Positions 1 through 64,000 of a stretch of DNA of 64,000 nucleotides are shown one piece after another. The translations under genes and the position numbers were made by a program. The notes beneath the pieces are model-generated. The model saw only the letters and a program-made list of their open reading frames with translations. It made no database searches and was not told the origin of the DNA. The first letter of the stretch is position 1. Each line of letters begins with the position of its first letter. Source of the DNA: a virus; the IMG/VR virus record IMGVR_UViG_3300010396_000045, positions 1 through 64,000 of that record. One strand, given 5' to 3'.

Positions 1-1
1 G

Positions 2-283
2 GTACAAACGCAGGTCTCCCCCATAATAGCGCAAGCCTCTCAGCCTGCGCTCTCACTGCCGAATCTTACGGACCCATCAGACCTTGCAGCCGAGATCGCC
101 GCTACGCAGCAGCAGATTCAGCAGACCGAAAACGCGCTGGCATCGCTGCCTGCCGTAATAACGCAGTCCCGGTCTCAGGCGACGACATCAGCTCAGGAGC
201 TAACTGCACCCCAGCAATCGCCTCCCGCGCCAACAAGCAATAAGCGCCACGAGGACGATGACAACGACGCTGATGACCAATGA
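2..283 (+). CDS. 3' end of an unidentified gene, probably of the transfer operon (partial)
   Basis: The reading frame is open from the window edge to a TGA at 281-283, which overlaps the ATG of the coupling-protein gene (ATGA). About 93 residues are visible: Gln-, Ala- and Ser-rich, hydrophilic, ending in an Asp-rich acidic tail (DDDNDADDQ). No domain is recognisable. The translational coupling to a VirD4-type gene suggests a type IV secretion or mating-pair component such as the hydrophilic C-terminus of a VirB6/TrbL-like protein. That is inference from position only. Confidence 0.6.
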   Translation, partial: VQTQVSPIIAQASQPALSLPNLTDPSDLAAEIAATQQQIQQTENALASLPAVITQSRSQATTSAQELTAPQQSPPAPTSNKRHEDDDNDADDQ

Positions 284-2067
284 AGATAGCCTGTCTGATC
301 GGAGTTACAGCCTACGCCTGGGTCGCAGCATCCAGCGCATTGCTGCTCCTCCTCCTGGGGCATCTCGAGGCGTTTACCTTCCCTTACGCCCAGTGGTTCT
401 GGCTGGCACCATACTACGCTGAGCTAGGACATTGGGGATCAGCGTTCGTCATCGGTTCCGGCCTAGCCCCAGCCATCGTCCCTATTATCCCACTAGCGGG
501 TAGCGCCAATAGGCAACCGAAGCAGCGAATGCTGACGAATCGTTGGCTGCAACCGACAAAGCGACCACAGATAGAACGAGGCGTGACGGACAATCACGGT
601 CACGCCGCCGAAATGGACGACAAGGAAGCGCTACAGAAGTTCCACTCTACGCCTCATCCGGAATACGGAGGAAAGGTAATCGGACGGCTCCCAAGCGACG
701 GCACGACGCTATACGACTGGATGGACACCGGACATACCGGCATGACGCTGGAGTTCAGCGGCAGCGGTACCGGGAAGACCTCCGCTCTGATTACCCAAAT
801 ATGTCGCTTTGAGGGTCCGAAGGTAATTAGTGACCCGTCAGGCGAGATAGCCTCAATGGTCTGGCGCAGACAGGTCGAATATGAGGGCGAGGAGAACGTC
901 CATATCGTCTCCCCCGATCCGGAGCCAAAGGACCAATACGGACACCCTGAGCCTTGGGCGCATCTAGTGCGACGCTACAACCCCATAAGCTGGATAGACC
1001 CGTCAAAGCGTATGGCAACGACAGCGGTAAGAGCCATCGCACGCTCATTCTTCGAGGAAGAGGCGGAAAGCTCCAAGGGGGGCGATAACGAATATTTCCG
1101 CAAAGCCGCACGCTCCCTAATAACGGCCATCCTAGGCGACATTATATGGAACAACGATCCTAATGCGCCACCAAAGAACCTGACCGAGATGCGGGTGATC
1201 TTGTCGCTCGGGCCAGACGCATTGCAGGACCACCTAGAGCGTCTCCGCACATCGTCCCCCTGCCACACGACACGTCTGGTAATCGGCCCAATGCTCAACT
1301 CCCTCCGAGAGTCCGGCAAAACGTTCTCCTCAGTCTGGGACGAAGCTAACCAGGCGACGATGTGGCTAACGGATCCGGACCTCGCAGCGATGGTATCCGG
1401 CAGCGACTTCGATGCGCACGCCATATGCGAGCCGACGCCAAAGTCCATAATCTTCCACCTCCCGCTGGACCTACAGCAGAGCGACCCAGCCGTAGCGCGC
1501 GTGCTCTTTGGCTCGTTCGTCTCGGCCAAGATTGCGAGCAAGACTACGAACTGGGCGCTGTTCCTACCAGACGAGCCGTGGGCCTTCGGACGGGCGAAAT
1601 GGATGGAGACCGGCATTGCCGCCGGACGCAAGCATGGCGTGGCCATGCACTTCCCTTGGCTAGACGTAGGCACGCTAGAGCGCATATGGGGCGGCTCCGC
1701 TGCGCGTAGCTTCTGGTTCTCGAGCGCTCGCGCTGTGATATTCTCGAGGGTGAATGACCCTAAGGTAGCTCGCGAAATATCGGACGTCTGTGGAACCTAC
1801 GGTGTACTAGCCCGTAGCGAGGGAACCAACAAAGGGGTCCAGGGCGGCACAGGGTTCGGACGCGTCTCTCGAGGAAGCAACGTCAGCATCCACGAGATTA
1901 AGCGTCACGTCCGTATGCCGCATGAACTGGTCCAAGACCCTGAGCGCGACGACCAGCTTGCAATTGGCTTCGGCAAGCCTCTGCCGCTGAAGCGCGCAGT
2001 CTGGATGGGCTATCCAGACCTACGACGCGAGATCGAACCAAGCCCGTATGACAGGAGAGTAGCATGA
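280..2067 (+). CDS. virD4: VirD4/TraG-type conjugative coupling protein (T4CP)
   Basis: This 595-residue ATPase would link the relaxase-DNA complex to a type IV secretion channel at the inner membrane. Two N-terminal hydrophobic segments (about residues 5-27 and 52-75) anchor it. A Walker A motif, GSGTGKTS, lies at about 161-168, followed by KVISDPSGE, the counterpart of the VirD4 'DPKGE' block. The Walker B stretch ALFLPDE (about 426-432) is followed by AAGRKHGVAM, matching the family's ALALGRGYGV region. It overlaps its neighbours by 4 bases on both sides, so it sits in an operon. A matching MobF relaxase lies 1.7 kb away. The family assignment is confident; the specific T4SS type is not determined. 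Confidence 0.9.
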   Translation: MKIACLIGVTAYAWVAASSALLLLLLGHLEAFTFPYAQWFWLAPYYAELGHWGSAFVIGSGLAPAIVPIIPLAGSANRQPKQRMLTNRWLQPTKRPQIERGVTDNHGHAAEMDDKEALQKFHSTPHPEYGGKVIGRLPSDGTTLYDWMDTGHTGMTLEFSGSGTGKTSALITQICRFEGPKVISDPSGEIASMVWRRQVEYEGEENVHIVSPDPEPKDQYGHPEPWAHLVRRYNPISWIDPSKRMATTAVRAIARSFFEEEAESSKGGDNEYFRKAARSLITAILGDIIWNNDPNAPPKNLTEMRVILSLGPDALQDHLERLRTSSPCHTTRLVIGPMLNSLRESGKTFSSVWDEANQATMWLTDPDLAAMVSGSDFDAHAICEPTPKSIIFHLPLDLQQSDPAVARVLFGSFVSAKIASKTTNWALFLPDEPWAFGRAKWMETGIAAGRKHGVAMHFPWLDVGTLERIWGGSAARSFWFSSARAVIFSRVNDPKVAREISDVCGTYGVLARSEGTNKGVQGGTGFGRVSRGSNVSIHEIKRHVRMPHELVQDPERDDQLAIGFGKPLPLKRAVWMGYPDLRREIEPSPYDRRVA

Positions 2068-2606
2068 GTATCGCAAGTTGGATCTACGACCATGCACCAG
2101 AACGCGTCCGAGACTGGATGGAACAGCGCGCGCAAGATAGGGAGGCCAGCGAGCAGTACGAAGCTTATCTGGATCGTCAGGGGCCATCAATTGATCAGGA
2201 GGCCGCCTCCGTCTTCGGCGACAGGCGAAAATACAATATCGAGCACGGAATACCGCTTACTCCATCGCAGCAAGAAGAGCAGCGCAAGGTAGATCGGATC
2301 TTCGAGCGAGAAGGTGATGACCGCGATTACGCAGCCCTCAGCCAACAGAGAACACCCAAAGAAACTAGAGCGGCTGAATGGGCGGAAGCAGATGAATATC
2401 ATGACCCAGACCGCCTAGTAGCAGACTGGTTAAAGCCTGCTGCTGAGCGAGTGGAGCTAGGGATTGAGACGCCACGTCCAGACCTCAGCCAGCAACAGCA
2501 GCAGACGCGAGACTACGTCAAGGAAATGGTCGATCGGCTGGAGGAAATAGAGCGAGAGCATCCGAAAGAGCGCAGGCAGGAGCGGGGGGAGGAGAGAGAG
2601 CGATGA
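2064..2606 (+). CDS. Hydrophilic charged protein downstream of the coupling protein
   Basis: A 180-residue protein whose ATG overlaps the coupling-protein stop codon (ATGA), so it is translationally coupled. It is very rich in Glu, Arg and Gln, with no membrane segment or signal peptide. The C-terminal third (KEMVDRLEEIEREHPKERRQ) is predicted helical or coiled-coil by eye. I do not recognise the family. Its place in the operon suggests an accessory role in DNA transfer. Confidence 0.75.
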   Translation: MSIASWIYDHAPERVRDWMEQRAQDREASEQYEAYLDRQGPSIDQEAASVFGDRRKYNIEHGIPLTPSQQEEQRKVDRIFEREGDDRDYAALSQQRTPKETRAAEWAEADEYHDPDRLVADWLKPAAERVELGIETPRPDLSQQQQQTRDYVKEMVDRLEEIEREHPKERRQERGEERER

Positions 2607-2746
2607 GCAGGGGGATAGCTGCCGTCCAGAGAGGGCGGATTCAATCTAATCCGGGAGTGACGGCCAGCGGTTCTTCTTGGACTATAGGGAATGTGGAAGC
2701 GCCGTCCTATATGCGGGCGAAAGAGATAAGCCCCCACAGACCGTAA
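2603..2746 (+). CDS. Small hypothetical protein, 47 residues
   Basis: Its ATG overlaps the stop of the preceding gene (ATGA), the same coupling used twice upstream, and an A/G-rich stretch (GGGGAGGAGAGAG) lies just before it. The product begins MSRGIAAVQRGRIQSNPGV and has no recognisable domain. It is supported only by coupling and ribosome-binding context, so it could be a chance ORF. Confidence 0.4.
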   Translation: MSRGIAAVQRGRIQSNPGVTASGSSWTIGNVEAPSYMRAKEISPHRP

Positions 2747-2836
2747 TTCTCGATCTTGCAGTAAGCGTCCAGGACAAGCTGGAAGTAGCTAAACAGTGGG
2801 CGCTCGCATATCCGGAGCGGCCACCTGAGATATGAC

Positions 2837-3247
2837 CTACTGCTGGGAAACGACTGGCGCTGACACGGCGGGCGCCAGCGTAATCCTCTCGTCAGGCGGA
2901 TATGCAAAATTGGCCCCGCTCGCCGCGTCGACCACCACCCCAATCAACCCGCCAGCCACGATGTTCCCAAAGGTCGTCCCCTGGAACTTCGGAGACTCAG
3001 TCACATTGGCTGCCTGATACCCCGCATGTTCACAGTGGATCGCTAAATCATCCTTGCTCTTGTCCAGATGCAGACTCCCCGGCGTCGGATTTACCTGGCC
3101 GACCCGAGCCCCATGTCGGTTCACGACACAGTCAGCCCCAGGAGGGTCCGTCGAGATCGTAATCGACTGACTGGTGCCCTCGAAGATCGTCGCGCACCCA
3201 GGCAGAAACAGGACCGCGCACAAGGCGCCCAAGAGTGACTTTCCCAT
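2837..3247 (-). CDS. Lipoprotein of the PEGA-like / glycine-zipper-tail type
   Basis: 136 residues. An N-terminal signal peptide ends in the lipobox LPGC, followed by ATIFEGTSQSITISTDPPGA, a pattern common in small lipoproteins with a PEGA-like beta domain. Near the C-terminus, GNIVAGGLIGVVVDAASGA resembles the hydrophobic Gly-rich segment of these lipoproteins. It is convergent with the transfer operon and probably a host-surface or entry-exclusion type gene, though the sequence does not show which. A minus-strand copy of a recurrent promoter-associated motif lies at 3313-3326, upstream of its start. Confidence 0.8.
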   Translation of the reverse strand: MGKSLLGALCAVLFLPGCATIFEGTSQSITISTDPPGADCVVNRHGARVGQVNPTPGSLHLDKSKDDLAIHCEHAGYQAANVTESPKFQGTTFGNIVAGGLIGVVVDAASGANFAYPPDERITLAPAVSAPVVSQQ

Positions 3248-3413
3248 GGGACGCCCATACCGCCCCGAGAGTTACGGCGCGGTAACAGGACCCAATCAGT
3301 AGGAACTGACCGCTATACATTCTGCATACCTCTAGGCTGTAGTGAGCGGGCCGGATCGGTGTTCGACGCACAGAGACCGGCCCTAACCATGACGAACGAA
3401 TGGACCGCTCATT

Positions 3414-3665
3414 ATGGCCTCGAAGACAGTTATAGGTATTTACCCCACTGGACACGAGCCTCTGGAACTGTGTTCTTCTGATCCCCATCGGCTGATAGCG
3501 CGCCCCGAGGACGAGTTGCAGGAGATTCGAGCAGAGCTTGTGGCTGTACGCCGGCTTTTGCTGCGGATTGTGCCCAAAAGCCATGATCCAGCGTCCGACC
3601 ACATAGAGCTTGATAATTTTGATTATCACGCTGCAACTCGGGACTTCGTAAACGCGGCTATCTGA
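3414..3665 (+). CDS. Hypothetical protein with a coiled-coil centre
   Basis: 83 residues with a heptad-like stretch EDELQEIRAELVAVRRLLLRI in the middle. It is the only open frame on the strand that would leave this 490-base gap between two minus-strand genes non-empty. No clear Shine-Dalgarno sequence precedes the ATG. Longer minus-strand frames here look non-coding (Arg/Ser-rich, no start context). Kept as a possible gene. Confidence 0.4.
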   Translation: MASKTVIGIYPTGHEPLELCSSDPHRLIARPEDELQEIRAELVAVRRLLLRIVPKSHDPASDHIELDNFDYHAATRDFVNAAI

Positions 3666-3739
3666 AATCCACCTAGTTACGAACCTAACGCCCGCCGATA
3701 TGCGCGTTGCAGCCTTGAGCGCTCAGTGATTACAACGCA

Positions 3740-6700
3740 CTAGCGCTCGTGGCCCTTATCGCGATCCTGCTCAGGTTCCGGCTGTTCCTGCCTGTCCAGC
3801 GCCGCTTCCGCCCGCTCGATAGCCGCCGCCACGTCATCGGACGCCTTGTCATGCAGCGCTTCGTGGTCAAACCGTGGATCGATGCCATGCAGGATATGGT
3901 GATGGTCAAGCGGCGGAGCGGAAGCCCGCGCCTCCTCAAGCCTCTGGAGATAGGCGAGCTGGATCATGTCCTCGTACATCCCCTCGTAGCCCTCACCCGA
4001 AACCAACTTCGTTGCCCACTGGTCTAAGCGCTTGTCTCCTTCCCGATGGGCGACCTCCGATACGGCCTCCTGCTGGCTCCTAGTGGCCTCTACAACGGCC
4101 TGGACGATAGGAGCCGCCTGACGCTCCTCGACCTTCCTGGGGCGGCGTAGGCGCTTCGTGGGCCTATCCCAGACCGCTTCCTTCGCAGCTATCGTCCCTC
4201 GCCGCAGACCATTCGCCATCCGAGCGAAGTCCACCCCGAGCTGCTTGACCTCCTGGCGGGCCAGATTCCGCGCCATATTGGCGATGACAAACTGCTCTAC
4301 TTTCGCTCTGGCCGTAATCTGGTTCCGAGCGTCTCCCAACGGCCTCCGGTCCTTGATTTCCTGAAGCTCAGCGCCCTGGCTGGTGACTATCCACGACCGC
4401 ACGCGATGCCTGGACGCGGCTACATAGCCCTTGAGGGCGTTCACCGCCTGGGAGCCGGACGGATACAGCGCCAAATGCTCAGTGACCGTATCACCCTGCC
4501 TAGCGTCGATCGTCATAGCGTCCCCATAGGTCAGTCGGATCCGGTCGCCTGTTGCGTCTGGCTTCTTGAACTGCTCCCAAGGAACAGAAGCGACATGCCC
4601 CTTGGCGGTAAGTAGGACTAGGCCGGTCTCCTGAATCGAAATTATCTCTGCTACCGAGCCATTGTCGCCAACGCGCCCGGGCCGTCGCGCGCCCGAGTAT
4701 GTGCCATAGACCCGGTTGAACATCCTCACCCGGTCACCAATGGCAATGGGCAAATCATATTCGGCGCCGTGCTGGTCGACGGCAGGCAGGGTCCTAGCGT
4801 CTCCGCGCACCTCTCCCCTCGCCTGCCTGCGTTCCCTAATCGCCGCGCCAACTGCTAGAACGTCAGCGTTGGTCGGCACACTGATCCCGAACCGATAACG
4901 CGGGTCGTCCTTATTTTCCCTGGTCCGCTCGTCCCATAGGTCAACAGCCTGCTTGATCGCGTCCTTGTAGTCGCCTGGCACAATCAGCAGTGTTCCATCG
5001 CCACGCTTCTGCTCGAGAGCCTCGGCAACCGTGTCCTCGTTGCCTGATCTGAATTTCAGTGTCAGCTCAGCTTCGTGCTTCCCTTGTCGGACTGTCTCCA
5101 GAAGTTCCGGAAGGTTCTGCCCCATCACATGCTCAAACAGTCGTATCGTATTGCCGGCCTGGATTGGGTTTGTCTGAAGAGAGTCGCCTAACCCCACAAG
5201 CTGGAAGCCGTGTTGCTTCTGAAGGTGGGCAATATCAAGCATCATGCCCGTACCGACCTGGGACATCTCATCAAAAATTACGACCGTGCGAGCATCCGGC
5301 GTAATATGCCCCTTGCGGACGCCAGAAATAAACGCCTGCGCGGCATATGTTTTCTGGATACCGGCATCCTCTAGCGCATGCGCCTGACGCCACGGAACGG
5401 TTATCCCGATGGTCGTGCGCTGATCCTTATGCCAAGCATCGACAAGCGGAGAAAGTAGAGTCGTTTTCCCTACTCCTGCTGCGCCAATTCCAACCGATGC
5501 GCGCCCGCTTGTCCCGAGAAGGAGAGCCATTCGCTCCTGAGCAGGCGAAAGCTCTATGCCAGTTTCACGTGCAACAAACGCTATAGAATTCCGGATCGTA
5601 TATTCGCTAAGAACAGAACTCTTATCCTGCGCGGCCTCTTGCAGGAGGCCGATAGCCTCACGCTCCCGAGCAAGGTGCTTCTCTGTCGTAAAGCGATGGA
5701 ATAGCTGGTCCTGCCCTTCAGTCTTGGTCTTCCCCCAGATCAGAGTCGTAGTCTCTCCACCCTGCTCTACTCCCTCAGTCCGATACGCCTGCGTGATCGC
5801 AAGAATATCGCGCTCCGGATCTTTGGGATTTATGCCGTGGTCAATGAGACCTTCAGCAGCAGCAATCTGCGCAACCTGTCCGTCAAAAACCGAGAGCCTA
5901 TCAAGGGATTCCGCGAGTCTCGGCAAAGACGCCTCATAGCCAGCCTTAATGCGATGCCGCCAACTTGCGAGGAACCGTTCACGCCCAGGCCTTAGAACGC
6001 TGCGGTGTTTATATCCGGCGTCCTCTGCTTGCTTTTTCCAGCTCTCTACATCAGCCTTCTGATCGTCAGGCTTGGACATTCTGCGAATTTCAATAGCTCG
6101 ATCAAGCAGAGTGACCTTGGCCTTTGGAGAGAGCGTATCCCAGTCCATTCCAATACGCTCGGCATATTTCTTCGCCGCCTCGTTGCCATTAACCGTGGCT
6201 TTGGAAAATAGCTCAACTGCCCATCGCGGAACGCTGTGGATTTCAGACATTCCCGTCCGCTTATCAAGGCCGGCTTCGACGCCATGTTCCCGTAGCTTCT
6301 GAGCAAGAAGAGCCTGATAAACCTTCCCTATCTTTTTAACTTGTCCGTTCAGGCGCTTCGTATCAATCGCGCCGACATGCTCTACTTGCCCATCCTTGAA
6401 CACCGCGACGACGTTCGGCGATACAACATGCGTATGGATCTGCATGTCCCCATCAAGGCTAGATTCCTTGAGGATAGTATCATTGCCTGAAGCTATCTGA
6501 GCGACTGGTCGAGCAGTGTAGTCCTCGAACTTCCACCAGAACATATGCCCTTTGTCGGCACCCTTACGACCAGCTTGTCCGCGCCGCGCCCAGCCTATAC
6601 GGCTCTCCAGGTAGGGCAATGCATGGTCAACCGCCCAACGGTGAGCGCCGAGGATTTTGTCCTTCTCCTCCTGGGTCTCAGCTAGAGCCCAAGCAATCGA

Positions 6701-7042
6701 GACCGACTTCGGAGCACTGAGCGTGAAGTCGTAATAGGTTATCTTCCCCTTGTTCTCGGTGCCCCTCTGGTACTGCTTGCCCGGTATCCGGTCACCATCC
6801 GTCCGCCAGCCAGCAATGACGTTCGCTAGCTCGCGTGTAGTCACAGGACGGTCGGTATCGGCGCCTAGCAACTCTCCCATCTCGGGATCCTGCTTGGCTG
6901 CTCCGGGTATATTCGCGCCGTAGTATCCGGCCGCCCGATCAGATAGCGCGATCTCCTCGTCCATGCCCTGGCGCGTGTAGTACTTCGCCATCTCCGACGC
7001 GGCGAAGCCGGACTCCGGAGCCCCCGCAGCAAAGGTCAGCAT
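3740..7042 (-). CDS. traA: MobF-family conjugative relaxase-helicase (TrwC/TraI-like)
   Basis: 1100 residues, the usual size for MobF relaxases. The N-terminus carries the catalytic Tyr pair (KYYTRQ, Tyr21-22), the block DFTLSAPKSVS (about 105-115) and the metal-binding signature QIHTHVVSPN (201-210; His203 and His205), all matching TrwC. The C-terminal half is a RecD/TraI-like helicase with Walker A GAAGVGKTT (520-528) and Walker B VVIFDE (587-592). It would nick oriT, attach covalently to the 5' end and unwind the transferred strand. It is transcribed away from the candidate oriT, with a small accessory gene 3 bases upstream. The acidic, Glu-rich C-terminus is variable in the family. traA is the rhizobial-style name; trwC would serve equally. 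Confidence 0.95.
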   Translation of the reverse strand: MLTFAAGAPESGFAASEMAKYYTRQGMDEEIALSDRAAGYYGANIPGAAKQDPEMGELLGADTDRPVTTRELANVIAGWRTDGDRIPGKQYQRGTENKGKITYYDFTLSAPKSVSIAWALAETQEEKDKILGAHRWAVDHALPYLESRIGWARRGQAGRKGADKGHMFWWKFEDYTARPVAQIASGNDTILKESSLDGDMQIHTHVVSPNVVAVFKDGQVEHVGAIDTKRLNGQVKKIGKVYQALLAQKLREHGVEAGLDKRTGMSEIHSVPRWAVELFSKATVNGNEAAKKYAERIGMDWDTLSPKAKVTLLDRAIEIRRMSKPDDQKADVESWKKQAEDAGYKHRSVLRPGRERFLASWRHRIKAGYEASLPRLAESLDRLSVFDGQVAQIAAAEGLIDHGINPKDPERDILAITQAYRTEGVEQGGETTTLIWGKTKTEGQDQLFHRFTTEKHLAREREAIGLLQEAAQDKSSVLSEYTIRNSIAFVARETGIELSPAQERMALLLGTSGRASVGIGAAGVGKTTLLSPLVDAWHKDQRTTIGITVPWRQAHALEDAGIQKTYAAQAFISGVRKGHITPDARTVVIFDEMSQVGTGMMLDIAHLQKQHGFQLVGLGDSLQTNPIQAGNTIRLFEHVMGQNLPELLETVRQGKHEAELTLKFRSGNEDTVAEALEQKRGDGTLLIVPGDYKDAIKQAVDLWDERTRENKDDPRYRFGISVPTNADVLAVGAAIRERRQARGEVRGDARTLPAVDQHGAEYDLPIAIGDRVRMFNRVYGTYSGARRPGRVGDNGSVAEIISIQETGLVLLTAKGHVASVPWEQFKKPDATGDRIRLTYGDAMTIDARQGDTVTEHLALYPSGSQAVNALKGYVAASRHRVRSWIVTSQGAELQEIKDRRPLGDARNQITARAKVEQFVIANMARNLARQEVKQLGVDFARMANGLRRGTIAAKEAVWDRPTKRLRRPRKVEERQAAPIVQAVVEATRSQQEAVSEVAHREGDKRLDQWATKLVSGEGYEGMYEDMIQLAYLQRLEEARASAPPLDHHHILHGIDPRFDHEALHDKASDDVAAAIERAEAALDRQEQPEPEQDRDKGHER

Positions 7043-7045
7043 AGC

Positions 7046-7318
7046 TTACCCAGGCCGGCGACGGAGTTCCGCTGTCAGTCCGTCGAGAGCCCGGGTCTGG
7101 CGGTCGATCGACGCGCGCATCTCCCGCAGCTCCTCGATCAGAGGACTAGGGCCGTCCTCGTCAGGATCCTCGCAGCAGGCCGCGTGGATGTCCTCCAGCA
7201 TCGGCGTATGGAGGTCCAGGCGTTCGATAATCGCTTCCGCGAGCTGCCCCAGCCCCTCGACGTCCAGGTCGGGCTCGCCGGCCATTGACCGTATAATTTC
7301 TCCAGTGGGTCTCGGCAT
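7046..7318 (-). CDS. Small relaxase-operon accessory protein
   Basis: 90 residues from the ATG at 7318, chosen because GGAGGT lies 8 bases upstream; a longer frame to 7417 lacks such a site. The protein is acidic, with a cysteine pair (AACCEDPDEDG) and a C-terminal coiled-coil-like stretch (EELREMRASIDRQTRALDGL). It stops 3 bases before the relaxase start, so the two are cotranscribed and probably coupled. A relaxosome accessory role is inferred from position; the family is not recognised. Confidence 0.75.
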   Translation of the reverse strand: MPRPTGEIIRSMAGEPDLDVEGLGQLAEAIIERLDLHTPMLEDIHAACCEDPDEDGPSPLIEELREMRASIDRQTRALDGLTAELRRRPG

Positions 7319-7381
7319 TGGACACCTCCGCAGTTGTCCGGAGCAGACTATTAAATCATTCCGCAGACAAACCACAAGGGC

Positions 7382-7447
7382 GCACCGATAGGTGCAATGG
7401 TCTGAGTGACAAATCACCGCTCGGGTGAGACTCGCCTTCTGTCACTC
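7382..7447. other. oriT: Candidate origin of transfer (oriT) with three inverted repeats
   Basis: This lies in the 230-base divergent region between the relaxase operon and the TraK/StbA-like operon, the usual place for oriT in MobF and IncP-type plasmids. It holds GCACC-gata-GGTGC (7382-7395). An 8-bp perfect inverted repeat, GAGTGACA (7404-7411) and TGTCACTC (7440-7447), encloses a second hairpin TCACC-gctcg-GGTGA (7414-7428). The nested structure is seen directly; oriT function and the nick site are inferred. The region must also hold two divergent promoters. Confidence 0.55.
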
Positions 7448-7548
7448 CTCCGCGCCCCATCCACGCGTGTTCTGGGAGCCACACCTCAGGTAGAAGTGCT
7501 CGCATTATGCTTGCCTAGCGCTCGGGCGGGGTGGTAAGGCGCGGGAAG

Positions 7549-7968
7549 ATGGCACCCAGGATCGACACGCTACAGGCGGCTGTGAGGAGGGCGGGGTTCG
7601 ATACCCGGCGCTCGGACTTATGGCGCTACATGCGGGAGAAGCGGTCGTGGTTCGCGCAGATGCGCAGTGAGGGGGCGACCTGGCCGGCGATAGGGGCGGC
7701 TGTGAGGGAGCTTGGGATAAAGGACCGGGACGGGAAGCTGCCAACCGATGAGACGGTGCGGCAGACCTGGGCCAAGATCGAAAAGGAGCCGAGGCGGGTG
7801 GTGCTCAGGAAAGCGCACCAACCTCGTCCAGCGCTTCCAGAGGAGGTGCCCGAAGTGACGCCTGAGCGAAGCGGAGGCGGCACGGTTGCGGATTTTTCGG
7901 CTGAGCCGGAGCAGCCGAGACGGAAATTCCGGCGCGGGGCGACATTCCGGGGAACGGAGGAGGAATAG
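7549..7968 (+). CDS. TraK/StbA-like DNA-binding protein of the transfer leader operon
   Basis: 139 residues from the ATG at 7549 (a GTG at 7531 is also in frame). The segment TWPAIGAAVRELGIKDRDGK followed by PTDETVRQTWAKI looks like a helix-turn-helix of the kind seen in StbA/TraK-type oriT-proximal proteins. The C-terminus is Pro- and Arg-rich. It is immediately followed, with no gap, by a ParA-like ATPase and a membrane protein. This is the gene order of stbABC (IncW) and traKLM (IncP). Likely role: binding the oriT region and repressing its own operon. Confidence 0.7.
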   Translation: MAPRIDTLQAAVRRAGFDTRRSDLWRYMREKRSWFAQMRSEGATWPAIGAAVRELGIKDRDGKLPTDETVRQTWAKIEKEPRRVVLRKAHQPRPALPEEVPEVTPERSGGGTVADFSAEPEQPRRKFRRGATFRGTEEE

Positions 7969-8871
7969 ATGGCAAAGCGTGATGAGGCTGTGTCGGAGGT
8001 CGTGCCTCTGCGGCGGGCGAGGCGGACACTGGAAGGCGTGCCCGAGGTCTCGTTCTCAGACGGTCGGCCGCAGGTACGCGCGGTAGAGCCGGAGCGGGTT
8101 GCTGCGGTTGATCTGTCCGACAAGCAGAAGGTCTGGCTGATGCTGGGCGACGGCGGGACCGGGAAGACGACTGAGGTCCGGTTCTTGGTGGGTAGGATGG
8201 TCGAGCAGGGACGGGGAGGGGCGCTGCTTGCTGCTCTGGATCCGGGACTGCGGAGCTTGGCTTCGTGGTTCAGCGGGGTCGAGGAGCCTCCTTCGTCCGA
8301 GGCGTCTCAGGCTGCCCGATGGCTGCGGGAGCTGTTCGAGGCGCTGATGGAGGAGCCTGGGCCTGCGGTGCTGGACTTTGGCGGTGGCGGTCATGTGGCG
8401 CTTAGCCGGGTCGTAGAGGCTTCTGAACCGGGTAGCGTGCACACGATGCTTGAGGGGAGGGGGCTTGGCCTTGTGGCCTGCTATACGCTGTCTCCGCGTA
8501 TCGATGACTTGGCGGTGTTGCAGCACTTCGAGGCGGCGAAGTTCCAGCCTGAGGCGACATTGCTGCTGCTGAATACGGGGAAGGCCGATCCTACGCAGGA
8601 TGCGGAGGAGGCGTTTGAAGCGGTTCGGCGTCACTCGGCTTATCGGCGGGCGGTCGACCGGGGAGCGGTGCCGGTGTGGATGCCGACGCTTGAGGCCGAC
8701 GTGATGCAGGAGATTGAGGCCAAGCGTCTGTCGTTCGTTATGGCGCGGGACGGTCAGATTCCGCCTCGTGCCGCGTTTCCTCCGGTTGGTGGGTTCAAGC
8801 GGTCGATGGTAACGCGCTGGCTGGCTCGGATGGAGGAAGCGCATCGTCCGGTGGCGACGTGGCTGCCCTGA
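7969..8871 (+). CDS. ParA/StbB/TraL-like P-loop ATPase
   Basis: 300 residues. A deviant Walker A, LGDGGTGKTTE, lies at about 57-67, followed by a strand ending ALLAALDPGLRSL and a beta strand AVLDFGGGGH in the Walker B position. Size and organisation match the ParA-like ATPases StbB and TraL, which act in plasmid positioning or transfer. It starts right after the DNA-binding gene and overlaps the following membrane-protein gene. Partner genes of a classical ParB or replication system are not seen in the window. Confidence 0.75.
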   Translation: MAKRDEAVSEVVPLRRARRTLEGVPEVSFSDGRPQVRAVEPERVAAVDLSDKQKVWLMLGDGGTGKTTEVRFLVGRMVEQGRGGALLAALDPGLRSLASWFSGVEEPPSSEASQAARWLRELFEALMEEPGPAVLDFGGGGHVALSRVVEASEPGSVHTMLEGRGLGLVACYTLSPRIDDLAVLQHFEAAKFQPEATLLLLNTGKADPTQDAEEAFEAVRRHSAYRRAVDRGAVPVWMPTLEADVMQEIEAKRLSFVMARDGQIPPRAAFPPVGGFKRSMVTRWLARMEEAHRPVATWLP

Positions 8872-9230
8872 CAAAACCGAACGATGACTTTCGGGCTCGG
8901 GCCGACCGAGACATCCAGAGAGCTGGGCTGACGGATGACCCATACGGCCCGCTGTACCGAAACCAAGTAGAGATCCACGAGGAGCAGAAAGAGCTAGTCG
9001 CGGCTGTTCGCTCTCTAGTCCAGCAGAAGCCTCCGCCTCTTACGCGCGGACAGATACGCTCCGCGATTACGCCAGAGGTTTTACGTGAGATGGCGCGATG
9101 GGGCGTTGCCTTCTTGCTTGCTGGTATTGTGTGCGGTGCATCCGCTGGATGGTTCGCAGGCGCGTGGCATTACGACGGTCGCTGTCGATCGGTGTATTCA
9201 GCGGATACGTGCGACAAGATAACGAGGTAG
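8859..9230 (+). CDS. TraM/StbC-like small membrane protein
   Basis: 123 residues from a GTG that overlaps the ATPase gene by 13 bases. The N-terminus is charged (DPYGPLYRNQVEIHEEQKEL). A single hydrophobic segment (WGVAFLLAGIVCGASAGWF) lies near residue 82-100, with a short tail after it. This topology and its place as third gene after a DNA-binding protein and a ParA-like ATPase match TraM (IncP) or StbC (IncW). The identity is by synteny and topology rather than by motif. Confidence 0.7.
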   Translation: MAALTKPNDDFRARADRDIQRAGLTDDPYGPLYRNQVEIHEEQKELVAAVRSLVQQKPPPLTRGQIRSAITPEVLREMARWGVAFLLAGIVCGASAGWFAGAWHYDGRCRSVYSADTCDKITR

Positions 9231-9231
9231 C

Positions 9232-9618
9232 ATGACGAAGCTAGTATGGGATAAGGCCCGACCCGAGCGCCTTCCTGTTTTCGAGACACGATCGCAGCGG
9301 CATGCTGGATACGACGCTGACAGAATGCTGAACCAGCAAGAGACCAGGAAGCACTTCTACCGCGACGTTCCGAAGCTAGGACACGTTGCAGTCTCTCGGC
9401 ATGCTCAGTCCCAGATGATTGCCGCCGGTATTACTCAGGAAGCGTTCGACAAGACGCTCTTGACGCCAGCCAAGCCGGATATATCAGATGGAGCGGATAT
9501 TCTTTGGCGTGAGCGCGACGGGCTTCGCATCGTGATCCTCGTTAATCCGACGCCCAATACCGGCGCTAAGCTGGTGAAGACGGTCTTTCGTGTGAAGGCT
9601 CAGGCCAAGGCAAAGTGA
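9232..9618 (+). CDS. DUF4258 / RelE-superfamily-like protein
   Basis: 128 residues, starting 1 base after the preceding stop. The core reads HVAVSRHAQSQMIAAGIT, then a strand-rich part (ILWRERDGLRIVIL) and KTVFRVKAQ. This resembles the DUF4258 pattern of a His near the N-terminus, an 'R-x-x-GI' helix and a compact beta sheet, related to RelE/BrnT-type RNases. No obvious antitoxin partner is adjacent, so a free-standing toxin role is uncertain. Confidence 0.6.
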   Translation: MTKLVWDKARPERLPVFETRSQRHAGYDADRMLNQQETRKHFYRDVPKLGHVAVSRHAQSQMIAAGITQEAFDKTLLTPAKPDISDGADILWRERDGLRIVILVNPTPNTGAKLVKTVFRVKAQAKAK

Positions 9619-10688
9619 CCATGCCGAATTATACTGGTGTGAATTCCCTCATAGCGTTGGCAGATAAATACCTTACATCGCTGGAGGAATTACTAAGGGG
9701 CGCCAGGCATATGACTAAATACAATTTCCAGCAGATCTCTGTGCAGGGCGATACCGGCGGTACTGTCGCGAGCGGGATTAACGACGAGGGCCAGATATCC
9801 GGCTGGTCGGTTCCGGGCGGATATAATATCTACCCGCATTCGTTCGTTGATACGAACGGCAGCATGGTGCCTTTGACCTCGAGTAGTCCCGTATTTATGT
9901 CAGGTCAGGCCGCAGCAGCGGGGATCAACAACGAAGGCCAGATATCCGGCACGCAGGGCAGCTCGCCGGTTGGCATCAGAGCGTTCCTTTGGGCCCCGGA
10001 CAAAACCGCACAGACCTTCAGCAGCGTTCCTACCGCTACCTACGGCACATTGTCGCACGGAGGCGGCGTTAACGACCTCGGCCAGGTTGTCGGATCGAAC
10101 GACGCCTTCAACGGGTTTAACGGGCACAACTCCTTCCTGTGGCAGGCCGGGAAGATGTCCTTCCTGCAATACCCCGGCGCTACGTTTACCGACGCTCGAG
10201 GTATTAGCGACGACGGAACGATTGTGGGCTACTACAGCGCTGCCAGGCTGCCCAACGGGTCTTCTGCTCCTAATCATCCATTCGTTGATACCAACGGGCA
10301 CATGACGGCAATCATGGTGCCAGGAGCTGTGTCGGCGGAGGCCAACGCTATATCGCCGGACGGACGGCAGATCGTCGGGACGTACCAGGATTCGGCTGGG
10401 CACAATCACGGCTGGATTGACAGGGCAGGGCGCATACAGACTCTCGATATGCCGGGGGCCACTGATACGTCGCTCCTAGGCCTGAACGACTTCAAGCAGA
10501 TCGTCGGCTCGTATGTGACAGCCGGCGATCCGGTGCAGCATGGGTTTGTTGCTACTCCGGATACAGAAGACCTACATGGAGGTCCGCAAGCGCTACCGGG
10601 GATAGTTCGGCAGCATACCGGGCTGTCGCAGGGGGCGCTGTTCTACGATCCGAGCCATCCGGTTATGTCGGGGATGGTGACGTCCTGA
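9615..10688 (+). CDS. HAF-repeat beta-propeller-like protein
   Basis: 357 residues. It contains at least six repeats built on GINDEGQISG / GVNDLGQVVG / GISDDGTIVG / AISPDGRQIVG, each followed by a strand ending in 'AFLW' or 'PFVDTNG'. This is the 'extracellular repeat, HAF family' signature of secreted or surface propeller-like proteins. No signal peptide is visible. The start is either GTG 9615 (overlapping the previous stop), ATG 9621 or ATG 9711. It is coupled to the transfer leader operon; its function there is unknown. Confidence 0.8.
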   Translation: MTMPNYTGVNSLIALADKYLTSLEELLRGARHMTKYNFQQISVQGDTGGTVASGINDEGQISGWSVPGGYNIYPHSFVDTNGSMVPLTSSSPVFMSGQAAAAGINNEGQISGTQGSSPVGIRAFLWAPDKTAQTFSSVPTATYGTLSHGGGVNDLGQVVGSNDAFNGFNGHNSFLWQAGKMSFLQYPGATFTDARGISDDGTIVGYYSAARLPNGSSAPNHPFVDTNGHMTAIMVPGAVSAEANAISPDGRQIVGTYQDSAGHNHGWIDRAGRIQTLDMPGATDTSLLGLNDFKQIVGSYVTAGDPVQHGFVATPDTEDLHGGPQALPGIVRQHTGLSQGALFYDPSHPVMSGMVTS

Positions 10689-10702
10689 CGGTGGTTTCGG
10701 GT

Positions 10703-11005
10703 TTAGGCATGTTTCCTCCAAACCAGATAACCGTTGGCAACGAGTATTCCCCACATAGCAAGGAACTCTGGCAGCGTAGCGATCTTGGCAACGCACCAGA
10801 TTGCGCCGATGAATACCGGCGTTATGACAGCGCTATAAAGCGCGGCTCGCGCGATACTACGGACCCATATGTCAGCGTCTGCCCGAAGTCGCTCCGTCAC
10901 CCGGATGCGAGTCGCGGGGTAAGGTTCACATAGCCAGCAGGTTCCGCCCGACCCGCCCCAATTGCCGCCACACCGAGGGCAGACTGTGGTGTCTTTCTCA
11001 CTCAT
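10703..11005 (-). CDS. Zinc-ribbon membrane protein
   Basis: 100 residues. Two CxxC pairs at the N-terminus (CPRCGG and CWLCEP) form a zinc ribbon. Two hydrophobic segments follow (ALYSAVITPVFIGAIWCVA and FLAMWGILVANGYLVW). It is the last gene of a four-gene minus-strand operon with the recombinase fragment, the GIY-YIG protein and the XRE regulator, overlapping the preceding gene by 8 bases. Function unknown. Confidence 0.7.
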   Translation of the reverse strand: MSEKDTTVCPRCGGNWGGSGGTCWLCEPYPATRIRVTERLRADADIWVRSIARAALYSAVITPVFIGAIWCVAKIATLPEFLAMWGILVANGYLVWRKHA

Positions 11006-11243
11006 CTGATTTCCTTTTCGCTTGGTTCTCTAGAGCCTTGGCGAGCCTCTTGGCGTAGCCAGCCGGCGTCATTCCTATCTGGCGAGCCGCTACAGCCTTC
11101 GGGAGATGCTGGGCGGCCAGGATCTGTTCGTCTGTGAATTGGGACTGACGCCCCTTCCAGCCGCGCTCTCGGGCAGCTCTCAGGCCAGCCATAGTGCGCT
11201 CGTGGGCGATGGCGCGCTCGAACTCAGCGAACACAGCTAGCAT
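10998..11243 (-). CDS. Truncated serine recombinase (C-terminal part only)
   Basis: 81 residues beginning MLAVFAEFERAIAHERTMAG, the long helix that follows the catalytic domain in resolvases and invertases, and ending in a Hin-like helix-turn-helix (AVAARQIGMTPAGYAKRLAKA). The catalytic serine domain is absent and no upstream frame supplies it. It has its own GGAGG about 10 bases before the ATG, and the ATG overlaps the stop of the upstream gene. It is therefore still translatable. It may act as a bare DNA-binding domain or be a remnant. Confidence 0.75.
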   Translation of the reverse strand: MLAVFAEFERAIAHERTMAGLRAARERGWKGRQSQFTDEQILAAQHLPKAVAARQIGMTPAGYAKRLAKALENQAKRKSDE

Positions 11244-11701
11244 CAGGAATTATCCTCCAAGCGCAGATCAGCCGCCTTGCGGTATTCGTCAATCTCCTGA
11301 AGCAGCGCCGGATTGTCCTGTAGGTAGGCATTCGCCTCGGCGACAATCTCATCCAGGTTGTCGGCGCGGACGATCGGCTGGAAGTAGGAGGCGAGACCAT
11401 CGGGCAGCTCACGGCTTGCGCTCTGCATGGCGCGTTCCACGGCGTCCACGAGACGCGCCAGGGGCAGATCATAGACCTCCCTGGACCAGTCGCAGCTAAG
11501 CCCTTTCAGCAGGTTATGCGCCGTCTGCTCGACCCGCAGCGCCGCACGATTGCCCATCTCCCATGCCACCTCGAAGTCGTGCACTATGCCGGTAGCAAGG
11601 TTGTGCTCCGACCGGCGCCGGGAGACGCTGGTCGTCCAGCCTAACTTCCGCAGACCATCGGCCCGCAGAAAGATGTAGACGAAGCCATTCCTGCGGTTCA
11701 T
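11243..11701 (-). CDS. GIY-YIG / T5orf172-type nuclease-like protein
   Basis: 152 residues. The N-terminus (GFVYIFLRADGLRKLGWTTSVSRRRSEHN) matches the GIY-YIG fold of the T5orf172/Mug113 group: a VYIF strand, KLGWT as the 'YIG' counterpart, and the conserved Arg in SRRRSEH. The C-terminal half is helical and not recognised. It overlaps the regulator upstream by 4 bases and the recombinase fragment downstream. It may be a phage-defence or recombination nuclease; catalytic competence is not established. Confidence 0.7.
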   Translation of the reverse strand: MNRRNGFVYIFLRADGLRKLGWTTSVSRRRSEHNLATGIVHDFEVAWEMGNRAALRVEQTAHNLLKGLSCDWSREVYDLPLARLVDAVERAMQSASRELPDGLASYFQPIVRADNLDEIVAEANAYLQDNPALLQEIDEYRKAADLRLEDNS

Positions 11702-11901
11702 CGGTCGCGTCCAATCAGCCGGTAGGATACCACCCGCTCTACACCAAGAGCCGCCAGCATCTTGCCTGCTGGCTCTCGCTTCCCCGCGAGAACATCAGAC
11801 ACATATACTGCCGACATGTTGTTTGACCTCGCCCAGGCTGTTTGCCCCCCGGCTCGGTCGCACTCCCGCCTGAGGCGGGCTAGGAGTTGTTCCCTTGTCA
11901 T
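11698..11901 (-). CDS. Small Cro/CI-like HTH regulator
   Basis: 67 residues with a helix-turn-helix (GGQTAWARSNNMSAVYVSDVLAGKREP) of the XRE/YdaS-like kind. It is the first gene of the minus-strand operon. The start at 11901 lies only 6 bases after a strong -10 element, with no room for a ribosome-binding site. The message is therefore probably leaderless, as for the lambda cI maintenance promoter. It likely controls the divergent promoters at 11908-11954. Confidence 0.8.
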   Translation of the reverse strand: MTREQLLARLRRECDRAGGQTAWARSNNMSAVYVSDVLAGKREPAGKMLAALGVERVVSYRLIGRDR

Positions 11902-11907
11902 GCAAAC

Positions 11908-11954
11908 AATTTAGCGAATTAGCTATTGACTGTCAAGCCGCGGCACAGTATTCT
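11908..11954. promoter_or_regulatory. Overlapping divergent promoters sharing a palindromic -35
   Basis: Minus strand: TTGACA (11936-11931), 17-base spacer, TAAATT (11913-11908), 6 bases from the regulator ATG. Plus strand: TTGACT (11926-11931), 17-base spacer, TATTCT (11949-11954), reading into the small-gene cluster. The two -35 boxes overlap in the palindrome TTGACTGTCAA (11926-11936). A second TGTCAA follows at 11954-11959. Both promoters cannot be occupied at once, which is the layout of a two-state switch. Confidence 0.7.
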
Positions 11955-11990
11955 GTCAACAGTTAATGAAACCACACCCCGGAGTAGAAC

Positions 11991-12206
11991 ATGGACGAAG
12001 TCAGCGACGTAGATGTGATGGAAGCCAATGGCTCGGGAATGGACGCTTACGCAGACAGCAAAAGCATCCACGACAACCCCTACCAGCATCCAGACCTGCG
12101 TTCGGCTTGGCACCAGGGCTGGATGTCAGCGCAGCTTCATGATGATGAGGTTGAGATACGCTGCTACGTGCCAGAGGCAGACGGACGCCTCCTCTACACC
12201 CGATAA
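11991..12206 (+). CDS. Small Rmf/CrpP-like protein
   Basis: 71 residues. The block GMDAYADSKSIHDNPYQHPDLRSAW...GW is the pattern of ribosome-modulation-factor-like small proteins (CrpP/Rmf group: 'G-x-x-A-Y-x-D-G...NPY...W-x-x-GW'). It is the first gene after the plus-strand promoter, with ribosome-binding leader CCGGAGTAGAAC directly before the ATG. Two further genes here reuse the same leader. The exact role is not shown by the sequence. Confidence 0.7.
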   Translation: MDEVSDVDVMEANGSGMDAYADSKSIHDNPYQHPDLRSAWHQGWMSAQLHDDEVEIRCYVPEADGRLLYTR

Positions 12207-12226
12207 ACTTCACCCCGGAGCGGAAC

Positions 12227-12421
12227 ATGACAGACCAAGATCGTGCGGTCAGGATTAGAGCGAAGGCCGATGAACTATGCTCGCTATTGAATGATGCCGC
12301 CGAGGTTGGTCTGCACATCAAGGTCAACATCATACCCTATGTCCACAATCACTCTACGGCGGGCAATGTCGGGAGCGGCTTCAAGGCCCTCGTCTTGGTC
12401 CACCGCGAGACACACATCTAA
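12227..12421 (+). CDS. Small hypothetical protein, 64 residues
   Basis: Preceded by the leader CCGGAGCGGAAC, nearly identical to that of the gene before. The product (MTDQDRAVRIRAKADELCSL...) has a helical N-terminus and a strand-rich C-terminus (HIKVNIIPYVHN...ALVLVHRE). It is typical of phage early-region small proteins; family unknown. Confidence 0.65.
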   Translation: MTDQDRAVRIRAKADELCSLLNDAAEVGLHIKVNIIPYVHNHSTAGNVGSGFKALVLVHRETHI

Positions 12422-12574
12422 ACCCCAGTTAGATGAAACCTCATGGCCGTTCTTCGGAACCACATTGGCGAACGTGGCAGGCACCGCACCCGACGCATGG
12501 TGAGTCGCGGATATCCCAAATATCGGGCCAGCCTGTGGCCATGGGGCAGAGTGAACTAAACTCCGGAGCGGAAC

Positions 12575-12760
12575 ATGACCTACGAAGTCATAGGCTACGC
12601 AGACGAAGCGGCTTTCAACGCTGTCCAGTTCGTTGAGATTGACGACGGACTGCTGAATAAGCGCGAGGCTCTAAATCTCGGCCGCTCTGCTCTCGTTGAG
12701 TTCCCGATCGTCAAGGTGCAGTCCGACGACCGAGAGTTCATCGAAATCCTACGGCGTTGA
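12575..12760 (+). CDS. Small hypothetical protein, 61 residues
   Basis: Third gene with the CCGGAGCGGAAC leader immediately before its ATG. The product is acidic (VEIDDGLLNKREALNLGRSAL) with no known domain. The 153 bases between it and the previous gene hold only a doubtful frame that would run through this leader; I see no other element there. Confidence 0.6.
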   Translation: MTYEVIGYADEAAFNAVQFVEIDDGLLNKREALNLGRSALVEFPIVKVQSDDREFIEILRR

Positions 12761-12765
12761 GCGAT

Positions 12766-12936
12766 ATGAATGACAAGCCATCATGGTATCCCCTCCACGT
12801 TTCGGGCCGCAACAGGCTGCGTGTGGAGGATAGGGCTGGTTGCCTGTTCGCGTTGACCCAGACAATTGAGCAGGCGGCTCTGATAGTTCTGACCATGAAC
12901 TCCGCCGTCAGGCGGGACTTCGAGAGTGCTACTTAA
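12766..12936 (+). CDS. Small hypothetical protein, 56 residues
   Basis: The frame starts 5 bases after the previous stop and ends in TAA at 12934. The product begins MNDKPSWYPLHVSGRNRLRV and resembles the many small DNA-metabolism-region phage proteins with a 'W-x-x-L-x-V' strand, but no function can be assigned. The tight spacing supports translation. Confidence 0.55.
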   Translation: MNDKPSWYPLHVSGRNRLRVEDRAGCLFALTQTIEQAALIVLTMNSAVRRDFESAT

Positions 12937-12961
12937 CCCCGATTGAGGAACGCTTTCTCCC

Positions 12962-13273
12962 ATGGGCCGCACGAGACGCACCGATGATGATAAGAAGCTC
13001 ATGGCCTTAATGGGCCAGCGCCTCCTCTGGGTTCGGGAAGCGCTCGGCTTGAACCAGACCGACATGGCTAGGCGCGTAGGTTTGACCCAAACAGCCTGGT
13101 CCTTATATGAATTGGGCAAACGCTGGCCCGACCAGTTCGAGTTGCCGAGGATCCTAGCTAAGCTAGGGATTACCCATGAGTATCTAATGGGTGGCGACTT
13201 ATCCGGCCTGGATCGGGATGTGGCTATTCGGATAGCGGCCCATCACCCTGAGATAATCCTACGGAAGAAATGA
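12962..13273 (+). CDS. XRE-family helix-turn-helix regulator
   Basis: 103 residues. A canonical HTH_3 domain (GQRLLWVREALGLNQTDMARRVGLTQTAWSLYELGKRWP) occupies residues about 18-54. The C-terminus (DRDVAIRIAAHHPEIILRKK) is short with no protease or dimerisation domain. It lies inside the plus-strand small-gene operon, a second regulator beside the divergent-switch repressor. GAGGAA lies about 12 bases upstream of the ATG. Confidence 0.85.
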   Translation: MGRTRRTDDDKKLMALMGQRLLWVREALGLNQTDMARRVGLTQTAWSLYELGKRWPDQFELPRILAKLGITHEYLMGGDLSGLDRDVAIRIAAHHPEIILRKK

Positions 13274-13292
13274 ACAGAACTTCACTTTCCTC

Positions 13293-13320
13293 TTGTACCA
13301 ATGCAGCATAATGGTATAGT
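13293..13320 (+). promoter_or_regulatory. Sigma70-type promoter upstream of the 13.35 kb gene string
   Basis: TTGTAC (13293-13298), 16-base spacer, TATAGT (13315-13320), in the 80-base gap after the XRE gene and about 35 bases before the next start codon. It would drive the small genes and gcrA downstream. Confidence 0.5.
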
Positions 13321-13353
13321 ATATACGAAGGCCAAATCGAGGAGGACATCCCG

Positions 13354-13464
13354 ATGGAATACGAAGACCAAGAGACCAACGAAGGCGGAGCGGAGAACAC
13401 CTACGCTTTCATCGCTATTCTGATCTGCTCAGTAGCTCTAGCGCTTACCGTACTGCACCCGTAA
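13354..13464 (+). CDS. Single-pass membrane peptide, 36 residues
   Basis: The product starts MEYEDQETNEGGAENTY, then has one hydrophobic helix (AFIAILICSVALALTVL) up to the end. A very strong ribosome-binding leader, GAGGAGGACATCCCG, precedes the ATG. Two other genes (13492 and 57382) have nearly the same leader. Likely a small inner-membrane protein. Confidence 0.65.
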   Translation: MEYEDQETNEGGAENTYAFIAILICSVALALTVLHP

Positions 13465-13491
13465 CGCATACCTATCGAGGAGAATATCCCG

Positions 13492-13671
13492 ATGCGTCCG
13501 ACGAACTTCTACACTGTCACCTTCGTGAACCTGAACGGGGAGACACTGCTCTCTCGGTTCTTCGATACTCTGAGCGCAGCAAGAGCATGGCGCAGACACC
13601 TCCTGGCTAAGCCATACGTCCTCGATGCTTCGATCTATCGCGGTGGCGTTGGCGGTATGCCGGTTGTATAG
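13492..13671 (+). CDS. Small hypothetical protein, 59 residues
   Basis: Preceded by GAGGAGAATATCCCG, a near copy of the leader of the previous gene. The product has alternating strands (NFYTVTFVNLNGETLLSRFF) followed by a helix (TLSAARAWRRHLLAK). Unknown family; the leader and packing support expression. Confidence 0.65.
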   Translation: MRPTNFYTVTFVNLNGETLLSRFFDTLSAARAWRRHLLAKPYVLDASIYRGGVGGMPVV

Positions 13672-13680
13672 GAGGTAGCG

Positions 13681-13908
13681 ATGAGAACAATAAGCCCCAC
13701 AGACCGCCAATCCGGCAACATGCTCCATTTCTTCCGTGAAGCCTTCGATAGAGCACATGAGGAAGGACGAACAAAAGACGCGGGAGACGCCCTGGAACTC
13801 TATTACCTGCTGATCGACGCAAGGCATGAGCCCGACCTAGAGCAGGACGAAGTCTGGATCTCTGGAGCGCCTCGCTTCGCTCCTCCGGAAGCGCGAGAGG
13901 AGGCGTAA
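13681..13908 (+). CDS. Small hypothetical protein, 75 residues
   Basis: AGGAGGTAGCG directly precedes the ATG, an excellent ribosome-binding site that begins in the previous stop codon. The protein is helical and acidic at the C-terminus (PEAREEA). Unknown function; located just upstream of gcrA with a 1-base gap. Confidence 0.65.
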   Translation: MRTISPTDRQSGNMLHFFREAFDRAHEEGRTKDAGDALELYYLLIDARHEPDLEQDEVWISGAPRFAPPEAREEA

Positions 13909-13909
13909 G

Positions 13910-14410
13910 ATGGACTGGGCAGAAGAGACCGTCCAGAAGCTCCGCGAGCTGTGGAACACAGGACTATCGACGGCGCAGATAGGATTGCGCCTCGGCGTCT
14001 CGAAGAACGCTGTGGTCGGCAAAGCGCATCGTCTAGACCTACCGGCTCGTCAGTCACCGATCATACGCGACGGACAGCAGCGCGAAAAGCCCACCAGAGT
14101 GCCACGCGCCAAGCCGTATACGCTGCCGCTCCTCTCCTGCCTCAACGGCTCTACGCCCGCTCCAGAGCCGCGCAATCCCTATGTCCCAAGGATCAGGCAT
14201 CCGGAGGCTCCGATGGCTCGTCCTACGCCTGCCCATAGCGTTCGGGTCGGCCCAGTCTGCGAATGCCGCTGGCCTATCGGGGATCCGAAAGACCGGCAGA
14301 ACTTCCGGTTCTGCGATGCGCCGAGTGAGCCGGGGAAATCTTACTGCGAGACGCACCGCCGCATCGCCTACGTCGTAATCCGCGATAGAAGAGAGGACCA
14401 GGCAGCATGA
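13910..14410 (+). CDS. gcrA: GcrA family cell-cycle regulator
   Basis: 166 residues. The N-terminal DNA-binding domain (WAEETVQKLRELWNTGLSTAQI, then LGVSKNAVVGKAHRL, LPARQSPI) matches alphaproteobacterial GcrA closely. A C-terminal Cys/His-rich segment (CRWPIGDP...FCDAPSEPGKSYCETHRRIAY) corresponds to the sigma70-binding part. GcrA acts as a sigma70 cofactor at promoters with methylated GANTC sites. A phage-borne copy could redirect host cell-cycle transcription. It is embedded in the small-gene operon and overlaps the next gene by 4 bases. Confidence 0.93.
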   Translation: MDWAEETVQKLRELWNTGLSTAQIGLRLGVSKNAVVGKAHRLDLPARQSPIIRDGQQREKPTRVPRAKPYTLPLLSCLNGSTPAPEPRNPYVPRIRHPEAPMARPTPAHSVRVGPVCECRWPIGDPKDRQNFRFCDAPSEPGKSYCETHRRIAYVVIRDRREDQAA

Positions 14411-14631
14411 CCGAACATCCACCATACAGCATCACCGGCAACGTCAACGGTACAGAGCGGATCTGGGCGTTCGATAAGCTGGATGCGGTCATGAAGCTAT
14501 GGGACAAGATAGCGCGCGACCGCATCGTCCCTGGCACTAAGGATGCCATCACGGATCTGAGGCTATTCTATGGAGGCGACAAGCCTGTCGTCGCTCTTGG
14601 CATGCCGTACGGCGGACTATCTGTGCCATAA
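14407..14631 (+). CDS. Small hypothetical protein, 74 residues
   Basis: Its ATG overlaps the gcrA stop codon (ATGA). The product is a mixed alpha/beta small protein (ITGNVNGTERIWAFDKLDAVMKLWDKI...) with no recognised domain. Coupling to gcrA suggests cotranslation. Confidence 0.65.
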   Translation: MTEHPPYSITGNVNGTERIWAFDKLDAVMKLWDKIARDRIVPGTKDAITDLRLFYGGDKPVVALGMPYGGLSVP

Positions 14632-14649
14632 GTTAAAAGGAGGGGGAAA

Positions 14650-14835
14650 ATGATACCTGACATCGGACTGATGATTGCTGCCTACACGATAACCCGACTG
14701 ACCGCGATGCTTGGCCAGCCTACCTCACAAACCAACGTCATAGCAAAGATAAGCGCCGTTGCCGCAGTAGTCGCGACATGCATAGCTATGTTCGACCTCA
14801 TAGGCAAAAGCGCTTCATTCCCAATGCCAGGATAA
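14650..14835 (+). CDS. Small two-helix membrane protein, 61 residues
   Basis: AAAAGGAGGGGG lies just before the ATG. Two hydrophobic stretches (IGLMIAAYTITRLTAML and ISAVAAVVATCIAMFDLIG) suggest a membrane hairpin. Holin-like topology is possible, but no lysis gene is adjacent, so the role is open. Confidence 0.65.
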   Translation: MIPDIGLMIAAYTITRLTAMLGQPTSQTNVIAKISAVAAVVATCIAMFDLIGKSASFPMPG

Positions 14836-14840
14836 CCCAT

Positions 14841-15029
14841 ATGCCACGCAAGACAGAATCCGAGACGATCGATATAGCTGGCCACGTCCAGCGCGAGACC
14901 GAGAAGGCGTATCTGTTCTACGACGGCATCCGCGACGCATGGCTCCCGAAGAGCCAGGTTTCATGGGACGCCGACAAGGGGGTTATGATCGTGCCGGAGT
15001 GGCTGGCGAAGGAACGAGAGCTAGTCTGA
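14841..15029 (+). CDS. Small hypothetical protein, 62 residues
   Basis: Start at the ATG 14841 (MPRKTESETID). An in-frame upstream start at 14778 would run through the preceding gene and is rejected. The sequence (RETEKAYLFYDGIRDAWLPKSQV) reads as a beta-rich small domain similar to proteins of the type 'kAyLfydG...WlPkSqv' seen in phage genomes. Function unknown. It is the last gene before a hairpin. Confidence 0.65.
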   Translation: MPRKTESETIDIAGHVQRETEKAYLFYDGIRDAWLPKSQVSWDADKGVMIVPEWLAKERELV

Positions 15030-15042
15030 GGCCTAGAAACGC

Positions 15043-15072
15043 AAAAAGGCTCCGAGCCGAAGCCCGGAGCCT
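15043..15072 (-). terminator. Intrinsic terminator, minus strand
   Basis: A perfect 8-bp stem, AGGCTCCG (15047-15054) with CGGAGCCT (15065-15072), is flanked on the left by AAAAA. Read on the minus strand this is a stem followed by TTTTT. On the plus strand it has no T-tract, but the stem may still slow transcription after the small-gene string. Confidence 0.6.
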
Positions 15073-15106
15073 AGTCTGTCTATAAACATAGATTGAGGTG
15101 AGTGCT

Positions 15107-15274
15107 ATGGATGAATATGATTACAAACAATTCGAGGCAGCGGCAGAGCTATATATTCGATCATCGGCTCATCTATCGATGAGCGAGGCAGCTAAGCATA
15201 AGGCGGCACAAGAATTGCAGGACGTCTATCTGAAGCTGTGGGTGCTACGGCGAAACGGATTTCGTGTTGACTAA
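15107..15274 (+). CDS. Small hypothetical protein, 55 residues
   Basis: GAGGTGAG lies 5-10 bases before the ATG. The product begins MDEYDYKQFEAAAELYIRSS and is entirely helical, with a repeated Ala/Glu pattern. Unknown family. Confidence 0.55.
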   Translation: MDEYDYKQFEAAAELYIRSSAHLSMSEAAKHKAAQELQDVYLKLWVLRRNGFRVD

Positions 15275-15302
15275 ATCCCCCTCTCACCCGAAGAGACTGA
15301 GA

Positions 15303-15440
15303 ATGATCCGAATAAAGTTCCACCCAGCAGCGCAATTGACGGCCTGGACAGTATTCGTCCTCGTCTTCGGCTGCGCTATTGGATATTACTCCGGATGGAA
15401 CGATGCGCTTAGCAGCGCGTGCCGTCTTGTATGGCACTAA
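15303..15440 (+). CDS. Single-pass membrane peptide, 45 residues
   Basis: The product (MIRIKFHPAAQLTAWTVFVL...) has one hydrophobic helix, WTVFVLVFGCAIGYYSGW. GAGACTGAGA precedes the ATG. It lies just before a convergent minus-strand gene. Function unknown. Confidence 0.5.
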   Translation: MIRIKFHPAAQLTAWTVFVLVFGCAIGYYSGWNDALSSACRLVWH

Positions 15441-15450
15441 AGTCTCACAC

Positions 15451-15783
15451 CTAAGCGCCGGCATCGGGCACGAAACAATACATGATGCTCTCCGGCTGGA
15501 CTGGACTGGCGCACAGGACCGAATGGCCGGTCGGGTTGTCGTCTCTATGCAGCACGATCCTATCCGGCACAGAGATGAACACCTCGCCGAACTTTACCCA
15601 CCAGTGGCCGTCCTGCGTCTTGGCAACGACAGCGCGGCAGTCTCCCATGCCGCAGCAGGACTGGCCTATCTCGTCGTGTAGGTCGTGGAACCACTTCGCA
15701 ACGCTGCTGTTCGGATCAGTCCCAGGAGGAGGCTCGGCGAGTGCTGGAAACGATAGGAGGAGGAAAACTATGATAGGTTTCAT
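15451..15783 (-). CDS. Secreted cysteine-containing protein (110 residues)
   Basis: A signal peptide (MKPIIVFLLLSFPALA) is followed by a domain reading KWFHDLHDEIGQSCCGMGDCR...GHWWVKFGEVFISVPD...NPTGHSVLC...YCFVP. This Cys pattern and the tryptophan-rich strand are typical of a small exported protein family common in rhizobial genomes and their phages; its function is not known to me. Its start overlaps, head to head, the start of the plus-strand gene at 15770. Confidence 0.75.
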   Translation of the reverse strand: MKPIIVFLLLSFPALAEPPPGTDPNSSVAKWFHDLHDEIGQSCCGMGDCRAVVAKTQDGHWWVKFGEVFISVPDRIVLHRDDNPTGHSVLCASPVQPESIMYCFVPDAGA

Positions 15784-15949
15784 TGCTGGAGTGATTCTTG
15801 GCTATGGAGCAATATGGATCATGGGATGGAATGGCGTAGCTAGCCCCGGATTGTCTCTGTTCACTATCGGCGCAGTTCTAGGATATGGAGCAGCGTTAAT
15901 CGTCAATAGGAAAGCTATCTATCCCAGGACCAAAATGCGCCCATCGTAG
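15770..15949 (+). CDS. Small membrane protein, 59 residues
   Basis: AGGAGGAGGAAAACT immediately precedes the ATG, one of the strongest ribosome-binding sites in the window. Two Gly-rich hydrophobic helices (IGFIAGVILGYGAIWIMGW and LFTIGAVLGYGAALIVN) repeat the motif 'GYGA'. The first 14 coding bases overlap the start of the antisense secreted-protein gene, and its 3' end overlaps the end of the beta-propeller gene. Confidence 0.6.
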   Translation: MIGFIAGVILGYGAIWIMGWNGVASPGLSLFTIGAVLGYGAALIVNRKAIYPRTKMRPS

Positions 15950-17721
15950 CTCGGAAGCAGTATCTTTCCTGGGATCTGAGTATGCAGATTAAATTTCGAG
16001 TGGCAGTAGTAAATTCCCCAATCCAGGCTATCCCAAATCTTTATCAGCCTAGCGTCGCCTGAACCAGGAGCGCCGTCGATCCAGTTCGCGCCATAGCCGA
16101 CAAACCTTCCCTGCACCACGCGTCGGTTCGCATCATCATCTAATGGCATCGACGACCATAGGATCCCCGTATTCGTCCCCTGGCCACTACTCGATATACC
16201 TAGAAACCCACCAGGCATTCCCGATATCTTGCCTCCAGATGCAATCTCATTGCCGCAAGCCAGATAGGTCATGGTCGCATCGGCATTGAGCTTGAACGCT
16301 CTGACGGGAGAGTTCTCTCCTTGCGTAAAGAGCATCCAGCCGTGGTCAGGAGAGCGGTAGAATACCGGCGTGCTATGCTGGTGTTTGGTCATCCCCATAT
16401 AGCCGCCCGGGATCGTCATCGGGTTAGCGACGCTGTTGAAGCCGCCAAGGTAGTCCGTGAAGTTATATGGCGGAGCCAGTAGCTTCGCGAAGTTGCCGTC
16501 CGTCTTGCCAGGAGCGAAGTCTGCGTTCTGCGTCTTGCCCATGTCCGCCATGTTGACGGTATAGGCAATGCCGTCCTTGCCAGCTCCTATGATAGCGGAG
16601 AAGTCGTAGCCGGTCAGCGACGATGGAATGAGCAGAGGACCACCTGAGCCGAGGTCTTCGTCCTTCACCGTGTTGGCGTTCGTCGGGGCCATCCCGCTCA
16701 TATCCATGCCGGCCATATCGTTCATCGCGTTCGTCGGCCACAGATGCTCATTGGGCGGCGTAAGGCCCATCTTAGTGCCTGGGAACGCAGGCAGTGTCGG
16801 ATCCAGTCCGTCCCGCCCGGTATCGCTGTATGGCGACCACCAATCCACACACTCCAGCTTGCCGTCCGCACCGCTTGATGGCGGCGTATAGCGGAGCTTG
16901 AAGAAGCACTCCCCGAAGTCCGTAGGAGGCTGGAAGCCCCCGTTGCCGGTCATGCCGTAGATGTAGCCGTCCGGATCCATCGATAGGCCTTGTCCTCCCT
17001 GCCAGATCCCGGCTGCGGGGTATTTCGTGCCGGTGACCCACGTCGCGGAGATAGTCGGCGTGCGCGTGACGTCGACGGCTACGACCCATCCCTGGTTGGT
17101 CGATGCGCTCTCGTAGAATGAACCGAACGCAATGAAGACGGTCGTATGGCCGTTGCGTGTATCGAGGAGCAGGCCTGGCCGTTGCTTCCGTGGCGTGCTG
17201 CCGAGCGTGAAGTTCTGGTAGGTCGCGCCATTGAGAGGCAGGGGAGGGAAGCGATAGTTCCCGCTCGCGAGGTCCAGGCCGTGAAGCTGGTACTGGCCGT
17301 TTGCTATAGCTCCGTCGTGACAGTTCAGCGCTACGCAATAGAGTGTAGACGTGGCAAGGTCGATTACCGGCGTTGAGAGTATTCCCCACCAATAATTTAT
17401 GCCCCACATGTCGTATTGCTTTGTCACCAAACCCGGACGAGCAATATGCTGCTTCCAAAGGAGCTGGCAGGTATCCGTATCGAAGGCGTAGACGTTGTTG
17501 CTCATGTCGCAGACATAGGCGACCGAGTGAACCTGCTCGTCCAGCATCATAATGAACGGCACGAACAGGACTTGCCCCTCCGTCCCGCGCGGGTCGTCTA
17601 GCTGGAACTCGCCGAGCACGCGGATCCCGTTCTTCTGCACCCATATACTGGTCAGCTTCGTCTCGTCGAAGCAGGCACCGTCGCGTAGGTTCGAGTAGCT
17701 CCGAGTGGTTACGGCTCCCAT
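15919..17721 (-). CDS. Quinoprotein-like beta-propeller protein
   Basis: 600 residues of WD/PQQ-propeller-like repeats: VYAFDTDTCQLLWKQHI near residue 78 is the typical PQQ 'YAfDaaTG..LWk' blade, with further blades such as ILSTPVIDLATSTLYCVA, GPLLIPSSL...IIGAGKDGIAY and STPVFY. No signal peptide, haem motif or catalytic Asp/Glu of PQQ dehydrogenases can be identified, so an enzymatic role is doubtful. It lies last in a minus-strand group with an amylase-like gene and may be a virion-attached or scaffold propeller. Confidence 0.7.
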   Translation of the reverse strand: MGAVTTRSYSNLRDGACFDETKLTSIWVQKNGIRVLGEFQLDDPRGTEGQVLFVPFIMMLDEQVHSVAYVCDMSNNVYAFDTDTCQLLWKQHIARPGLVTKQYDMWGINYWWGILSTPVIDLATSTLYCVALNCHDGAIANGQYQLHGLDLASGNYRFPPLPLNGATYQNFTLGSTPRKQRPGLLLDTRNGHTTVFIAFGSFYESASTNQGWVVAVDVTRTPTISATWVTGTKYPAAGIWQGGQGLSMDPDGYIYGMTGNGGFQPPTDFGECFFKLRYTPPSSGADGKLECVDWWSPYSDTGRDGLDPTLPAFPGTKMGLTPPNEHLWPTNAMNDMAGMDMSGMAPTNANTVKDEDLGSGGPLLIPSSLTGYDFSAIIGAGKDGIAYTVNMADMGKTQNADFAPGKTDGNFAKLLAPPYNFTDYLGGFNSVANPMTIPGGYMGMTKHQHSTPVFYRSPDHGWMLFTQGENSPVRAFKLNADATMTYLACGNEIASGGKISGMPGGFLGISSSGQGTNTGILWSSMPLDDDANRRVVQGRFVGYGANWIDGAPGSGDARLIKIWDSLDWGIYYCHSKFNLHTQIPGKILLPSYDGRILVLG

Positions 17722-17888
17722 TATGCGCTCCGCTCAGGACGGAACGTCATCAGGAGCGCCCAGGCGAGAAAAAGGACGGCATACGCCAAGGGCTTCTCTA
17801 GCGTCTGTAGGTCGTACACCCTATCCAGTTCGACCGCGAACGATGCTCCGGCCAGATACGGAATAATCCGTGCACAGACCGCTCTCAT
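17721..17888 (-). CDS. Small membrane protein, 55 residues
   Basis: Overlaps the previous gene's stop (TGA at 17887-17885) and its own TAA overlaps the next ATG (TAATG). The product, MRAVCARIIPYLAGASFAVE..., has a C-terminal hydrophobic segment (LAYAVLFLAWALLMTF). This tight coupling at both ends supports translation. Function unknown. Confidence 0.6.
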   Translation of the reverse strand: MRAVCARIIPYLAGASFAVELDRVYDLQTLEKPLAYAVLFLAWALLMTFRPERSA

Positions 17889-18232
17889 GCCTCGCTCCCG
17901 CCGAACGTAGGAGTAGGCTTGGGGTGATCCGCAAGGACGCGCCAGCCGGCGTCCGCAGCCTCCTGGGCCGTCATCTCAATGCCGCCGTAGCCATGGTAGA
18001 AAGCGCGCATCGGTGAGCCGCCAACATTGTCCGCGAGCAGCTTAATGATTTCGTCCTGAAGCGCGGTTATGCCCGCCTGGGTAAGCACTGGAGGGCGGTT
18101 GCGCAGGTATATCGCCTCTGCCGATGGCATCGCGTTTTCCCAGTACACGGTAAAGGTAGCGCGGAGATAGAAAGGGCTATCCCCAGGCAGTAACTCCTTC
18201 TGCCCCGGGCAGATAGCGGCGTGGTCGGTCAT
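17885..18232 (-). CDS. Hypothetical protein, 115 residues
   Basis: Soluble protein with a strand-rich N-terminal half (SPFYLRATFTVYWENAMPS) and a helical C-terminal half (GITALQDEIIKLLADN). It is situated between the amylase-like gene and two small genes on the same strand with overlaps or 8-base gaps, so it belongs to one operon. No family recognised. Confidence 0.65.
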   Translation of the reverse strand: MTDHAAICPGQKELLPGDSPFYLRATFTVYWENAMPSAEAIYLRNRPPVLTQAGITALQDEIIKLLADNVGGSPMRAFYHGYGGIEMTAQEAADAGWRVLADHPKPTPTFGGSEA

Positions 18233-18240
18233 AAAGCCTC

Positions 18241-20007
18241 CTAGCTTCCAAATTCAGAGACATCGAGCGTCTGTGGTGCCGTATATTCGGCGTGTATCGT
18301 GAACGGCATCGTCGGCGCTGCTCCGGTAAGCATCTGCGCGTAGACGCTGTGCCAGCCGCGCTCCTTCGTCCTGCCGTAGACGTGCGTGCTCTTGCCGCTC
18401 ACAAGCGTCAGGCCGTCTGGCGACGTAATGCGCTGCTCGCACGCGAAGCCCTCGAGCGTGCCAGGCTCCATCAGCACCGAGATGTACGTGCCGGCCTCGG
18501 CCCAGACGCGCCCGACGTAATGCGACGCAGAGGTGAGGGGACCAATATCGAGGTCGTCCGCACCATCGAAATCCTGGAGCGTAGAGCGCCCAGGAGGCGG
18601 CTGATGAACCGCACCCTCCATAGACGCAGGCCCCCAGATGCCGAAGCCAACGCCGTTCGCAGCGGGCGGCACGCCGAAGGTCACGCGACCGTTGCTGTCC
18701 GTCCAGCAGTCCTGCGCGTTGTGCCCCGTAAAGTCGTGCAGCCGAACGCCGGGGCCGAAATGCGTCTGGACATTCACCGTATGCCAGCCGGGATAGAAAT
18801 AATCGTTGGACAGCGCCACAACGCACCCAGGCGCGGCGCCCCAGCCCATACGCTCGAACACATAGACCCGAGCGTTGTTCGTCAGGCGAGGGACGGTACT
18901 CCCGCCGGCTAGCATCTGCGCGCACCAGATGAGGTTGTTGATCCCGTCCTCAAGCCCGTAGCAGTCCGGCTCCTTGAGGTAGTCGCGGATATAAACGCAC
19001 GGCAGGCCTTCGCTCATGAGCATAAGCGCGTAGCCGAGCAGCTTGTTGAAGACGATGGTCGCGAATCCGTTCGTGTCGCTGTCCATGCTCTCGACGAAGG
19101 TGACCGCCTTCATCGGGTTAGTCTGGTACATCGCCTCCCAGTTATTCTTTAGACGGCTCATATCGAATGAGCTGTCATTGCACATAATCATTGCCTGATT
19201 GTAGTGAAATCCGAAATCGAAGGAACTCGCAAGGCCATCTACCTGGGATACCCACCAGTTGGTATCGTTCGGATTTCCGCTCGCGTATTCGCCGAAAAAG
19301 AACTTGCCCCGCATAGCGCCATAGGTCATCCAAGCCTTGGCAAACTGAATGGCTAACCCCTTAGTATCGTCGATTCTCGCGCCATTAGCTCCTGTCGTAC
19401 GGAACAACCAGTCTCCAGCTTCAAGAAGACCGTTCCATACATAGCCCTTGGGGACTGAATTGACCGGAGCTAGCGGATTCCCAAAGGCAAAGTTATTCGC
19501 TGGGTCGGGGACCGGATCGACATGCACATATGGGGGGATCGTGTCGCCAGGAGCAGAAGGGCTAAAGCATCCAGGGTCCTTCGGAAACCTACCGTTAGTC
19601 TTGCCCGTAGCGGAGACATATCGGTAGACGCCGTTTTTGCCACCCATACGTTGGTGCGGAACATAATCGAGCAGAACATTCAGACCATTGGCCTTGCAGA
19701 TCGCAATAGCACGGCGTAACAGATCGCCTGTGCCGAACCTTGTCGGCTTAGTGCCCTGTTGGTTTAGCGTCCCAATATCATAGTCCGAAAAGACACCATA
19801 CCCGTCGTCCCCCTTCCCGGCTCCCCCTTGGCACTTAAGGGGATTTGGAAACAGCACGTCGGTTATGCCGGTGCGCGACCACCCTCGAGCCCATGACCCG
19901 ATACGGTCTAGCCACCAGTAAGGGGATGAATTATCATCGTAAGGAGCCGGGACGGCTAAGGACGGGCCGCGCCTAAAATTGGCCCAGAGCATGACACGAC
20001 CGCTCAT
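18241..20007 (-). CDS. GH13 alpha-amylase-family glycoside hydrolase
   Basis: 588 residues with all GH13 conserved regions. Region I is VLLDYVPHQ (111-119; Asp114, His118). Region II is GARIDDTKG with Arg211 and nucleophile Asp213. Region III is FFFGEY with acid/base Glu240. Region IV is VTFVESMD with Asp309. GYGVFSDYDIG (about 69-79) matches the usual substrate-side block. The catalytic triad is intact, so an active alpha-glucan hydrolase is likely. No signal peptide is seen; the C-terminal 100 residues form a beta domain. In a phage adsorption locus it may digest host capsule or storage glycan. GH13 enzymes are rare in phages. Confidence 0.88.
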   Translation of the reverse strand: MSGRVMLWANFRRGPSLAVPAPYDDNSSPYWWLDRIGSWARGWSRTGITDVLFPNPLKCQGGAGKGDDGYGVFSDYDIGTLNQQGTKPTRFGTGDLLRRAIAICKANGLNVLLDYVPHQRMGGKNGVYRYVSATGKTNGRFPKDPGCFSPSAPGDTIPPYVHVDPVPDPANNFAFGNPLAPVNSVPKGYVWNGLLEAGDWLFRTTGANGARIDDTKGLAIQFAKAWMTYGAMRGKFFFGEYASGNPNDTNWWVSQVDGLASSFDFGFHYNQAMIMCNDSSFDMSRLKNNWEAMYQTNPMKAVTFVESMDSDTNGFATIVFNKLLGYALMLMSEGLPCVYIRDYLKEPDCYGLEDGINNLIWCAQMLAGGSTVPRLTNNARVYVFERMGWGAAPGCVVALSNDYFYPGWHTVNVQTHFGPGVRLHDFTGHNAQDCWTDSNGRVTFGVPPAANGVGFGIWGPASMEGAVHQPPPGRSTLQDFDGADDLDIGPLTSASHYVGRVWAEAGTYISVLMEPGTLEGFACEQRITSPDGLTLVSGKSTHVYGRTKERGWHSVYAQMLTGAAPTMPFTIHAEYTAPQTLDVSEFGS

Positions 20008-20020
20008 TTAATGCTTCTCC

Positions 20021-20641
20021 TTAGCTCCGGTGTCGCACCGGAGTTCTAATAGCCCGCTCGACATCCCAACCCAATTTGCGCACGCGGCTGTAGATAGTTC
20101 CTTCAGCCTCTCCCATGCGTCGGATCTCATCCGCGAGAATAGTCCCAGACTTGGTTCTTATATTAGACCGGGCATTACGGACCTGTTCCTGCTGAGAAGC
20201 CCACCGACAGTTCTCTGGCTCGTAATTCCCATTATGGTCGATGCGCTCAATAGTTGGCTTCCCAGGTAGCCTGGGACCCATATCTGCATAGAAATTAGCG
20301 AAGTCCTTCCAACGGTCACAGACGACTATTCCTCGGCCTCCATAATGCCGATAATCCTCGCCTTTGGGGTTATTGCACCGATTATTCATAGCGCACCACG
20401 AAGCATATTCCGGGGAATCAGCCATCCCGTGCTTTCTGTTCCGGTCACCTAGCTGCTTCTTGTGGACGCACCCGCATGAGGTGGTATCGCCGTTCTTAAG
20501 ACTCATCGCCTGGATTGACTTCTCATTCCCACAATCGCATTTGACGAACCATTTTGTGCGCCCTGCTGGGGTTTTCTGTGGGTCGAGAGATAAAACGACC
20601 AGCCTACCGAACCGCCTACCCTTCAAGTCCTCTAAAGCCAT
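20021..20641 (-). CDS. HNH-type homing-endonuclease-like protein
   Basis: 206 residues. N-terminal zinc-binding part: GRLVVLS...[28 protein letters not shown]. The core, [21 protein letters not shown]...[19 protein letters not shown], is the signature of this free-standing phage HNH/homing family. The C-terminus is a helix-turn-helix-like DNA-binding tail ([27 protein letters not shown]). A related gene lies at 35438. It is probably a mobile gene inserted between two unrelated genes. Confidence 0.8.
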
Positions 20642-20700
20642 CCCGCACCGCTCCGCTGTGGTGCGCCATCATAGCTATGCAGAACGCATACTTCCAGCGT

Positions 20701-21156
20701 TTACGGCGTGATAGGCAGCGGTATCGGCGGCACATACGTCCCCGATGCGATCCTGGTCAGCAGGTTGATAAAGCCCAGGACATCGCCTTGGGCGTCTAGA
20801 AATAGTGCGGAGCATCCCAGCTTGACGGAGTTCGGGATCGACGCGAGCGCCCCGCCTGGTGTGCTGAAGCCCTTGTAGATATCGCGAGCGTGCTGGAAGG
20901 CGTCGAAGGCACCGATAGGCACGACCGGCTGGCCGTGGTTCTGCTGTAGGGTGATGACCCAGTTCGCCAGCACCGGATAGCAGGCAACGGCCAGAGTGTC
21001 GTTGTGAGCTGCGGCGTCCGCAGCGGCAGCGTTGAGATCAGCGATATTGATGGCAGCTAATTTCGCCAGCGCGTTATTCAGGTTAGTGTTCGTCTGCTGC
21101 TGTTGCTGAGCCGTACAGCCCGCGAGCAGAGCCACGGCTAGGTATGCAATACGCAT
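20701..21156 (-). CDS. Small lipoprotein
   Basis: 151 residues with a short signal sequence and lipobox (LLAGC at residues 10-14), then a Gln/Asn-rich linker (TAQQQQQTNTNLNNALAKL) and an Ala-rich helix. This resembles phage-encoded envelope lipoproteins of unknown role. It ends 30 bases to the right of a stem-loop terminator serving genes upstream of it. Confidence 0.7.
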   Translation of the reverse strand: MRIAYLAVALLAGCTAQQQQQTNTNLNNALAKLAAINIADLNAAAADAAAHNDTLAVACYPVLANWVITLQQNHGQPVVPIGAFDAFQHARDIYKGFSTPGGALASIPNSVKLGCSALFLDAQGDVLGFINLLTRIASGTYVPPIPLPITP

Positions 21157-21188
21157 AGCGCCTTATAGGCATGCTCCACGCTCAGCGC

Positions 21189-21219
21189 AAAAAGAAAAAG
21201 CCCCAGGCGAACCTGGGGC
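21189..21219 (-). terminator. Intrinsic terminator, minus strand
   Basis: A perfect 8-bp stem, GCCCCAGG-cgaa-CCTGGGGC (21200-21219), is followed on the minus strand by TTTTTCTTTTT (21199-21189). It should end transcription of the large tail-fibre operon coming from the right. This is the clearest terminator in the window. Confidence 0.9.
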
Positions 21220-21280
21220 AAGTGAGAGATGCGATTGGACGAGGCACCTATCGCGCTATCCGGTGCGCGCCGCAAGAGTC

Positions 21281-21658
21281 TCAACGGAACGGACTCGTCC
21301 GCAAATGAGCGGCGTTCGATACGCCAAAACCTACGGACCCGGCTGTATGCTTGTCCGTCACGTAGACCGTGTGATGACCCGGGCTAAGGCCGGGATGCTG
21401 GAAATAGAACGAACGCAAAGTCACGCCGGAGTTGAAGGGGAACGGCATATAGACCGCCCCCGTCTCCGGAGGCGACCAGTGCAGCGCGATGGAGCCGCGC
21501 GAGGGGGTGGTTCCGTAGATGCTGCTGACCTTGCCGGGATGTGGTGGATCGTCCGCGTAATACAGCGTGGGCTTATAGGAATAGCCCGAGAGCGACCCGC
21601 TGATGCGGAAGGTCTGGCCGGAGTGCGGATACCCCGGCTTATTGACGATGATCGTCAC
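21281..21658 (-). CDS. Ig-like beta-sandwich protein, paralogue of a tail-protein domain
   Basis: 125 residues, nearly all one beta domain. ISGSLSGYSYKPTLYYADDP and SFYFQHPGLSPGHHTVYV line up with VSGSLPGFTSVPTLQYVVDP and SFGFTLPSLAAGQHVLYV at the C-terminus of the 44074-45585 tail protein. It is thus a stand-alone copy of that domain, probably a virion decoration or fibre-tip module. Last gene before the terminator at 21189-21219. Confidence 0.75.
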   Translation of the reverse strand: MTIIVNKPGYPHSGQTFRISGSLSGYSYKPTLYYADDPPHPGKVSSIYGTTPSRGSIALHWSPPETGAVYMPFPFNSGVTLRSFYFQHPGLSPGHHTVYVTDKHTAGSVGFGVSNAAHLRTSPFR

Positions 21659-21670
21659 AGCATCCTCCCG

Positions 21671-22474
21671 TTATGACTTCGGCGCCTCGACCAGCCGGAT
21701 TGTCCAGAAGTCTGACGCGAGGTTGGCGTTCGTCAGGTACAGATACGGCATGGTGAAGTTGCCGTTGTCGCCCCACTCGGTTCCCCAGCTATTGCGGCAG
21801 CGGAATACGCCGGCCTTGTCGTCGTGGCCGTAGACGATAACGCAGTGCCCGCCGAGGAGTTGCTCGCTCGGCTGCGGCATGGGGACTTTGCCGTCCTGCG
21901 CGACCTGTGCGGACTCGAATGACTCGTAGACCGAGAAGCCGATGACGAACGGATATCCGGAGGCGAGGCAGGACTTCATGATCGACAGGTTCTGAGAGAC
22001 GCGGAAATACTGGAGAGCTTGGTTATTCAGCGCGTCCTTGTAAGCCTGCCTCGGCGGCTTGTCGGCGAACTTGTCGATGTTGTATGGCCAGTCGGATTCG
22101 GGAGGGGCGCCCAGCTTCGCAACAGCCTTGATGCCATCTCGGATTTCCGCTCCGGCATCCTGGTCTACGGTGCCCTCGATGACCCTCTCTGCGTAGTAGA
22201 TAAACAGGCGAGAGGGAGTGAAGTTAGGCGTCAGGCCTTGCTTCATACGCTCGAACTGGAGCGCCGTGCCGATACCATGCGCGGTGCAGCTCCCGAGCTG
22301 CCCCTGGTCCAAAACCGGTGGGTTATGCTGCGCGAACACGTTCGACTCAGCCGGTAGCGTGGTCGGCGTCACCAGTCGGAGATACTGGTCCCTGACATCC
22401 GGAAGGTCTTTGCGCCAGCCATACTTGTGGATCTTGCGCTTATGCAGGTCATGGAAGCCGGCGTGGCCACTCAT
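21671..22474 (-). CDS. Papain-family (C1-like) cysteine peptidase
   Basis: 267 residues from the ATG at 22474, which has GGAGA 7 bases upstream; an in-frame start further out (22543) is less likely. The catalytic Cys63 lies in LDQGQLGSCTAHGIG (oxyanion Gln57), the His in GGHCVIVYGHDD and the Asn in RNSWGTEWGDNG, so the triad is intact. No secretion signal or long propeptide is present. It sits with tail-fibre genes, so it may be a virion-associated peptidase acting on host surface proteins or processing the large repeat proteins. Confidence 0.88.
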   Translation of the reverse strand: MSGHAGFHDLHKRKIHKYGWRKDLPDVRDQYLRLVTPTTLPAESNVFAQHNPPVLDQGQLGSCTAHGIGTALQFERMKQGLTPNFTPSRLFIYYAERVIEGTVDQDAGAEIRDGIKAVAKLGAPPESDWPYNIDKFADKPPRQAYKDALNNQALQYFRVSQNLSIMKSCLASGYPFVIGFSVYESFESAQVAQDGKVPMPQPSEQLLGGHCVIVYGHDDKAGVFRCRNSWGTEWGDNGNFTMPYLYLTNANLASDFWTIRLVEAPKS

Positions 22475-22512
22475 GCTAATGTCTCCTGGGTTGGATATAT
22501 GTGCTTGGAAAG

Positions 22513-22734
22513 CTAGTCGAGGCCGAGCAGAACTCGCGCCCACATCAGCAGCGCCGTATGGGATGGGGCGTCACCAGCGGGGCCGAAGTCTGAGGAGAAA
22601 GAAACGGTCCACACGCCGCCGATATTGTTCGCCTCTATCCCAAGGCTCGCGATGGCCTGCGTAACGCCCATGTAGCGGACCCGATCGGCGATAACCTCGG
22701 GAACGCGGCTGCAATACGGACTGTCGTTTAGCAT
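22513..22734 (-). CDS. Small hypothetical protein, 73 residues
   Basis: Starts at ATG 22734 (MLNDSPYCSRVPEVIADRV), 4 bases after the preceding stop; the longer frame to 22824 would overlap the large tail protein and is rejected. The sequence ends GDAPSHTALLMWARVLLGLD. Coupled to its neighbours; family unknown. Confidence 0.6.
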   Translation of the reverse strand: MLNDSPYCSRVPEVIADRVRYMGVTQAIASLGIEANNIGGVWTVSFSSDFGPAGDAPSHTALLMWARVLLGLD

Positions 22735-22738
22735 GCGA

Positions 22739-25700
22739 TCATCCCCACCAAATGGCGCGGCCAGCATTATGAGTGGCATCATTGGGCGGTAACGTATCGC
22801 CAGCCCATGGGGGCCAGTAGACAAGGCGGTCGTCTGCGACGAAGAAGACCTCGCGCGAAATACCTTGCGTAAATATCCTTATCTGGCCTCTAGCTAAGAG
22901 AGGCGGAAGAACACCCAATCCAGCGATGGGCATGCCTGCCCCTTGGAAAAGAGCAGCGCTCCCGGAGAACGAGATAGCTGCTGCCCCTGTTGCGAATTGC
23001 TCTGCACCAAGGACACCCCTGCTAGACAGGTCCCAAGAGATGTTAGCTGAGACCGGGACTGAGAAACCGACAGAGCCAACAGCCGAAACGGTAAATGCGG
23101 CGCGACCAACAGCGCTTTGTTGGGTAACGCCTGCCCCTGAAGCCGAAAAGACAATCGACGAAGAGGCTGTCGCGTTATCAGATTGCCCTAGAGAGGATAC
23201 ACAAGCGATATCGACATATGCGATCCCATGCGCGGCTGTCGATATAGCCCCAGACGCTGATACCTGAAGGACTGTAGCCTGCCCGGACGCTCCGAGAGGA
23301 GAGCTAGCTAAACCCAGCGCCGATAGGCTGGGGAGCTGAATCCTGGCAAAGCAAACTGACCCCTGGCCGGCAAATCCAAAACCTGAAAGCGCCAGGATCG
23401 TATTAGTCCCCAGACACCAGTCCGGAGACGTAGCGACGCACGCTAGCGGGATTACTGTCGCGGCGCCGGATGCCGCATTATGCTGGTCTATCCGACCGAC
23501 AGCACTAATCGATAGGACCGAGTCAGAGCCGCTGGCGTTTGTGCCAGATGAGAGAGTTCCAGCGGCTGAGAGAGAGGCGAAGCTAGTAGAGCTAGACGCT
23601 AGGTCGGCCTGATTAACGTGGCCAGTAGAAGAGAAGGCTAAGGTCGCCAGGCCATTGGCGACATCGACCTGGCCGGCCTGTCCTACCGCCGCGAGCTGAA
23701 GAAGGTTGGCTGCGCCTGATGCCTGACCAACCTGCTGCTGCATACTGGCCGAGCAACTCAGGTCGAAGAAGGTGACGTAAGGCCCAGGCTCGTTGCTTTG
23801 CTGAGCTACAACCTGCAAGGCTGGCAGGTCTTTTAGGGCAATGTCCCCCTGCTGCTCGCCCCAAGCGAAGTAGTAGTCGAATGGAGGATTTGGCGTGAGC
23901 GGTCGCCATGCCGCGATGGTCTGCCGCAACTGGTCCGGCGTCGGGACCTCGAACGGCGCTCCCCAGTTTCCAAGACCGAACGCCTGATAGCTCGGGACAA
24001 TCGCTTCAGGCGGAATGCCAGCAGCTACAGCGGCATTGAAGTTTAGAGCCAGGATCGAAGTATCGAACCCGCCGTTCAGGTCATCCCGGACTGGATAGCC
24101 GTCAATGCCGTAGTAGTCTATGTCCGTATTCGACGGGAGATAGCCCGTGAAGCCATTATACTGGTCATATGCCGGGGCATAGCTACTGCCCAGGTTAGCG
24201 ATCCAGATGAATGTCTTGGTGCCAGGGAAATTCGTATGGATATAGTCGGCCTGCGCCTTAAGATTCGCAGGGTCGTAAAACGTTCCCCATGTCCCGGACG
24301 GATCCGGGTCTGCGGTATCAGCAAGGTAGAAAGCGAAGATCGAATCAATGTACGGCGCGCACGCCGTCATCATGTTAGTGAATGTGGTATCGACACCGTT
24401 CGGGTTGCCGACATATACCAGCGCCTTAACGCCGGTCGGCAGGAACGGAAGAAGACCAGCGCTGGCTACATCGGCAAGAGTGAAGCCTAATGTCTGGAGA
24501 TTGGGGTCGAAGTTGCTCGGCCAGTTAGCATTCGGAGCAAAGTGCCAGGGAGTCTGGGGGCCTATCGGCGTTCGCAGGAACGCAGAAATGCTCAGCACAC
24601 AAGAGCCGACCATTCCGAACTGAATGGTAGCGACTCCGGTTGCAGGGTTCTGACCTACTTGTCCCGCTGCACCGACAGCAGACAGAGTAAGTAGCGAGGC
24701 CTTTCCGTATGACCAGTCGGAGATCGTCGCGGACGAGGTGAGGGCCTCGATTGTCCCCGCCGCTTGGGCGTGGTTCGACTGACCTAGCGATACAGCGCTT
24801 GAGAGCGCGTCTATCGTACCAGAGGCAACGGCGCTATTGAACTGCTGCGCTGTTCCTACCGCAGATAATGCGGAGATGGTATCAGTAGCGGATGCTTGGT
24901 CGTTTTGCCCGAGTTGGCCGCTGGCCCCCGTCAGCAGCGGTAAGGTAGCTTGACCAGTAGCGTTTGTGCCAGACGCCGCATGACCTACGGCCGATATGGC
25001 GAACGCGGTCTGAATCCCGGATGCTAGGGCCTGTTGCCCTGCAGTGCCCGAAGAAGCGTAGCTCAGCGTTGCTCGGCCGTAGCACCACAGGCTTACCGTT
25101 CCATTGCCTGTGATCGGCGCAACTGTCGCTACGCACGAGGCGGCGTTGGACTGGCCGATCTGCGCCGTAGCAGAGAGCTGAAAAAAGGTCGCGGTGCTTG
25201 AGCCGCGATCATATTGTCTAGCCTGACCAACAACAGTCAGCGGAAGGAACGTCGCAGCGCCGTAGGCCCAGTCGCTAATAGACGCGACAGAGCTAAGCGG
25301 GAGGAATGATGCAGTGGCCTGGGCGTTGTCGGACTGAAGCGCTGTTCCGGTACAGCTTAGTGCGAGGGTTCCCGAGCCTGTTGCTGAATTACTAGTCGGA
25401 GCTGCCGGAACTGCAACATCTACACCGGCTAGTACATCAGCCAGGGATGATGAGGTATGATCTGTCCAGACTACTGATGATGCACTGGGCGCATATGCCG
25501 CCGTCCCAGCAACGTGTGTAGCATCATGGTAGAGATTGGTGGAGCCAGTCGTATTAAGATACGGGCTGGTATAGGTATTTGTGTTGTTCGCCGATGTGCA
25601 GAACGAGATATTGCCGCTTGCGCCAGTCAGCGTGATCGTATGCGAAGTGCTTGCAGCCGGCTTTGCCGAATTGAAGTTCTGGAACGCATTCGCGATCGTA

Positions 25701-26038
25701 TCCGTCGCAGTGCCCGTGAAGGACAGCGCATCCAGAATGCAAGTCAGGCTGCCGGTCCAGGAGGCTCTTAGTGTCTTGGCCCCCGGTGTCGGATTAAGCA
25801 GACCGAAGATCCAGATCCAGCCGCTGGTTATGTTGACAGAACCAACCAAGGTCATCGCCTGGTTGGTTCCGCCGTTGTCCCAGGTCAGCGTCAGACCGGA
25901 TAGGTTGTTATTCGAGTTGACGACCGCGAGAAGCGCCGTAGCGCTGCTGCCAACCGTCAGAGTCGTTAAGCTTGCAGATGTGGTCGCGGTCCCGACAATA
26001 GTCGGAGCCGTAGCGGAGGCATCAACCGCAACTGCCAT
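22739..26038 (-). CDS. Giant repeat-rich tail protein with an internal glycoside-hydrolase-like domain
   Basis: 1099 residues. The N-terminal domain is beta-rich. Many tandem degenerate units of about 20-25 residues follow, built on 'A-x-G-x-A-T-x-x-x-L-S-A-x-G-x-A-x-Q'. In the middle (about residues 490-790) is a different domain (PNGVDTTFTNMMTACAPYIDSI..FAFYLADTADPDPSG..FIWIANL..DIDYYGIDGYPVRDD) that looks like a TIM-barrel glycan-binding or hydrolase domain. The repeats resume after it. The same repeats occur at 26446-29400. Likely a long adsorption fibre. Confidence 0.75.
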   Translation of the reverse strand: MAVAVDASATAPTIVGTATTSASLTTLTVGSSATALLAVVNSNNNLSGLTLTWDNGGTNQAMTLVGSVNITSGWIWIFGLLNPTPGAKTLRASWTGSLTCILDALSFTGTATDTIANAFQNFNSAKPAASTSHTITLTGASGNISFCTSANNTNTYTSPYLNTTGSTNLYHDATHVAGTAAYAPSASSVVWTDHTSSSLADVLAGVDVAVPAAPTSNSATGSGTLALSCTGTALQSDNAQATASFLPLSSVASISDWAYGAATFLPLTVVGQARQYDRGSSTATFFQLSATAQIGQSNAASCVATVAPITGNGTVSLWCYGRATLSYASSGTAGQQALASGIQTAFAISAVGHAASGTNATGQATLPLLTGASGQLGQNDQASATDTISALSAVGTAQQFNSAVASGTIDALSSAVSLGQSNHAQAAGTIEALTSSATISDWSYGKASLLTLSAVGAAGQVGQNPATGVATIQFGMVGSCVLSISAFLRTPIGPQTPWHFAPNANWPSNFDPNLQTLGFTLADVASAGLLPFLPTGVKALVYVGNPNGVDTTFTNMMTACAPYIDSIFAFYLADTADPDPSGTWGTFYDPANLKAQADYIHTNFPGTKTFIWIANLGSSYAPAYDQYNGFTGYLPSNTDIDYYGIDGYPVRDDLNGGFDTSILALNFNAAVAAGIPPEAIVPSYQAFGLGNWGAPFEVPTPDQLRQTIAAWRPLTPNPPFDYYFAWGEQQGDIALKDLPALQVVAQQSNEPGPYVTFFDLSCSASMQQQVGQASGAANLLQLAAVGQAGQVDVANGLATLAFSSTGHVNQADLASSSTSFASLSAAGTLSSGTNASGSDSVLSISAVGRIDQHNAASGAATVIPLACVATSPDWCLGTNTILALSGFGFAGQGSVCFARIQLPSLSALGLASSPLGASGQATVLQVSASGAISTAAHGIAYVDIACVSSLGQSDNATASSSIVFSASGAGVTQQSAVGRAAFTVSAVGSVGFSVPVSANISWDLSSRGVLGAEQFATGAAAISFSGSAALFQGAGMPIAGLGVLPPLLARGQIRIFTQGISREVFFVADDRLVYWPPWAGDTLPPNDATHNAGRAIWWG

Positions 26039-26064
26039 CAGTCATCCTAGTCTCGCTATAGGCC

Positions 26065-26442
26065 TTACCGAATAGTGCAGGGTATGATGAAGCTTCTAGT
26101 AAGTGTCTGAAGGTCAGATGACTGAATCGTAACGCTGACCATATATTCGTTGCCAACGCTCCCGCCACCTAAACGCACCGCTACTCGGGTCCAGTCCTCA
26201 TTGATGGCCGGCGTTCCAAGGCTATACAAATCAGATGGGGCACCATCGTTCCTTATGACGGAAACAGATGGGGTCGAGTTCTGAGAAATGGTGTCACAGT
26301 CTATTGCAGCCAGAGGACCGGAGAAGTCACATGCAACGACCGTCTCGTCTCCAGGCGCTATACCGTCCTTGAGCCTCTTCAGAGTACGGGCATCAGCTCC
26401 CAGAGGGACAGACCCGGGAAGCCAGGTGATGGATCCGCTCAT
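26065..26442 (-). CDS. Fibre-tail adaptor-like protein
   Basis: 125 residues. The pattern ITWLPGSVPLGADARTLKRL ... GDETVVACDFSGPL ... TRSFIIPCTIR suggests a small beta-sandwich like those that attach fibres to tails. It sits between two giant fibre genes with 3-base and 26-base gaps. The assignment is tentative. Confidence 0.5.
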   Translation of the reverse strand: MSGSITWLPGSVPLGADARTLKRLKDGIAPGDETVVACDFSGPLAAIDCDTISQNSTPSVSVIRNDGAPSDLYSLGTPAINEDWTRVAVRLGGGSVGNEYMVSVTIQSSDLQTLTRSFIIPCTIR

Positions 26443-26445
26443 GGC

Positions 26446-29400
26446 TCAGTCGGCCCAGAAAATTACCTGGTCTCCCTGTTCATAGCCGATTGGCGTAATC
26501 CATAGCTTTGCATGTGCAGCGACGATCTGCTCCAACTCGACCAACACGGCTGCCTCGACTTCGCTCATCATCTCTCCGCTGGCACTGAAGCTGATTGTCC
26601 CCGACCCGCTCGTGATATTCGGGTGTAGGAAAGCCGCGCCCGAAGCCGTGATCTGGAAGAACGATGCCAATGCCTGAGCCGGCACGACGGTATTCAGCAT
26701 CGTTCCAGAAGCAGTCATCGGCAGGAACGAACCGATGCCAGACATTGCGCGTCCGAGTACCGCCACGCCTGATCCGGTGACGATAGGAATCGTAGCGGTG
26801 CCGGAAGCTGACATGCTCTGGTTGGCTACGACGGAGGCAGTTATCCGGGGGAGAGATGCCGATCCGCTTGCAGCGACAACCTGCCCCATCCTGACAGACG
26901 CCGCCACCGCGAACGTAGCAGCTCCAGATGCCGCCAGGACGAACGACGCGGTCCCCGAGGCGCTCATACCGAGGAGCGTCGCGATAGCCCGCACAGGGCT
27001 TCCTACGGCGGCGGTAGCGGCAGCCGATAGAGCAGGAGCCGTAGCCGCAGCAGACGCCCTGTCGAAGCCCTGAGCGGCTCCTAAGGCCGATAGCGAAGGG
27101 ATCGTCGCCAAGCCTGTAGCCGCGTCGACCTGGCCGAGAGCCCCGGATGCCGACAGTCGCTCCAGTGATGCGGTCCCACTCGCCATGTCCTGCTGGACAG
27201 CCGTAGCAGCCGCTCGCATCGCCGGTATCGCAGCTAGACCGGAGGCCGAGACGATCTGCTGCGCCTGACCCGAGGATGAGAGAACAAAGGCGCTGGCCGA
27301 CTCTGACCAGAATATCTGTTGCAAGGCCTGCGCCGCGCAGGAGAGAGAGGGTAGCGTCGCGAGACCTGTCCCGAATGTCTGGCTTGTGATGTTCGGCTGG
27401 AAGACGTCAGCAGCCAGTAGGAGACCTGAGCCATCAGCGGCTAGGGAGATAAATGCGCCGTGGAACTCCTGGGAGAATTCCGCCGAGAATTCCGAAGAAC
27501 CGTCGAGCAACAATACCGGTAGGACTGGCTTGGGAACGGCCAGCACTTCAATAGTTGCAACCCCGGACATGAGGTTGAACGGACTGATTAGTCCGGCAAC
27601 AGATAAAGGAAAGAAGCCAATGACCGCACTACAGGAAGAGCCGATAGCGGCACTCACGGATAGCGTCGGAACCGTCGCCAGCCCGGAGGCTAGATCGCGC
27701 TGAACTGCCGATGCTACGCAACGTATAGCGAGGAATGTCGATCCAGATGCGCTGGCATTCGTCGAACTGGTCAGAGGCGCTACAGTGATGAACCAGTCGA
27801 TATTAGCAGCGCCTACAAACAGCAAATTCGGAATTGCTGTCGCCACGCATGAGAGCGTCAGGACATTGACCGTAGCGCCGAGTTGATCGGCGATTCCTAC
27901 AGCCCTAAGGTCAAGAACATCCGCAAGGCCGGTCGCGTTCTGCACCGAGGCTCGGCCACTCGCAGAGATCGTGAAGAACGATGCTGTAGCTGACGCTGGT
28001 TCAGTAAGTGCGGCGCTGGCGCTAGTTGAGAAGCCTATAGTGCAAACGGTGGAGGCCTGATCCTGACCAATGGCCGACGCAGCAGCCAGCATAAACATAG
28101 CGCGACCACTTCCCGTCGCGCCATTGGTATTGAGCGCCGTGCCGGCTGCCCGGAGCACTGCAAAAGTAGTAGATCCATTTGCGGAGTCGGTATTCGGCGT
28201 CAGCGATGCCTGACCAGCGCACCGCAAGACTTCAAGCGAAGGCGTCGCGCTCGTCGCGATAGAGTATTCCCAGGCCCCTGGATCCCAACCGATACGGGTA
28301 TGGCCGGCGATATCATCAGAGGCTGGTACGTCCGTTGAGTCCGCTACACCAGCGACGATCAACGCTGACCCGGTTTTCAGCTTCCAGTCAGAGACGGAAT
28401 TTACGAACTGGGCTGAAGTCGTAAGCCCTAGCTTATTCCCCCCATTGTCCGTCGCGTCCGTCCCAAGGCTGCTTGCATCCGTGCCGCAATGGTCGAACGG
28501 AAGAGCTACGGATGACGGATCAACATAGACGATCGGGTTGTAGCCGAAGATGGCGCAGTTTCGGACGTAGCAATTGCTTACGAGGCAAGAGAATGCCGCG
28601 CCGTTTGTGGGTGAGGGGTTGGCAGCTATAATAGTGCTGTTTACAACCTTGCTGGAACTCCCACTATCCCAAATGCCGATCGTTATGCCGTAGCCGCCGG
28701 ATCCCTGACGATCCACGATTAAGGTATTGGTGATTATCGTGGTGCTGCCGAGATCAAGAATGCTCCCGCCAGCCGGCGAATATCCATCAAAAATACAATG
28801 ATTTAGAGTAAGACTACCAGGAGCGCGGGCCGCGATAATGGAAGAGCCGCTTGTTGATATTGGGTCCTGAAACTGCAATCCGTCGAAGATTACGTTCGGA
28901 TCGGAAACCGTGATGTAGTTCGTATCTCCTTCTGTGCTCGGGAGCACGAAGCGGACGCCGTTGCTTGAGTTGAAAGCGAGCGCTTGGGTAGAAGAGGAAG
29001 CCAGAAAGTCGCGGAAGCTCTCTCCAGGAGCGGCCTTCAGCGTGATCGTATTCGTTGAGGTAGTCGTATGGCCGGAGAGGTGGAAATACTCTACCCCAGC
29101 CGTTGTCGAGATAGCCCCGCAGTCCCAAATCTGGCCGACGACAGGCTGTGTCAACGTGCCGGGAATGCCAGACGCCCAACTGGCGACGGTTACATAATCG
29201 ACGGACGCGAGGAACTTCCACGTAGCCGCCCCGTCAGTAATTGAGGAGCCTGTGCCGCTTGGGCCACCGGAGCTAGCGGATGTGCCGCTCTTCGTGCATT
29301 GGTACGCATTGCCGCCGTTTGAGCGCCGGTTTCCGACCGTATAACTGGTCGACGGCGCCCAGGCGGTTAGTCCAACAAAGATATTACTGGTCGTCGTCAT
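26446..29400 (-). CDS. Giant repeat-rich tail spike with an N-terminal beta-helix
   Basis: 984 residues. Residues about 100-370 read as a right-handed parallel beta-helix (NVIFDGLQFQ, LTLNHCIFDGYS, TIITNTLIVDRQG, KVVNSTIIAANP), a fold common in tailspike depolymerases. The rest is a long series of 'A-x-G-x-A-T-x-x-x-L-x-A-x-G' repeats as in the 22739-26038 protein. It overlaps the glycosyltransferase gene upstream by 17 bases. Possibly a host-polysaccharide-binding spike. Confidence 0.75.
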   Translation of the reverse strand: MTTTSNIFVGLTAWAPSTSYTVGNRRSNGGNAYQCTKSGTSASSGGPSGTGSSITDGAATWKFLASVDYVTVASWASGIPGTLTQPVVGQIWDCGAISTTAGVEYFHLSGHTTTSTNTITLKAAPGESFRDFLASSSTQALAFNSSNGVRFVLPSTEGDTNYITVSDPNVIFDGLQFQDPISTSGSSIIAARAPGSLTLNHCIFDGYSPAGGSILDLGSTTIITNTLIVDRQGSGGYGITIGIWDSGSSSKVVNSTIIAANPSPTNGAAFSCLVSNCYVRNCAIFGYNPIVYVDPSSVALPFDHCGTDASSLGTDATDNGGNKLGLTTSAQFVNSVSDWKLKTGSALIVAGVADSTDVPASDDIAGHTRIGWDPGAWEYSIATSATPSLEVLRCAGQASLTPNTDSANGSTTFAVLRAAGTALNTNGATGSGRAMFMLAAASAIGQDQASTVCTIGFSTSASAALTEPASATASFFTISASGRASVQNATGLADVLDLRAVGIADQLGATVNVLTLSCVATAIPNLLFVGAANIDWFITVAPLTSSTNASASGSTFLAIRCVASAVQRDLASGLATVPTLSVSAAIGSSCSAVIGFFPLSVAGLISPFNLMSGVATIEVLAVPKPVLPVLLLDGSSEFSAEFSQEFHGAFISLAADGSGLLLAADVFQPNITSQTFGTGLATLPSLSCAAQALQQIFWSESASAFVLSSSGQAQQIVSASGLAAIPAMRAAATAVQQDMASGTASLERLSASGALGQVDAATGLATIPSLSALGAAQGFDRASAAATAPALSAAATAAVGSPVRAIATLLGMSASGTASFVLAASGAATFAVAASVRMGQVVAASGSASLPRITASVVANQSMSASGTATIPIVTGSGVAVLGRAMSGIGSFLPMTASGTMLNTVVPAQALASFFQITASGAAFLHPNITSGSGTISFSASGEMMSEVEAAVLVELEQIVAAHAKLWITPIGYEQGDQVIFWAD

Positions 29401-31021
29401 TCAGGAACCGGATAAGGTCTCCGCGCACTCGTTGTATGACATCGCCCCAGTCACCAGCGACGCGCTGTCGGAATATCCGCATGGCGGGGTACCACTCGGT
29501 ATTCTCGTCGTGCCACTCGCCCTCTTCAGGCCAACGCCAGCGCCAGCATGAATCGAAGCGCGACAGCATCCACGTCGGCTTGTCCAACGCCGCAGCTAAG
29601 TGACAAACGGCGCTGTCGATCGTAATCACGAGGTCCAGTTGCTCAATGACAGCCGCCGTATCAAGGATGTCGTAGTCCTCCCCGATAGGCTGCATAATCC
29701 TCTCATCATCGACCCGATGATTCGACTGTTGCAGCGAGACAAACTGGAAGCGGTCGGAAAGCGCCAACAGCGGCTCCAGGAGAGGGAAGGGGACGCTTCG
29801 CCGCCTATCAATGGCGTAGGCCATCAGATGGTCCGGACGGCTTGCTCCGGCCCATACAAGCCCCATACGCAGCCTTCCGTCTCGCGCACCGATAGACCGC
29901 TCTTGAACAAGAGCATCCGGAGCAGGCAGAAAATACCGCTGGTTCGGGATATTGTCCGTCCGCTGGTCAAGGATCGCGGGTGCATCCAGCATCGGCAGAA
30001 CGACGTCGCACCGCATGACGTGCTCTTTTTCCGACTCCATATGTCGGCCTGCAATGACATCGTAGTCGCCGTCCATAATAAGCCGCCGCGCCATGCGCTC
30101 CATCGAGCGCGGCACGCCGATAGTCAGCTTGGAGACGTATTTCCGCAGGATAGGCGCATACCGAATGAACTGGATGCAGTCGCCCAAACCCTGCTCATGG
30201 ATCAGAACCAGATGCTTATCGCGTAGCTCGTCCAACGTCTGGGCAACCGGCAGGCCCAGGTCGGCGATCTTGGACTCAGCCTTGCTCTGGACAGTGTCGC
30301 GTAGCCGATACATATGCCACGCCTCGGGCCAGTTGCCGTTGCCCAGGAGGATGAAGGACTTGTTGTAGAGCGTCCCCTTCCGTTGTGGATCGCGGACCTT
30401 GTGCTCCAGCATCCACAGCGCCTCGTCGCGCCGGCCTAGCTCCATCAGGACGGTAGCGTGGTTGTTGACCACATCCTCGTACCATCCGCCGTTGGCGAAC
30501 TCTTCCACATGCTCGTAGCATGCCAGCGCCTCGTCATACCGCCCTAGCATATGCAGCGCGAAGCCTTTGCTCATCTCGGCGTGCAAGAACTCCGGATGCT
30601 TCTCCAGGCACTCGTCGAACGCCCGAACCCCGTCTTCATACGCAAGCGTGTGGCAGAGGTTGATACCGCGCTGGTACAGAAGCTCACGGTTGTCGGGGAA
30701 CGCCTCCAGCCCATTGACGACGAACGCCATCGAGTGGACGTACATCTTCTCGTCGCAGTAGGTCTTGGCGCAGTTGATAAACCACTCGACCCGAGGCTTC
30801 GTCAGCGACAACGACGCGCAGGCAAAGTCATATCCCTGGTCGTAGTTTTTCAGCTTAGGTAGCGCAATGCCGCAAATGTGGATCGCATCGAACGCCAGGC
30901 TGTCCTGGAGAATACGAGCGCCTAGCTCAGCCGCCTTGTGGTAGTCCTCCCGCCCGTAGGCGTCGAACATCTCCTCCCGGCGCTTGAGGAAGTCCGGATG
31001 GACGTCAAAGTCGATACCCAT
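29384..31021 (-). CDS. TPR protein fused to a GT9-like glycosyltransferase domain
   Basis: 545 residues. The N-terminal half is tetratricopeptide-like (HAEMSKGFALHMLGRYDEALACYEH; NNHATVLMELGRRDEALWMLEH). The C-terminal half has the GT-B/GT9 features of TPR-linked glycosyltransferases: VLIHEQGLGDCIQFIRYAP, MGLVWAGAS, FVSLQ, DTAAVIEQLDLVITIDSAVCHLAAALDKPTW. It lies in the fibre operon next to a methyltransferase, so it may glycosylate phage fibre proteins or host surface glycans. Confidence 0.85.
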   Translation of the reverse strand: MGIDFDVHPDFLKRREEMFDAYGREDYHKAAELGARILQDSLAFDAIHICGIALPKLKNYDQGYDFACASLSLTKPRVEWFINCAKTYCDEKMYVHSMAFVVNGLEAFPDNRELLYQRGINLCHTLAYEDGVRAFDECLEKHPEFLHAEMSKGFALHMLGRYDEALACYEHVEEFANGGWYEDVVNNHATVLMELGRRDEALWMLEHKVRDPQRKGTLYNKSFILLGNGNWPEAWHMYRLRDTVQSKAESKIADLGLPVAQTLDELRDKHLVLIHEQGLGDCIQFIRYAPILRKYVSKLTIGVPRSMERMARRLIMDGDYDVIAGRHMESEKEHVMRCDVVLPMLDAPAILDQRTDNIPNQRYFLPAPDALVQERSIGARDGRLRMGLVWAGASRPDHLMAYAIDRRRSVPFPLLEPLLALSDRFQFVSLQQSNHRVDDERIMQPIGEDYDILDTAAVIEQLDLVITIDSAVCHLAAALDKPTWMLSRFDSCWRWRWPEEGEWHDENTEWYPAMRIFRQRVAGDWGDVIQRVRGDLIRFLNDDDQ

Positions 31022-32436
31022 CAGTAAACCTCCGGCACCGCAAGAAAGTCGTTGCCGAAGTCTCGGATCAAGTATCCCAGGCTTATTAGCTTCTGCTGGA
31101 GGATAGGCTTATCGACCTTGCCGTATTCGATGAGCATCATCGGACGGTGCAGGCCGATCGTCTTGGCCGCGCCGTCCAGGACTTGCATTTCCATCCCCTC
31201 AACGTCGACCTTGATTAAATCGACGCGGCGGAAGGTCCACATATCCAAGGGGACAAGGGAAACGCGCTCAACCTTGTCCGGATCGTTCCCGCGCTCCTGG
31301 CTCAGCGGCTCACGCTGCCTCTCCCCAAACTCGATAGAGCCGAAGCTACATGGCTTGGTGTAGTCGAACTGCGGAACATCGATCGTGCCGTGGTGGTCAC
31401 CGACTGCCGCATGGATGCAGTAGACGTTGGTCCAGCCGTTCAGCGCTACGGACCCAGCCAGCATGTTGAATATCAACCGCTGTGGCTCGAACGCATAAAC
31501 CGCGCTGCAATAGGGCCGGAGGGCGAAGGAAAACGTCCCGACGTTCGCGCCGATATCGACGAAGACCGCTCCCGGTCGCTTTTCGATCAGCGAGATAAGG
31601 TAGTCGATCTCATACCACTGCTGGGCAATCCCTCCAGAGCGCAGAGGCGGCGTCTGGTTCGTATCGCAGGACGGCAGGATCATGTCGCCATAGCGGGTCC
31701 GCGCGACCTCAGAGACGAGGTTCTCCGGGGGCGGCTCCTCAGGCTTAGCCTCAGGCTCTACATTGCCTACCGCGACCGTCGCCCGCACCGAGAACGGCTG
31801 ACGGTTCATGAGATTGATCGAGAAGCGCCGCCGCCCGCCTGGCACAAAGCCATGCATCACGGCGTAGTTGGACCGCGTGAACTCCCCCAGTTCCTTTTCT
31901 AAGTCCGGAGGAAGGATCGCAATGACGTCGTGCGCTATATCGCAGATCCGACCAGCCTCGCGCGCCATAGCCTTGATCCGGCTGATTTCCGGATAGGCCT
32001 TCGGATCGTGTGGCTGCGGAGGAATAAAGCACGTCGCGTCGTCGATCAGGATGGCGTGCCGATGCGGAGAGCAGAGGATCAGCATCAGCTCTTCAATAAT
32101 CGGGCAGTCGTCCGGCCCGTTGCCGAACAGCCCAGCCGCGTTATGCGCGTCCAGCCAGAACAGCGCAGGCCCATCGAGACGAGCAACAACGCGAGGCAAG
32201 ATGGTCCGTGAGTCGCCCAGCCTGTAGGTGATGTTCTCCAGACCGTCGCAGCGGTTCATGGCCTTCTGGAGAAAGTCCTCGTCGATATCGAGGGTATCGA
32301 CCTCCTCGAAGTGCAACGCAGCCCATTGGGTAGACTCACCCTGATAGGTGCCTGTCTCGACAAGGCGCTTAATTCCGATACGGTCGCGCAGCTTTAGCGC
32401 GAACTCCGCAATCGGCGGATCGCTCAAGTGTCCCAT
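31021..32436 (-). CDS. Double methyltransferase: class I domain plus FkbM domain
   Basis: 471 residues. The N-terminal part (VETGTYQGESTQWAALHF..VDTLDID, then FWLDAHN and ILIDDA) is a class I methyltransferase-like fold. The C-terminal part from about residue 265 is an FkbM-type methyltransferase: VFVDIGANVGTFSFAL, AFEPQRLIFNMLAGSVALNG, VDLIKVDVEGMEMQVLDGA. The stop codon overlaps the following glycosyltransferase start (1 base). The pair may decorate a glycan by glycosylation and O-methylation. The fusion order is unusual. Confidence 0.85.
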   Translation of the reverse strand: MGHLSDPPIAEFALKLRDRIGIKRLVETGTYQGESTQWAALHFEEVDTLDIDEDFLQKAMNRCDGLENITYRLGDSRTILPRVVARLDGPALFWLDAHNAAGLFGNGPDDCPIIEELMLILCSPHRHAILIDDATCFIPPQPHDPKAYPEISRIKAMAREAGRICDIAHDVIAILPPDLEKELGEFTRSNYAVMHGFVPGGRRRFSINLMNRQPFSVRATVAVGNVEPEAKPEEPPPENLVSEVARTRYGDMILPSCDTNQTPPLRSGGIAQQWYEIDYLISLIEKRPGAVFVDIGANVGTFSFALRPYCSAVYAFEPQRLIFNMLAGSVALNGWTNVYCIHAAVGDHHGTIDVPQFDYTKPCSFGSIEFGERQREPLSQERGNDPDKVERVSLVPLDMWTFRRVDLIKVDVEGMEMQVLDGAAKTIGLHRPMMLIEYGKVDKPILQQKLISLGYLIRDFGNDFLAVPEVY

Positions 32437-32479
32437 GATGATTAGTTTCCCAGCTAATCCCAGCAGTACATGCGCAACG

Positions 32480-32556
32480 CCCCTCTGGCCGCTGGGAGAG
32501 CCAGAGGGGACGCGCTAACCAGAGGGGCGGAGGTGCCGGGGTGGGCACACCTCTGG
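32480..32556. repeat. Two adjacent inverted repeats sharing one sequence
   Basis: A 10-bp stem, CCCCTCTGGC / GCCAGAGGGG (32480-32509), is followed by CCAGAGG / CCTCTGG (32519-32556) with an inner GTGCC/GGCAC stem. The four arms are copies of CCTCTGG or its complement, so alternative pairings are possible. No T-tract follows. It lies between the disordered-protein gene and the methyltransferase gene and may be a processing or attenuation site. Confidence 0.6.
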
Positions 32557-32564
32557 TAGCTCAG

Positions 32565-33086
32565 TTAGCCTTGGTTCTGTTGGTTCTGCTGTTCCTGCCG
32601 CTCGCGCTCGAGACGCTCGTTCTCCTCGCGCTGCCGACGAGCTTCCTCAGTCTCCTGCGCGTGCTCGCCTTCCGCTGCGGGCGCGTCATGGACAACCTCA
32701 GGGTTCGGAGCGTTGTCAGCCGCCGCAAAGCGCGGGTCTTCGTCCACGCCCTCGTTCATCGCACGCTCCAGCCGCTCCTTGTCGGTCGGCGGACGGTTCG
32801 CAGCCCAGGAGGCGTTCATCTGCGGGTTGGCGTAGACGGGCTGGTTAGCGTCTACGGCCTGCTTCAGGCCTTCCCCGGGCATCACAGGCATCTGTGGGCC
32901 TGCAATGGCAGGGTCGGGAGTGAACGGCGTCTCGGGCATCGCAGCCGCTGCTGAGCCGTGTAGGACCTGGGGATGGCCCTCTGGCTGCGTGCCGGGGATG
33001 ATGGTCCCGTCCGCATTGCGCAGGCCATGGGGATGCCCAGGCGAGTTCGGCGCTGCCGGCGCCGGACGGTCGGCTTCGTCGGTCAT
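32565..33086 (-). CDS. Low-complexity acidic protein, probably disordered
   Basis: 173 residues rich in Pro, Ala, Glu, Asn and Gln. The N-terminal half is Pro/His-rich (PAAPNSPGHPHGLRNADGT). The C-terminal third is a charged helix (ETEEARRQREENERLERERQ) ending in Gln/Asn repeats. It is the first gene of the minus-strand group after the promoter motif at 33181-33194. Function unknown. Confidence 0.65.
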   Translation of the reverse strand: MTDEADRPAPAAPNSPGHPHGLRNADGTIIPGTQPEGHPQVLHGSAAAAMPETPFTPDPAIAGPQMPVMPGEGLKQAVDANQPVYANPQMNASWAANRPPTDKERLERAMNEGVDEDPRFAAADNAPNPEVVHDAPAAEGEHAQETEEARRQREENERLERERQEQQNQQNQG

Positions 33087-33180
33087 GTTTTCTAGAACTC
33101 CTTGCGTCGAAATGACCTCGCCACGACAGCGGCTATCGACGCGCTAGCGCCGCTGTAGGGATGGAAAATAAATCGAGGAA

Positions 33181-33194
33181 CTATGCATTTTGCA
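33181..33194 (-). promoter_or_regulatory. TGCAANNTGCATAG motif, minus-strand promoter of the 33086 gene
   Basis: On the minus strand the sequence TGCAAAATGCATAG is followed, 17 bases after GTGCAA, by TTTATT. The same motif-to-minus-10 spacing is found at 35342 (plus) and 52431 (plus). The element would drive leftward transcription of the 32565-33086 gene and its operon. Confidence 0.55.
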
Positions 33195-33214
33195 CTGGAC
33201 AATCAGCGCGGAAC

Positions 33215-33229
33215 GTCGCATATTGCGAC
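33215..33229. promoter_or_regulatory. Inverted repeat before the plus-strand small-gene island
   Basis: GTCGCA-tat-TGCGAC, a 6-bp perfect inverted repeat, lies 20 bases before the ATG at 33249, which itself has AGGGAGAGGCGAG as ribosome-binding site. A candidate operator; the cognate regulator is unknown. Confidence 0.5.
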
Positions 33230-33248
33230 ATAGAGAGGGAGAGGCGAG

Positions 33249-33527
33249 ATGGCTAAGTTCCTGTTCTTCGCAGACCTACCGAACGGCGAGATGGCCATGA
33301 CAGTTGATCGTGCTGACTATGACATGGGCGACGGCAAAATGCCGCGCATCTGGACCGAAGCTACTGGATGGGTCCGCTGCACTCGCGTAGTCCAGAGGAA
33401 GTCCAATCCCTCTATGCATAAGTGCGATACTCGCTGCATGTTCGCGCAAGGGCGCACTATGAACTGCGAATGCGCCTGCGGCGGAAAGAACCATGGTAAA
33501 GGCAATATCGTATGCGAGGCGGCATGA
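33249..33527 (+). CDS. Cysteine-rich small phage protein
   Basis: 92 residues. The C-terminal block KCDTRCMFAQGRTMNCECACGGKNHG is a C-x3-C...C-x-C-x-C-G-G-x-N-H-G pattern seen in a widespread phage-encoded Zn-binding protein family. It starts the plus-strand island and is coupled by ATGA to the next gene. Confidence 0.75.
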   Translation: MAKFLFFADLPNGEMAMTVDRADYDMGDGKMPRIWTEATGWVRCTRVVQRKSNPSMHKCDTRCMFAQGRTMNCECACGGKNHGKGNIVCEAA

Positions 33528-33655
33528 TGCGCCGCCGCATGCACTATCCACTTCGCGTCATGCTGATGATGCGAACAGTCTTCCGCCAGAGACTAAGACT
33601 ACTACCGTTGCGTCTTGTTCTATTGACGAGATTGGATGAGAGAAAGCGCAAGTGA
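33524..33655 (+). CDS. Very basic small peptide, 43 residues
   Basis: The ATG overlaps the previous stop (ATGA) and its TGA overlaps the GTG start of the next gene (GTGA). The product, MMRRRMHYPLRVMLMMRTVF..., is Arg/Leu-rich with almost no acidic residues. GAGG lies just upstream. The double coupling argues for real translation even though the gene is tiny. Confidence 0.5.
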   Translation: MMRRRMHYPLRVMLMMRTVFRQRLRLLPLRLVLLTRLDERKRK

Positions 33656-33861
33656 CGGGAGCCGAGCTAGTAGCCGCCCTAGACACGATAGGGTGGTCTA
33701 ACCGTAAGCTGGCAAAGCGTCTGAGATGCGACGAAATCCGCATTCGTAGATGGATACAGGACGTATCACAGGTCCCTCCGAGCGTCGCTAAGTGGCTCTC
33801 TACGCTAGCCGCATTCCACGAACGCCACCCGGCTCCTACAGATTGGAGAGTGAGGAAATGA
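33652..33861 (+). CDS. Small HTH DNA-binding protein
   Basis: 69 residues from a GTG. The segment LVAALDTIGWSNRKLAKRLRCDEIRIRRWIQD followed by VPPSVAKWLSTLA is a helix-turn-helix of the kind found in small phage and alphaproteobacterial regulators. Overlaps both neighbours. Possibly controls the island. Confidence 0.7.
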   Translation: MTGAELVAALDTIGWSNRKLAKRLRCDEIRIRRWIQDVSQVPPSVAKWLSTLAAFHERHPAPTDWRVRK

Positions 33862-34070
33862 CGATACACACAGATGCGTTGATGCCGTATCTGCATGGAA
33901 CAGTGGTTTTCCTTCTTGTTCTGCTGTTCAGCGGGATTTGTGCCCCACCGATCCTCGATGCATTCACGAGAGGAAGGCTGGTCACCGGAGGTGTCTTTAG
34001 CCTGATTTACGGCGGGGGCGTCTTCCTCATCGCCGGCGTTTCGACCGGCTACGTGCAGTTCGCGCACTGA
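33858..34070 (+). CDS. Small two-helix membrane protein, 70 residues
   Basis: Starts at ATG 33858 (GAGTGAGGAA before it), overlapping the previous TGA; a longer frame from 33792 runs through the upstream gene and is rejected. Two hydrophobic segments: GTVVFLLVLLFSGICAPPIL and GGVFSLIYGGGVFLIAGV. Unknown function. Confidence 0.65.
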   Translation: MTIHTDALMPYLHGTVVFLLVLLFSGICAPPILDAFTRGRLVTGGVFSLIYGGGVFLIAGVSTGYVQFAH

Positions 34071-34087
34071 GGAGTGAGGAAAATAGG

Positions 34088-34288
34088 ATGCTCAGTAACA
34101 AAGACGATATGACGCTGATCCAGGAACTTATCGAGGCCGATCTCCGGACGCGGTTTGCCATGCGGATACGATGCCGCGCGCAGGGACACGACTATGAAAA
34201 ACATGGCAGCATGTCCGCAGAGGGGACGCTTACTCGCGTCGATCTGGTCTGCAAGTGGTGCGGCGAAAATAAACTAAACGCGGAGTGA
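34088..34288 (+). CDS. Small protein with a C-terminal zinc-knuckle-like pair
   Basis: 66 residues. The N-terminus is helical (DDMTLIQELIEADLRTRF) and the C-terminal part has C-x(n)-GHDYEKHG and VCKWCGENK, a likely metal-binding strand pair. Preceded by GGAGTGAGGAAAATAGG, a leader shared with its neighbours. Function unknown. Confidence 0.65.
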   Translation: MLSNKDDMTLIQELIEADLRTRFAMRIRCRAQGHDYEKHGSMSAEGTLTRVDLVCKWCGENKLNAE

Positions 34289-34292
34289 GGAA

Positions 34293-34577
34293 ATGAAACG
34301 CACCCTGCTAGCCTCATGCGTCCTGCTAAGCGGATGCTACGTCGATCCCAACACCGGACTCGTCTACTCAACGCCGCAGTACCAATACCAGTCGGTCGCC
34401 GTCTATCACTACCAAGTCCCGCCACCCAATCCATACTACCAGGCGCGGCAGGACCAGCCCTACTATCAGGAATGGCGACAGTCCGCCGAGGAGCAATACA
34501 ACCAGTGCGTCGCTAGGGACCAGGAGCGCCGAATGTATCAGCAACCGCTAGAGGACTGCGGAGGGTATTTCCGATGA
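34293..34577 (+). CDS. Tyr/Gln-rich lipoprotein
   Basis: 94 residues. A signal peptide with lipobox (LLSGC, Cys15) is followed by a Tyr-, Gln- and Pro-rich region (YQYQSVAVYHYQVPPPNPYY) and a C-terminal Cys pair (QCVARDQ...LEDCGG). Preceded by GGAGTGAGGAA. Envelope-associated; possibly involved in superinfection or lysis control, but no motif shows it. Confidence 0.7.
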   Translation: MKRTLLASCVLLSGCYVDPNTGLVYSTPQYQYQSVAVYHYQVPPPNPYYQARQDQPYYQEWRQSAEEQYNQCVARDQERRMYQQPLEDCGGYFR

Positions 34578-34828
34578 CGGACAGTAATGACCAGTCCAAA
34601 CATCGCTGGTGGGATAGTGAAAGGCAAGAGTGGGCATATCCGGAAGACGACAAAGCCCGCCTGGACCTCTACTTCTGGCAACGAACGAGTGACCTGGAGC
34701 GCGAGAAGTCGCACCTGCTAGAAGTGATCGCCTCGGCCCACGAAGTAATACGCCATGACAATGACCTCGCCAGCGCAGAGACAATGCTGCGAGAATGCCT
34801 TGAGAAATTCGGCATTACTCCACGCTAG
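34574..34828 (+). CDS. Small hypothetical protein, 84 residues
   Basis: Its ATG overlaps the stop of the lipoprotein gene. Charged, helical (RTSDLEREKSHLLEVIASAHEVIRHD) with Trp/Tyr residues near the N-terminus. No family recognised. Confidence 0.65.
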   Translation: MTDSNDQSKHRWWDSERQEWAYPEDDKARLDLYFWQRTSDLEREKSHLLEVIASAHEVIRHDNDLASAETMLRECLEKFGITPR

Positions 34829-34878
34829 GTTTGCATCTCGCATAGCCATGAGGTATCCATCCCGCGCGGAGGAAACCC

Positions 34879-35115
34879 ATGGCAAAGCTGCTGGAGGAGA
34901 CGAAAGTCGTCCTCATCGTAGGCGCTCCGGCGCTGCTCGCATCGCTCGGCGTAATTCTGCTCCTGAAGGCCACATGCGGGTTACTGTGGAACTCTAGCTG
35001 CCAAGTCCGAATGGTAGGCGTCCATCACCTCGACGAGCCTATCCAGATAGCCCGGACGCATGTGCCACCAGAGCTTATCACGCCGGTAGTGCTCGGGACG
35101 TACAGAGGACCCTAG
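34879..35115 (+). CDS. Small membrane protein, 78 residues
   Basis: An N-terminal hydrophobic helix (VVLIVGAPALLASLGVILLLK), then a short Cys-containing polar domain (CGLLWNSSCQVRMVGVHH). Preceded by GCGGAGGAAACCC. Convergent with the zinc-finger gene on the other strand, overlapping it by 4 bases. Confidence 0.6.
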   Translation: MAKLLEETKVVLIVGAPALLASLGVILLLKATCGLLWNSSCQVRMVGVHHLDEPIQIARTHVPPELITPVVLGTYRGP

Positions 35116-35333
35116 GCGAACAGCCTATCCCATTTCTCCCTGTCCCGCTTCCACGTCGCGCGTAGGTTCGCGATCTCGGCCTCATTCGTATGCCCCGAGC
35201 ACGAGAGCCCAGTGTTCCCGGTCTCTAGCTTCATGTCCGGATGGCCGTAGGCGACCAGCTCTACGCGAGCGCGACCGCACTTTACGCAAAAGCCGTTCTC
35301 GAACTCGTGGTCCATTATTGTTTCGCGCGGCAT
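35112..35333 (-). CDS. Small zinc-finger-like protein
   Basis: 73 residues, or 67 if the second Met (MDHEFENGF) is the start. A CxxC pair (FCVKCGRAR) and later SCSGH suggest metal binding; the C-terminus is a charged helix (EIANLRATWKRDREKW). It is transcribed away from the promoter of the endonuclease gene. Confidence 0.6.
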   Translation of the reverse strand: MPRETIMDHEFENGFCVKCGRARVELVAYGHPDMKLETGNTGLSCSGHTNEAEIANLRATWKRDREKWDRLFA

Positions 35334-35340
35334 TGTCGCT

Positions 35341-35369
35341 TTGCAATTTGCATAGAGGGAGGGTATAAA
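35341..35369 (+). promoter_or_regulatory. Promoter with TGCAATTTGCATAG motif
   Basis: TTGCAA (35341-35346), 17-base spacer, TATAAA (35364-35369). The motif TGCAATTTGCATAG occupies 35342-35355, covering the -35 and part of the spacer. It lies 70 bases upstream of the homing-type endonuclease start. The same motif precedes the HNH/RAMP island (52431). Confidence 0.7.
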
Positions 35370-35437
35370 ACGGGAACAGCGCGTCGGATCAGGACACGCT
35401 GCCCCTGACCATTACGACTAGAAAGGACAAGAGCCGA

Positions 35438-36208
35438 ATGGCTGAGAAGACTATAGCACGCCCAATGCGTGGAGATAGATGCGCCCGCAATCCGCTGCGG
35501 GACCTTTATCCGGTAGAATACCAAGCCTGGGTGCAGCTTAGACAGAGATGCTACAATCCAGATAACGAAAGCTACTCGAATTATGGCGCAAGAGGCATCC
35601 GCGTCGAGGCTATATGGGATACCTTCGAGGGCTTTATGGCCACCATGGGGCCTAAGCCATCCCCAGACCTTAGCGTCGAGCGGCCAGACAATGATGGGAA
35701 TTACGGCGCTCAATGCTACTGGGGAACCCCAGATGAGCAGAACAACAACAATCGGCACAATCACCCGATAACCTATGACGGACGAACACAGAACCTAGAG
35801 CAATGGTCTCAGGAAATCGGGCTTGACCATACGGCGCTTCTGAAGCGGCTTAGACTGAAGTGGACTATAGGTCAGGCGCTAGGGTTCGAGCCTCCTCCAT
35901 TCAATCCCAAGGCCCACAATGGGACTACCGTGTCCGAAAAGTTGGCTTGTGGCGTCAACCGGACGACTTACCAAATGCGAATCGCTTCGGGATGGACCGA
36001 CGAAGCCGCGAGGCAGAATGTCGATGGGCGCAAGCACAAGCAGAACAAGCATCCGAAGTATATCTACGTCAGCCATCCGGCTCTTGGCGAAGGAGAGTTC
36101 ACCATTCAGCAGGCCGCTTTGATCGTAGGAAAGAAACCCAACACGGTGACTGTAGCAATAACCCGCAGAGGGAAGACGCCTCTGCAAGCTCTTGGACTGG
36201 AGAAGTAG
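35438..36208 (+). CDS. HNH-type homing-endonuclease-like protein next to the group I intron
   Basis: 256 residues. The core YQAWVQLRQRCYNPDNESYSNYG, then ARGIRVEAIWDTFEGFMATMG, and the ERPDNDGNYGAQCYWG segment correspond to the 20021-20641 protein. In the Asn-rich HNH core the usual ERIDxNGNY..NCRW is partly changed (ERPD, CYWG), so activity is uncertain. C-terminal repeats look like DNA-binding helices (TIQQAALIVGKKPNTVTVAITRRG). It is encoded opposite to, and ends 28 bases from, the inferred second exon of the intron-split tail gene. Confidence 0.75.
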   Translation: MAEKTIARPMRGDRCARNPLRDLYPVEYQAWVQLRQRCYNPDNESYSNYGARGIRVEAIWDTFEGFMATMGPKPSPDLSVERPDNDGNYGAQCYWGTPDEQNNNNRHNHPITYDGRTQNLEQWSQEIGLDHTALLKRLRLKWTIGQALGFEPPPFNPKAHNGTTVSEKLACGVNRTTYQMRIASGWTDEAARQNVDGRKHKQNKHPKYIYVSHPALGEGEFTIQQAALIVGKKPNTVTVAITRRGKTPLQALGLEK

Positions 36209-36269
36209 GGGGCTCCGCTCCCCCCAAACTCATTACTAAGACGCAGTGGTTTGAAGCACAAATGACGTC

Positions 36270-36615
36270 CAAAAATCTTGACACTGTCTCGCTAGGACAG
36301 CATGCATCCGATAAGAGATGCCTTTCGCTTTCGCCGAAAGTTGAGACTACATCATCACCCCTTTGCGGGGGCCGGGCGCTTCGGAGCCGCTCGGCTCCTA
36401 CTCCCTTGCGGGATAGTCGTTGAAGGTTCCGACGATCTGTCGGCTTCCCTGCTGATTGCCCAATCCGACCACTTTTCAAACCGTGACGCCTGCCATTCCT
36501 GGCTTCGCTGTGGTAGGTCGGCTCTAAGGGGATTCGAGCAATTCACCCAGTTATTCAAAGTAGATTGCTCTACTAGGCAACGCGTGCTAGCAACTGTGCT
36601 TCGTTGTCGTTGCTA
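36270..36615 (-). ncRNA. Group I self-splicing intron
   Basis: On the minus strand the 364-base space between two genes holds a complete group I core. P4 pairs TTGCT (36541-36537) with AGCAG (36453-36449) inside a P/Q pair (AATTGCTCGAATC / CAATCAGCAGG). A P5-side stem pairs CCGACC (36521-36516) with GGTCGG (36470-36465). P6 pairs CCGAC with GTCGG, P8 is GGAGCC-gagc-GGCTCC, and P7 pairs GACTA (36418-36414) with TAGTC (36349-36345). CTTTCG/CGAAAG follows as P9. A proposed P1 pairs exon GACGT (ending T36616) with GCGTT (36583-36579), giving the required U-G at the splice site. The core is confident; the exact ends are inferred. Confidence 0.78.
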
Positions 36616-37175
36616 ACGTCCATTGTGACCTGGACTGTCGTCGTGATAGACGTGCTGCCTATGACGATATCGGCGCTCGACGTCCCCACGCTAAAGTCAG
36701 CGAGCGTGGCATTCTGCCCGCTAGTAGCCGAGTAGTACGACCACTGGCAGGAGTTGTCCGCGACGGCGTTAGAAGTGCCGCTCGGACCACCAGAGGCCGC
36801 AGCGGTGCCAGCCTTCGTCAGCACGTAGAAATTAGCGCTGTTGCTGACGATGGTAAACAGGTTGGCGTAGGTCGCGTTAGCGGTCCACGCTGCGCTGTTC
36901 AGGGTAGCGCGGGCGAAGGTGACGGTTCCGTTTGCGCCTGGCGTTACGCTTGTGGCGACGAACGAAGCGGTAGCGGCGTCATTCGGGCTAGAGAAGGCTG
37001 GAGCGCCGAAGGCGGTAGCGGAGAAGACGAAGGTTGCGAGGGCGGTGTTGGTGCCCGCAAGCGCCGTCTCCGGGGTGGCTGGCTGGGGGTTGTTGTACAT
37101 CACCAACCGGCCGTTGTTGAAAAGTGGGAGGATCTGATTGAGCCCCCACGAAGCGCTGTTCACAGCGAAGTTCAC
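36573..37175 (-). CDS. Tail-associated beta-rich protein, 3' end interrupted by a group I intron
   Basis: Unspliced, the frame gives 200 residues ending ...VTMDVSNDNEAQLLARVA. It starts at a GTG (37175) with AGGAG 11 bases upstream. If the group I intron is removed between 36616 and 36269, the frame continues as ...VTMDVTSFVLQTTAS with a TAG at 36236-36238. That end fits the alternating beta pattern before it much better. The protein (TATFVFSATAF.., TAAASGGPSGTSNAVADNSCQWSYY) resembles tail-fibre-associated beta proteins. It lies downstream of a tail-fibre gene. Confidence 0.7.
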   Translation of the reverse strand: MNFAVNSASWGLNQILPLFNNGRLVMYNNPQPATPETALAGTNTALATFVFSATAFGAPAFSSPNDAATASFVATSVTPGANGTVTFARATLNSAAWTANATYANLFTIVSNSANFYVLTKAGTAAASGGPSGTSNAVADNSCQWSYYSATSGQNATLADFSVGTSSADIVIGSTSITTTVQVTMDVSNDNEAQLLARVA

Positions 37176-37186
37176 GTTAAAAGCTC

Positions 37187-37366
37187 CTAGTAAATGAGAG
37201 GAAAGGGAGGTCTCTCATCACTCGGCGGCGCACGCACGAAGGGGCGTAGTTGCGGCGCGTCTTTATGCTCCGCGTCGCTTTGTGGGAGGGGCATAGCGGG
37301 CGCGTGAGGCTTGATTGGCCTTAGCGTCGCGACTGCTCTGACCCGTATGTGGAGGAAGCCGAGCAC
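37187..37366 (-). CDS. Pro-rich small protein, 59 residues
   Basis: A GTG-start frame directly follows the tail-fibre stop codon (TAG-GTG) and its own TAG overlaps the AGGAG of the next gene. The product begins with a hydrophobic strand (VLGFLHIRVRAVATLRPI) and continues Pro-rich. Only context supports it. Confidence 0.45.
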   Translation of the reverse strand: MLGFLHIRVRAVATLRPIKPHAPAMPLPQSDAEHKDAPQLRPFVRAPPSDERPPFPLIY

Positions 37367-38437
37367 CTAGACGTACTGCCCGCCTGTTGCCGTTGTGCCT
37401 GCTGTAGAGCCTGGGAAGAAGGTGGTCGACTGGCCGCTAGAGATGATGCCGTTTGAGGTCGCACTGTATCTCGGGCCGTTGGCTGTCCCGCTGAACGTCA
37501 TCGTATTGTTGGCGCCTACAGCGACTAGGCCTGCGGCTTGGGCTGCTGCGAAGCCGCCGGAGAAGGTCGGAGTGCCTATGATCGTTGCCACCGAGCCAGG
37601 TTGTCCGGTCTGGATAGAGCCTGCTGCTGCAAGATAGTGGGAGCTAGCGGCGCCGGTTATCGTGTAACTGGAGTTTACGGTTATGTAGCCCCCGGACTGC
37701 GCCCACATATGGAATGAGGCAGCAGTACCGAAGCTCATCGCTCCGTTTATGGTGATCGCTCCGCCGCTGCCCGTTACGATGCAGGGAGCAGGGGTTATGC
37801 CGCCGATGGTTCCGGACGCCGCCAGCGAGAATCCAGAGACCGTGATCGATGCCCCAGACAGAACCTGGATAGGGACCTTGTTGCTCGTGGTGATGAGACA
37901 ACTGGCGGGGGTCAGGGTGTTTCCTACGAACGAGACTGTGTTCCCTGCTCCGAGACCGAGAATGACTCCATTGCATGTCATGCCAGTCTGGTAGGTGCCG
38001 TTCGCTACGCTGACGGTGACGTTGAAGCCGTTCAGGTCGAGCTGCGTGACGATATAGTTCCATGCCTTTTGCAGAGTGGCGAACGGAGCGGATGCTGATA
38101 GGCCTGTGTTCGAGTCGCTGCCCGTAGGAGAGACGAACAGGCTCATATTGCCCAGCAGCTTTGTCCGCCAGACGCCCTGCATGGCGGCGACGAAGTTCGC
38201 CTCTAGGGTAGCTATGGTCCCGTCGTCGAGCGCGTCCTTTCCTGAGAAGTCGCAGATGAACTGCGCTATCATCGAGGAGACTATGCTGGACTGACGAAGA
38301 ACCTTATTGACCTGGTTCGACTGCGCGATGCCGGTCTGGAACCCGGTTGGTAGAGCGGTCATAGCGAGATACTGAGACTGGCTCAGCACGTTCGCTCCAG
38401 CGGCGCTCGCAAAGCTCTTGAAGTCATTAGTAGCCAA
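37367..38437 (-). CDS. Tail fibre / tailspike with conserved phage N-terminus
   Basis: 356 residues. The N-terminus (MATNDFKSFASAAGANVLSQ..ALPTGFQTGIAQSNQVNKVLRQSS) is a widely shared tail-fibre attachment domain. Residues about 105-330 are a parallel beta-helix beginning with FVSPTGSDSNTGLSASAPFATLQKAW, the usual entry of pectate-lyase-like spikes. Probable receptor-binding or depolymerising fibre. Confidence 0.85.
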   Translation of the reverse strand: MATNDFKSFASAAGANVLSQSQYLAMTALPTGFQTGIAQSNQVNKVLRQSSIVSSMIAQFICDFSGKDALDDGTIATLEANFVAAMQGVWRTKLLGNMSLFVSPTGSDSNTGLSASAPFATLQKAWNYIVTQLDLNGFNVTVSVANGTYQTGMTCNGVILGLGAGNTVSFVGNTLTPASCLITTSNKVPIQVLSGASITVSGFSLAASGTIGGITPAPCIVTGSGGAITINGAMSFGTAASFHMWAQSGGYITVNSSYTITGAASSHYLAAAGSIQTGQPGSVATIIGTPTFSGGFAAAQAAGLVAVGANNTMTFSGTANGPRYSATSNGIISSGQSTTFFPGSTAGTTATGGQYV

Positions 38438-38459
38438 AGTGAACGCCCCCTAGATAGGG

Positions 38460-40886
38460 TTATATCGATATGATCGTGATGCTCGGATCCGGGAAATTGA
38501 GCGATGAGGTCACGCCGGCATTCACTGGGATAGTGGTCCGCGTGCCATCCTGAGTAGTTGCGCTTGTCATCTGCCATACGTTTGCTGTGCTGTTTCCAGA
38601 GCTATTCACAGGCCAATGGCTAAGAGCTACGGTCTTGCCGTTCTGCGCTCCCTGGCCGGCGTTGACGATCATAAGACCGAAATGGCCGGTCGACGGCGTA
38701 CATGCCATCGTTAATAGGTTCGCCGCGTTCGTTGGCACGTTCCAGCGTGATCCGGTGACTGTACGTATTTGCTGTCCGTTAGCATAACCCGCTGGAGTAA
38801 TCGGATTGCCAGCGACATCACTCAGGAAGCCGGCAGGCCCTTGCAATGCGGAGTCCCACTTCCCCCAGTAGCAGGTTACAGGAGACGAATTTGCCGACGT
38901 AATCTTCTGGATCGCATCCCAGACGGCACCTCTGTAGTCCCCCTGTGCAATATCCTGCACTGACGAGTCCATATTACCGGCGGGATAATATGCACTCGGC
39001 TGATACGCGACCTGCGTAGCTGCCGTGCGAATGCCGCCGGCAAAATAGTCGGCGAATGTTGTCTGCAATTGAGACATAGGCACGCCGCCCGGAGTCGGCG
39101 ATCCCTCAAAGAAATTGTCCCATTGGAACACGTCCATGCCAGGCACAGCGCTGGAAAACCCGGACCACCCACCATTGACGTTACCCGCGAAATCGGAAAC
39201 CGGACCGATTACGATATATGTGCCGCCCCCCGGAAGAGAGACATTCTTGCAGTTTGCAATGATCTGATTGTAATAACCGGCAGAGTCGTCTGTGTTGGCC
39301 GGTTCATTCTGCCCGCAGAATCCGATAACAGGCAGCCTCTTTCCGTTGGGCATCGTCTGGTTCTGAAAGAACAGGGCCATGTTGTGTATCATCTGGCCGT
39401 ATAGAGTCTGGTTAGTGATGTTGAGATCTCGCCAGTTCAAATTGAGAACGATAGCGGAGACCCCCAGCGGATCGACCTTGTAGAAATTATTTATGAGGTT
39501 CGCATATGCTGCTTGATTTACGTTGGGGAACGTTCCCCATAACTCTGGCGGAGGTGTCAATTCCATCCACAGGCCGGGGCACACTGTCGCCATCTTGGTC
39601 TGATATTCAGTTGACGTCAGTAGAGCGAATGGATTCCCGTTGGCTACGGAGAACGAGCCGACTAGGCTACCGTCATTGGCAAATGCCCCATCGGCTACCC
39701 CATAGAGCCGAGGTGAGATAATCATCTGCCCTCGGCCAGAGTTCTGGTTCGTTGTTCCCGGAGTCGGGTAGAAGTAGCTGGACGAAAAGTCGGCCGTCAT
39801 GAACGAACTAAAGGCAGCAGGACCAGGACCGCCGGACGATGCCTGAGAGACGATGGTAAACGGCGAAGGACCAAAGGGAGAGTTCGACGCGCTCGATTGC
39901 GTCGCGGTTAGACCGATCGAATAGTTGCCAGCCGTCAGGTTGCTCGCAGAGGTTATCAGGCTGCTGCCTGATAGCGAAAAGCTGGAGGAATTCGCCCCGC
40001 TCAGCGATACTGAGCCACTGAACGTCCCGCTGCTTACCGTGACAGATACAGCGCCTACCGTCGTCCCAGAAGGCGCGGTAGAGGACACGGTGTTGTTGGA
40101 TAGCGATATGCCGGTGATCGTCAGCGGCACGCCGCTCGGAGAGGCGCAGGCGACCCACCCGGTAATCGGGGAAGTCGTGGTCGGCCCAGTCCACGAGAGA
40201 GAGCCAGACGTGATCGTCCCGGTCGGCGTAAGACTGTACCAGTTATTGCTTACGTCAAGTTGCCAGACCGTTGATCCGATCAGATAGATAGCTTGGGCAT
40301 GGGATATAGTATCTGTCTGGCCGTTCACTACGGGATTGCCGCTGCCATTGAGCGACCAGACGTTGGCCTTTGTATCCGTAAATGACCCACTACCCGGCGT
40401 TGCCGTGGGATACGACGTCGTCCCAGCCCATTGCCACCAGCCAGGCGTTCCGAATGAATTCCCGTTGCTCTCCTCGTGGTAGACGATATGGCTCTGATAG
40501 AAGACCTGGAGGACGCCAGACGTCGTCGCGTCCGTCGTGCCATTGTGGATTACCTGCCCGCCCTGGCCTGTGATGGTCCATGTATCGAACGGTCCGCCTG
40601 TCGGCGCGGCCTGCCCAGGCGTCTGAGACGAATAGATCGTCTGGCTTGATGAAGTGACGCTGGAGAGGTTCGCGGACTCCTGGGTAACAGACCCCGTTTG
40701 GAAAGGCCCCGCTATTGCAGGCGAGGACTGAAGCCCAGTGATGGTGTCGACCGCAATTACTCGAACCCAGTAGTTCACCCCCACAGACAGGCCCGTTATA
40801 GAAAAGCTGGCAACCGAGGATGTGCCAGCTTGTGTCCAAGGTCCGGTCGCGGATGTTCCGTACGAAATTAGGTAGCTATAGCTCAT
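38460..40886 (-). CDS. Tail fibre with FN3/Ig domains and a clan-A glycoside hydrolase-like domain
   Basis: 808 residues. The N-terminal fibronectin III-like domain (SYLISYGTSATGPWT..SITGLSVGVNYWVRVIAVD) is followed by linker modules shared with the next gene (SGSFTDTKANVWSLNGSGNPVV, then TPTGTITSGSLSW) and an Ig-like domain. From about residue 360 there is a (beta/alpha)8-like domain with IGFCGQNEPAN, the Asn-Glu-Pro acid/base motif of GH5/GH39-type enzymes, and a C-terminal beta domain. Probably degrades or binds host polysaccharide. The nucleophile residue was not identified. Confidence 0.75.
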   Translation of the reverse strand: MSYSYLISYGTSATGPWTQAGTSSVASFSITGLSVGVNYWVRVIAVDTITGLQSSPAIAGPFQTGSVTQESANLSSVTSSSQTIYSSQTPGQAAPTGGPFDTWTITGQGGQVIHNGTTDATTSGVLQVFYQSHIVYHEESNGNSFGTPGWWQWAGTTSYPTATPGSGSFTDTKANVWSLNGSGNPVVNGQTDTISHAQAIYLIGSTVWQLDVSNNWYSLTPTGTITSGSLSWTGPTTTSPITGWVACASPSGVPLTITGISLSNNTVSSTAPSGTTVGAVSVTVSSGTFSGSVSLSGANSSSFSLSGSSLITSASNLTAGNYSIGLTATQSSASNSPFGPSPFTIVSQASSGGPGPAAFSSFMTADFSSSYFYPTPGTTNQNSGRGQMIISPRLYGVADGAFANDGSLVGSFSVANGNPFALLTSTEYQTKMATVCPGLWMELTPPPELWGTFPNVNQAAYANLINNFYKVDPLGVSAIVLNLNWRDLNITNQTLYGQMIHNMALFFQNQTMPNGKRLPVIGFCGQNEPANTDDSAGYYNQIIANCKNVSLPGGGTYIVIGPVSDFAGNVNGGWSGFSSAVPGMDVFQWDNFFEGSPTPGGVPMSQLQTTFADYFAGGIRTAATQVAYQPSAYYPAGNMDSSVQDIAQGDYRGAVWDAIQKITSANSSPVTCYWGKWDSALQGPAGFLSDVAGNPITPAGYANGQQIRTVTGSRWNVPTNAANLLTMACTPSTGHFGLMIVNAGQGAQNGKTVALSHWPVNSSGNSTANVWQMTSATTQDGTRTTIPVNAGVTSSLNFPDPSITIISI

Positions 40887-40923
40887 CCAGCAATCCTTGA
40901 AGTCTTTTTAGACAGGATGGCCT

Positions 40924-43900
40924 TTAAGGCTTGGTCGCGTACACCCTGTAGTAGTCAAGCGACGCATAGGCCGGAAGGCTGCCGTCTGATGGCGTTCCAT
41001 CGCCGGCATTATAGTCGGCGCCATTGGTGTAGATGTAAGTTCCCATGGGTTGGGTCTTCCAGTCGCCGCCTGGCGTTGCATGGGATGTGCCCACCTGGAC
41101 TCCATTTATAAAGCAGCGGATAAAGTCTGATTGCCAGTCGAGCCCATAAATGTTCGGTCGGCTAATATCGAGAGTGGTTGTCGAATAAAGTGTTATACCT
41201 CCTGTCTGGAAGCCTGCACCACTCCCCTGATTCCCGTCATCAACCATCTGGAACCAGACATGCGATACGCCGCTGGTGTCGGTCCAAAGATAGATATTGA
41301 GTTCAACGCTCCAACCGTCCTGCACGCCCGGGAAGTGGTTCTCGATATCGAATCCGAACATGAAGCCGTTCACCTTCGGAACGGACACCGAGAATTCGTG
41401 GTAGCCGTAAACCCGGTAGCATCCTCCCGGCGTGTTGAAGTTGTTGATGATTGTGCCGAGCAGGTGTTCGGTAATTCCCAACCCACCCGGATTGACCATC
41501 ACACCAAGGCGCAACGCGCCGCTAACCAAGCTATAGAGCGAGGAGGCAGACGGCGTGGCGATCGGGTTAACCCACCAAGTAGATACGCCCGTCGTGGATC
41601 CGCCCGGAGACCCAGGAACGCTGAATTCCCACATATCTCCAGACTGCCACACCTGGTGCGACATCCAGGATCCCGAGCTAAACTCGTCATCGAAAATTGC
41701 TGAGATTGGAGTAGAGCCGGGGAAGGCGTTCCACACCTTGACATATTCAAACTGAGCGGTAACCGGCAGTGATCCGGGGCTACTTATCACACCATAGAAA
41801 CTGGTAGGGTCGGCATCTCCCATATAAATTAAAGGATAGAGAGGGACGCCGTAGCCGGATGGCGTCGGCCATGAGCCCTGGGCTACCCTATCGATGTAGA
41901 AAGTCGTCGTCGTCGGCGTTACCAGGACGCCGTACTGGTGGAATTGGGAACAGTCTACGGTCCCGACTCCTACCGCATTATATGTGTAGACGTTCTGAAG
42001 AACCTGAGAAGAAGCAGCGTCCCACAAGGCGAAACCGCCGGCCTGGAACGAAGTCTGGTTCGTGTTTATCTGAATGACGTCGATTTGGTTCGCACCTTGA
42101 GTGGAGTAGAGAATAAACCCGGCTCCCGTACCAGTAAGAGGCTGGACCGCCATCTTGACTTCAAAGTATCCATATGTCTGCGAGAATGTTAAAGCGGTCT
42201 GCAACTGAGCGGAGATATAAGGGAGGTTATTGACCGCCGATAGGTACTGAGACGGAGTATTATCGACTCTTAGGTTCAGAACACCGTTAGATACTGTATA
42301 TATGCTTGTAATAGGCGTCGCGGGGTTGAATGGGTTTAGCACCCACATATCACTCCCCGGGTTGCCCGCATTTAGCGGAGCGTAATCCTCTGCTGGTTGC
42401 CACGTTTGTCCCGCAGCGGGAGCATAGATATTGTACATATTCAGAGAAGTGAACTCATCGGAGAATGTCGGATTATTCGGATCCGACCCGCCAAGGATGC
42501 GGGGATCACCGCTTGTGGATGTCCATACTCCGTTGTTCCAGAAGGACCACGATAGCCCCGAACCAGAAGGAGGCGCTGCGCCTGGTCCTACCCACGTTGA
42601 GCCGTTCCAGAAGTACCAGTTACCAGACCCCTGGTCCTGCGCGTAGATCGTGTCCGTCTGAGGGACGTAGGTAAGCGCTCCCGTCCCGCCTCCTCCCGGA
42701 ACAGCGGTGCCGTTCTCTAGGACATTTCCGCTGGCGTCGATCGTCCACACATTGCCGTGGATGTCCGTAATGGACCCGACCCCGGGCGTGATGGTGGCGA
42801 TCGTTACCAGTGTCGCCTGATAGACTGCGCTCTGGTAGTAGAGCAGTTCGATAACGTTTGAAGGACTCTGGACCGATATGCCATTACGGTCGATCTCAAA
42901 GCCCCCGCCCACGCCTGCCATCGACCAGTGAGCGCCAGCCGCATCGACAATCTGCCAAGTGCTGTTGTTGACGAACGTCCCGGAAGGAGACTGGCCGAGC
43001 GTTATATCTGTGCGAGGATCCTTCGTCGCCGATACCCAGGCCGACCCGTTCCAGGAGAACCACGCATTCGCGTTCGTCTTACGGTAGACCGTGCTATTCC
43101 AGAATAGGAGTTCGACGGTCCCTGTCGTGCCGGAATCAGAAACACCTCCATGAACAACCTGGCCGGCTGAATTGATCTGCCAGGAGGTTCCCTGAGTGCC
43201 GATGATCGTCGCGACTGTATCGGTTACATCTGTCTGCTGCGGAGACGCTGTAATCGCCGGATCGCCGCTATATGGGATCCAATTTCCACCGAGCGCATCG
43301 CCGCCGTAATAGCTCCACGTAGGCGCCGTCGTAGCAGGACCGCTCGCGACTGGACCGTTCCAGGAAAGCGCTCCAGAGGTAATCGTCCCGGTAGGCGTTA
43401 GGCTATACCAAGATCCGGCTTGGTCCTCTTGCCACACCGTCCCGTTGACCAACTCCAGGAGCTGCGCGTGAGAGACCGTATCGATATTACCGTTCACCAC
43501 CGGATTCCCGGAGGCGTTCAGCGACCACGCATTGCCGAAACTGTCGGTAAACGAGCCGCTCCCTGGCGTAGCCTTCGGCGTTGTCGTCCCGGCCAGCATC
43601 CAGACATTGTGGTTCCAGTAGACAATCTGCTGGACGCTGCTGGTGTTCTGGAGGACCGTGCCATTGCGCGATACCTGCACGCCGCTCGCTGTCCCGCTGG
43701 CATAGAGAGACCACGCGTTGAGGCTTGCGTCGTATAGCGCGGAGGGAATGGCCCAGGAGACGCCTAGAGACGAACCGGACGCCACTGAGATGATAGGACC
43801 GACAGATGGGACAGTCGTTGCCGAGGAACTGTTGACCCGTGTGTTCTGCGCGGACTCAATGATAGAGCTGGCACTCGTTATGACCGGCCCAACAACGCTC

Positions 43901-44073
43901 GGGGCCGACTTAATACCAAGGACGGTATCCTGAGCCGTGATCCGGAAGAAAAAGCCTGTGCTGCTGGAAAGCCCGCTGACGATGTCGGTCGTAGCGGAGA
44001 ACGGCGAGCCGGAGACTGTCGTCCAAGGACCGGATGAAGCGAGAGCCTCTTCTACGATGTAGTTAACGCCCAT
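40924..44073 (-). CDS. Tail fibre with FN3 modules and two GH16-like lectin domains
   Basis: 1049 residues. The N-terminal FN3-like domain is a paralogue of that in the neighbouring fibre. Linker modules (TPGSGSFTDSFGNAWSLNASG and relatives) repeat at least three times to about residue 500. Two concanavalin-like GH16-type domains follow (about 535-785 and 790-1049), starting FSDEFTS and FDDEFSS. The GH16 catalytic motif ExDxxE reads QIDVIQ (663-668) in the first and VELNIY in the second. Both look catalytically dead, so glycan binding is more likely than cleavage. Confidence 0.8.
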   Translation of the reverse strand: MGVNYIVEEALASSGPWTTVSGSPFSATTDIVSGLSSSTGFFFRITAQDTVLGIKSAPSVVGPVITSASSIIESAQNTRVNSSSATTVPSVGPIISVASGSSLGVSWAIPSALYDASLNAWSLYASGTASGVQVSRNGTVLQNTSSVQQIVYWNHNVWMLAGTTTPKATPGSGSFTDSFGNAWSLNASGNPVVNGNIDTVSHAQLLELVNGTVWQEDQAGSWYSLTPTGTITSGALSWNGPVASGPATTAPTWSYYGGDALGGNWIPYSGDPAITASPQQTDVTDTVATIIGTQGTSWQINSAGQVVHGGVSDSGTTGTVELLFWNSTVYRKTNANAWFSWNGSAWVSATKDPRTDITLGQSPSGTFVNNSTWQIVDAAGAHWSMAGVGGGFEIDRNGISVQSPSNVIELLYYQSAVYQATLVTIATITPGVGSITDIHGNVWTIDASGNVLENGTAVPGGGGTGALTYVPQTDTIYAQDQGSGNWYFWNGSTWVGPGAAPPSGSGLSWSFWNNGVWTSTSGDPRILGGSDPNNPTFSDEFTSLNMYNIYAPAAGQTWQPAEDYAPLNAGNPGSDMWVLNPFNPATPITSIYTVSNGVLNLRVDNTPSQYLSAVNNLPYISAQLQTALTFSQTYGYFEVKMAVQPLTGTGAGFILYSTQGANQIDVIQINTNQTSFQAGGFALWDAASSQVLQNVYTYNAVGVGTVDCSQFHQYGVLVTPTTTTFYIDRVAQGSWPTPSGYGVPLYPLIYMGDADPTSFYGVISSPGSLPVTAQFEYVKVWNAFPGSTPISAIFDDEFSSGSWMSHQVWQSGDMWEFSVPGSPGGSTTGVSTWWVNPIATPSASSLYSLVSGALRLGVMVNPGGLGITEHLLGTIINNFNTPGGCYRVYGYHEFSVSVPKVNGFMFGFDIENHFPGVQDGWSVELNIYLWTDTSGVSHVWFQMVDDGNQGSGAGFQTGGITLYSTTTLDISRPNIYGLDWQSDFIRCFINGVQVGTSHATPGGDWKTQPMGTYIYTNGADYNAGDGTPSDGSLPAYASLDYYRVYATKP

Positions 44074-45585
44074 CTAGCTCACCGTAAACGCTACGGAGCC
44101 GACGACGGCGCCATTCGCCACGACGTAGAGGACATGCTGACCAGCCGCGAGCGACGGGAGCGTAAATCCGAACGACGTCTGAGTGACGATAGCTCCGGAA
44201 GGTAGGCTGCTGAGAGCAACGGGCTGGTCAGCATTCCATCCGAGTTGGACCGCCGAGGAGGTGGCAATCTCAGTAATTCCGCCGACCGCTGGCAGCGTCG
44301 GATCTACCACGTATTGCAATGTTGGCACCGAGGTAAACCCAGGCAGCGAGCCGGAGACCGGGATGCTTGACGTGTGCGATGCTCCGGAAATCGGGTTGAT
44401 AATCACCTGAGGCGTTGTGGTGACCGTTGCAACGCCCGCCGCACGGAGCGTCATGACGGTAGCAATGCCTACCGTCCGAGATGTCCCGACAGAACCGACA
44501 GCGGTCAGCGGCAGGATCGTAGCCAAACCTGCTGCATTGGACGCGGCCTGTATGCCGAAGCCAACAGCACTCAGGCCACCGAACGTCGCGCGCCCGATAG
44601 CCGATATACCGCCCGCCGTGCTGCTGGTCGTGACGACGATCGGCGATGATACCGGGCCAGGACCGGACGGGTTTACCGCATAGACCTCGAAGGCATACTG
44701 AGTACCGGGGAGGAGGCCGGAAACGGTCGCAACCGTGTTCGGCGTCGGCGAGCCAGCGGCTTGATATATGCCAGTCGTGCCGTCTCCCAGGACGAACTGG
44801 ACCTGGTAGGTATATGGGCCGATGCCAGTCTGTGGAGCGATCCACGACAGCGTCACCGAGGACGACGTCACAGAGACTATACCAAGGCTCCTGACAAGGC
44901 CCGGTCCCTGGCCGAGCGCCCCGCCCCATGCGCCCTTGTCCCAGCCGGCGATCGTGGCGTTGTCTACGTCGAAGCCGAACAGAGCAACGCTGTTGATCGA
45001 CGTGATTTCGTAGTTGACGCCTACGCCTTCGGGGTTGATCGGGAGATATCCCCCCTCCAGAAGAGCGGTAATCAGCGGACTGGGGACGACGCCGGATATC
45101 CCGACCGTCATCGTCATATCCTGGTTGTCCTGGATAGTGACGATAGACGCCGGGTTGTTCAGCAGAAGTCCGAGGGCCTCGGCAGCCTCGGCTATGGAGC
45201 CATCCCAGCTATTGAGGATGACCTTGGCCTTGAGCAGAGCGCGGTAGGTATCATCGTCTAGCCGCGTCAGGCCATCGGTCGGATCGAATGGCCCCTTCCA
45301 GACGCCCTGGTCGAAGCCAAGCCCTACCGTGTCGAACGAAAAATAGAGGTTCGCAATCGGCTGCTCGACGAAGCGCGTGCGCCCGATCCATTGGCCTACT
45401 GCGTCAAGCTGGACGCCGATAGCCGTGTCCAGGTCAAAGGTCGTCAGAAGTGAGCGTAGGAGCGCCTGGGAGTCGAGAAACGGCTGGATAAGCGCCGTTA
45501 CGTAAGCGACGAACTTTGGTTGATTGGCGTGTTCGGACGTAATCCGCGCCAGGTAGCTCGCGAGCGTCGGAACACTTGAGGCCAT
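44074..45585 (-). CDS. Phage tail protein (DUF2612-like, gpI position) with FN3 and Ig modules
   Basis: 503 residues. The N-terminal 200 residues (TTFDLDTAIGVQLDAVGQWIGRTRFV..YFSFDT..DDDTYRALLKAKVILNSWDGS) match the DUF2612 tail-end family, which occupies the position of P2 gpI. A fibronectin III domain (SSVTLSWIAPQTGIGPYTYQVQF), a few Ala/Gly-rich repeats and a C-terminal Ig-like domain follow. It starts 2 bases after gpJ ends, as in myovirus baseplate operons. Confidence 0.8.
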   Translation of the reverse strand: MASSVPTLASYLARITSEHANQPKFVAYVTALIQPFLDSQALLRSLLTTFDLDTAIGVQLDAVGQWIGRTRFVEQPIANLYFSFDTVGLGFDQGVWKGPFDPTDGLTRLDDDTYRALLKAKVILNSWDGSIAEAAEALGLLLNNPASIVTIQDNQDMTMTVGISGVVPSPLITALLEGGYLPINPEGVGVNYEITSINSVALFGFDVDNATIAGWDKGAWGGALGQGPGLVRSLGIVSVTSSSVTLSWIAPQTGIGPYTYQVQFVLGDGTTGIYQAAGSPTPNTVATVSGLLPGTQYAFEVYAVNPSGPGPVSSPIVVTTSSTAGGISAIGRATFGGLSAVGFGIQAASNAAGLATILPLTAVGSVGTSRTVGIATVMTLRAAGVATVTTTPQVIINPISGASHTSSIPVSGSLPGFTSVPTLQYVVDPTLPAVGGITEIATSSAVQLGWNADQPVALSSLPSGAIVTQTSFGFTLPSLAAGQHVLYVVANGAVVGSVAFTVS

Positions 45586-45586
45586 A

Positions 45587-46768
45587 TCATGGTATGCTCA
45601 AAGAAACAGTTGCCGATGAAGCCTGCGCTGCCTCGTTGAAGGCTATGGGCACGTCGGCGGAAGCCGGCGCACCGCCGCCACGAGACATGAGAAGCGAAGT
45701 CAGGTTGAACGTCGTGTTGTCCGTCCCGGCGATCGAAAGCGCCGCCCAGATAACGTGGGTCAGGTAGACGTTCGTCCCGATGGGAACCGAGTTGATATAA
45801 TTGACTACGGCAGCAACGATCTCGTTACCTACCGTGCTCGTAAAGCCCTGCAACGCAGTCAAGTGGATGACGACCGTGATCTGAACGTCTGTCACCACGA
45901 AGAAGTTGTATGTGTGCGGGATGTTATATGCGTCCAGGACGATTTCGCTCGTCGTCCCGTAGGTTCCGGCTCCTGGCGTCTTATGGGCCGCAATAGCGTT
46001 CGCTATCTGCTGCGTATCGCCGCCCTCGACGACGAAGGACACCGAGTGAGAGGGTATCCCGTTGCTGTCCGTCAGAGACGTGTCGTTCTCGTAGACCCGA
46101 AGCCGGGTAACGCCGTTGACCGCAAAGACAGCGCCCGTCATGCCATCGATGGCCGTCACGCTCGGGAGCATGGTCGAGACCGTCTGGCGCGCCCTAAGAG
46201 CGGGATCGGACTCCAACGGAGCGCCGGCCAGAGCGGACTGTAGAAACGATGCCGACTGCCAGCCAAGGATAGGCGTTGCGATCGTCACTGGACCGGCAGG
46301 CGACGTTATAGCGCCTGCTACGGAGGCTGTAGCGGTTACAGTCGCTTGGCCCGTCGTATCAATGACAGTGACTGTCGGAAGCGTCCATTGGTTGCCGCTG
46401 CCGTCCCGGACTATGCCGTCGAGGATCACCGTCCCGGCCACACCAATGCACTGACAAAGTGCCGTGCTATTAGTCGGCAATTCTCGCGCTAGGCCATTGA
46501 TCTTGACGACGCTGCTAAGGCCTACGCCGACTGCGGTAGACGGCGAGTAGCTATTGTAGACAGCCGTAGCCATCGAGTTCGTGTCGTAGATAGCCTGGGC
46601 GAAGATGCCGAGGAGCTGACCGTCCTGCCCGTCGCTACCAAGATAAACGTCCGAGCCGAATATCCCCTGCACCTTGCCCTGCAAGTATGAGAGGATGTCC
46701 GTGAAGGCCGGACTGTGGATACCAGTATCATCCACATAGCAGGCGGTCGGGCTAGTCGTTCCGCTCAT
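45587..46768 (-). CDS. Baseplate protein J (gpJ-like)
   Basis: 393 residues. The opening (YVDDTGIHSPAFTDILSYLQGKVQGIFGSDVYLGSDGQDGQLLGIFAQAI) and the middle (LESDPALRARQTVSTMLPSVTAIDGMTGAVFAVNGVTRLRVYEND) are characteristic of baseplate J proteins, which form the baseplate wedge. The position between the gp25-like and tail-end genes agrees. Confidence 0.92.
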   Translation of the reverse strand: MSGTTSPTACYVDDTGIHSPAFTDILSYLQGKVQGIFGSDVYLGSDGQDGQLLGIFAQAIYDTNSMATAVYNSYSPSTAVGVGLSSVVKINGLARELPTNSTALCQCIGVAGTVILDGIVRDGSGNQWTLPTVTVIDTTGQATVTATASVAGAITSPAGPVTIATPILGWQSASFLQSALAGAPLESDPALRARQTVSTMLPSVTAIDGMTGAVFAVNGVTRLRVYENDTSLTDSNGIPSHSVSFVVEGGDTQQIANAIAAHKTPGAGTYGTTSEIVLDAYNIPHTYNFFVVTDVQITVVIHLTALQGFTSTVGNEIVAAVVNYINSVPIGTNVYLTHVIWAALSIAGTDNTTFNLTSLLMSRGGGAPASADVPIAFNEAAQASSATVSLSIP

Positions 46769-46771
46769 CCG

Positions 46772-49312
46772 TCACCCGACTTCGCCTGAGGTTATGACGA
46801 TCACGGCGTCCCATTGGTCGGTATTAGTGGGGTGAGTGAATTCAACGTCTATGCAACTATTCGCATTATCCCGCGCGATAGTGGCTCCTATCCCCGTTGT
46901 CGTCCCGACCGACCTAGTTCCATCCGGGTTTACGGTAGTAGTCACACCATCTAAGAGCGTGCTGGTAGACGTATGGGCAATAATATGTGGGCCGACACTT
47001 CCGCCGCCCCACATAGCCGCCCAACTGCTTCCCGGCGTTGTCTTGTCTGTGGCGACGAGCATAGCGGTGAAACCGTAAGCCCCATTGAGCGGCACGTTCA
47101 TGCAGTTCGCAGAACCCGCCGCATTGCCGTCCGATGTTAGCCTGATAGCGCCACCCGATGTGGTTCCCTTGCCGCGCAGGACGATCTTTCCCGTCTGGGC
47201 GTCGCCTTGTGTAGCAAAGTCCCCGCTTCCCCATACATCCGCTCCTATGCGACCATTGTCGCTAGTGAAGCCGCCACCAGCCCGACTATATTGGGTTCCG
47301 GTAATCTTATTACTCTGCCCCCCTCCTATGAAGGAGAAGCTAGAATTAACTGTCGAGTTGTTCTCTCCGCCGATGATAACGGAGGCGGTCCCGTTCGTTA
47401 CGCTCGTATTTAGCCCACCGATAGCGACCTCAAACGCGCCTGTGGCAGCACCGCCGCACAGTCCCATGATGATACTGTTTTGCCCCGGAGCGGCAGGGGA
47501 AAGATTGGTGCAGAATGATGAGCTATACCCACTCAGGTTAATGCCGCCATTATAAGTAGGAGGCGTTATGAATGGATATGGGTTGCCTATGAATGTATAA
47601 GAAGCGCTGGTCACACCTGGCGCGAAGTACGGCTCTGATACCCCGTTAATCGAGTCCACGCCGTCTATCTGGATATTATGCGGGGCACGAGGGACGACAA
47701 CCGTCCATGTATCTCCGGCACTGGCTGAGCCGGACCATGGGAACACCATGTCAGTAAATGAGAGGACGCCACTCGATACCGTTACCCCGGTCTGGCTGTT
47801 CCCCCCAGACGGAGCGGTTATATCAAAGGTGGTGGCATTCTCCGCTGTAACCGTATAAGTGCCGGTAACAGCTTTGGCGGTTATACCATAATCAAACTTG
47901 CAAGTGGTGCCGCTTGCCACAGAGCCATTGTCATATCCGGGCTCTACGGCAACTCCCGTGTCAGTGCTCAGACGCGCTATTGGCACGTAGTTGGGAACGC
48001 CGGAAATCGGGCCTCCGCAGGTGAACTGCATGTTCACACCCAGACCTGCAGTGGAGGCGAAGTAGATGTGTCGCCCGTCACCCTGTGCATTGGTCGTCAA
48101 TGTGATCGGCGTATCCGCGCCGCTACCCGCGTTGCCCGCTCCTGGAGTCAGGGTCGCCCCGGCCCTATAACCGAAAACGCTAATTGCCGTCCCGGCATGG
48201 TAAACCTGCTGGTTGGAATTAGCCAAGTTGCTTGACGTCCGGTTCCCGTTGGGCATTAGGTAGTTCGAGGGGGCGAACACGACCGGAGACCCAGTTCCTC
48301 CCGGCTGGCGCGTCGCCTCTAGGTCATAGATGAGGTTCGTGTCGCTGTTCCCAAAGACGATCCCATCCCCGTTCTGATACCATGCGCTTAAGTAATGCAC
48401 ACGGTTATAAGAGATGTTGTAGCTTGAGCTACTGTCTCCATTGAACAAGATCCCTGTCGGGGAATAGGCGCTGTTGGTCGAACGCGAGATGATCCATATG
48501 TCGTTGCTCTGCGTTCCAGGGGCGTCTGTCAGAGTTGGCTGGGTTGTCAGCAGCGCTCCGACCACTCTAGGTTCAGCAACACCAATCCTGATCTGGCTAT
48601 CCGATACGCTAGAGAACTTTGCACATATGTCGGCGAGAGACGCGCAGTCGAACACGATGTCGGTCACATCGGCAGAATACAGGGTCATTGTTCCGGACGG
48701 TTCAACGTCCAGCATAGTCCCATCAGCGGCTCCGATCCAAAGAAGCCGGGTCACTGACTGCCACCTGTTAAACTGGGTATTGTCTCGCTTATCGCCAATC
48801 CCCGCACCCTGAAGGTGGACGCCACGAGTATTCTGGGTGATCGTCGTCGCTAAGCCGAATAGGCCAGTCGGTATCATCACTGTGCGACCACCAAGCGCGA
48901 CAGCCTGGGCAATCGCCGCGTTGATGCACGGTCCTACGTCGTGCGTCGAATCCCAGGTACAAGAGCCATAGTCCACGGCCTGGATTACATCGTTTGCCCG
49001 GTCGGATGGAGACCTGGCTGTGCCGCCTCCAGTTGCGGTAAAGGTAGTGGACCCAAGACTTGTCGGCGATAGCGGGGTATATCCTAGAGACGATGTTATG
49101 ACGCTAGGCTGGAAACCAGGAGAACCACCGACTGCCCCGTTGATTGTTGGGGTATTAAGAGTCCCACTGTTTACATCTGTCTTGCTAGAGAAGTAGCCCT
49201 GCCAATCTGTGACCGACGGGATCTGGCCCTTCGTAAAGGAGGGAGCACTCTGCGCAAAAGCAGAGCCAGCCGTCAGTACGGCCCCGAACAGGGTAGCGAC
49301 GAGCACTTTCAT
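46772..49312 (-). CDS. Pectate-lyase-like tailspike with an N-terminal signal-peptide-like segment
   Basis: 846 residues. It begins MKVLVATLFGAVLTAGSAFAQ, a perfect-looking Sec signal peptide, then SAPSFTKGQIPSVTDWQGYFSSKTDVN. From about residue 108 there is a Pectate_lyase_3-type beta-helix (VIQAVDYGSCTWDSTHDVGPCINAAIAQAVALGGRTVMIPTG). The C-terminal part resembles a trimeric spike tip (GENNSTVNSSFSFIGGG). A secretion signal on a virion fibre is unusual. The gene sits between gpJ and the gp25-like gene. Confidence 0.75.
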   Translation of the reverse strand: MKVLVATLFGAVLTAGSAFAQSAPSFTKGQIPSVTDWQGYFSSKTDVNSGTLNTPTINGAVGGSPGFQPSVITSSLGYTPLSPTSLGSTTFTATGGGTARSPSDRANDVIQAVDYGSCTWDSTHDVGPCINAAIAQAVALGGRTVMIPTGLFGLATTITQNTRGVHLQGAGIGDKRDNTQFNRWQSVTRLLWIGAADGTMLDVEPSGTMTLYSADVTDIVFDCASLADICAKFSSVSDSQIRIGVAEPRVVGALLTTQPTLTDAPGTQSNDIWIISRSTNSAYSPTGILFNGDSSSSYNISYNRVHYLSAWYQNGDGIVFGNSDTNLIYDLEATRQPGGTGSPVVFAPSNYLMPNGNRTSSNLANSNQQVYHAGTAISVFGYRAGATLTPGAGNAGSGADTPITLTTNAQGDGRHIYFASTAGLGVNMQFTCGGPISGVPNYVPIARLSTDTGVAVEPGYDNGSVASGTTCKFDYGITAKAVTGTYTVTAENATTFDITAPSGGNSQTGVTVSSGVLSFTDMVFPWSGSASAGDTWTVVVPRAPHNIQIDGVDSINGVSEPYFAPGVTSASYTFIGNPYPFITPPTYNGGINLSGYSSSFCTNLSPAAPGQNSIIMGLCGGAATGAFEVAIGGLNTSVTNGTASVIIGGENNSTVNSSFSFIGGGQSNKITGTQYSRAGGGFTSDNGRIGADVWGSGDFATQGDAQTGKIVLRGKGTTSGGAIRLTSDGNAAGSANCMNVPLNGAYGFTAMLVATDKTTPGSSWAAMWGGGSVGPHIIAHTSTSTLLDGVTTTVNPDGTRSVGTTTGIGATIARDNANSCIDVEFTHPTNTDQWDAVIVITSGEVG

Positions 49313-49803
49313 CCGAGGAAGTCCACCCCTATTCGCCCTGTGCCAATTGCAAAGTCTGTAGAAGGACTTGTCGGAGCGGTTCCGGTACCTGGAGGTGTGG
49401 GAGTTACCGTCTGCGCTCCGCCACCCGTCTGTGCAATGCCAGCGATCGGCAATAGCACATCAGAGACTGGCACTACTCCGTAGATCGTATCGAGAGACAC
49501 CGAGACGTTGAACGTCCGCGTGGCACGGTCGAGGCTGCTGCTATAGCTCAGGATGACGTTTACGCCAGGAGTCGTCAGGATCCGGTTGCGGATGACAGCG
49601 TCCCGCGTTGCCTGCGTATTACGCCCCAGGACGCCCGTAGGCCACGCGGTCCCGTCCGTAGTATCAAGGAACCACTCCCCACTCCATAGGGATAATCTCG
49701 TCTTTACAGCCTGCGCAACGGCGTCCGGCGTGTTGACGTAGAACGCGGAGATACCGCCGCCGAGGCTATAGTCTCCGCTTGCGTCGAGGGCTCTGTAGCG
49801 CAC
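49309..49803 (-). CDS. Baseplate wedge protein, gp25-like
   Basis: 164 residues. Pattern MRYRALDASGDYSLGGG..FYVNTPDAVAQAVKTRLSLWSGEWFLDTTDGTAWP, typical of gp25/gpW (DUF2634-like) baseplate proteins: an 'F-L-D-x-x-x-G' motif following the long helix. The C-terminus is Pro/Thr-rich. Overlaps the iron-permease-like gene by 38 bases. Confidence 0.75.
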   Translation of the reverse strand: MRYRALDASGDYSLGGGISAFYVNTPDAVAQAVKTRLSLWSGEWFLDTTDGTAWPTGVLGRNTQATRDAVIRNRILTTPGVNVILSYSSSLDRATRTFNVSVSLDTIYGVVPVSDVLLPIAGIAQTGGGAQTVTPTPPGTGTAPTSPSTDFAIGTGRIGVDFLG

Positions 49804-50140
49804 TCTTGCGTCGCTCCTGGATGTGGAGGAGTTCCTCCTCGGTCAGATCCTCGATCCGCTGCATTTGATTCGACGCTCTAGCGGTCGCTGCGATCAACTC
49901 ATCAAGCTTGAGCTGCATAGCAAGAGTGTCGCGGTTCTGGCTGTGCTGGAGGAGGAAGACCATAAGGAAGGTGATGATCGTCGTGACCGTGTTGGCGATA
50001 AGCTGCCAGGTGTCAGAAAAGTCGAATAGCTGCCCGGTAGCGAGCCACGCTATGACAAGTATAACCGCCGAGACGAAAGCGTAGGCATGGCCGCATTGCA
50101 CGGCCATCCACCGCGCTAGCCGTGCAAACTGCTCGTTCAT
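49766..50140 (-). CDS. Low-affinity iron-permease-family (PF04120-like) membrane protein
   Basis: 124 residues. Segments AYAFVSAVILVIAWLATGQLFDFSDTWQLIANTVTTIITFLMVFLLQHSQNRDTLAMQLKLDELI match the compact low-affinity iron permease family almost word for word, with two membrane helices and a cytoplasmic helical tail. It is coupled to baseplate genes on both sides. A role in iron uptake seems unlikely here; it may be an inner-membrane protein used at infection. Function inferred only from the family. Confidence 0.85.
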   Translation of the reverse strand: MNEQFARLARWMAVQCGHAYAFVSAVILVIAWLATGQLFDFSDTWQLIANTVTTIITFLMVFLLQHSQNRDTLAMQLKLDELIAATARASNQMQRIEDLTEEELLHIQERRKSALQSPRRKRRL

Positions 50141-50142
50141 TC

Positions 50143-50952
50143 CTAAGTCCCTGGAGTTGGTGGGACTGTCTGGGCGGCAGCCGGAACACCAGCTACGCCG
50201 TGCCTGTGAGTAGACAGCCCCACCTGGTCTGCCGTCCCAAAGCCGCCCGTTACCGTCCCGGTGATCTGCAAGTTGCCGTTGATCTTCACCAGAGGACAGT
50301 TAATCGTCATCAGGCTCGCGCTGTTGACAGTCACGGTAGGCGCAGTGACCGTAGCCGAATTGTTGGCCGTCACGGTCACGCTAGAAGCGCCGGTAATGTT
50401 GACGACGTTGTTCTGCGCGTCCGCCTCTATCGTTATCCCCTTGACGACCAGCCTGACCTTCTCGTTGTCGTTATCGACCTCGGCATAGATCGACCCGTCG
50501 CTCGTCCGGAGCTGCGCCGTCGTCGTCGAGAGGTTGCTGATCTTTGTGGCTTGAGACCAAGGCCCAGGTATCGCGAAGCCGTCCGACAAATCGTGCATTC
50601 GCAATTCTCGCTGCGTTTGCACTCCGCCTTGCTGCCACCAGTTGTCGATGCACCGGGAGCTGAAAACGATCAGGCATTCGTCCCCCTGCTGCACCGGAAA
50701 CGTCAGCGCATATTGCCCGCCCCGAGGAAAGATAACCGGGACGTCGGGAATGACAGGCATGACCTTCCATTCCTTCGTCTGGTCTGGCCCCGTATAGAGC
50801 GCGTGTAGCGCAGGCTGGACCTGTGCCGTTATCGTATCCGCATCGTAGCTGGTGATGATGCCGGGTAACGCGGTCCAAATGCCGGATTGTCTGCTCTGAA
50901 TAGCACTTTTAACCGCGCTCTGGGGGTTTTCGTAGCGTTCTCGGTCTTGCAT
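50143..50952 (-). CDS. Baseplate spike / gpV-Gp138-like protein
   Basis: 269 residues. The N-terminal OB-fold domain (GIITSYDADTITAQVQPAL..VFPRGGQYALTFPVQQGDECLIVF..CIDNWW) is the Gp138 N-domain of myovirus central spikes. A beta-helical needle follows (SSVTVTANNSATVTAPTVTVNSASLM) and ends STHRHGV, an iron-binding HxH tip motif. Stop codon overlaps the hub start by 1 base. Confidence 0.88.
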   Translation of the reverse strand: MQDRERYENPQSAVKSAIQSRQSGIWTALPGIITSYDADTITAQVQPALHALYTGPDQTKEWKVMPVIPDVPVIFPRGGQYALTFPVQQGDECLIVFSSRCIDNWWQQGGVQTQRELRMHDLSDGFAIPGPWSQATKISNLSTTTAQLRTSDGSIYAEVDNDNEKVRLVVKGITIEADAQNNVVNITGASSVTVTANNSATVTAPTVTVNSASLMTINCPLVKINGNLQITGTVTGGFGTADQVGLSTHRHGVAGVPAAAQTVPPTPGT

Positions 50953-52055
50953 TATAGAGGTGTCGTCCCCGGCGAAGGTCCTAACACAGCCGATGCAGAT
51001 AGAGGCGGAGGGGGAGGAACGTTGAGGTTAGCTTGCGGCGTGTTAGCCGTGGGATCTACCGATAACGCCGTAAGCCTAGTGTACCACTCGCCGCCTCGCG
51101 TATCACCGACGTGGCTCGCGTAGATCACGACATAGTCTCCGTCGCTATTCAGCGGAGGAACCCATGCTCCCTGGTTCCCAAAGGCAGCATTAGGAGAAGC
51201 CGCCCGTTGGTTTATCGTCGCATTAGCTGCCGCAAGGCGTAGCTGCGCAATCTCACTATTATTGAAGCGAACCCGCGCTCCCCAAACGACACTTGGGTTC
51301 AACAAGCACATCGCCTGTATTCCCGTTTCAGTCTGTTCCGGAGTTCCTATCTGGCCTGTGGCCGAATTTATGATTACTGCCTCTCCAGGACGGACAGAAA
51401 ACTTTGGGAGAACCTGGAGCTGGTTTTGATAAATGTTCCAAGTGCACGAATAGGAGTCAGCAAAATCGTCAAGATAATCGCGTGTTAGCCCATGCATTAC
51501 CTTACCACGAGGAGCCGGCTGGGCCTGCAAGCCATCGGGAGGGCCGCCATATGTTGCCTGCCACGGAGAAAGTGAATCGGCACAGTGTTGAAGAACATCC
51601 TCGCTCGTATAGCCTTTTGCTAGGCTCTTGGAGAGGAATCCGAAATTATGGGCCATATCTCCGTCAGCCGCAAAGATGTCGATGTATGTATCTACATTGG
51701 ACTCTTTGCCGGTACGGAGTTGATAGATGTAGCCCTGGAATAGTTGACCAAAGTTCTGCTGGTAGCCGGCCTTCAACACGACCTGCGCCGAAGTCTTCCT
51801 AGGAACTCCGACTATCGTCGCACCGTTCTGGCTTGCTAGACCTACAATCCTTTCCGTAGTGTTGGAACTCAGGTTATAAACTCTTGCATGTAGAGACGCG
51901 GGGGTATCTCTCGTCCAATAGTTGACAGTGAAACGAATCCTCAAGACATTCGGCTGGTCAGGACCCGCTAGCTCGATACCATTACCTTGCATGTCAGCAA
52001 CGACGAGGGAGCATGCTCGCAGCCACTGAGCAGCGCTACTTACTGTCTGGCTCAC
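50952..52055 (-). CDS. Baseplate hub protein
   Basis: 367 residues from a GTG. The start (LRIRFTVNYWTRDTPASLHARVYNLSSNTTERI) and the block VVLKAGYQQNFGQLFQGYIYQLRTGKESNVDTYIDIFAADGD are typical of gp27/gpD-like hub proteins of myophages. The C-terminus is Pro-rich. It sits upstream of the spike gene, the usual hub-spike order. Confidence 0.85.
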   Translation of the reverse strand: MSQTVSSAAQWLRACSLVVADMQGNGIELAGPDQPNVLRIRFTVNYWTRDTPASLHARVYNLSSNTTERIVGLASQNGATIVGVPRKTSAQVVLKAGYQQNFGQLFQGYIYQLRTGKESNVDTYIDIFAADGDMAHNFGFLSKSLAKGYTSEDVLQHCADSLSPWQATYGGPPDGLQAQPAPRGKVMHGLTRDYLDDFADSYSCTWNIYQNQLQVLPKFSVRPGEAVIINSATGQIGTPEQTETGIQAMCLLNPSVVWGARVRFNNSEIAQLRLAAANATINQRAASPNAAFGNQGAWVPPLNSDGDYVVIYASHVGDTRGGEWYTRLTALSVDPTANTPQANLNVPPPPPLSASAVLGPSPGTTPL

Positions 52056-52085
52056 TTGCTTCTTGCCGCCGTAAAGCTATATAAT
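52056..52085 (+). promoter_or_regulatory. Consensus promoter of pentamer array A
   Basis: TTGCTT (52056-52061), 18-base spacer, TATAAT (52080-52085), the only perfect -10 in this region. A start near A52091 would place a CGCTC-ccca-GAGCG hairpin (52092-52105) at the 5' end of the transcript, directly followed by the repeat array. Confidence 0.65.
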
Positions 52086-52108
52086 GAGGCACGCTCCCCA
52101 GAGCGCAT

Positions 52109-52198
52109 GGCTTGGTGTAGTCCGGTCAGGCGATGTATGGCGCGGTGGGGCTTGGAAGGGCAGTGTCAGGTATGGCACGGCTGGGTAAGGCAAGGAGA
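52109..52198 (+). repeat. Pentanucleotide array A (18 units, consensus GGYNN)
   Basis: Exactly 90 bases that divide without gaps into 18 five-base units. Fifteen of 18 begin GG, all 18 have G in the second place, and 16 of 18 have a pyrimidine in the third. The last two positions vary freely. Example units: GGCTT, GGTCA, GGCGC, GGTAT, GGCAA. The period is far too regular for chance. A sister tract of the same length lies at 53481. Confidence 0.85.
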
Positions 52199-52228
52199 GC
52201 GGGGCTTAGGCTCCGCTCTATTTCTTTC
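52197..52228 (+). terminator. Intrinsic terminator after array A
   Basis: GAGCGGGGC-ttag-GCTCCGCTC (52197-52218), nine pairs with one G-T wobble, is followed by TATTTCTTTC. It overlaps the stop codon of the convergent RHH gene and could act in both directions. Confidence 0.75.
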
Positions 52229-52412
52229 TGTCCAGCCCGATCATCATGAGCCGACGAACTGCTTCTGGCCGGGTCGGCAAATCATCCTGAACTCGCCGCC
52301 AGTCATCCAACCGTACTAGCTGCGACCGCTCTAGCCGTACGTTGACCGCCTCGCTATCTACGCTTGGCCTGCCAATTTTCTTTGCCGATTTCTTAGCGCC
52401 GGATATTGACAT
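52218..52412 (-). CDS. Ribbon-helix-helix (CopG-like) regulator
   Basis: 64 residues from the ATG at 52412 (a TTG at 52418 is also possible). SEAVNVRLERSQLVRLDDWRRVQDDLPTRPEAVRRLMMIGL is a clear RHH fold: a strand, helix A, then helix B with TRPEAVRRL. A basic N-terminal arm (SGAKKSAKKIGRP) precedes it. It is divergent from the HNH gene, with palindromic half-sites in between, so it probably represses the island. Confidence 0.85.
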   Translation of the reverse strand: MSISGAKKSAKKIGRPSVDSEAVNVRLERSQLVRLDDWRRVQDDLPTRPEAVRRLMMIGLDRKK

Positions 52413-52420
52413 GCCCAATA

Positions 52421-52445
52421 CATAGCGCTATGCAATCTGCATAGC
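52421..52445. promoter_or_regulatory. Operator-like palindromes between the RHH and HNH genes
   Basis: CATAGC-GCTATG (52421-52432) and GCTATGC-aatct-GCATAGC (52427-52445) share a half-site, giving three spaced copies of GCATAG or its complement. They contain the recurrent motif TGCAATCTGCATAG (52431-52444). RHH proteins bind such repeated short half-sites. Confidence 0.65.
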
Positions 52446-52461
52446 AACACGGAATACATGA

Positions 52462-52887
52462 ATGCCGTGCCAGGGTCTAATCGGCGACTACTCATGCTCT
52501 GGCTGGCGCTCACTTGCTCAGCATATCCGAGAGCGCGACGGCAACCGATGCCGGGGCTGTAACCGGGGGCAGGAGACCATCGCGCTTGAGGTTCACCATC
52601 GGACCTACGGGACTCCGGGCCGCCCATGCGGAGCGTGTTATCTGACTGCCGTAGAAGACGACGACCTAGTTACCCTCTGCATTGAGTGCCACGAAGCGGT
52701 GACGAACGTGCGCCGGAAAGTGCGCTACGCCACCAGAAGCATAGAGATCGATACGATTGACCCTCCTGTGGCCGTAGTAGAGCCAGTCAGGAGGGTTCTG
52801 ATCGTTCCCGTCGAACTGGTTCCTCCTCCGGTAGCCGCCGGAGTCGTAGTCAGGCCTAAGAAGTTCAATCCATTCAGCGAAGGTTAA
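52462..52887 (+). CDS. HNH endonuclease-type protein of the pentamer-array island
   Basis: 141 residues. The HNH/McrA-like zinc fold is clear: CRGC (Cys pair), IALEVHHRTYG (the HH strand) and LVTLCIECHEAVT (second Cys pair with His). The C-terminus is a Val/Pro-rich tail (PVELVPPPVAAGVVVRP) that is not part of the nuclease. The stop is 2 bases before the RAMP-like gene, so the two form one operon behind the operator. Confidence 0.85.
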   Translation: MPCQGLIGDYSCSGWRSLAQHIRERDGNRCRGCNRGQETIALEVHHRTYGTPGRPCGACYLTAVEDDDLVTLCIECHEAVTNVRRKVRYATRSIEIDTIDPPVAVVEPVRRVLIVPVELVPPPVAAGVVVRPKKFNPFSEG

Positions 52888-52889
52888 GT

Positions 52890-53480
52890 ATGCACAAAAT
52901 ACTCAAGACACGTCTAATCTCTGTTGCGCCATTTATCATGCACAACGGTCAGACTGCCGATCCCCTAAACAAGTTCGCCAAGGCGATGAAGGAAATCAGC
53001 GGCAAGCGGAAGAAGACCGAGGCGGACTTCATTGAACTGGCCCGCATCGAGTACTTCGCCGGCCTTTACATCGATAAGGATGGCCCAATCATCCCATCCG
53101 TAATGCTAGAAGCTATGATTACGAAAGGCGCGGCAAAGGCCAAGAACAGTAAGCTAGCCGAGGCCGGAGTTATCGTCGACCAGCACGGTTACCTAGAATA
53201 CGACGGTCCTCGGACCCCGGAGGAACTTGTCGCTGACGATCGGTTCCGGCTGACAGTTCCTGTCCGCATCGGCCAACAGAAGGTCATCAGGACGCGCCCA
53301 ATCTTCCGGCAATGGGCGGCTGACATCGAGATCAAATACCTGGATGATATCATTAACGAACGCGACCTGCTTACCGCACTGCGGGCAGCGGGCACGTATG
53401 TCGGCATCGGTGACTGGCGCCCGCGCAACGGACGCTTCGCTCTCGCTGCCGATATGGCAGCCTTGAAAGAGGCGGCCTAG
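52890..53480 (+). CDS. RAMP-like phage protein beside the pentamer arrays
   Basis: 196 residues, with GAAGG before the ATG. I recognise it as a conserved phage protein type of unknown function: 'T-x-L-I-S-V-A-P-x-I-M-H-N-G-Q', 'A-R-x-E-Y-F-x-G-L-Y', 'I-R-T-R-P-I-F', 'G-I-G-D-W-R-P-R-x-G-R-F'. By eye it shows RAMP-superfamily landmarks: an N-terminal strand with a Gly-turn (VAPFIMHNG), an 'IPxSxLxG'-like segment (PIIPSVMLEAMITKGAA) and a C-terminal Gly-rich loop (GIGDWRPRNGRF). Cas5/6/7 proteins have these in the same order. It is followed directly by array B1. The family similarity is an inference; no catalytic residues are evident. Confidence 0.7.
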   Translation: MHKILKTRLISVAPFIMHNGQTADPLNKFAKAMKEISGKRKKTEADFIELARIEYFAGLYIDKDGPIIPSVMLEAMITKGAAKAKNSKLAEAGVIVDQHGYLEYDGPRTPEELVADDRFRLTVPVRIGQQKVIRTRPIFRQWAADIEIKYLDDIINERDLLTALRAAGTYVGIGDWRPRNGRFALAADMAALKEAA

Positions 53481-53570
53481 GGCTTGGTCAGGTCAGGCTC
53501 GGTATGGCTCGGCAGGGCAAGGCATAGTTGGGCAGTGTCCGGTCAGGCTTGGTATGGCTTGGTGAGGGCT
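53481..53570 (+). repeat. Pentanucleotide array B1 (18 units, consensus GGYNN)
   Basis: Starts at the base after the RAMP-like stop codon. Again 90 bases in 18 units: 16 begin GG, all have G in place two, 17 have a pyrimidine in place three. Units such as GGCTT, GGTCA, GGTAT, GGCAG are shared with array A but in a different order, so this is not a simple copy. A hairpin follows at 53586. Confidence 0.85.
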
Positions 53571-53585
53571 TTCATAGCGGGGAGG

Positions 53586-53607
53586 AGGCGATACGTCGCC
53601 TTCTCTT
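53586..53607 (+). terminator. Hairpin between arrays B1 and B2
   Basis: AGGCGA-tacg-TCGCCT (53586-53601), extended by a GGAG/CTTCTC flank, is followed by TCTCTT. The stem is good and the T-run short, so it is a possible terminator or processing site separating B1 from B2. Confidence 0.5.
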
Positions 53608-53626
53608 CGGTGCGAAAGTACCGCAT

Positions 53627-53706
53627 GGTCGAGTACGGCCTGGTCAGGTGAGGCTGGCTATGGCGCGGTCTAGTCAGGTCCGGCGATGTTGGGTATGGCA
53701 GGGAAA
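53627..53706 (+). repeat. Pentanucleotide array B2 (about 16 units, consensus GGYNN)
   Basis: 80 bases in 16 five-base steps: 12 start GG, 15 have G in place two, 15 have a pyrimidine in place three. The tract is slightly more decayed than A and B1 (AGTAC, GCTAT, TGTTG). It ends 7 bases before the start of the next gene and includes its AGGGA ribosome-binding site. Confidence 0.8.
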
Positions 53707-53713
53707 CTACTTT

Positions 53714-54100
53714 ATGATACGAGTACTGACCGTCACGGCAGCAATCCTATTAGCAGGATCTCTAGCTAATGCGGATGAGATCCGCTGGTTCGCGGGGCGC
53801 TATGTCAACGTTATGGATGGCTATGCCTATAGCGATCCCGACTCAATGATCGAGTGCTCTATAGATAGAGACTGGACAAAACCTCCGCTACCCCAGTTCC
53901 GGCATAAGCCGGCCCATGGCTCTTGTCAGCATGTCCTTCGTTCCGCAGCCAATCCTGGCTTCGTCCCATTTAGGGACGGATGGTTTATCAATACCGAGCC
54001 ACCATACGCAGGTATTATAGGTATGCAGTGCGGCGCGACTGTCGGCCAGAAGGATGGGGGATTCTGGTGTGACTGGCCCCCTTATGGAACCACAAAATAA
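53714..54100 (+). CDS. Secreted Cys-containing protein, 128 residues
   Basis: Start at ATG 53714 because a signal peptide begins there (MIRVLTVTAAILLAGSLANA); frames reaching further left run through the arrays and are rejected. Mature part: DEIRWFAGRYVNVMDGYAYSD..CSIDRDW..GSCQHVLRSA..QCGATVG..WCDWPPYG, with Cys pairs that suggest disulphides. It is the last gene of the island, convergent with the tail operon. Possibly a periplasmic inhibitor or exclusion factor; unproven. Confidence 0.7.
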   Translation: MIRVLTVTAAILLAGSLANADEIRWFAGRYVNVMDGYAYSDPDSMIECSIDRDWTKPPLPQFRHKPAHGSCQHVLRSAANPGFVPFRDGWFINTEPPYAGIIGMQCGATVGQKDGGFWCDWPPYGTTK

Positions 54101-54465
54101 AGGTGCCCAGTCGTTCCAAGACCTGAGAAGTCCGGAACGCCGTCCGGATCACCGTCGACCTGGACCATAAGCGCTCCCCCGATGCCGAGGTATTCGTACT
54201 GGTAGAGTAGGTCGATGCCTGGGATTAGTGGCAACCCGGCGGCAATCGAGTTGCCAGTCGTATCACTGATATCCAGAAGCCAGCCGTCCAGCACGTTAGT
54301 GTCGAAAACCACATTCTGGCTAAGCGTATCTGCACCGATGGGTGCGCCAGATATTCCAGCGTTGGCCTCATGGTAGGTCAGCCTCATCGTATAGGTTACG
54401 CCCGCAAGCTGGATAGAGAATTCCTGCGCTTGGGCGATAAGCGGGATCTCGTACCATGTAGCCAT
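54082..54465 (-). CDS. Tail hub-adjacent plug-like protein
   Basis: 127 residues. The middle (MRLTYHEANAG...GWLLDISDTTGNSIAAGLPLIPGIDLLYQYEYLGIGGALMVQVDGD) matches a small baseplate/hub plug domain found in cyanophage-type baseplates: the 'GWLLDIxD...G-L-P-L-x-x-G-x-D-L-L' core. Located between the Dit-like gene and the island, it fits the baseplate order. Confidence 0.7.
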   Translation of the reverse strand: MATWYEIPLIAQAQEFSIQLAGVTYTMRLTYHEANAGISGAPIGADTLSQNVVFDTNVLDGWLLDISDTTGNSIAAGLPLIPGIDLLYQYEYLGIGGALMVQVDGDPDGVPDFSGLGTTGHLYFVVP

Positions 54466-55070
54466 CAGGCCGCGATCCTCGTAATCACGTTCCCCGTCTG
54501 AAGCGTGTCGCTGAACGTCGACGCCTGCTGCTGCGGCTGAACCGCACCACGCTGCGCTACCGCCGCCGTAGTCTGGGGAGAGGACTGCGCCGAAGCAGGG
54601 GTGATCTGCGCCGCCTCCGTGGAGACGATGATAACCTCTCGGCAGACCATGACGGCCTGGAGCGCGTATTCCGAGGCGCTGTTCGTCGTGATCCCTAGGC
54701 TGATGACCAGCATGTTGAGGTAGAGGCTCTTGCCGGTCGTGATCGATATCAGCGACGGAGGAGGCCCCTGAAGCGCCAGGAGCTGCTGGTAGACGTCCTG
54801 AACCCGCGTCTCGTAATAACCGCTATTGGACCAGGACCAGCGAAGCGTGACCTCGCGCGGCTTCTTGTATGCGTGGTCGGCAATGACGGTCCCGATCTCT
54901 ACGGGGTGTTCCGTAACCTGGACGTCGTCCCGGCTGGTTTCCTCAATCACGCAATCAGGTAGGATAATGCCCCATGGCCCGCTGATCCCCCGAGGCCTCC
55001 GAAGGAGGAGAACGTCCGTGACCTCTAAGAATGTAGCGGCAGCAGAGAGCGCCGTGAGAGCGCCACTCAT
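54465..55070 (-). CDS. Dit-like tail protein
   Basis: 201 residues. The N-terminal domain (FLEVTDVLLLRRPRGISGPWGIILPDCVIEETSRDDVQVTEHPVEIGTVIADHAYKKPREVTLRWSWS) fits the Dit-like N-terminal fold of myophage distal-tail proteins. The C-terminus is Gln/Ser/Ala-rich. Stop codon overlaps the next start and its own start overlaps the tape-measure stop. Confidence 0.8.
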   Translation of the reverse strand: MSGALTALSAAATFLEVTDVLLLRRPRGISGPWGIILPDCVIEETSRDDVQVTEHPVEIGTVIADHAYKKPREVTLRWSWSNSGYYETRVQDVYQQLLALQGPPPSLISITTGKSLYLNMLVISLGITTNSASEYALQAVMVCREVIIVSTEAAQITPASAQSSPQTTAAVAQRGAVQPQQQASTFSDTLQTGNVITRIAA

Positions 55071-57328
55071 TGGAACGCACCTTGCTGGTTGCGCTGAAGG
55101 TCTGCCCAGTGCCGGCGGTTATATTCGTCCCACGCGCGACCTACCGCGTTCGGATCAGCAGATGTGTTGATGGTGACGTTGTTGTTCTGCGTGATCGAAT
55201 TTCCGGCCTGGAAAGAGTCGCCTTGCAGCCTAGGGTCGGCTCCTAGAGCCTTGGCGTAGCTTAGACGCTTTCCTAGAGACCTATCGTCAGCGCCAGGACG
55301 TTCGTTGAAATTATAGTCCGCGACCGTCGCGCCTAAAATATCCTTCGTCTGGCTCAGCATGAAGCCGGCCTTCGCCTCGCTATGCTCCTGTTCCCACTTC
55401 GCGAAGTCGAGCTGCTCGTGCATCGAAGCCGACGTTAGCGGCTTACCGTATAACGACTGGAATGTAGCCTGCCGCTGCTGGTCCCACTGCCGCAAGCCGG
55501 CATGGCCCGAAGCATTGACGACGGTCGTGCTTAGACCGCTCTCGGCCATCATGTTCGAGACCATGCCGATAGCCTGGTGCATCGGCACGCCCTTGGACAT
55601 GAGGTATTTGACCGCCTCAATCGCCTTCGGATCGGTGATGCTCTTTACCGCGTCCTCGCCGCCAGACGCGCCGCCTCCGAATAAATGACCGACGATCCCT
55701 GCGCCTAATCCAGTAGCCCAGGAGCCAAAGCCTCCGGTCCCGCCTTCGCTCATTCCCTCAAGCGTGTCGTTCAGCTTGGCCATCTGAGTCGATAGCTGTT
55801 TGACGTTCGTCGGCAGCTCCGCCCCCTCGGCGACGGAGACGGGATTCAGATAGCTCAGGACGTGGCCCAGGCGCTCCAGGAGCGAGGGACCGCCGCTCCC
55901 CTTGTCTAGTAGCAGTTCCGGGTTGGTCGGCCCCTCACGCGCCCCAGGAGGCGCCGCGCGGAAGCCTGGGCGGCTGCGTGGATCTCCTATCTCGTCCTGC
56001 CCAGGACCGGCCATCTCGCCCTGGCCTATCGTCATCCCGGCGTAGACGCCGCCAGCTACTCCAGCGAGAGGGCCGAGGAAGCGTGCTGCCGCACCCGCTC
56101 CGCGCAAGATAGTACCTACAAGCCCCGTCAAACCCGCAGCAAAGCCAGTGCCAGTCGCTGCTACCGTTGCGCCCGCTGATACCGCCGCACGAGCGATGGC
56201 AGCAAACCCAGTTACGAACGAGACGACAAAGCGCCCGACGAAATAAGCCTCTAGCGCATGGAGTGGGGTAATCCAGCCGTTCGTCGCCTCGGCCAGCTTT
56301 CCCATGAGTTCTAGGAGCTTGCTAAGGCCGCTCTCGATCTCGCCCCACGGCAGGAAGCTCTTTCCGGTCTCCTGGAAGCGCTTGTAGTCCTCGAATAACT
56401 GAGACAGCAGCCCGATCAGGAGCGCTATCTTGCTCGTCTCGGGGAATATGAACGCCGCCATGATGGCAGCTATCGCCGTGACGATCTGCTGCTGGTCGGC
56501 AGGTAATCGCTCGAACCACCCGACGACCTTTCCGATCATCTCTACCGCGCCGCCGAACGCGGAACTGATGTGCTGGCCTATCCGGTCTAGAGTGCTGATG
56601 ATCTGGTCTGAATGGCTATCCAGCCAGCTAGTCATCGTCTGGAGAGCTGCCGTCATCCTTTGCAGGATCGGCAAGCCCTGATGACCCATTATATCATTTA
56701 AGCGTAGCTGGAAGCTCTGCCACGCTCGCTCAAAGAGCGTCGATTGCCTAGCGAACTCGTCTGGATCGAAATGGAATAGGCGGCGCGCGAAGTTGAACTC
56801 TTGGACGCCTTCTCCGACCTGGCCACCTCTGGTCAGAATCGCATTGAAGAAATCGGCACCGAGAAACTTCTCAAACTGCTGTCGGATAATGAACTGTTGG
56901 CCGGCTGACTCACGAGCGAAGCGCTCGCCGAAGTGCTGGAGCTGCTGGGTTAAGGAGCCAGGACCGGCATACTCTGTAAAGACTTGCGCCCACCCAGGCT
57001 GGGTGCGCATCATATGCGCGAGGTTAGACAGAGCCGTCATGGTCTGCTGGGGAGCTAGACCTAGCTTCTGCCAAGCGAACGTCAGCGCATCGATGTTGTT
57101 GACGGTATCATTTACCGTCATAGCTAGATACTGCATCTGCGAAGCGCTGCTCGCCATGTTGGCGACAGCCGCAGTTACAGCACCAGCAGCGCCTGCAATT
57201 CCGGCGCCAAGGCCGATAACGGCATTGGACATACTGGTGATGGCATCGAGGAATCGTCGTTGCGAACTCTCATCGACCCTATATCCAAGAGTCGCTAAAA
57301 ATTCTTTGATTACGACGGTATCAGCCAC
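55067..57328 (-). CDS. Tape measure protein with C-terminal phage tail lysozyme domain
   Basis: 753 residues. Long helical and hydrophobic stretches (IGLGAGIAGAAGAVTAAVAN; QIVTAIAAIMAAFIFPETSKIALLIGLLS) are typical of tape-measure proteins. The C-terminal part (AVKYLMSKGVPMHQAIGMVSNMMAESGLSTTVVNASGHAGLRQWDQQRQATFQSLYGK) is a phage tail lysozyme domain. Length about 753 residues would predict a tail of roughly 110 nm by the usual rule. Confidence 0.9.
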   Translation of the reverse strand: MADTVVIKEFLATLGYRVDESSQRRFLDAITSMSNAVIGLGAGIAGAAGAVTAAVANMASSASQMQYLAMTVNDTVNNIDALTFAWQKLGLAPQQTMTALSNLAHMMRTQPGWAQVFTEYAGPGSLTQQLQHFGERFARESAGQQFIIRQQFEKFLGADFFNAILTRGGQVGEGVQEFNFARRLFHFDPDEFARQSTLFERAWQSFQLRLNDIMGHQGLPILQRMTAALQTMTSWLDSHSDQIISTLDRIGQHISSAFGGAVEMIGKVVGWFERLPADQQQIVTAIAAIMAAFIFPETSKIALLIGLLSQLFEDYKRFQETGKSFLPWGEIESGLSKLLELMGKLAEATNGWITPLHALEAYFVGRFVVSFVTGFAAIARAAVSAGATVAATGTGFAAGLTGLVGTILRGAGAAARFLGPLAGVAGGVYAGMTIGQGEMAGPGQDEIGDPRSRPGFRAAPPGAREGPTNPELLLDKGSGGPSLLERLGHVLSYLNPVSVAEGAELPTNVKQLSTQMAKLNDTLEGMSEGGTGGFGSWATGLGAGIVGHLFGGGASGGEDAVKSITDPKAIEAVKYLMSKGVPMHQAIGMVSNMMAESGLSTTVVNASGHAGLRQWDQQRQATFQSLYGKPLTSASMHEQLDFAKWEQEHSEAKAGFMLSQTKDILGATVADYNFNERPGADDRSLGKRLSYAKALGADPRLQGDSFQAGNSITQNNNVTINTSADPNAVGRAWDEYNRRHWADLQRNQQGAFQ

Positions 57329-57381
57329 GGATGGACGATTTTCCTGTTGCTACAATTGGCGGCATCAGAGAGGATATTCCG

Positions 57382-57582
57382 ATGTCTGAGAAACCTGTTG
57401 AAGATCAGCTATCCGCAATAGCATCAGAGTTGGTCTGGGATCTCGTAGACCGCTTGGGAGAGATAGGAGACCTAAGCGGCATCCCCGCCGGCGCCTGGGA
57501 CGACTTTGAGAAATGGGCAGTATCGGAGACACTGCGCGTGCTAAAGCTGGCTCGCGAACTGCCTAATGCCTCGGAGCGTTAA
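57382..57582 (+). CDS. Small acidic helical protein, 66 residues
   Basis: Start at ATG 57382 (MSEKPVEDQLSAIASELVWDLVDRL), preceded by GAGAGGATATTCCG, the same leader type as the genes at 13354 and 13492. It is a plus-strand gene inside the minus-strand tail operon and overlaps the end of the frameshifted chaperone by 20 bases. Function unknown; possibly a regulator or anti-host protein. Confidence 0.65.
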   Translation: MSEKPVEDQLSAIASELVWDLVDRLGEIGDLSGIPAGAWDDFEKWAVSETLRVLKLARELPNASER

Positions 57583-57813
57583 CCTGTTGGACTCTTCTCT
57601 CGTTCTCGCTGCGGACAGAGAGCGCGTCGTTCATTAGGGAAATGTCGTAGAGGTCGACCGCCCCGTTCTTCAGGCTCTCGTAGCTACACAGCCCCTCAAC
57701 AACCGGCGTCATTAGGTAGTCCAGCCCGTCCTCTAGCTGGACATATTCCCTTGGCTCGCGCCAGTTGTCGGGGAGGGTTGGAGTGTAGCTGAGAGAGGGG
57801 CGCGCATAAAATT
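57563..57813 (-). CDS. Frameshift extension of the tail assembly chaperone (GT-type product)
   Basis: A second frame (-1) opens at the end of the chaperone gene and codes about 81 further residues: YARPSLSYTPTLPDNWREPR, later VVEGLCSYESLKNGAVDLYD, ending VNAPRH. The frames can switch at AATTTTA (57813-57807), where tRNA-Phe on TTT can slip back onto TTT. Position just before the tape measure matches the conserved G/GT chaperone pair of long-tailed phages. The site is non-canonical and inferred. Confidence 0.7.
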
Positions 57814-58221
57814 CGACAGGTTCTCCTGGATCACCTGGAATGTGATCTGCAACAGCGCCATGCCGTCAATGTCCTCGAACTGCATACGCTTCGCCGCAGC
57901 GTTCCAGACCGGCGTCCAGCCCGTCCCCTGGTTGCGTGATACGACCGAGAGGCAGGTAGAGGATATGAAGTCCACGTCCTCCGACTTCATCTCCGCTAGG
58001 CCTTCGATAACCGGCAGCATCATCTCGGCCATATCGACCATGGGACGATCATCGCCATTGGCCCGAGCCTGCGCTTCGGCCTGCAAGCGCTGCCGCATCT
58101 CTGGTGTGGGGGTAAGTGACACCAGGAGAGGAGCTAGCTTGCGGGCTACGTGTAGCTGCGAAAATGCATCAAGCTTTCTGACTAGTCGGTACTGCTTTCC
58201 GTCGACCTCGAATTCCGTCAC
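57733..58221 (-). CDS. Tail assembly chaperone (G-type)
   Basis: 162 residues beginning MTEFEVDGKQYRLVRKLDAFSQLHVARKLAPLL, a common start of myophage tail chaperones. Its last 27 codons overlap the -1 extension frame. It overlaps the tube gene stop by 4 bases. It would make the short G protein, with a fraction of ribosomes producing the extended GT. Confidence 0.8.
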   Translation of the reverse strand: MTEFEVDGKQYRLVRKLDAFSQLHVARKLAPLLVSLTPTPEMRQRLQAEAQARANGDDRPMVDMAEMMLPVIEGLAEMKSEDVDFISSTCLSVVSRNQGTGWTPVWNAAAKRMQFEDIDGMALLQITFQVIQENLSNFMRAPLSATLQPSPTTGASQGNMSS

Positions 58222-58685
58222 GACAGCACCGTGCTACCCGCGCCTAGCGTCTCGAAGATGTATCCGGCGTTGAACTGCCACTCGATCACGTTGGCGTCCT
58301 TCGCGTAGGTGTTCGCTGGCTGCCGTCTGAACGCACAGAACATGCAGGTAATCGCGTCCCCGCGCGAGAAGTCGGTGATGACGATCGTGTTGCGGCCCCA
58401 GTTCGCAGAGCTACTGGACTGGAACGCATACATCGCCGAGAGCAGCGCATTATACGCTGAGACCTTGAGGAGCCGAACAGTTACAGTGCCGCCCTGGCCC
58501 GCATGCAGGCTATGCATAGGCTCGCCGCCTGCGCCGATCTGTAGAGTGTCCTTGTCCTCGCTTAGCTCAAGCGAGATGCCGCCTTCAGCAGCGCCAGCTT
58601 CGTTAGCTAGCGAGAAGGCGCCGCCGGGACCAACAATCGTTGCCCCTACATCGACGAAAGAATATGCGCTGAAGCCGACAGGCAT
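58218..58685 (-). CDS. Tail tube protein (DUF3277 family)
   Basis: 155 residues. YSFVDVGATIVGPGGAFSLANEAGAAEGGISLELSEDKDTLQIGAGGEPMHSLHAGQGGTVTVRLLKVSAYN matches the DUF3277 family of myovirus tube-like proteins, including the 'G-A-x-G-x-x-M-H-S' region. It lies downstream of the sheath gene, though a GIY-YIG gene has been inserted between them. Confidence 0.88.
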   Translation of the reverse strand: MPVGFSAYSFVDVGATIVGPGGAFSLANEAGAAEGGISLELSEDKDTLQIGAGGEPMHSLHAGQGGTVTVRLLKVSAYNALLSAMYAFQSSSSANWGRNTIVITDFSRGDAITCMFCAFRRQPANTYAKDANVIEWQFNAGYIFETLGAGSTVLS

Positions 58686-58745
58686 GGCTCTTTTCTACCT
58701 TTTAGAGTTGAACCGGGCGCAAGTCCCGTTTAAGTAAACCGTTAG

Positions 58746-59687
58746 ATGAGCACGCCCCGATTTAAGACTGATCCAGACAATCATCCTCGTCCGATGCCAG
58801 GAGCCTATCTGGTAAGGAACCTAATCAACGGAAAATGCTATGTCGGAATCAGTCAAAAGGTCAGTCGTCGGAGGGCAGAACACACCAGAGGCGACGGAAC
58901 AGCGCCTCTCCTGACCAAAGCTATTCGCAAGTACGGCGTAGAGAACTTCGAGTTTGTCCCGCTATTCTACTCAATGACAGGAACTCTGTTTCTCCCAGAG
59001 CTGGAAGCAACTCTCATTGCTGCCTATGACGCTCTGGTGCCTAACGGATACAACGTTCAGGCGTCGTCTGGAGCAGTCGGTCCTTACGGCCCTGCGTTCG
59101 GCGAAATACTCCGCCTAGCCTTTGCAAAGCCAGAAACTAAGGCGCGCAAGAGTGCCGCCGCTAAGAGTCGAGATCCTATTCTAATGAAGAAGTTCTGGGA
59201 AGCCGCGCAGGCCCCAGAAGTCAAGGCCAGAGCCATCGCGACAATGACAGCCACCAGGAGGAGACCGGAAGTCCGTCTAGCTCAGTCTATTCGGGTGAAA
59301 GCTATGAATGCTGACCCGGAGTTCGTCGCTAATCGAACGCAGAAGGCAGTTCTGACGAAGTCAGATCCCGCATGGAAAGCCAGGGTAGCCCCGAGCTATT
59401 CGGAGGCACAAAACCGTCCCGATGTGAAAGCTAAGAAGTCCGTAGCGATACAGGCTGCCTTAGCGACCCCGGAAGCTAAGGCCAACAGATTAGGGAGATT
59501 CTGGATAACGGACGGAACGGTCGAGTTAAAGGTTGCTAAAGGCAGCACGATTCCCGATGGATGGACCCGTGGTCGGAATAGCAAGTTCAAGGAGGCTCAT
59601 TCTCCCGATGCTATGGGGAAAATAGCAAGGAACCCCAGACCCCCTCGTCGCGGATATAAGTTACGCCGGATCAACGGTTCACATTGA
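58746..59687 (+). CDS. GIY-YIG homing endonuclease with NUMOD3-like repeats
   Basis: 313 residues. The N-terminal GIY-YIG nuclease is intact: GAYLVRNLINGKCYVGISQKVSRRRAEH (GIY/YIG strands, catalytic Arg) and LPELEATLIAAYDALVPNGYNVQ (metal-binding Glu). Repeated Lys/Ala-rich units (KPETKARKSAAAKSRD; PEVKARAIATMTATRRRPEVR; PDVKAKKSVAIQAAL) resemble the NUMOD3/helical DNA-binding repeats of homing endonucleases. It is inserted in antisense between the tube and sheath genes and overlaps the sheath end by 17 bases. Confidence 0.88.
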   Translation: MSTPRFKTDPDNHPRPMPGAYLVRNLINGKCYVGISQKVSRRRAEHTRGDGTAPLLTKAIRKYGVENFEFVPLFYSMTGTLFLPELEATLIAAYDALVPNGYNVQASSGAVGPYGPAFGEILRLAFAKPETKARKSAAAKSRDPILMKKFWEAAQAPEVKARAIATMTATRRRPEVRLAQSIRVKAMNADPEFVANRTQKAVLTKSDPAWKARVAPSYSEAQNRPDVKAKKSVAIQAALATPEAKANRLGRFWITDGTVELKVAKGSTIPDGWTRGRNSKFKEAHSPDAMGKIARNPRPPRRGYKLRRINGSH

Positions 59688-61188
59688 TAATGACATTGGC
59701 TTGGTGCACGGCGCCGGCCAATTTTACAGCAGCCTGGATCGTTGGTGCGATACGCGCCGCTCGCTGATCCTCGCTCTGTGAGTTTACGTCCGGGGCGTAG
59801 CAATAATATCCCTTATCCAGATACTGTTGCGGCTTTAGCTGTCCGAAGACTGAACTGCTGTTCCACTGCCCAGGTGCGATGAGGCCATTGTTCAGCCCGT
59901 CGATCATCGCCGCCTCGACGCCGGTCAGCAGGATATGCATGCCCGGGTTGGTCAATGGGATCTTCGTATTCGCGGTGAAGAGGATATTGAACAACCGCGT
60001 CTGGGTGTTGTTCTGAAGCCAGTCGAGGCCTTGGCGCTCGTCGATGAAGAAGCCGCCGCTCATCACGCCTTGCTGGATGATGGGCGTAAAGCCCGCTACA
60101 CCGTTCGCGTAGTTGACGTAGACATTGACGTTCTTGTTCGTCAGCGCCTGCGCCTGGGTCTCGGATAGCGTCTCTGCCACCACGCCAGGCTCTTGCTTGA
60201 ACTTGCCGGTAATGACCGAGTTCTGCGCCGTAAAGTCTACCGTCGCGAACCGGCCTAGCAGCGAGAAGACTGCGTAGGCAGACGAGGAGCTGTACTGAAC
60301 CAGCGTGTGCTGTAGGTCGAGGCTCTGGAGGACAGAGCCAAGGTCGCCAGTCTGCGTAGGATCCGCTACCGCCGCTTCCTGGGTCGTGATGCCGTAGATC
60401 CGCGACGGGTTCTCGGCCTCAATGACCGTTGCAACCGCTTCGTGCTGGCTGTCGGTGATATCCGAGGAATTGACCGGAGCGAAGCCGCACGCATACCAGG
60501 AGTTAGAGGCAGCAGCGAGCGCGGAGACGGCTACAACCGGCGTCTCGGCAGCAATGCCCGCCACCGGAGCAGAAGCCCCAGCGGCTTGCGACAGCCCGCT
60601 AGTGGTAGAGATATCCGTCCCACTCCCTGCTGTCGTGGCGTAGCTGACCGCGCCGCTCGTGCCAGTCGTAATGCCGCGCACTTTCAGGCGAGAGTAGGGA
60701 GCGTCCCACTGGCAAACAGTGCCCGCAGGCAGACCAGCCTGGATGATGCTCGCTACGCCGTTCATGTTGGTAGCGGTCGAGAAGTTTAGCCCCGTCACCG
60801 TATGCGGAGTGCCGTCGATGCTGATCGTAAAGCTACCGGACGTGATAGCGTTCCACGTCGACATGCTCTGGTTTGTCGTCGATAGCGCCGCGCCGTAGAG
60901 CCAGCCATGCGTTGCCGACTGCGCCCATCTGCCGATGTAGCAAAGGCTCGGCTGGGGCGTCTGAGCAAAGAATAGCGCCGCTGCTTGTGCCTCGGGGTTA
61001 GTCGTCCCGAAGTCAGCCTGGACTTGCGTCAGCGTGCTGTACTGGCGGAAGCGCTCGGATACGTTGATGATGCCCTCGGTCGGGCCGATGATCATAACGG
61101 TGCCGAAGTTCCGTTGCGCTAGGGGCAGCGGGCTAAGGCTGACCTGGACCGACACCACATCCGAAACAGACAAACCCGAGCCTGACAT
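59671..61188 (-). CDS. Tail sheath-like protein (DUF3383 family)
   Basis: 505 residues. The N-terminus (VSVQVSLSPLPLAQRNFGTVMIIGPTEGIINVSERFRQYSTLTQVQADFGTTNPEAQAAALFFAQTPQPSLCYIGRW) is the DUF3383 signature, a sheath family of contractile tails. Domains for rigid attachment follow (FIDERQGLDWLQNNTQTRLFNILF). It shows the phage is of myovirus type. Confidence 0.92.
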   Translation of the reverse strand: MSGSGLSVSDVVSVQVSLSPLPLAQRNFGTVMIIGPTEGIINVSERFRQYSTLTQVQADFGTTNPEAQAAALFFAQTPQPSLCYIGRWAQSATHGWLYGAALSTTNQSMSTWNAITSGSFTISIDGTPHTVTGLNFSTATNMNGVASIIQAGLPAGTVCQWDAPYSRLKVRGITTGTSGAVSYATTAGSGTDISTTSGLSQAAGASAPVAGIAAETPVVAVSALAAASNSWYACGFAPVNSSDITDSQHEAVATVIEAENPSRIYGITTQEAAVADPTQTGDLGSVLQSLDLQHTLVQYSSSSAYAVFSLLGRFATVDFTAQNSVITGKFKQEPGVVAETLSETQAQALTNKNVNVYVNYANGVAGFTPIIQQGVMSGGFFIDERQGLDWLQNNTQTRLFNILFTANTKIPLTNPGMHILLTGVEAAMIDGLNNGLIAPGQWNSSSVFGQLKPQQYLDKGYYCYAPDVNSQSEDQRAARIAPTIQAAVKLAGAVHQANVIINVNR

Positions 61189-61191
61189 CGG

Positions 61192-61761
61192 CTAGTTCTC
61201 CTGAGAGGCGGTTATTGTGCAATGAAGTCCGGTGTCAGTAATGAAGCTGACCGAGACCTGGGCGATGGCCGGAATAGAATCGTATGTCCGGTCAATAAAG
61301 CGGACGAACGACATCGGAATGTCCGAACGCGAGACGTACTGGCTGTTTATCAGCTCCCCGAGATGCGTCGTCTCATCGACGCTGCGGAGCTTCAGACCTT
61401 GCGCGGATAGCGTCTCGTGGTTCTGCGGGATGTAGATGCCGTCCCGTAGGAGTGCAGCATACCAAGCCGACTGAGGACCGTAGAACGTCGCTAGAGCGTC
61501 TACTCGCTCATAGCGATGCAGGGAGCCGGAGGTATCGTCGTCCTGAGTCCATATCGGGTAGTCGTACGGCGTGTAGCCGGTGATGCCGATCGCGCACCAG
61601 GTCGTAGTGACTGACGGCTGCGTCGGAGGCTGCGGTTGCCAGCGCGGTCTAATCAGGTTTCCGGCTAGACCCGTCACGCCCGCGATCATCGCTTGCAGTA
61701 TGCCGGCGAGCGCGTCGTCGTTTGGCGGCGGGCTTCCACTTGCGAGAACGTAACCACTCAT
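61192..61761 (-). CDS. Neck / tail-terminator protein, gp12-like
   Basis: 189 residues. YGPQSAWYAALLRDGIYIPQN..LSAQGLKLRSVDETTHLGELINSQYVSRSDIPMSF is the pattern of phage neck terminator proteins (LIC_12616 type). Location directly upstream of the sheath gene agrees. Its first 113 bases overlap the small membrane protein gene. Confidence 0.8.
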   Translation of the reverse strand: MSGYVLASGSPPPNDDALAGILQAMIAGVTGLAGNLIRPRWQPQPPTQPSVTTTWCAIGITGYTPYDYPIWTQDDDTSGSLHRYERVDALATFYGPQSAWYAALLRDGIYIPQNHETLSAQGLKLRSVDETTHLGELINSQYVSRSDIPMSFVRFIDRTYDSIPAIAQVSVSFITDTGLHCTITASQEN

Positions 61762-61855
61762 GCTTGGCCCGATCGTAAGCAGCGCTACCTAGGACAACGA
61801 CGAAGAACAGGAGGAAGGCGACGCCTATGGCCACGACGTGCCAGTTAGGGGCCAT
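61649..61855 (-). CDS. Small membrane protein overlapping the neck gene
   Basis: 68 residues. A single N-terminal hydrophobic helix (VVAIGVAFLLFFVVVLGSAAYD) with a very basic cytoplasmic tail (RSRKWKPAAKRRRARRH). It starts 11 bases inside the preceding gene and runs 113 bases into the neck gene in another frame. Such a membrane peptide could be a holin-like or spanin partner of the muramidase, but nothing proves it. Confidence 0.5.
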   Translation of the reverse strand: MAPNWHVVAIGVAFLLFFVVVLGSAAYDRAKHEWLRSRKWKPAAKRRRARRHTASDDRGRDGSSRKPD

Positions 61856-62225
61856 CCGGGACCATGTCGACGAGCTGGCAGATAGCGCTCACGAAACCCT
61901 GGCCAAAGTTCGACCAGTCGGCGACGTGCTTTACGCGGTAGTTCTTCTGCTGCCACACGATCTGATCCGGCGCCGTAGTCGCCGTCAGAGGAAACAGCCG
62001 AAACGGAGTGACTACCGTGACGAATACGCCAGTTCGTTCTGCCTCTGGTAGCTGCTCGAGGTCGCGGCCAGGTGTCGGCTGCACACATCCAGTAGAATAA
62101 TAATAGCCAGGCGTATCGACCGTTAGGCCTTGCACGTTGACGGACCGTTGGCTCCGAATGACCGTGATGTCGTCCATAAACAACGGATCGAACAGGACGT
62201 CGGAAACTACATCGAGGAGAGCCAT
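61845..62225 (-). CDS. Head-tail connector (stopper-like) protein
   Basis: 126 residues. Beta-rich, with VSDVLFDPLFMDDITVIRSQRSVNVQG..PGYYYSTGCVQPTPGRDLEQLPEAERTGVFV..PDQIVWQQKNYRVKHVADWSNFGQGFV, matching the head-closure/stopper proteins of myophages. Position between the virion morphogenesis gene and the neck gene agrees. The 111 bases to its right up to the muramidase gene hold no gene I can support. Confidence 0.7.
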   Translation of the reverse strand: MALLDVVSDVLFDPLFMDDITVIRSQRSVNVQGLTVDTPGYYYSTGCVQPTPGRDLEQLPEAERTGVFVTVVTPFRLFPLTATTAPDQIVWQQKNYRVKHVADWSNFGQGFVSAICQLVDMVPDGP

Positions 62226-62336
62226 CTGAGTCCTTTTTCGCTTGACCCGGTTTCAGACGCTTCTCTAGGTAATGCGCGAAACCTCACGCACTCTGTCTGT
62301 AGACGAGCGTCGAACCTGTATCAGGCGGCGCTCGTT

Positions 62337-62810
62337 CTATTTTGCGGCTACCGTGCTGCAAGCCATCGAGTAAGCCGATCCCCAGCGCGTATCGTCCGGT
62401 TTCCCAGGCCTCCAGCATCTGGAATAGTAGTCCCATGATCTAGTGGCATCGCCGATAGCCGGGAGAGGCGCTGCATCCGACCACAGCAGCAGGCGCGCGA
62501 ATACGCAGGCCATCTGGTCGTTGTATTGAATAACCGTATATGCCGGGAAGCCAGCCAGATCCATTGTTGCCGACGCCATCGCAACGATAGGAGCCGCTCT
62601 CGGATCGTTTAGGACCGCCGCCACACCACCTGGCTCAAACTGCCAATAGCCACGAGCAGGACCGTCATTTGCTTGAATGCGCGCCGCCCAGTTCGTTTCC
62701 TGACCCGCTATAGCCATCAGCATGACGCGCGCTGCATCGGAGACCATGTAGCCGGGGAGGAGCTGAAGACCCGGCTCTACGACGCGGAGAAGGAAGAGGC
62801 GAGGGGACAC
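62337..62810 (-). CDS. Muramidase-like phage protein
   Basis: 157 residues. The pattern VMLMAIAGQETNWAARIQANDGPARGYWQFEPGGVAAVL is that of a lysozyme-superfamily phage protein, with catalytic Glu in GQETNW and the GYWQFE substrate-groove strand. No signal peptide. Inserted among head-tail genes, it could be a virion lysozyme or an endolysin-like enzyme. Confidence 0.75.
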   Translation of the reverse strand: MSPRLFLLRVVEPGLQLLPGYMVSDAARVMLMAIAGQETNWAARIQANDGPARGYWQFEPGGVAAVLNDPRAAPIVAMASATMDLAGFPAYTVIQYNDQMACVFARLLLWSDAAPLPAIGDATRSWDYYSRCWRPGKPDDTRWGSAYSMACSTVAAK

Positions 62811-63310
62811 TAACTGGTGCTGCCCTTCTTTCGCAGAACGTAGGTCACAGAATTGAGCATCTGAGCCGTATCAACTAATGGGCGGTCAGATCCCTTGCGC
62901 GCGATAGTAGACGGCGCATTCGGAGCGAACTTCGGATCGCCGCCCGCCACTATATTCGCCTTGACCTTGTTTTGAGCCGTCAGCCCGAGCGCGTTCAGCA
63001 CTTGATCGGACTCAGCAGCCTTGCCGTCGAACCGTAGCTCTGCCGCCTTCTTCAGCATCGCAGCGGCTTCGTCTCGCATCCGATTGACCGGAGGTCCAAG
63101 CCAGGGGCGGGCAGGGATGTTGTGCGCGGGGCTACCAAACTCGTGTATATAGCCAAGAGCGGCGTTGTTTATCGGGTCACCTTGACGCGGACTTTTTGCG
63201 GCCGGGATGCCGACGAGGACTTGCGTTGACGCGATGTCCTGCACCTTCCGCATCATCTCTTCCATGCGGTCTAGGTTCAGAATTACCCCGTTCTCTACAT
63301 CCGGCATCAA
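62810..63310 (-). CDS. HK97 gp10-like / gpS virion morphogenesis protein
   Basis: 166 residues. NNAALGYIHEFGSPAHNIPARPWLGPPVNRMRDEAAAMLKKAAEL is the gp10/gpS-like 'HEFG..IPARP(F/W)L' signature of head-tail connector proteins, and the C-terminal KGSDRPLVDTAQMLNSVTYVLR fits as well. Shares its end with the muramidase start (1-base overlap). Confidence 0.85.
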   Translation of the reverse strand: MMPDVENGVILNLDRMEEMMRKVQDIASTQVLVGIPAAKSPRQGDPINNAALGYIHEFGSPAHNIPARPWLGPPVNRMRDEAAAMLKKAAELRFDGKAAESDQVLNALGLTAQNKVKANIVAGGDPKFAPNAPSTIARKGSDRPLVDTAQMLNSVTYVLRKKGSTS

Positions 63311-63551
63311 TGCCCTCTCGCCGCTTAGCCCCGTCTAACCGCGCATCAATTGTCGCCGATAATTCGCGGACGAATTGGTTGCCCTCTCCTTGCGCTCTAT
63401 CGAAACTCTCGCAAGGCCTATCTAGAATGATAGCGTCTGCATCTTTGTTCGGATGGTGGAGTATAGGCCACCAATAGCCATCCTTATGGATTACTGAGGC
63501 AACGAGATGGATCTTGACTTCAAACCAGGCACGCACCTGAAAGCTCGACAT
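63177..63551 (-). CDS. Small head-region hypothetical protein
   Basis: 124 residues, of which the first about 82 (MSSFQVRAWFEVKIHLVASV..WWPILHHPNKDADAIILDRPCESFDRAQGEGNQFVRELSATIDARLDGAKRREGIDAG) read as a genuine small alpha/beta protein. The last about 40 overlap the gp10-like gene in another frame and look like fill. The true 3' end may be unusual or a frameshift may be involved. Kept on the strength of its N-terminal part. Confidence 0.55.
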   Translation of the reverse strand: MSSFQVRAWFEVKIHLVASVIHKDGYWWPILHHPNKDADAIILDRPCESFDRAQGEGNQFVRELSATIDARLDGAKRREGIDAGCRERGNSEPRPHGRDDAEGAGHRVNASPRRHPGRKKSASR

Positions 63552-63558
63552 ATAATCC

Positions 63559-64000
63559 TCAAATGCTGCCGATAAATCCCGGCCCGACCGTTCCCCGAAT
63601 AAGATCAGCCTCGCTCACGTTCGCCGCATCCGTCCCGACTACCTGGACCGGACCAGTACCGACCATACGCGCCAGACGGAGGAGCTGGATGCCGTAGATC
63701 GTCAAATTCAGGTCGCCGCCGCCTTCGATCAGGCCGATGCTTGTGTTGTAGCTGACGGAGACGCCGTTGACGGCCTTGCTGGCTACCATGCCGAAGCCAA
63801 AGCCAGGAACTCCGCCTCTCTGCGCCTGGAGCTGCGCCATCTGGCTAAGCGCTAGTTCGTGCGCGACAAATAGGCCAACCGCCTTGGCGTGGTATTGCCG
63901 CCAGCGCCACGGATTGAGGCTCGCATTCGCTACGTCAAGCCACGGCTGGACTTGCTCGTCCAGGTAGACCGAGGAGTCAGCGAACTCTCGGAACGATTGA
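63559..64000 (-). CDS. DUF4054 head-tail protein (partial, continues past the window)
   Basis: The frame is open through the right edge; no start is reached (an internal ATG at 63840 is not the start). The visible text (FREFADSSVYLDEQVQPWLDVAN, then NPWRWRQYHAKAVGLFVAHELAL, then GFGFGMVASKAVNGVSVSYN, then GIQLLRLARMVGTGPVQVVG) fits DUF4054, a head-tail connector family encoded just after the capsid genes. Capsid and terminase should lie to the right. Confidence 0.85.
   Translation of the reverse strand, partial: QSFREFADSSVYLDEQVQPWLDVANASLNPWRWRQYHAKAVGLFVAHELALSQMAQLQAQRGGVPGFGFGMVASKAVNGVSVSYNTSIGLIEGGGDLNLTIYGIQLLRLARMVGTGPVQVVGTDAANVSEADLIRGTVGPGFIGSI

Follow-up and report, generated by a model that had tools for sequence, protein, structure and literature searches.

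A phage-borne GH13 alpha-amylase homologue with an intact catalytic triad and a non-canonical active site

Introduction

The GH13 amylases that can be compared most directly with the protein described here are cellular, namely the Pyrococcus-type enzymes (PDB 1mwo and 3qgv, which we take to belong to subfamily GH13_7) and a homologue encoded on a Persicobacter plasmid (CP012852; 32-33% identity). These are homologous to the phage protein over the catalytic core and the C-terminal beta domain, and share with it the catalytic Asp/Glu/Asp and Arg as well as a short domain B. Unlike the phage protein, however, they keep the Asn-His pairs of regions I and IV, and they lack its extra 129-residue C-terminal domain.

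Active-site changes are also seen in related enzymes. Seven residues are conserved across GH13 motifs I to IV, and the sole difference that sets the GH70 family apart from GH13 among them is a His to Gln replacement in motif I; in GH70, direct bonds to the subsite -1 sugar are made by this Gln and by the motif IV His (PMC4919382). The region I Gln of GH70 glucansucrases and 4,6-alpha-glucanotransferases is also found in the phage protein. Within GH13, the BmaN1 group has an aberrant triad and is, like the phage protein, a natural variant with active-site replacements, which illustrates that an unusual active site need not abolish activity in a GH13 enzyme (PMC5347038); yet BmaN1 has lost catalytic carboxylates, whereas the phage protein keeps these and has lost binding histidines.

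Among viruses, GH13 is listed with the auxiliary genes of viromes (PMC6460857), so a phage GH13 gene is not new as such. The isolated Enterococcus phage vB_Efm_LG62 (OP018674) also has one, near its lysis module, with canonical DLVINH and SHD motifs; it belongs to another GH13 branch and is only 15-21% identical to the phage protein. Finally, tail tubular protein A (gp31) of Klebsiella phage KP32 is reported to be a virion protein that hydrolyses maltose and starch (PMC5741709). This is a tail tubular structural protein, unlike the GH13 protein, and is likened to it by its reported activity.

Results and Discussion

A myovirus record, probably from an alphaproteobacterial host

The window analyzed here (64,000 nucleotides) is part of a virus record of 93,589 bases. 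It encodes a DUF3383 sheath, a tape measure protein with a tail lysozyme, a baseplate hub, a J protein and a DUF2612 protein, and the same record includes, beyond the window, the major head protein, protease, portal and large terminase, a gene content that identifies it as a myovirus. The sheath is nearest to those of Bordetella, Burkholderia, Providencia and Acinetobacter phages (44-51%). The host is probably alphaproteobacterial, because the record carries a MobF relaxase and a homologue of the cell-cycle regulator GcrA:

13910-14410, plus strand: GcrA cell-cycle regulator homologue (PF07750, 9e-31)

A relative of this GcrA homologue also occurs in L015 (4542-5045). The left end of the record includes a TraG/VirD4-type coupling protein (280-2067, plus strand) and the MobF/TrwC relaxase with its helicase domain (3740-7042, minus strand), and a HAF-repeat protein is encoded at 9615-10688 (plus strand). 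The relaxase, nearest to plasmid relaxases of Lichenicola, Skermanella, Roseomonas and Acetobacter, was found in 978 plasmid records and in no phage record searched. The record could represent a phage-plasmid with a DNA-mobilization module; alternatively, phage DNA may have become joined to that of a plasmid or integrative element.

A strongly diverged GH13 homologue

A first-pass annotation had placed a GH13 alpha-amylase gene with an intact triad at 18241-20007, and these coordinates correspond to a frame of exactly 588 codons on the minus strand. The frame is unbroken, without stop or frameshift, and tightly spaced to its neighbors; a good ribosome-binding site (AAGGAG type) precedes the ATG, and 13 bases separate the gene start from the stop of the preceding gene. 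Its parts are as follows:

18241..20007, minus strand: GH13 amylase-like protein, 588 aa (ORF list, NCBIfam, PDB phmmer, ribosome-binding site)
19651..19668, minus strand: region I, DYVPHQ, residues 114-119; retains Asp, with His118 in place of Asn and Gln119 in place of His (alignment with 13 homologues)
19357..19383, minus strand: region II, GARIDDTKG, residues 209-217; retains Arg211 and the nucleophile, Asp213 (alignment)
19285..19302, minus strand: region III, FFFGEY, residues 236-241; acid/base Glu240 kept (alignment)
19081..19098, minus strand: region IV, FVESMD, residues 304-309; stabilizer Asp309 kept, His replaced by Met308 and Asn by Ser307 (alignment)
18634..18792, minus strand: amylase C-terminal beta domain, residues 406-458 (Pfam PF09154, 26.5 bits, cut-off 21)
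18244..18630, minus strand: additional C-terminal domain, residues 460-588; beta-rich according to a low-confidence model, unmatched in PDB and among the homologues

The GH13 assignment was upheld by several searches, with similarity across the catalytic core to NCBIfam NF006970 (E=1.3e-60 over residues 28-459), to the solved structures 4uzu (6.3e-25) and the Pyrococcus-type amylase 1mwo (1.2e-24) by phmmer against PDB, and to bacterial plasmid-borne amylases (best match 2e-29, 28% identity), as well as the above-threshold match to Alpha-amy_C_pro (PF09154). The nucleophile, acid/base and stabilizer of the family are found at Asp213, Glu240 and Asp309, with Arg211 two residues before the nucleophile. 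Judged by these comparisons, the product is a genuine homologue of GH13 alpha-amylases. It is also strongly diverged, since the Pfam catalytic-domain model (PF00128) reaches only E=0.1, below its gathering threshold; the NF006970 score, 205.5 bits, likewise falls below the equivalog cut-off of 516 bits.

A tblastn search with the protein against 50,697 phage records returned no match at 1e-5 (one meaningless match at E=9), which agrees, for this protein, with the expectation that such enzymes are rare in phages. A more typical amylase used as query matched 18 phage records, which all come from Listeria, Enterococcus, Staphylococcus or faecal phages and include the annotated alpha-amylase-family gene of Enterococcus phage LG62, with its canonical motifs. 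In PHROGs, neither the phage protein nor ordinary GH13 amylases of its type have a matching family, and five IMG/VR scans with different GH13 queries yielded no phage-borne relative, although these scans rely on patterns of short peptides and would overlook more distant ones. Two isolated candidates were set aside: the only viral-contig match (L012) is, by inspection, a bacterial GH13 amylase flanking a prophage rather than a phage gene, and the only genome-collection match (L008) is a chance match within a membrane protein. The GH13 gene is also absent from two IMG/VR relatives of the phage (91% and 49% sheath identity), though the first of these is a 12.5-kb fragment ending at the baseplate.

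Catalytic acids retained, subsite -1 histidines replaced

We aligned the active site with 13 homologues, which include plasmid- and genome-encoded amylases of cellular origin as well as the Enterococcus phage GH13 gene. Asp114, Arg211, Asp213, Glu240 and Asp309 all stand in conserved columns (one of the 13, the distant Enterococcus phage protein, is misaligned at Glu240), so that the triad and its numbering were correctly called. That all four GH13 regions are present is true of regions II and III; in regions I and IV, functional positions have degenerated, the sequences reading DYVPHQ and FVESMD where DxVxNH and FVxNHD are expected. Position 118 is His in the phage protein and Asn in every homologue, and positions 119 and 308 are Gln and Met where all 13 have His. 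The two histidines of a canonical alpha-amylase (EC 3.2.1.1) active site, that of region I at subsite -1 and that of region IV before the stabilizer, are therefore both missing, and five of the seven residues conserved across the GH13 motifs are kept (counted as in PMC4919382). A sequencing error behind Met308 is unlikely, as ATG differs from the His codons CAT and CAC at all three positions.

Overall, the alignment describes an active site with an intact triad that is nevertheless not canonical, a point the first-pass annotation had missed: a phage GH13 protein with its catalytic acids in place and both subsite -1 histidines replaced. Mutating these histidines in other amylases strongly lowers activity, and a region IV Met has, to our knowledge, no clear precedent. 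Since both substrate-binding histidines are lost, ordinary alpha-amylase activity of the phage protein is uncertain.

The same replacements, together with that of the region I Asn, could be taken as the mark of a non-catalytic alpha-glucan-binding adhesin, in which the barrel serves as a groove for a host surface glycan or glycogen and little or no catalysis is left. GH13-like non-enzymes do exist, as described for the rBAT and 4F2hc ectodomains (PMC8537225). However, a mere binder would have little reason to keep three catalytic carboxylates and Arg211, and we consider this reading rather improbable.

Alternatively, an altered subsite -1 might favor transfer, making the protein a transglucosylase that remodels surface glucan or glycogen, for instance to change a receptor after infection. 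Such a role would fit the region I Gln, which is the one GH70-specific change among the seven motif residues and contacts the sugar (PMC4919382), the weak match of the N-terminal part to GH70 (7zc0, 8e-8, in the PDB search), and the FkbM methyltransferase and GT9-like protein encoded in the same gene run. Yet only half of the GH70 combination is present: GH70 enzymes pair the region I Gln with a retained region IV His (H1135; PMC4919382), where the phage protein has Met. GH13 amylases also match it far better than GH70 does in the PDB search, and a transglucosylase thus seems quite unlikely.

Location in the late gene block

The gene lies near the far end of a late minus-strand block that runs from the structural genes to 15.9 kb. 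This block starts with the sheath, tape measure, baseplate and a GH16 tail protein, followed by large fibre-like proteins; toward the GH13 gene come a papain-like peptidase and a small DUF2612-tail-domain protein, a lipoprotein and an HNH-like gene, and after it a 115-aa protein, a small membrane protein and a propeller-like protein. The neighbors most relevant here are:

40924..44073, minus strand: tail-module protein, 1049 aa, GH16 domain at residues 597-740 (PF00722, 7.7e-9)
22739-26038, minus strand: 1099-aa fibre-like protein; one domain recurs in two head-module proteins (L002, 4059-5540 and 15703-16548)
20021..20641, minus strand: HNH-endonuclease-like protein directly upstream, named by inspection; similar to the product of 35438-36208 (plus strand), without a Pfam match
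15919..17721, minus strand: propeller-like protein, 600 aa, downstream in the same gene run (weak PQQ match, PF01011, E=0.053)

The GH16 domain is a predicted second glycan-active domain of the same phage, and its 1049-aa protein had no match in the 50,697 phage records. The propeller-like protein had no relatives in phage records or in one IMG/VR scan. Domains are also shared between the two fibre-like proteins, 984 and 1099 aa long, and the small protein at 21281-21658 carries the C-terminal domain of the DUF2612 tail protein. Elsewhere in the late run, a TPR/GT9-like protein and the FkbM methyltransferase are encoded side by side (29384-32436, minus strand), and a group I intron-type endonuclease-like gene (58746-59687, plus strand) lies antisense between tail genes, adjoining the sheath gene.

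The GH13 gene had been assigned to an adsorption locus, and it does share a co-oriented late run with nearby fibre-like genes; its immediate surroundings, with HNH-like, lipoprotein and small membrane genes, are less in keeping with this. The run is not purely structural, because the papain-like peptidase, the lipoprotein and the HNH-like gene separate the fibre genes from the GH13 gene, and it is compatible with an adsorption module, a lysis/envelope module or a mixture of both. From the position in the late block, a virion enzyme is plausible, while the alpha-glucan capsule proposed as its substrate is conjecture.

In line with the earlier annotation, hydropathy indicated no signal peptide, hydrophobic N-terminus or membrane segment. 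This would also suit an intracellular auxiliary metabolic enzyme breaking down host glycogen during infection, as viral GH13 genes from mangrove and rumen viromes have been interpreted (PMC6460857), and the GH13 gene of Enterococcus phage LG62 lies near a DNA polymerase gene. We nonetheless regard such a role as unlikely here, given a gene at the end of the late block rather than in an early or metabolic region, an altered active site, and no other glycogen-pathway genes noticed in the record.

Residues 460-588 matched neither solved structures (PDB) nor homologues. This C-terminal domain could be a virion anchor, although no virion-anchoring domain was recognized in the GH13 protein, nor any domain in common with structural proteins of the phage. 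Structure prediction was poor because close relatives are lacking: AlphaFold reached a pLDDT of 32 from the single sequence and of 39 from an alignment of two rows, and in the second model strands and helices alternate at a confidence too low to be trusted for a (beta/alpha)8 barrel.

A composition step within the gene

Third-position GC steps from 0.58 to 0.80 near codon 288 (window position 19144) of the GH13 gene, with a log-likelihood ratio of 17.7 (none of 500 permutations exceeded 8.4, and no other long gene exceeded 8.1). The step is weaker but remains significant when only fourfold sites are counted (p=0.001), with one other gene, the relaxase, showing a step of similar size. This step, and the likeness in composition of the 5' part to the upstream HNH-like gene, suggest recombination within or beside the GH13 gene. 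The best relative also differs by half (4uzu for the N-terminal half, 1mwo for the C-terminal half); a protein-level chimera suspected on this basis found no support in a column-wise permutation test (p=0.55), and only the nucleotide step stands.

With conserved residues lost and an HNH-like gene adjoining, the step might point to a decaying passenger gene gained by recombination and without present function. An intact 588-codon frame with its ribosome-binding site, tight spacing and freedom from stops or frameshifts, together with the kept catalytic carboxylates, argues against decay, which appears very unlikely.

A tentative role at the host surface

Our preferred reading, to which we give a probability of about 0.4, is that this diverged GH13 protein is expressed late by an alphaproteobacterial myovirus and acts on alpha-glucosidic sugars of the host surface, either virion-borne or released at lysis. 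It is supported by the GH13 homology over residues 28-459, the kept carboxylates, the position in the block, the additional C-terminal domain and the absence of a signal peptide; a run that is not purely structural, the lack of a recognized anchoring domain and the low AlphaFold confidence count against it. Under this reading, the protein would be made together with the late genes, and its barrel groove would bind an alpha-glucan or alpha-glucoside. The usual double-displacement chemistry would then fall to Asp213 and Glu240, with Asp309 stabilizing the transition state. Because Gln119 and Met308 stand in for the two subsite -1 histidines, turnover of plain starch would probably be low, or specificity changed. 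The target would be alpha-glucosidic sugars on the host cell surface, reached by a protein that may sit on the virion or be freed at lysis.

It is tempting to speculate further that a GH13 barrel with this new subsite -1 (Gln119/Met308) works at the virion or at lysis as a transferase or adhesin of a new specificity for an alpha-glucan or alpha-glucoside, unlike known GH13 subfamilies, although we hold this to be somewhat doubtful.

Conclusions

If the protein is active, GH13 chemistry would be possible without both subsite -1 histidines, and an alpha-glucan-directed tool would be added to the known glycan-active proteins of phages. If it is inactive, it would stand as a warning that an intact triad is not enough to call such viral genes alpha-amylase auxiliary metabolic genes.
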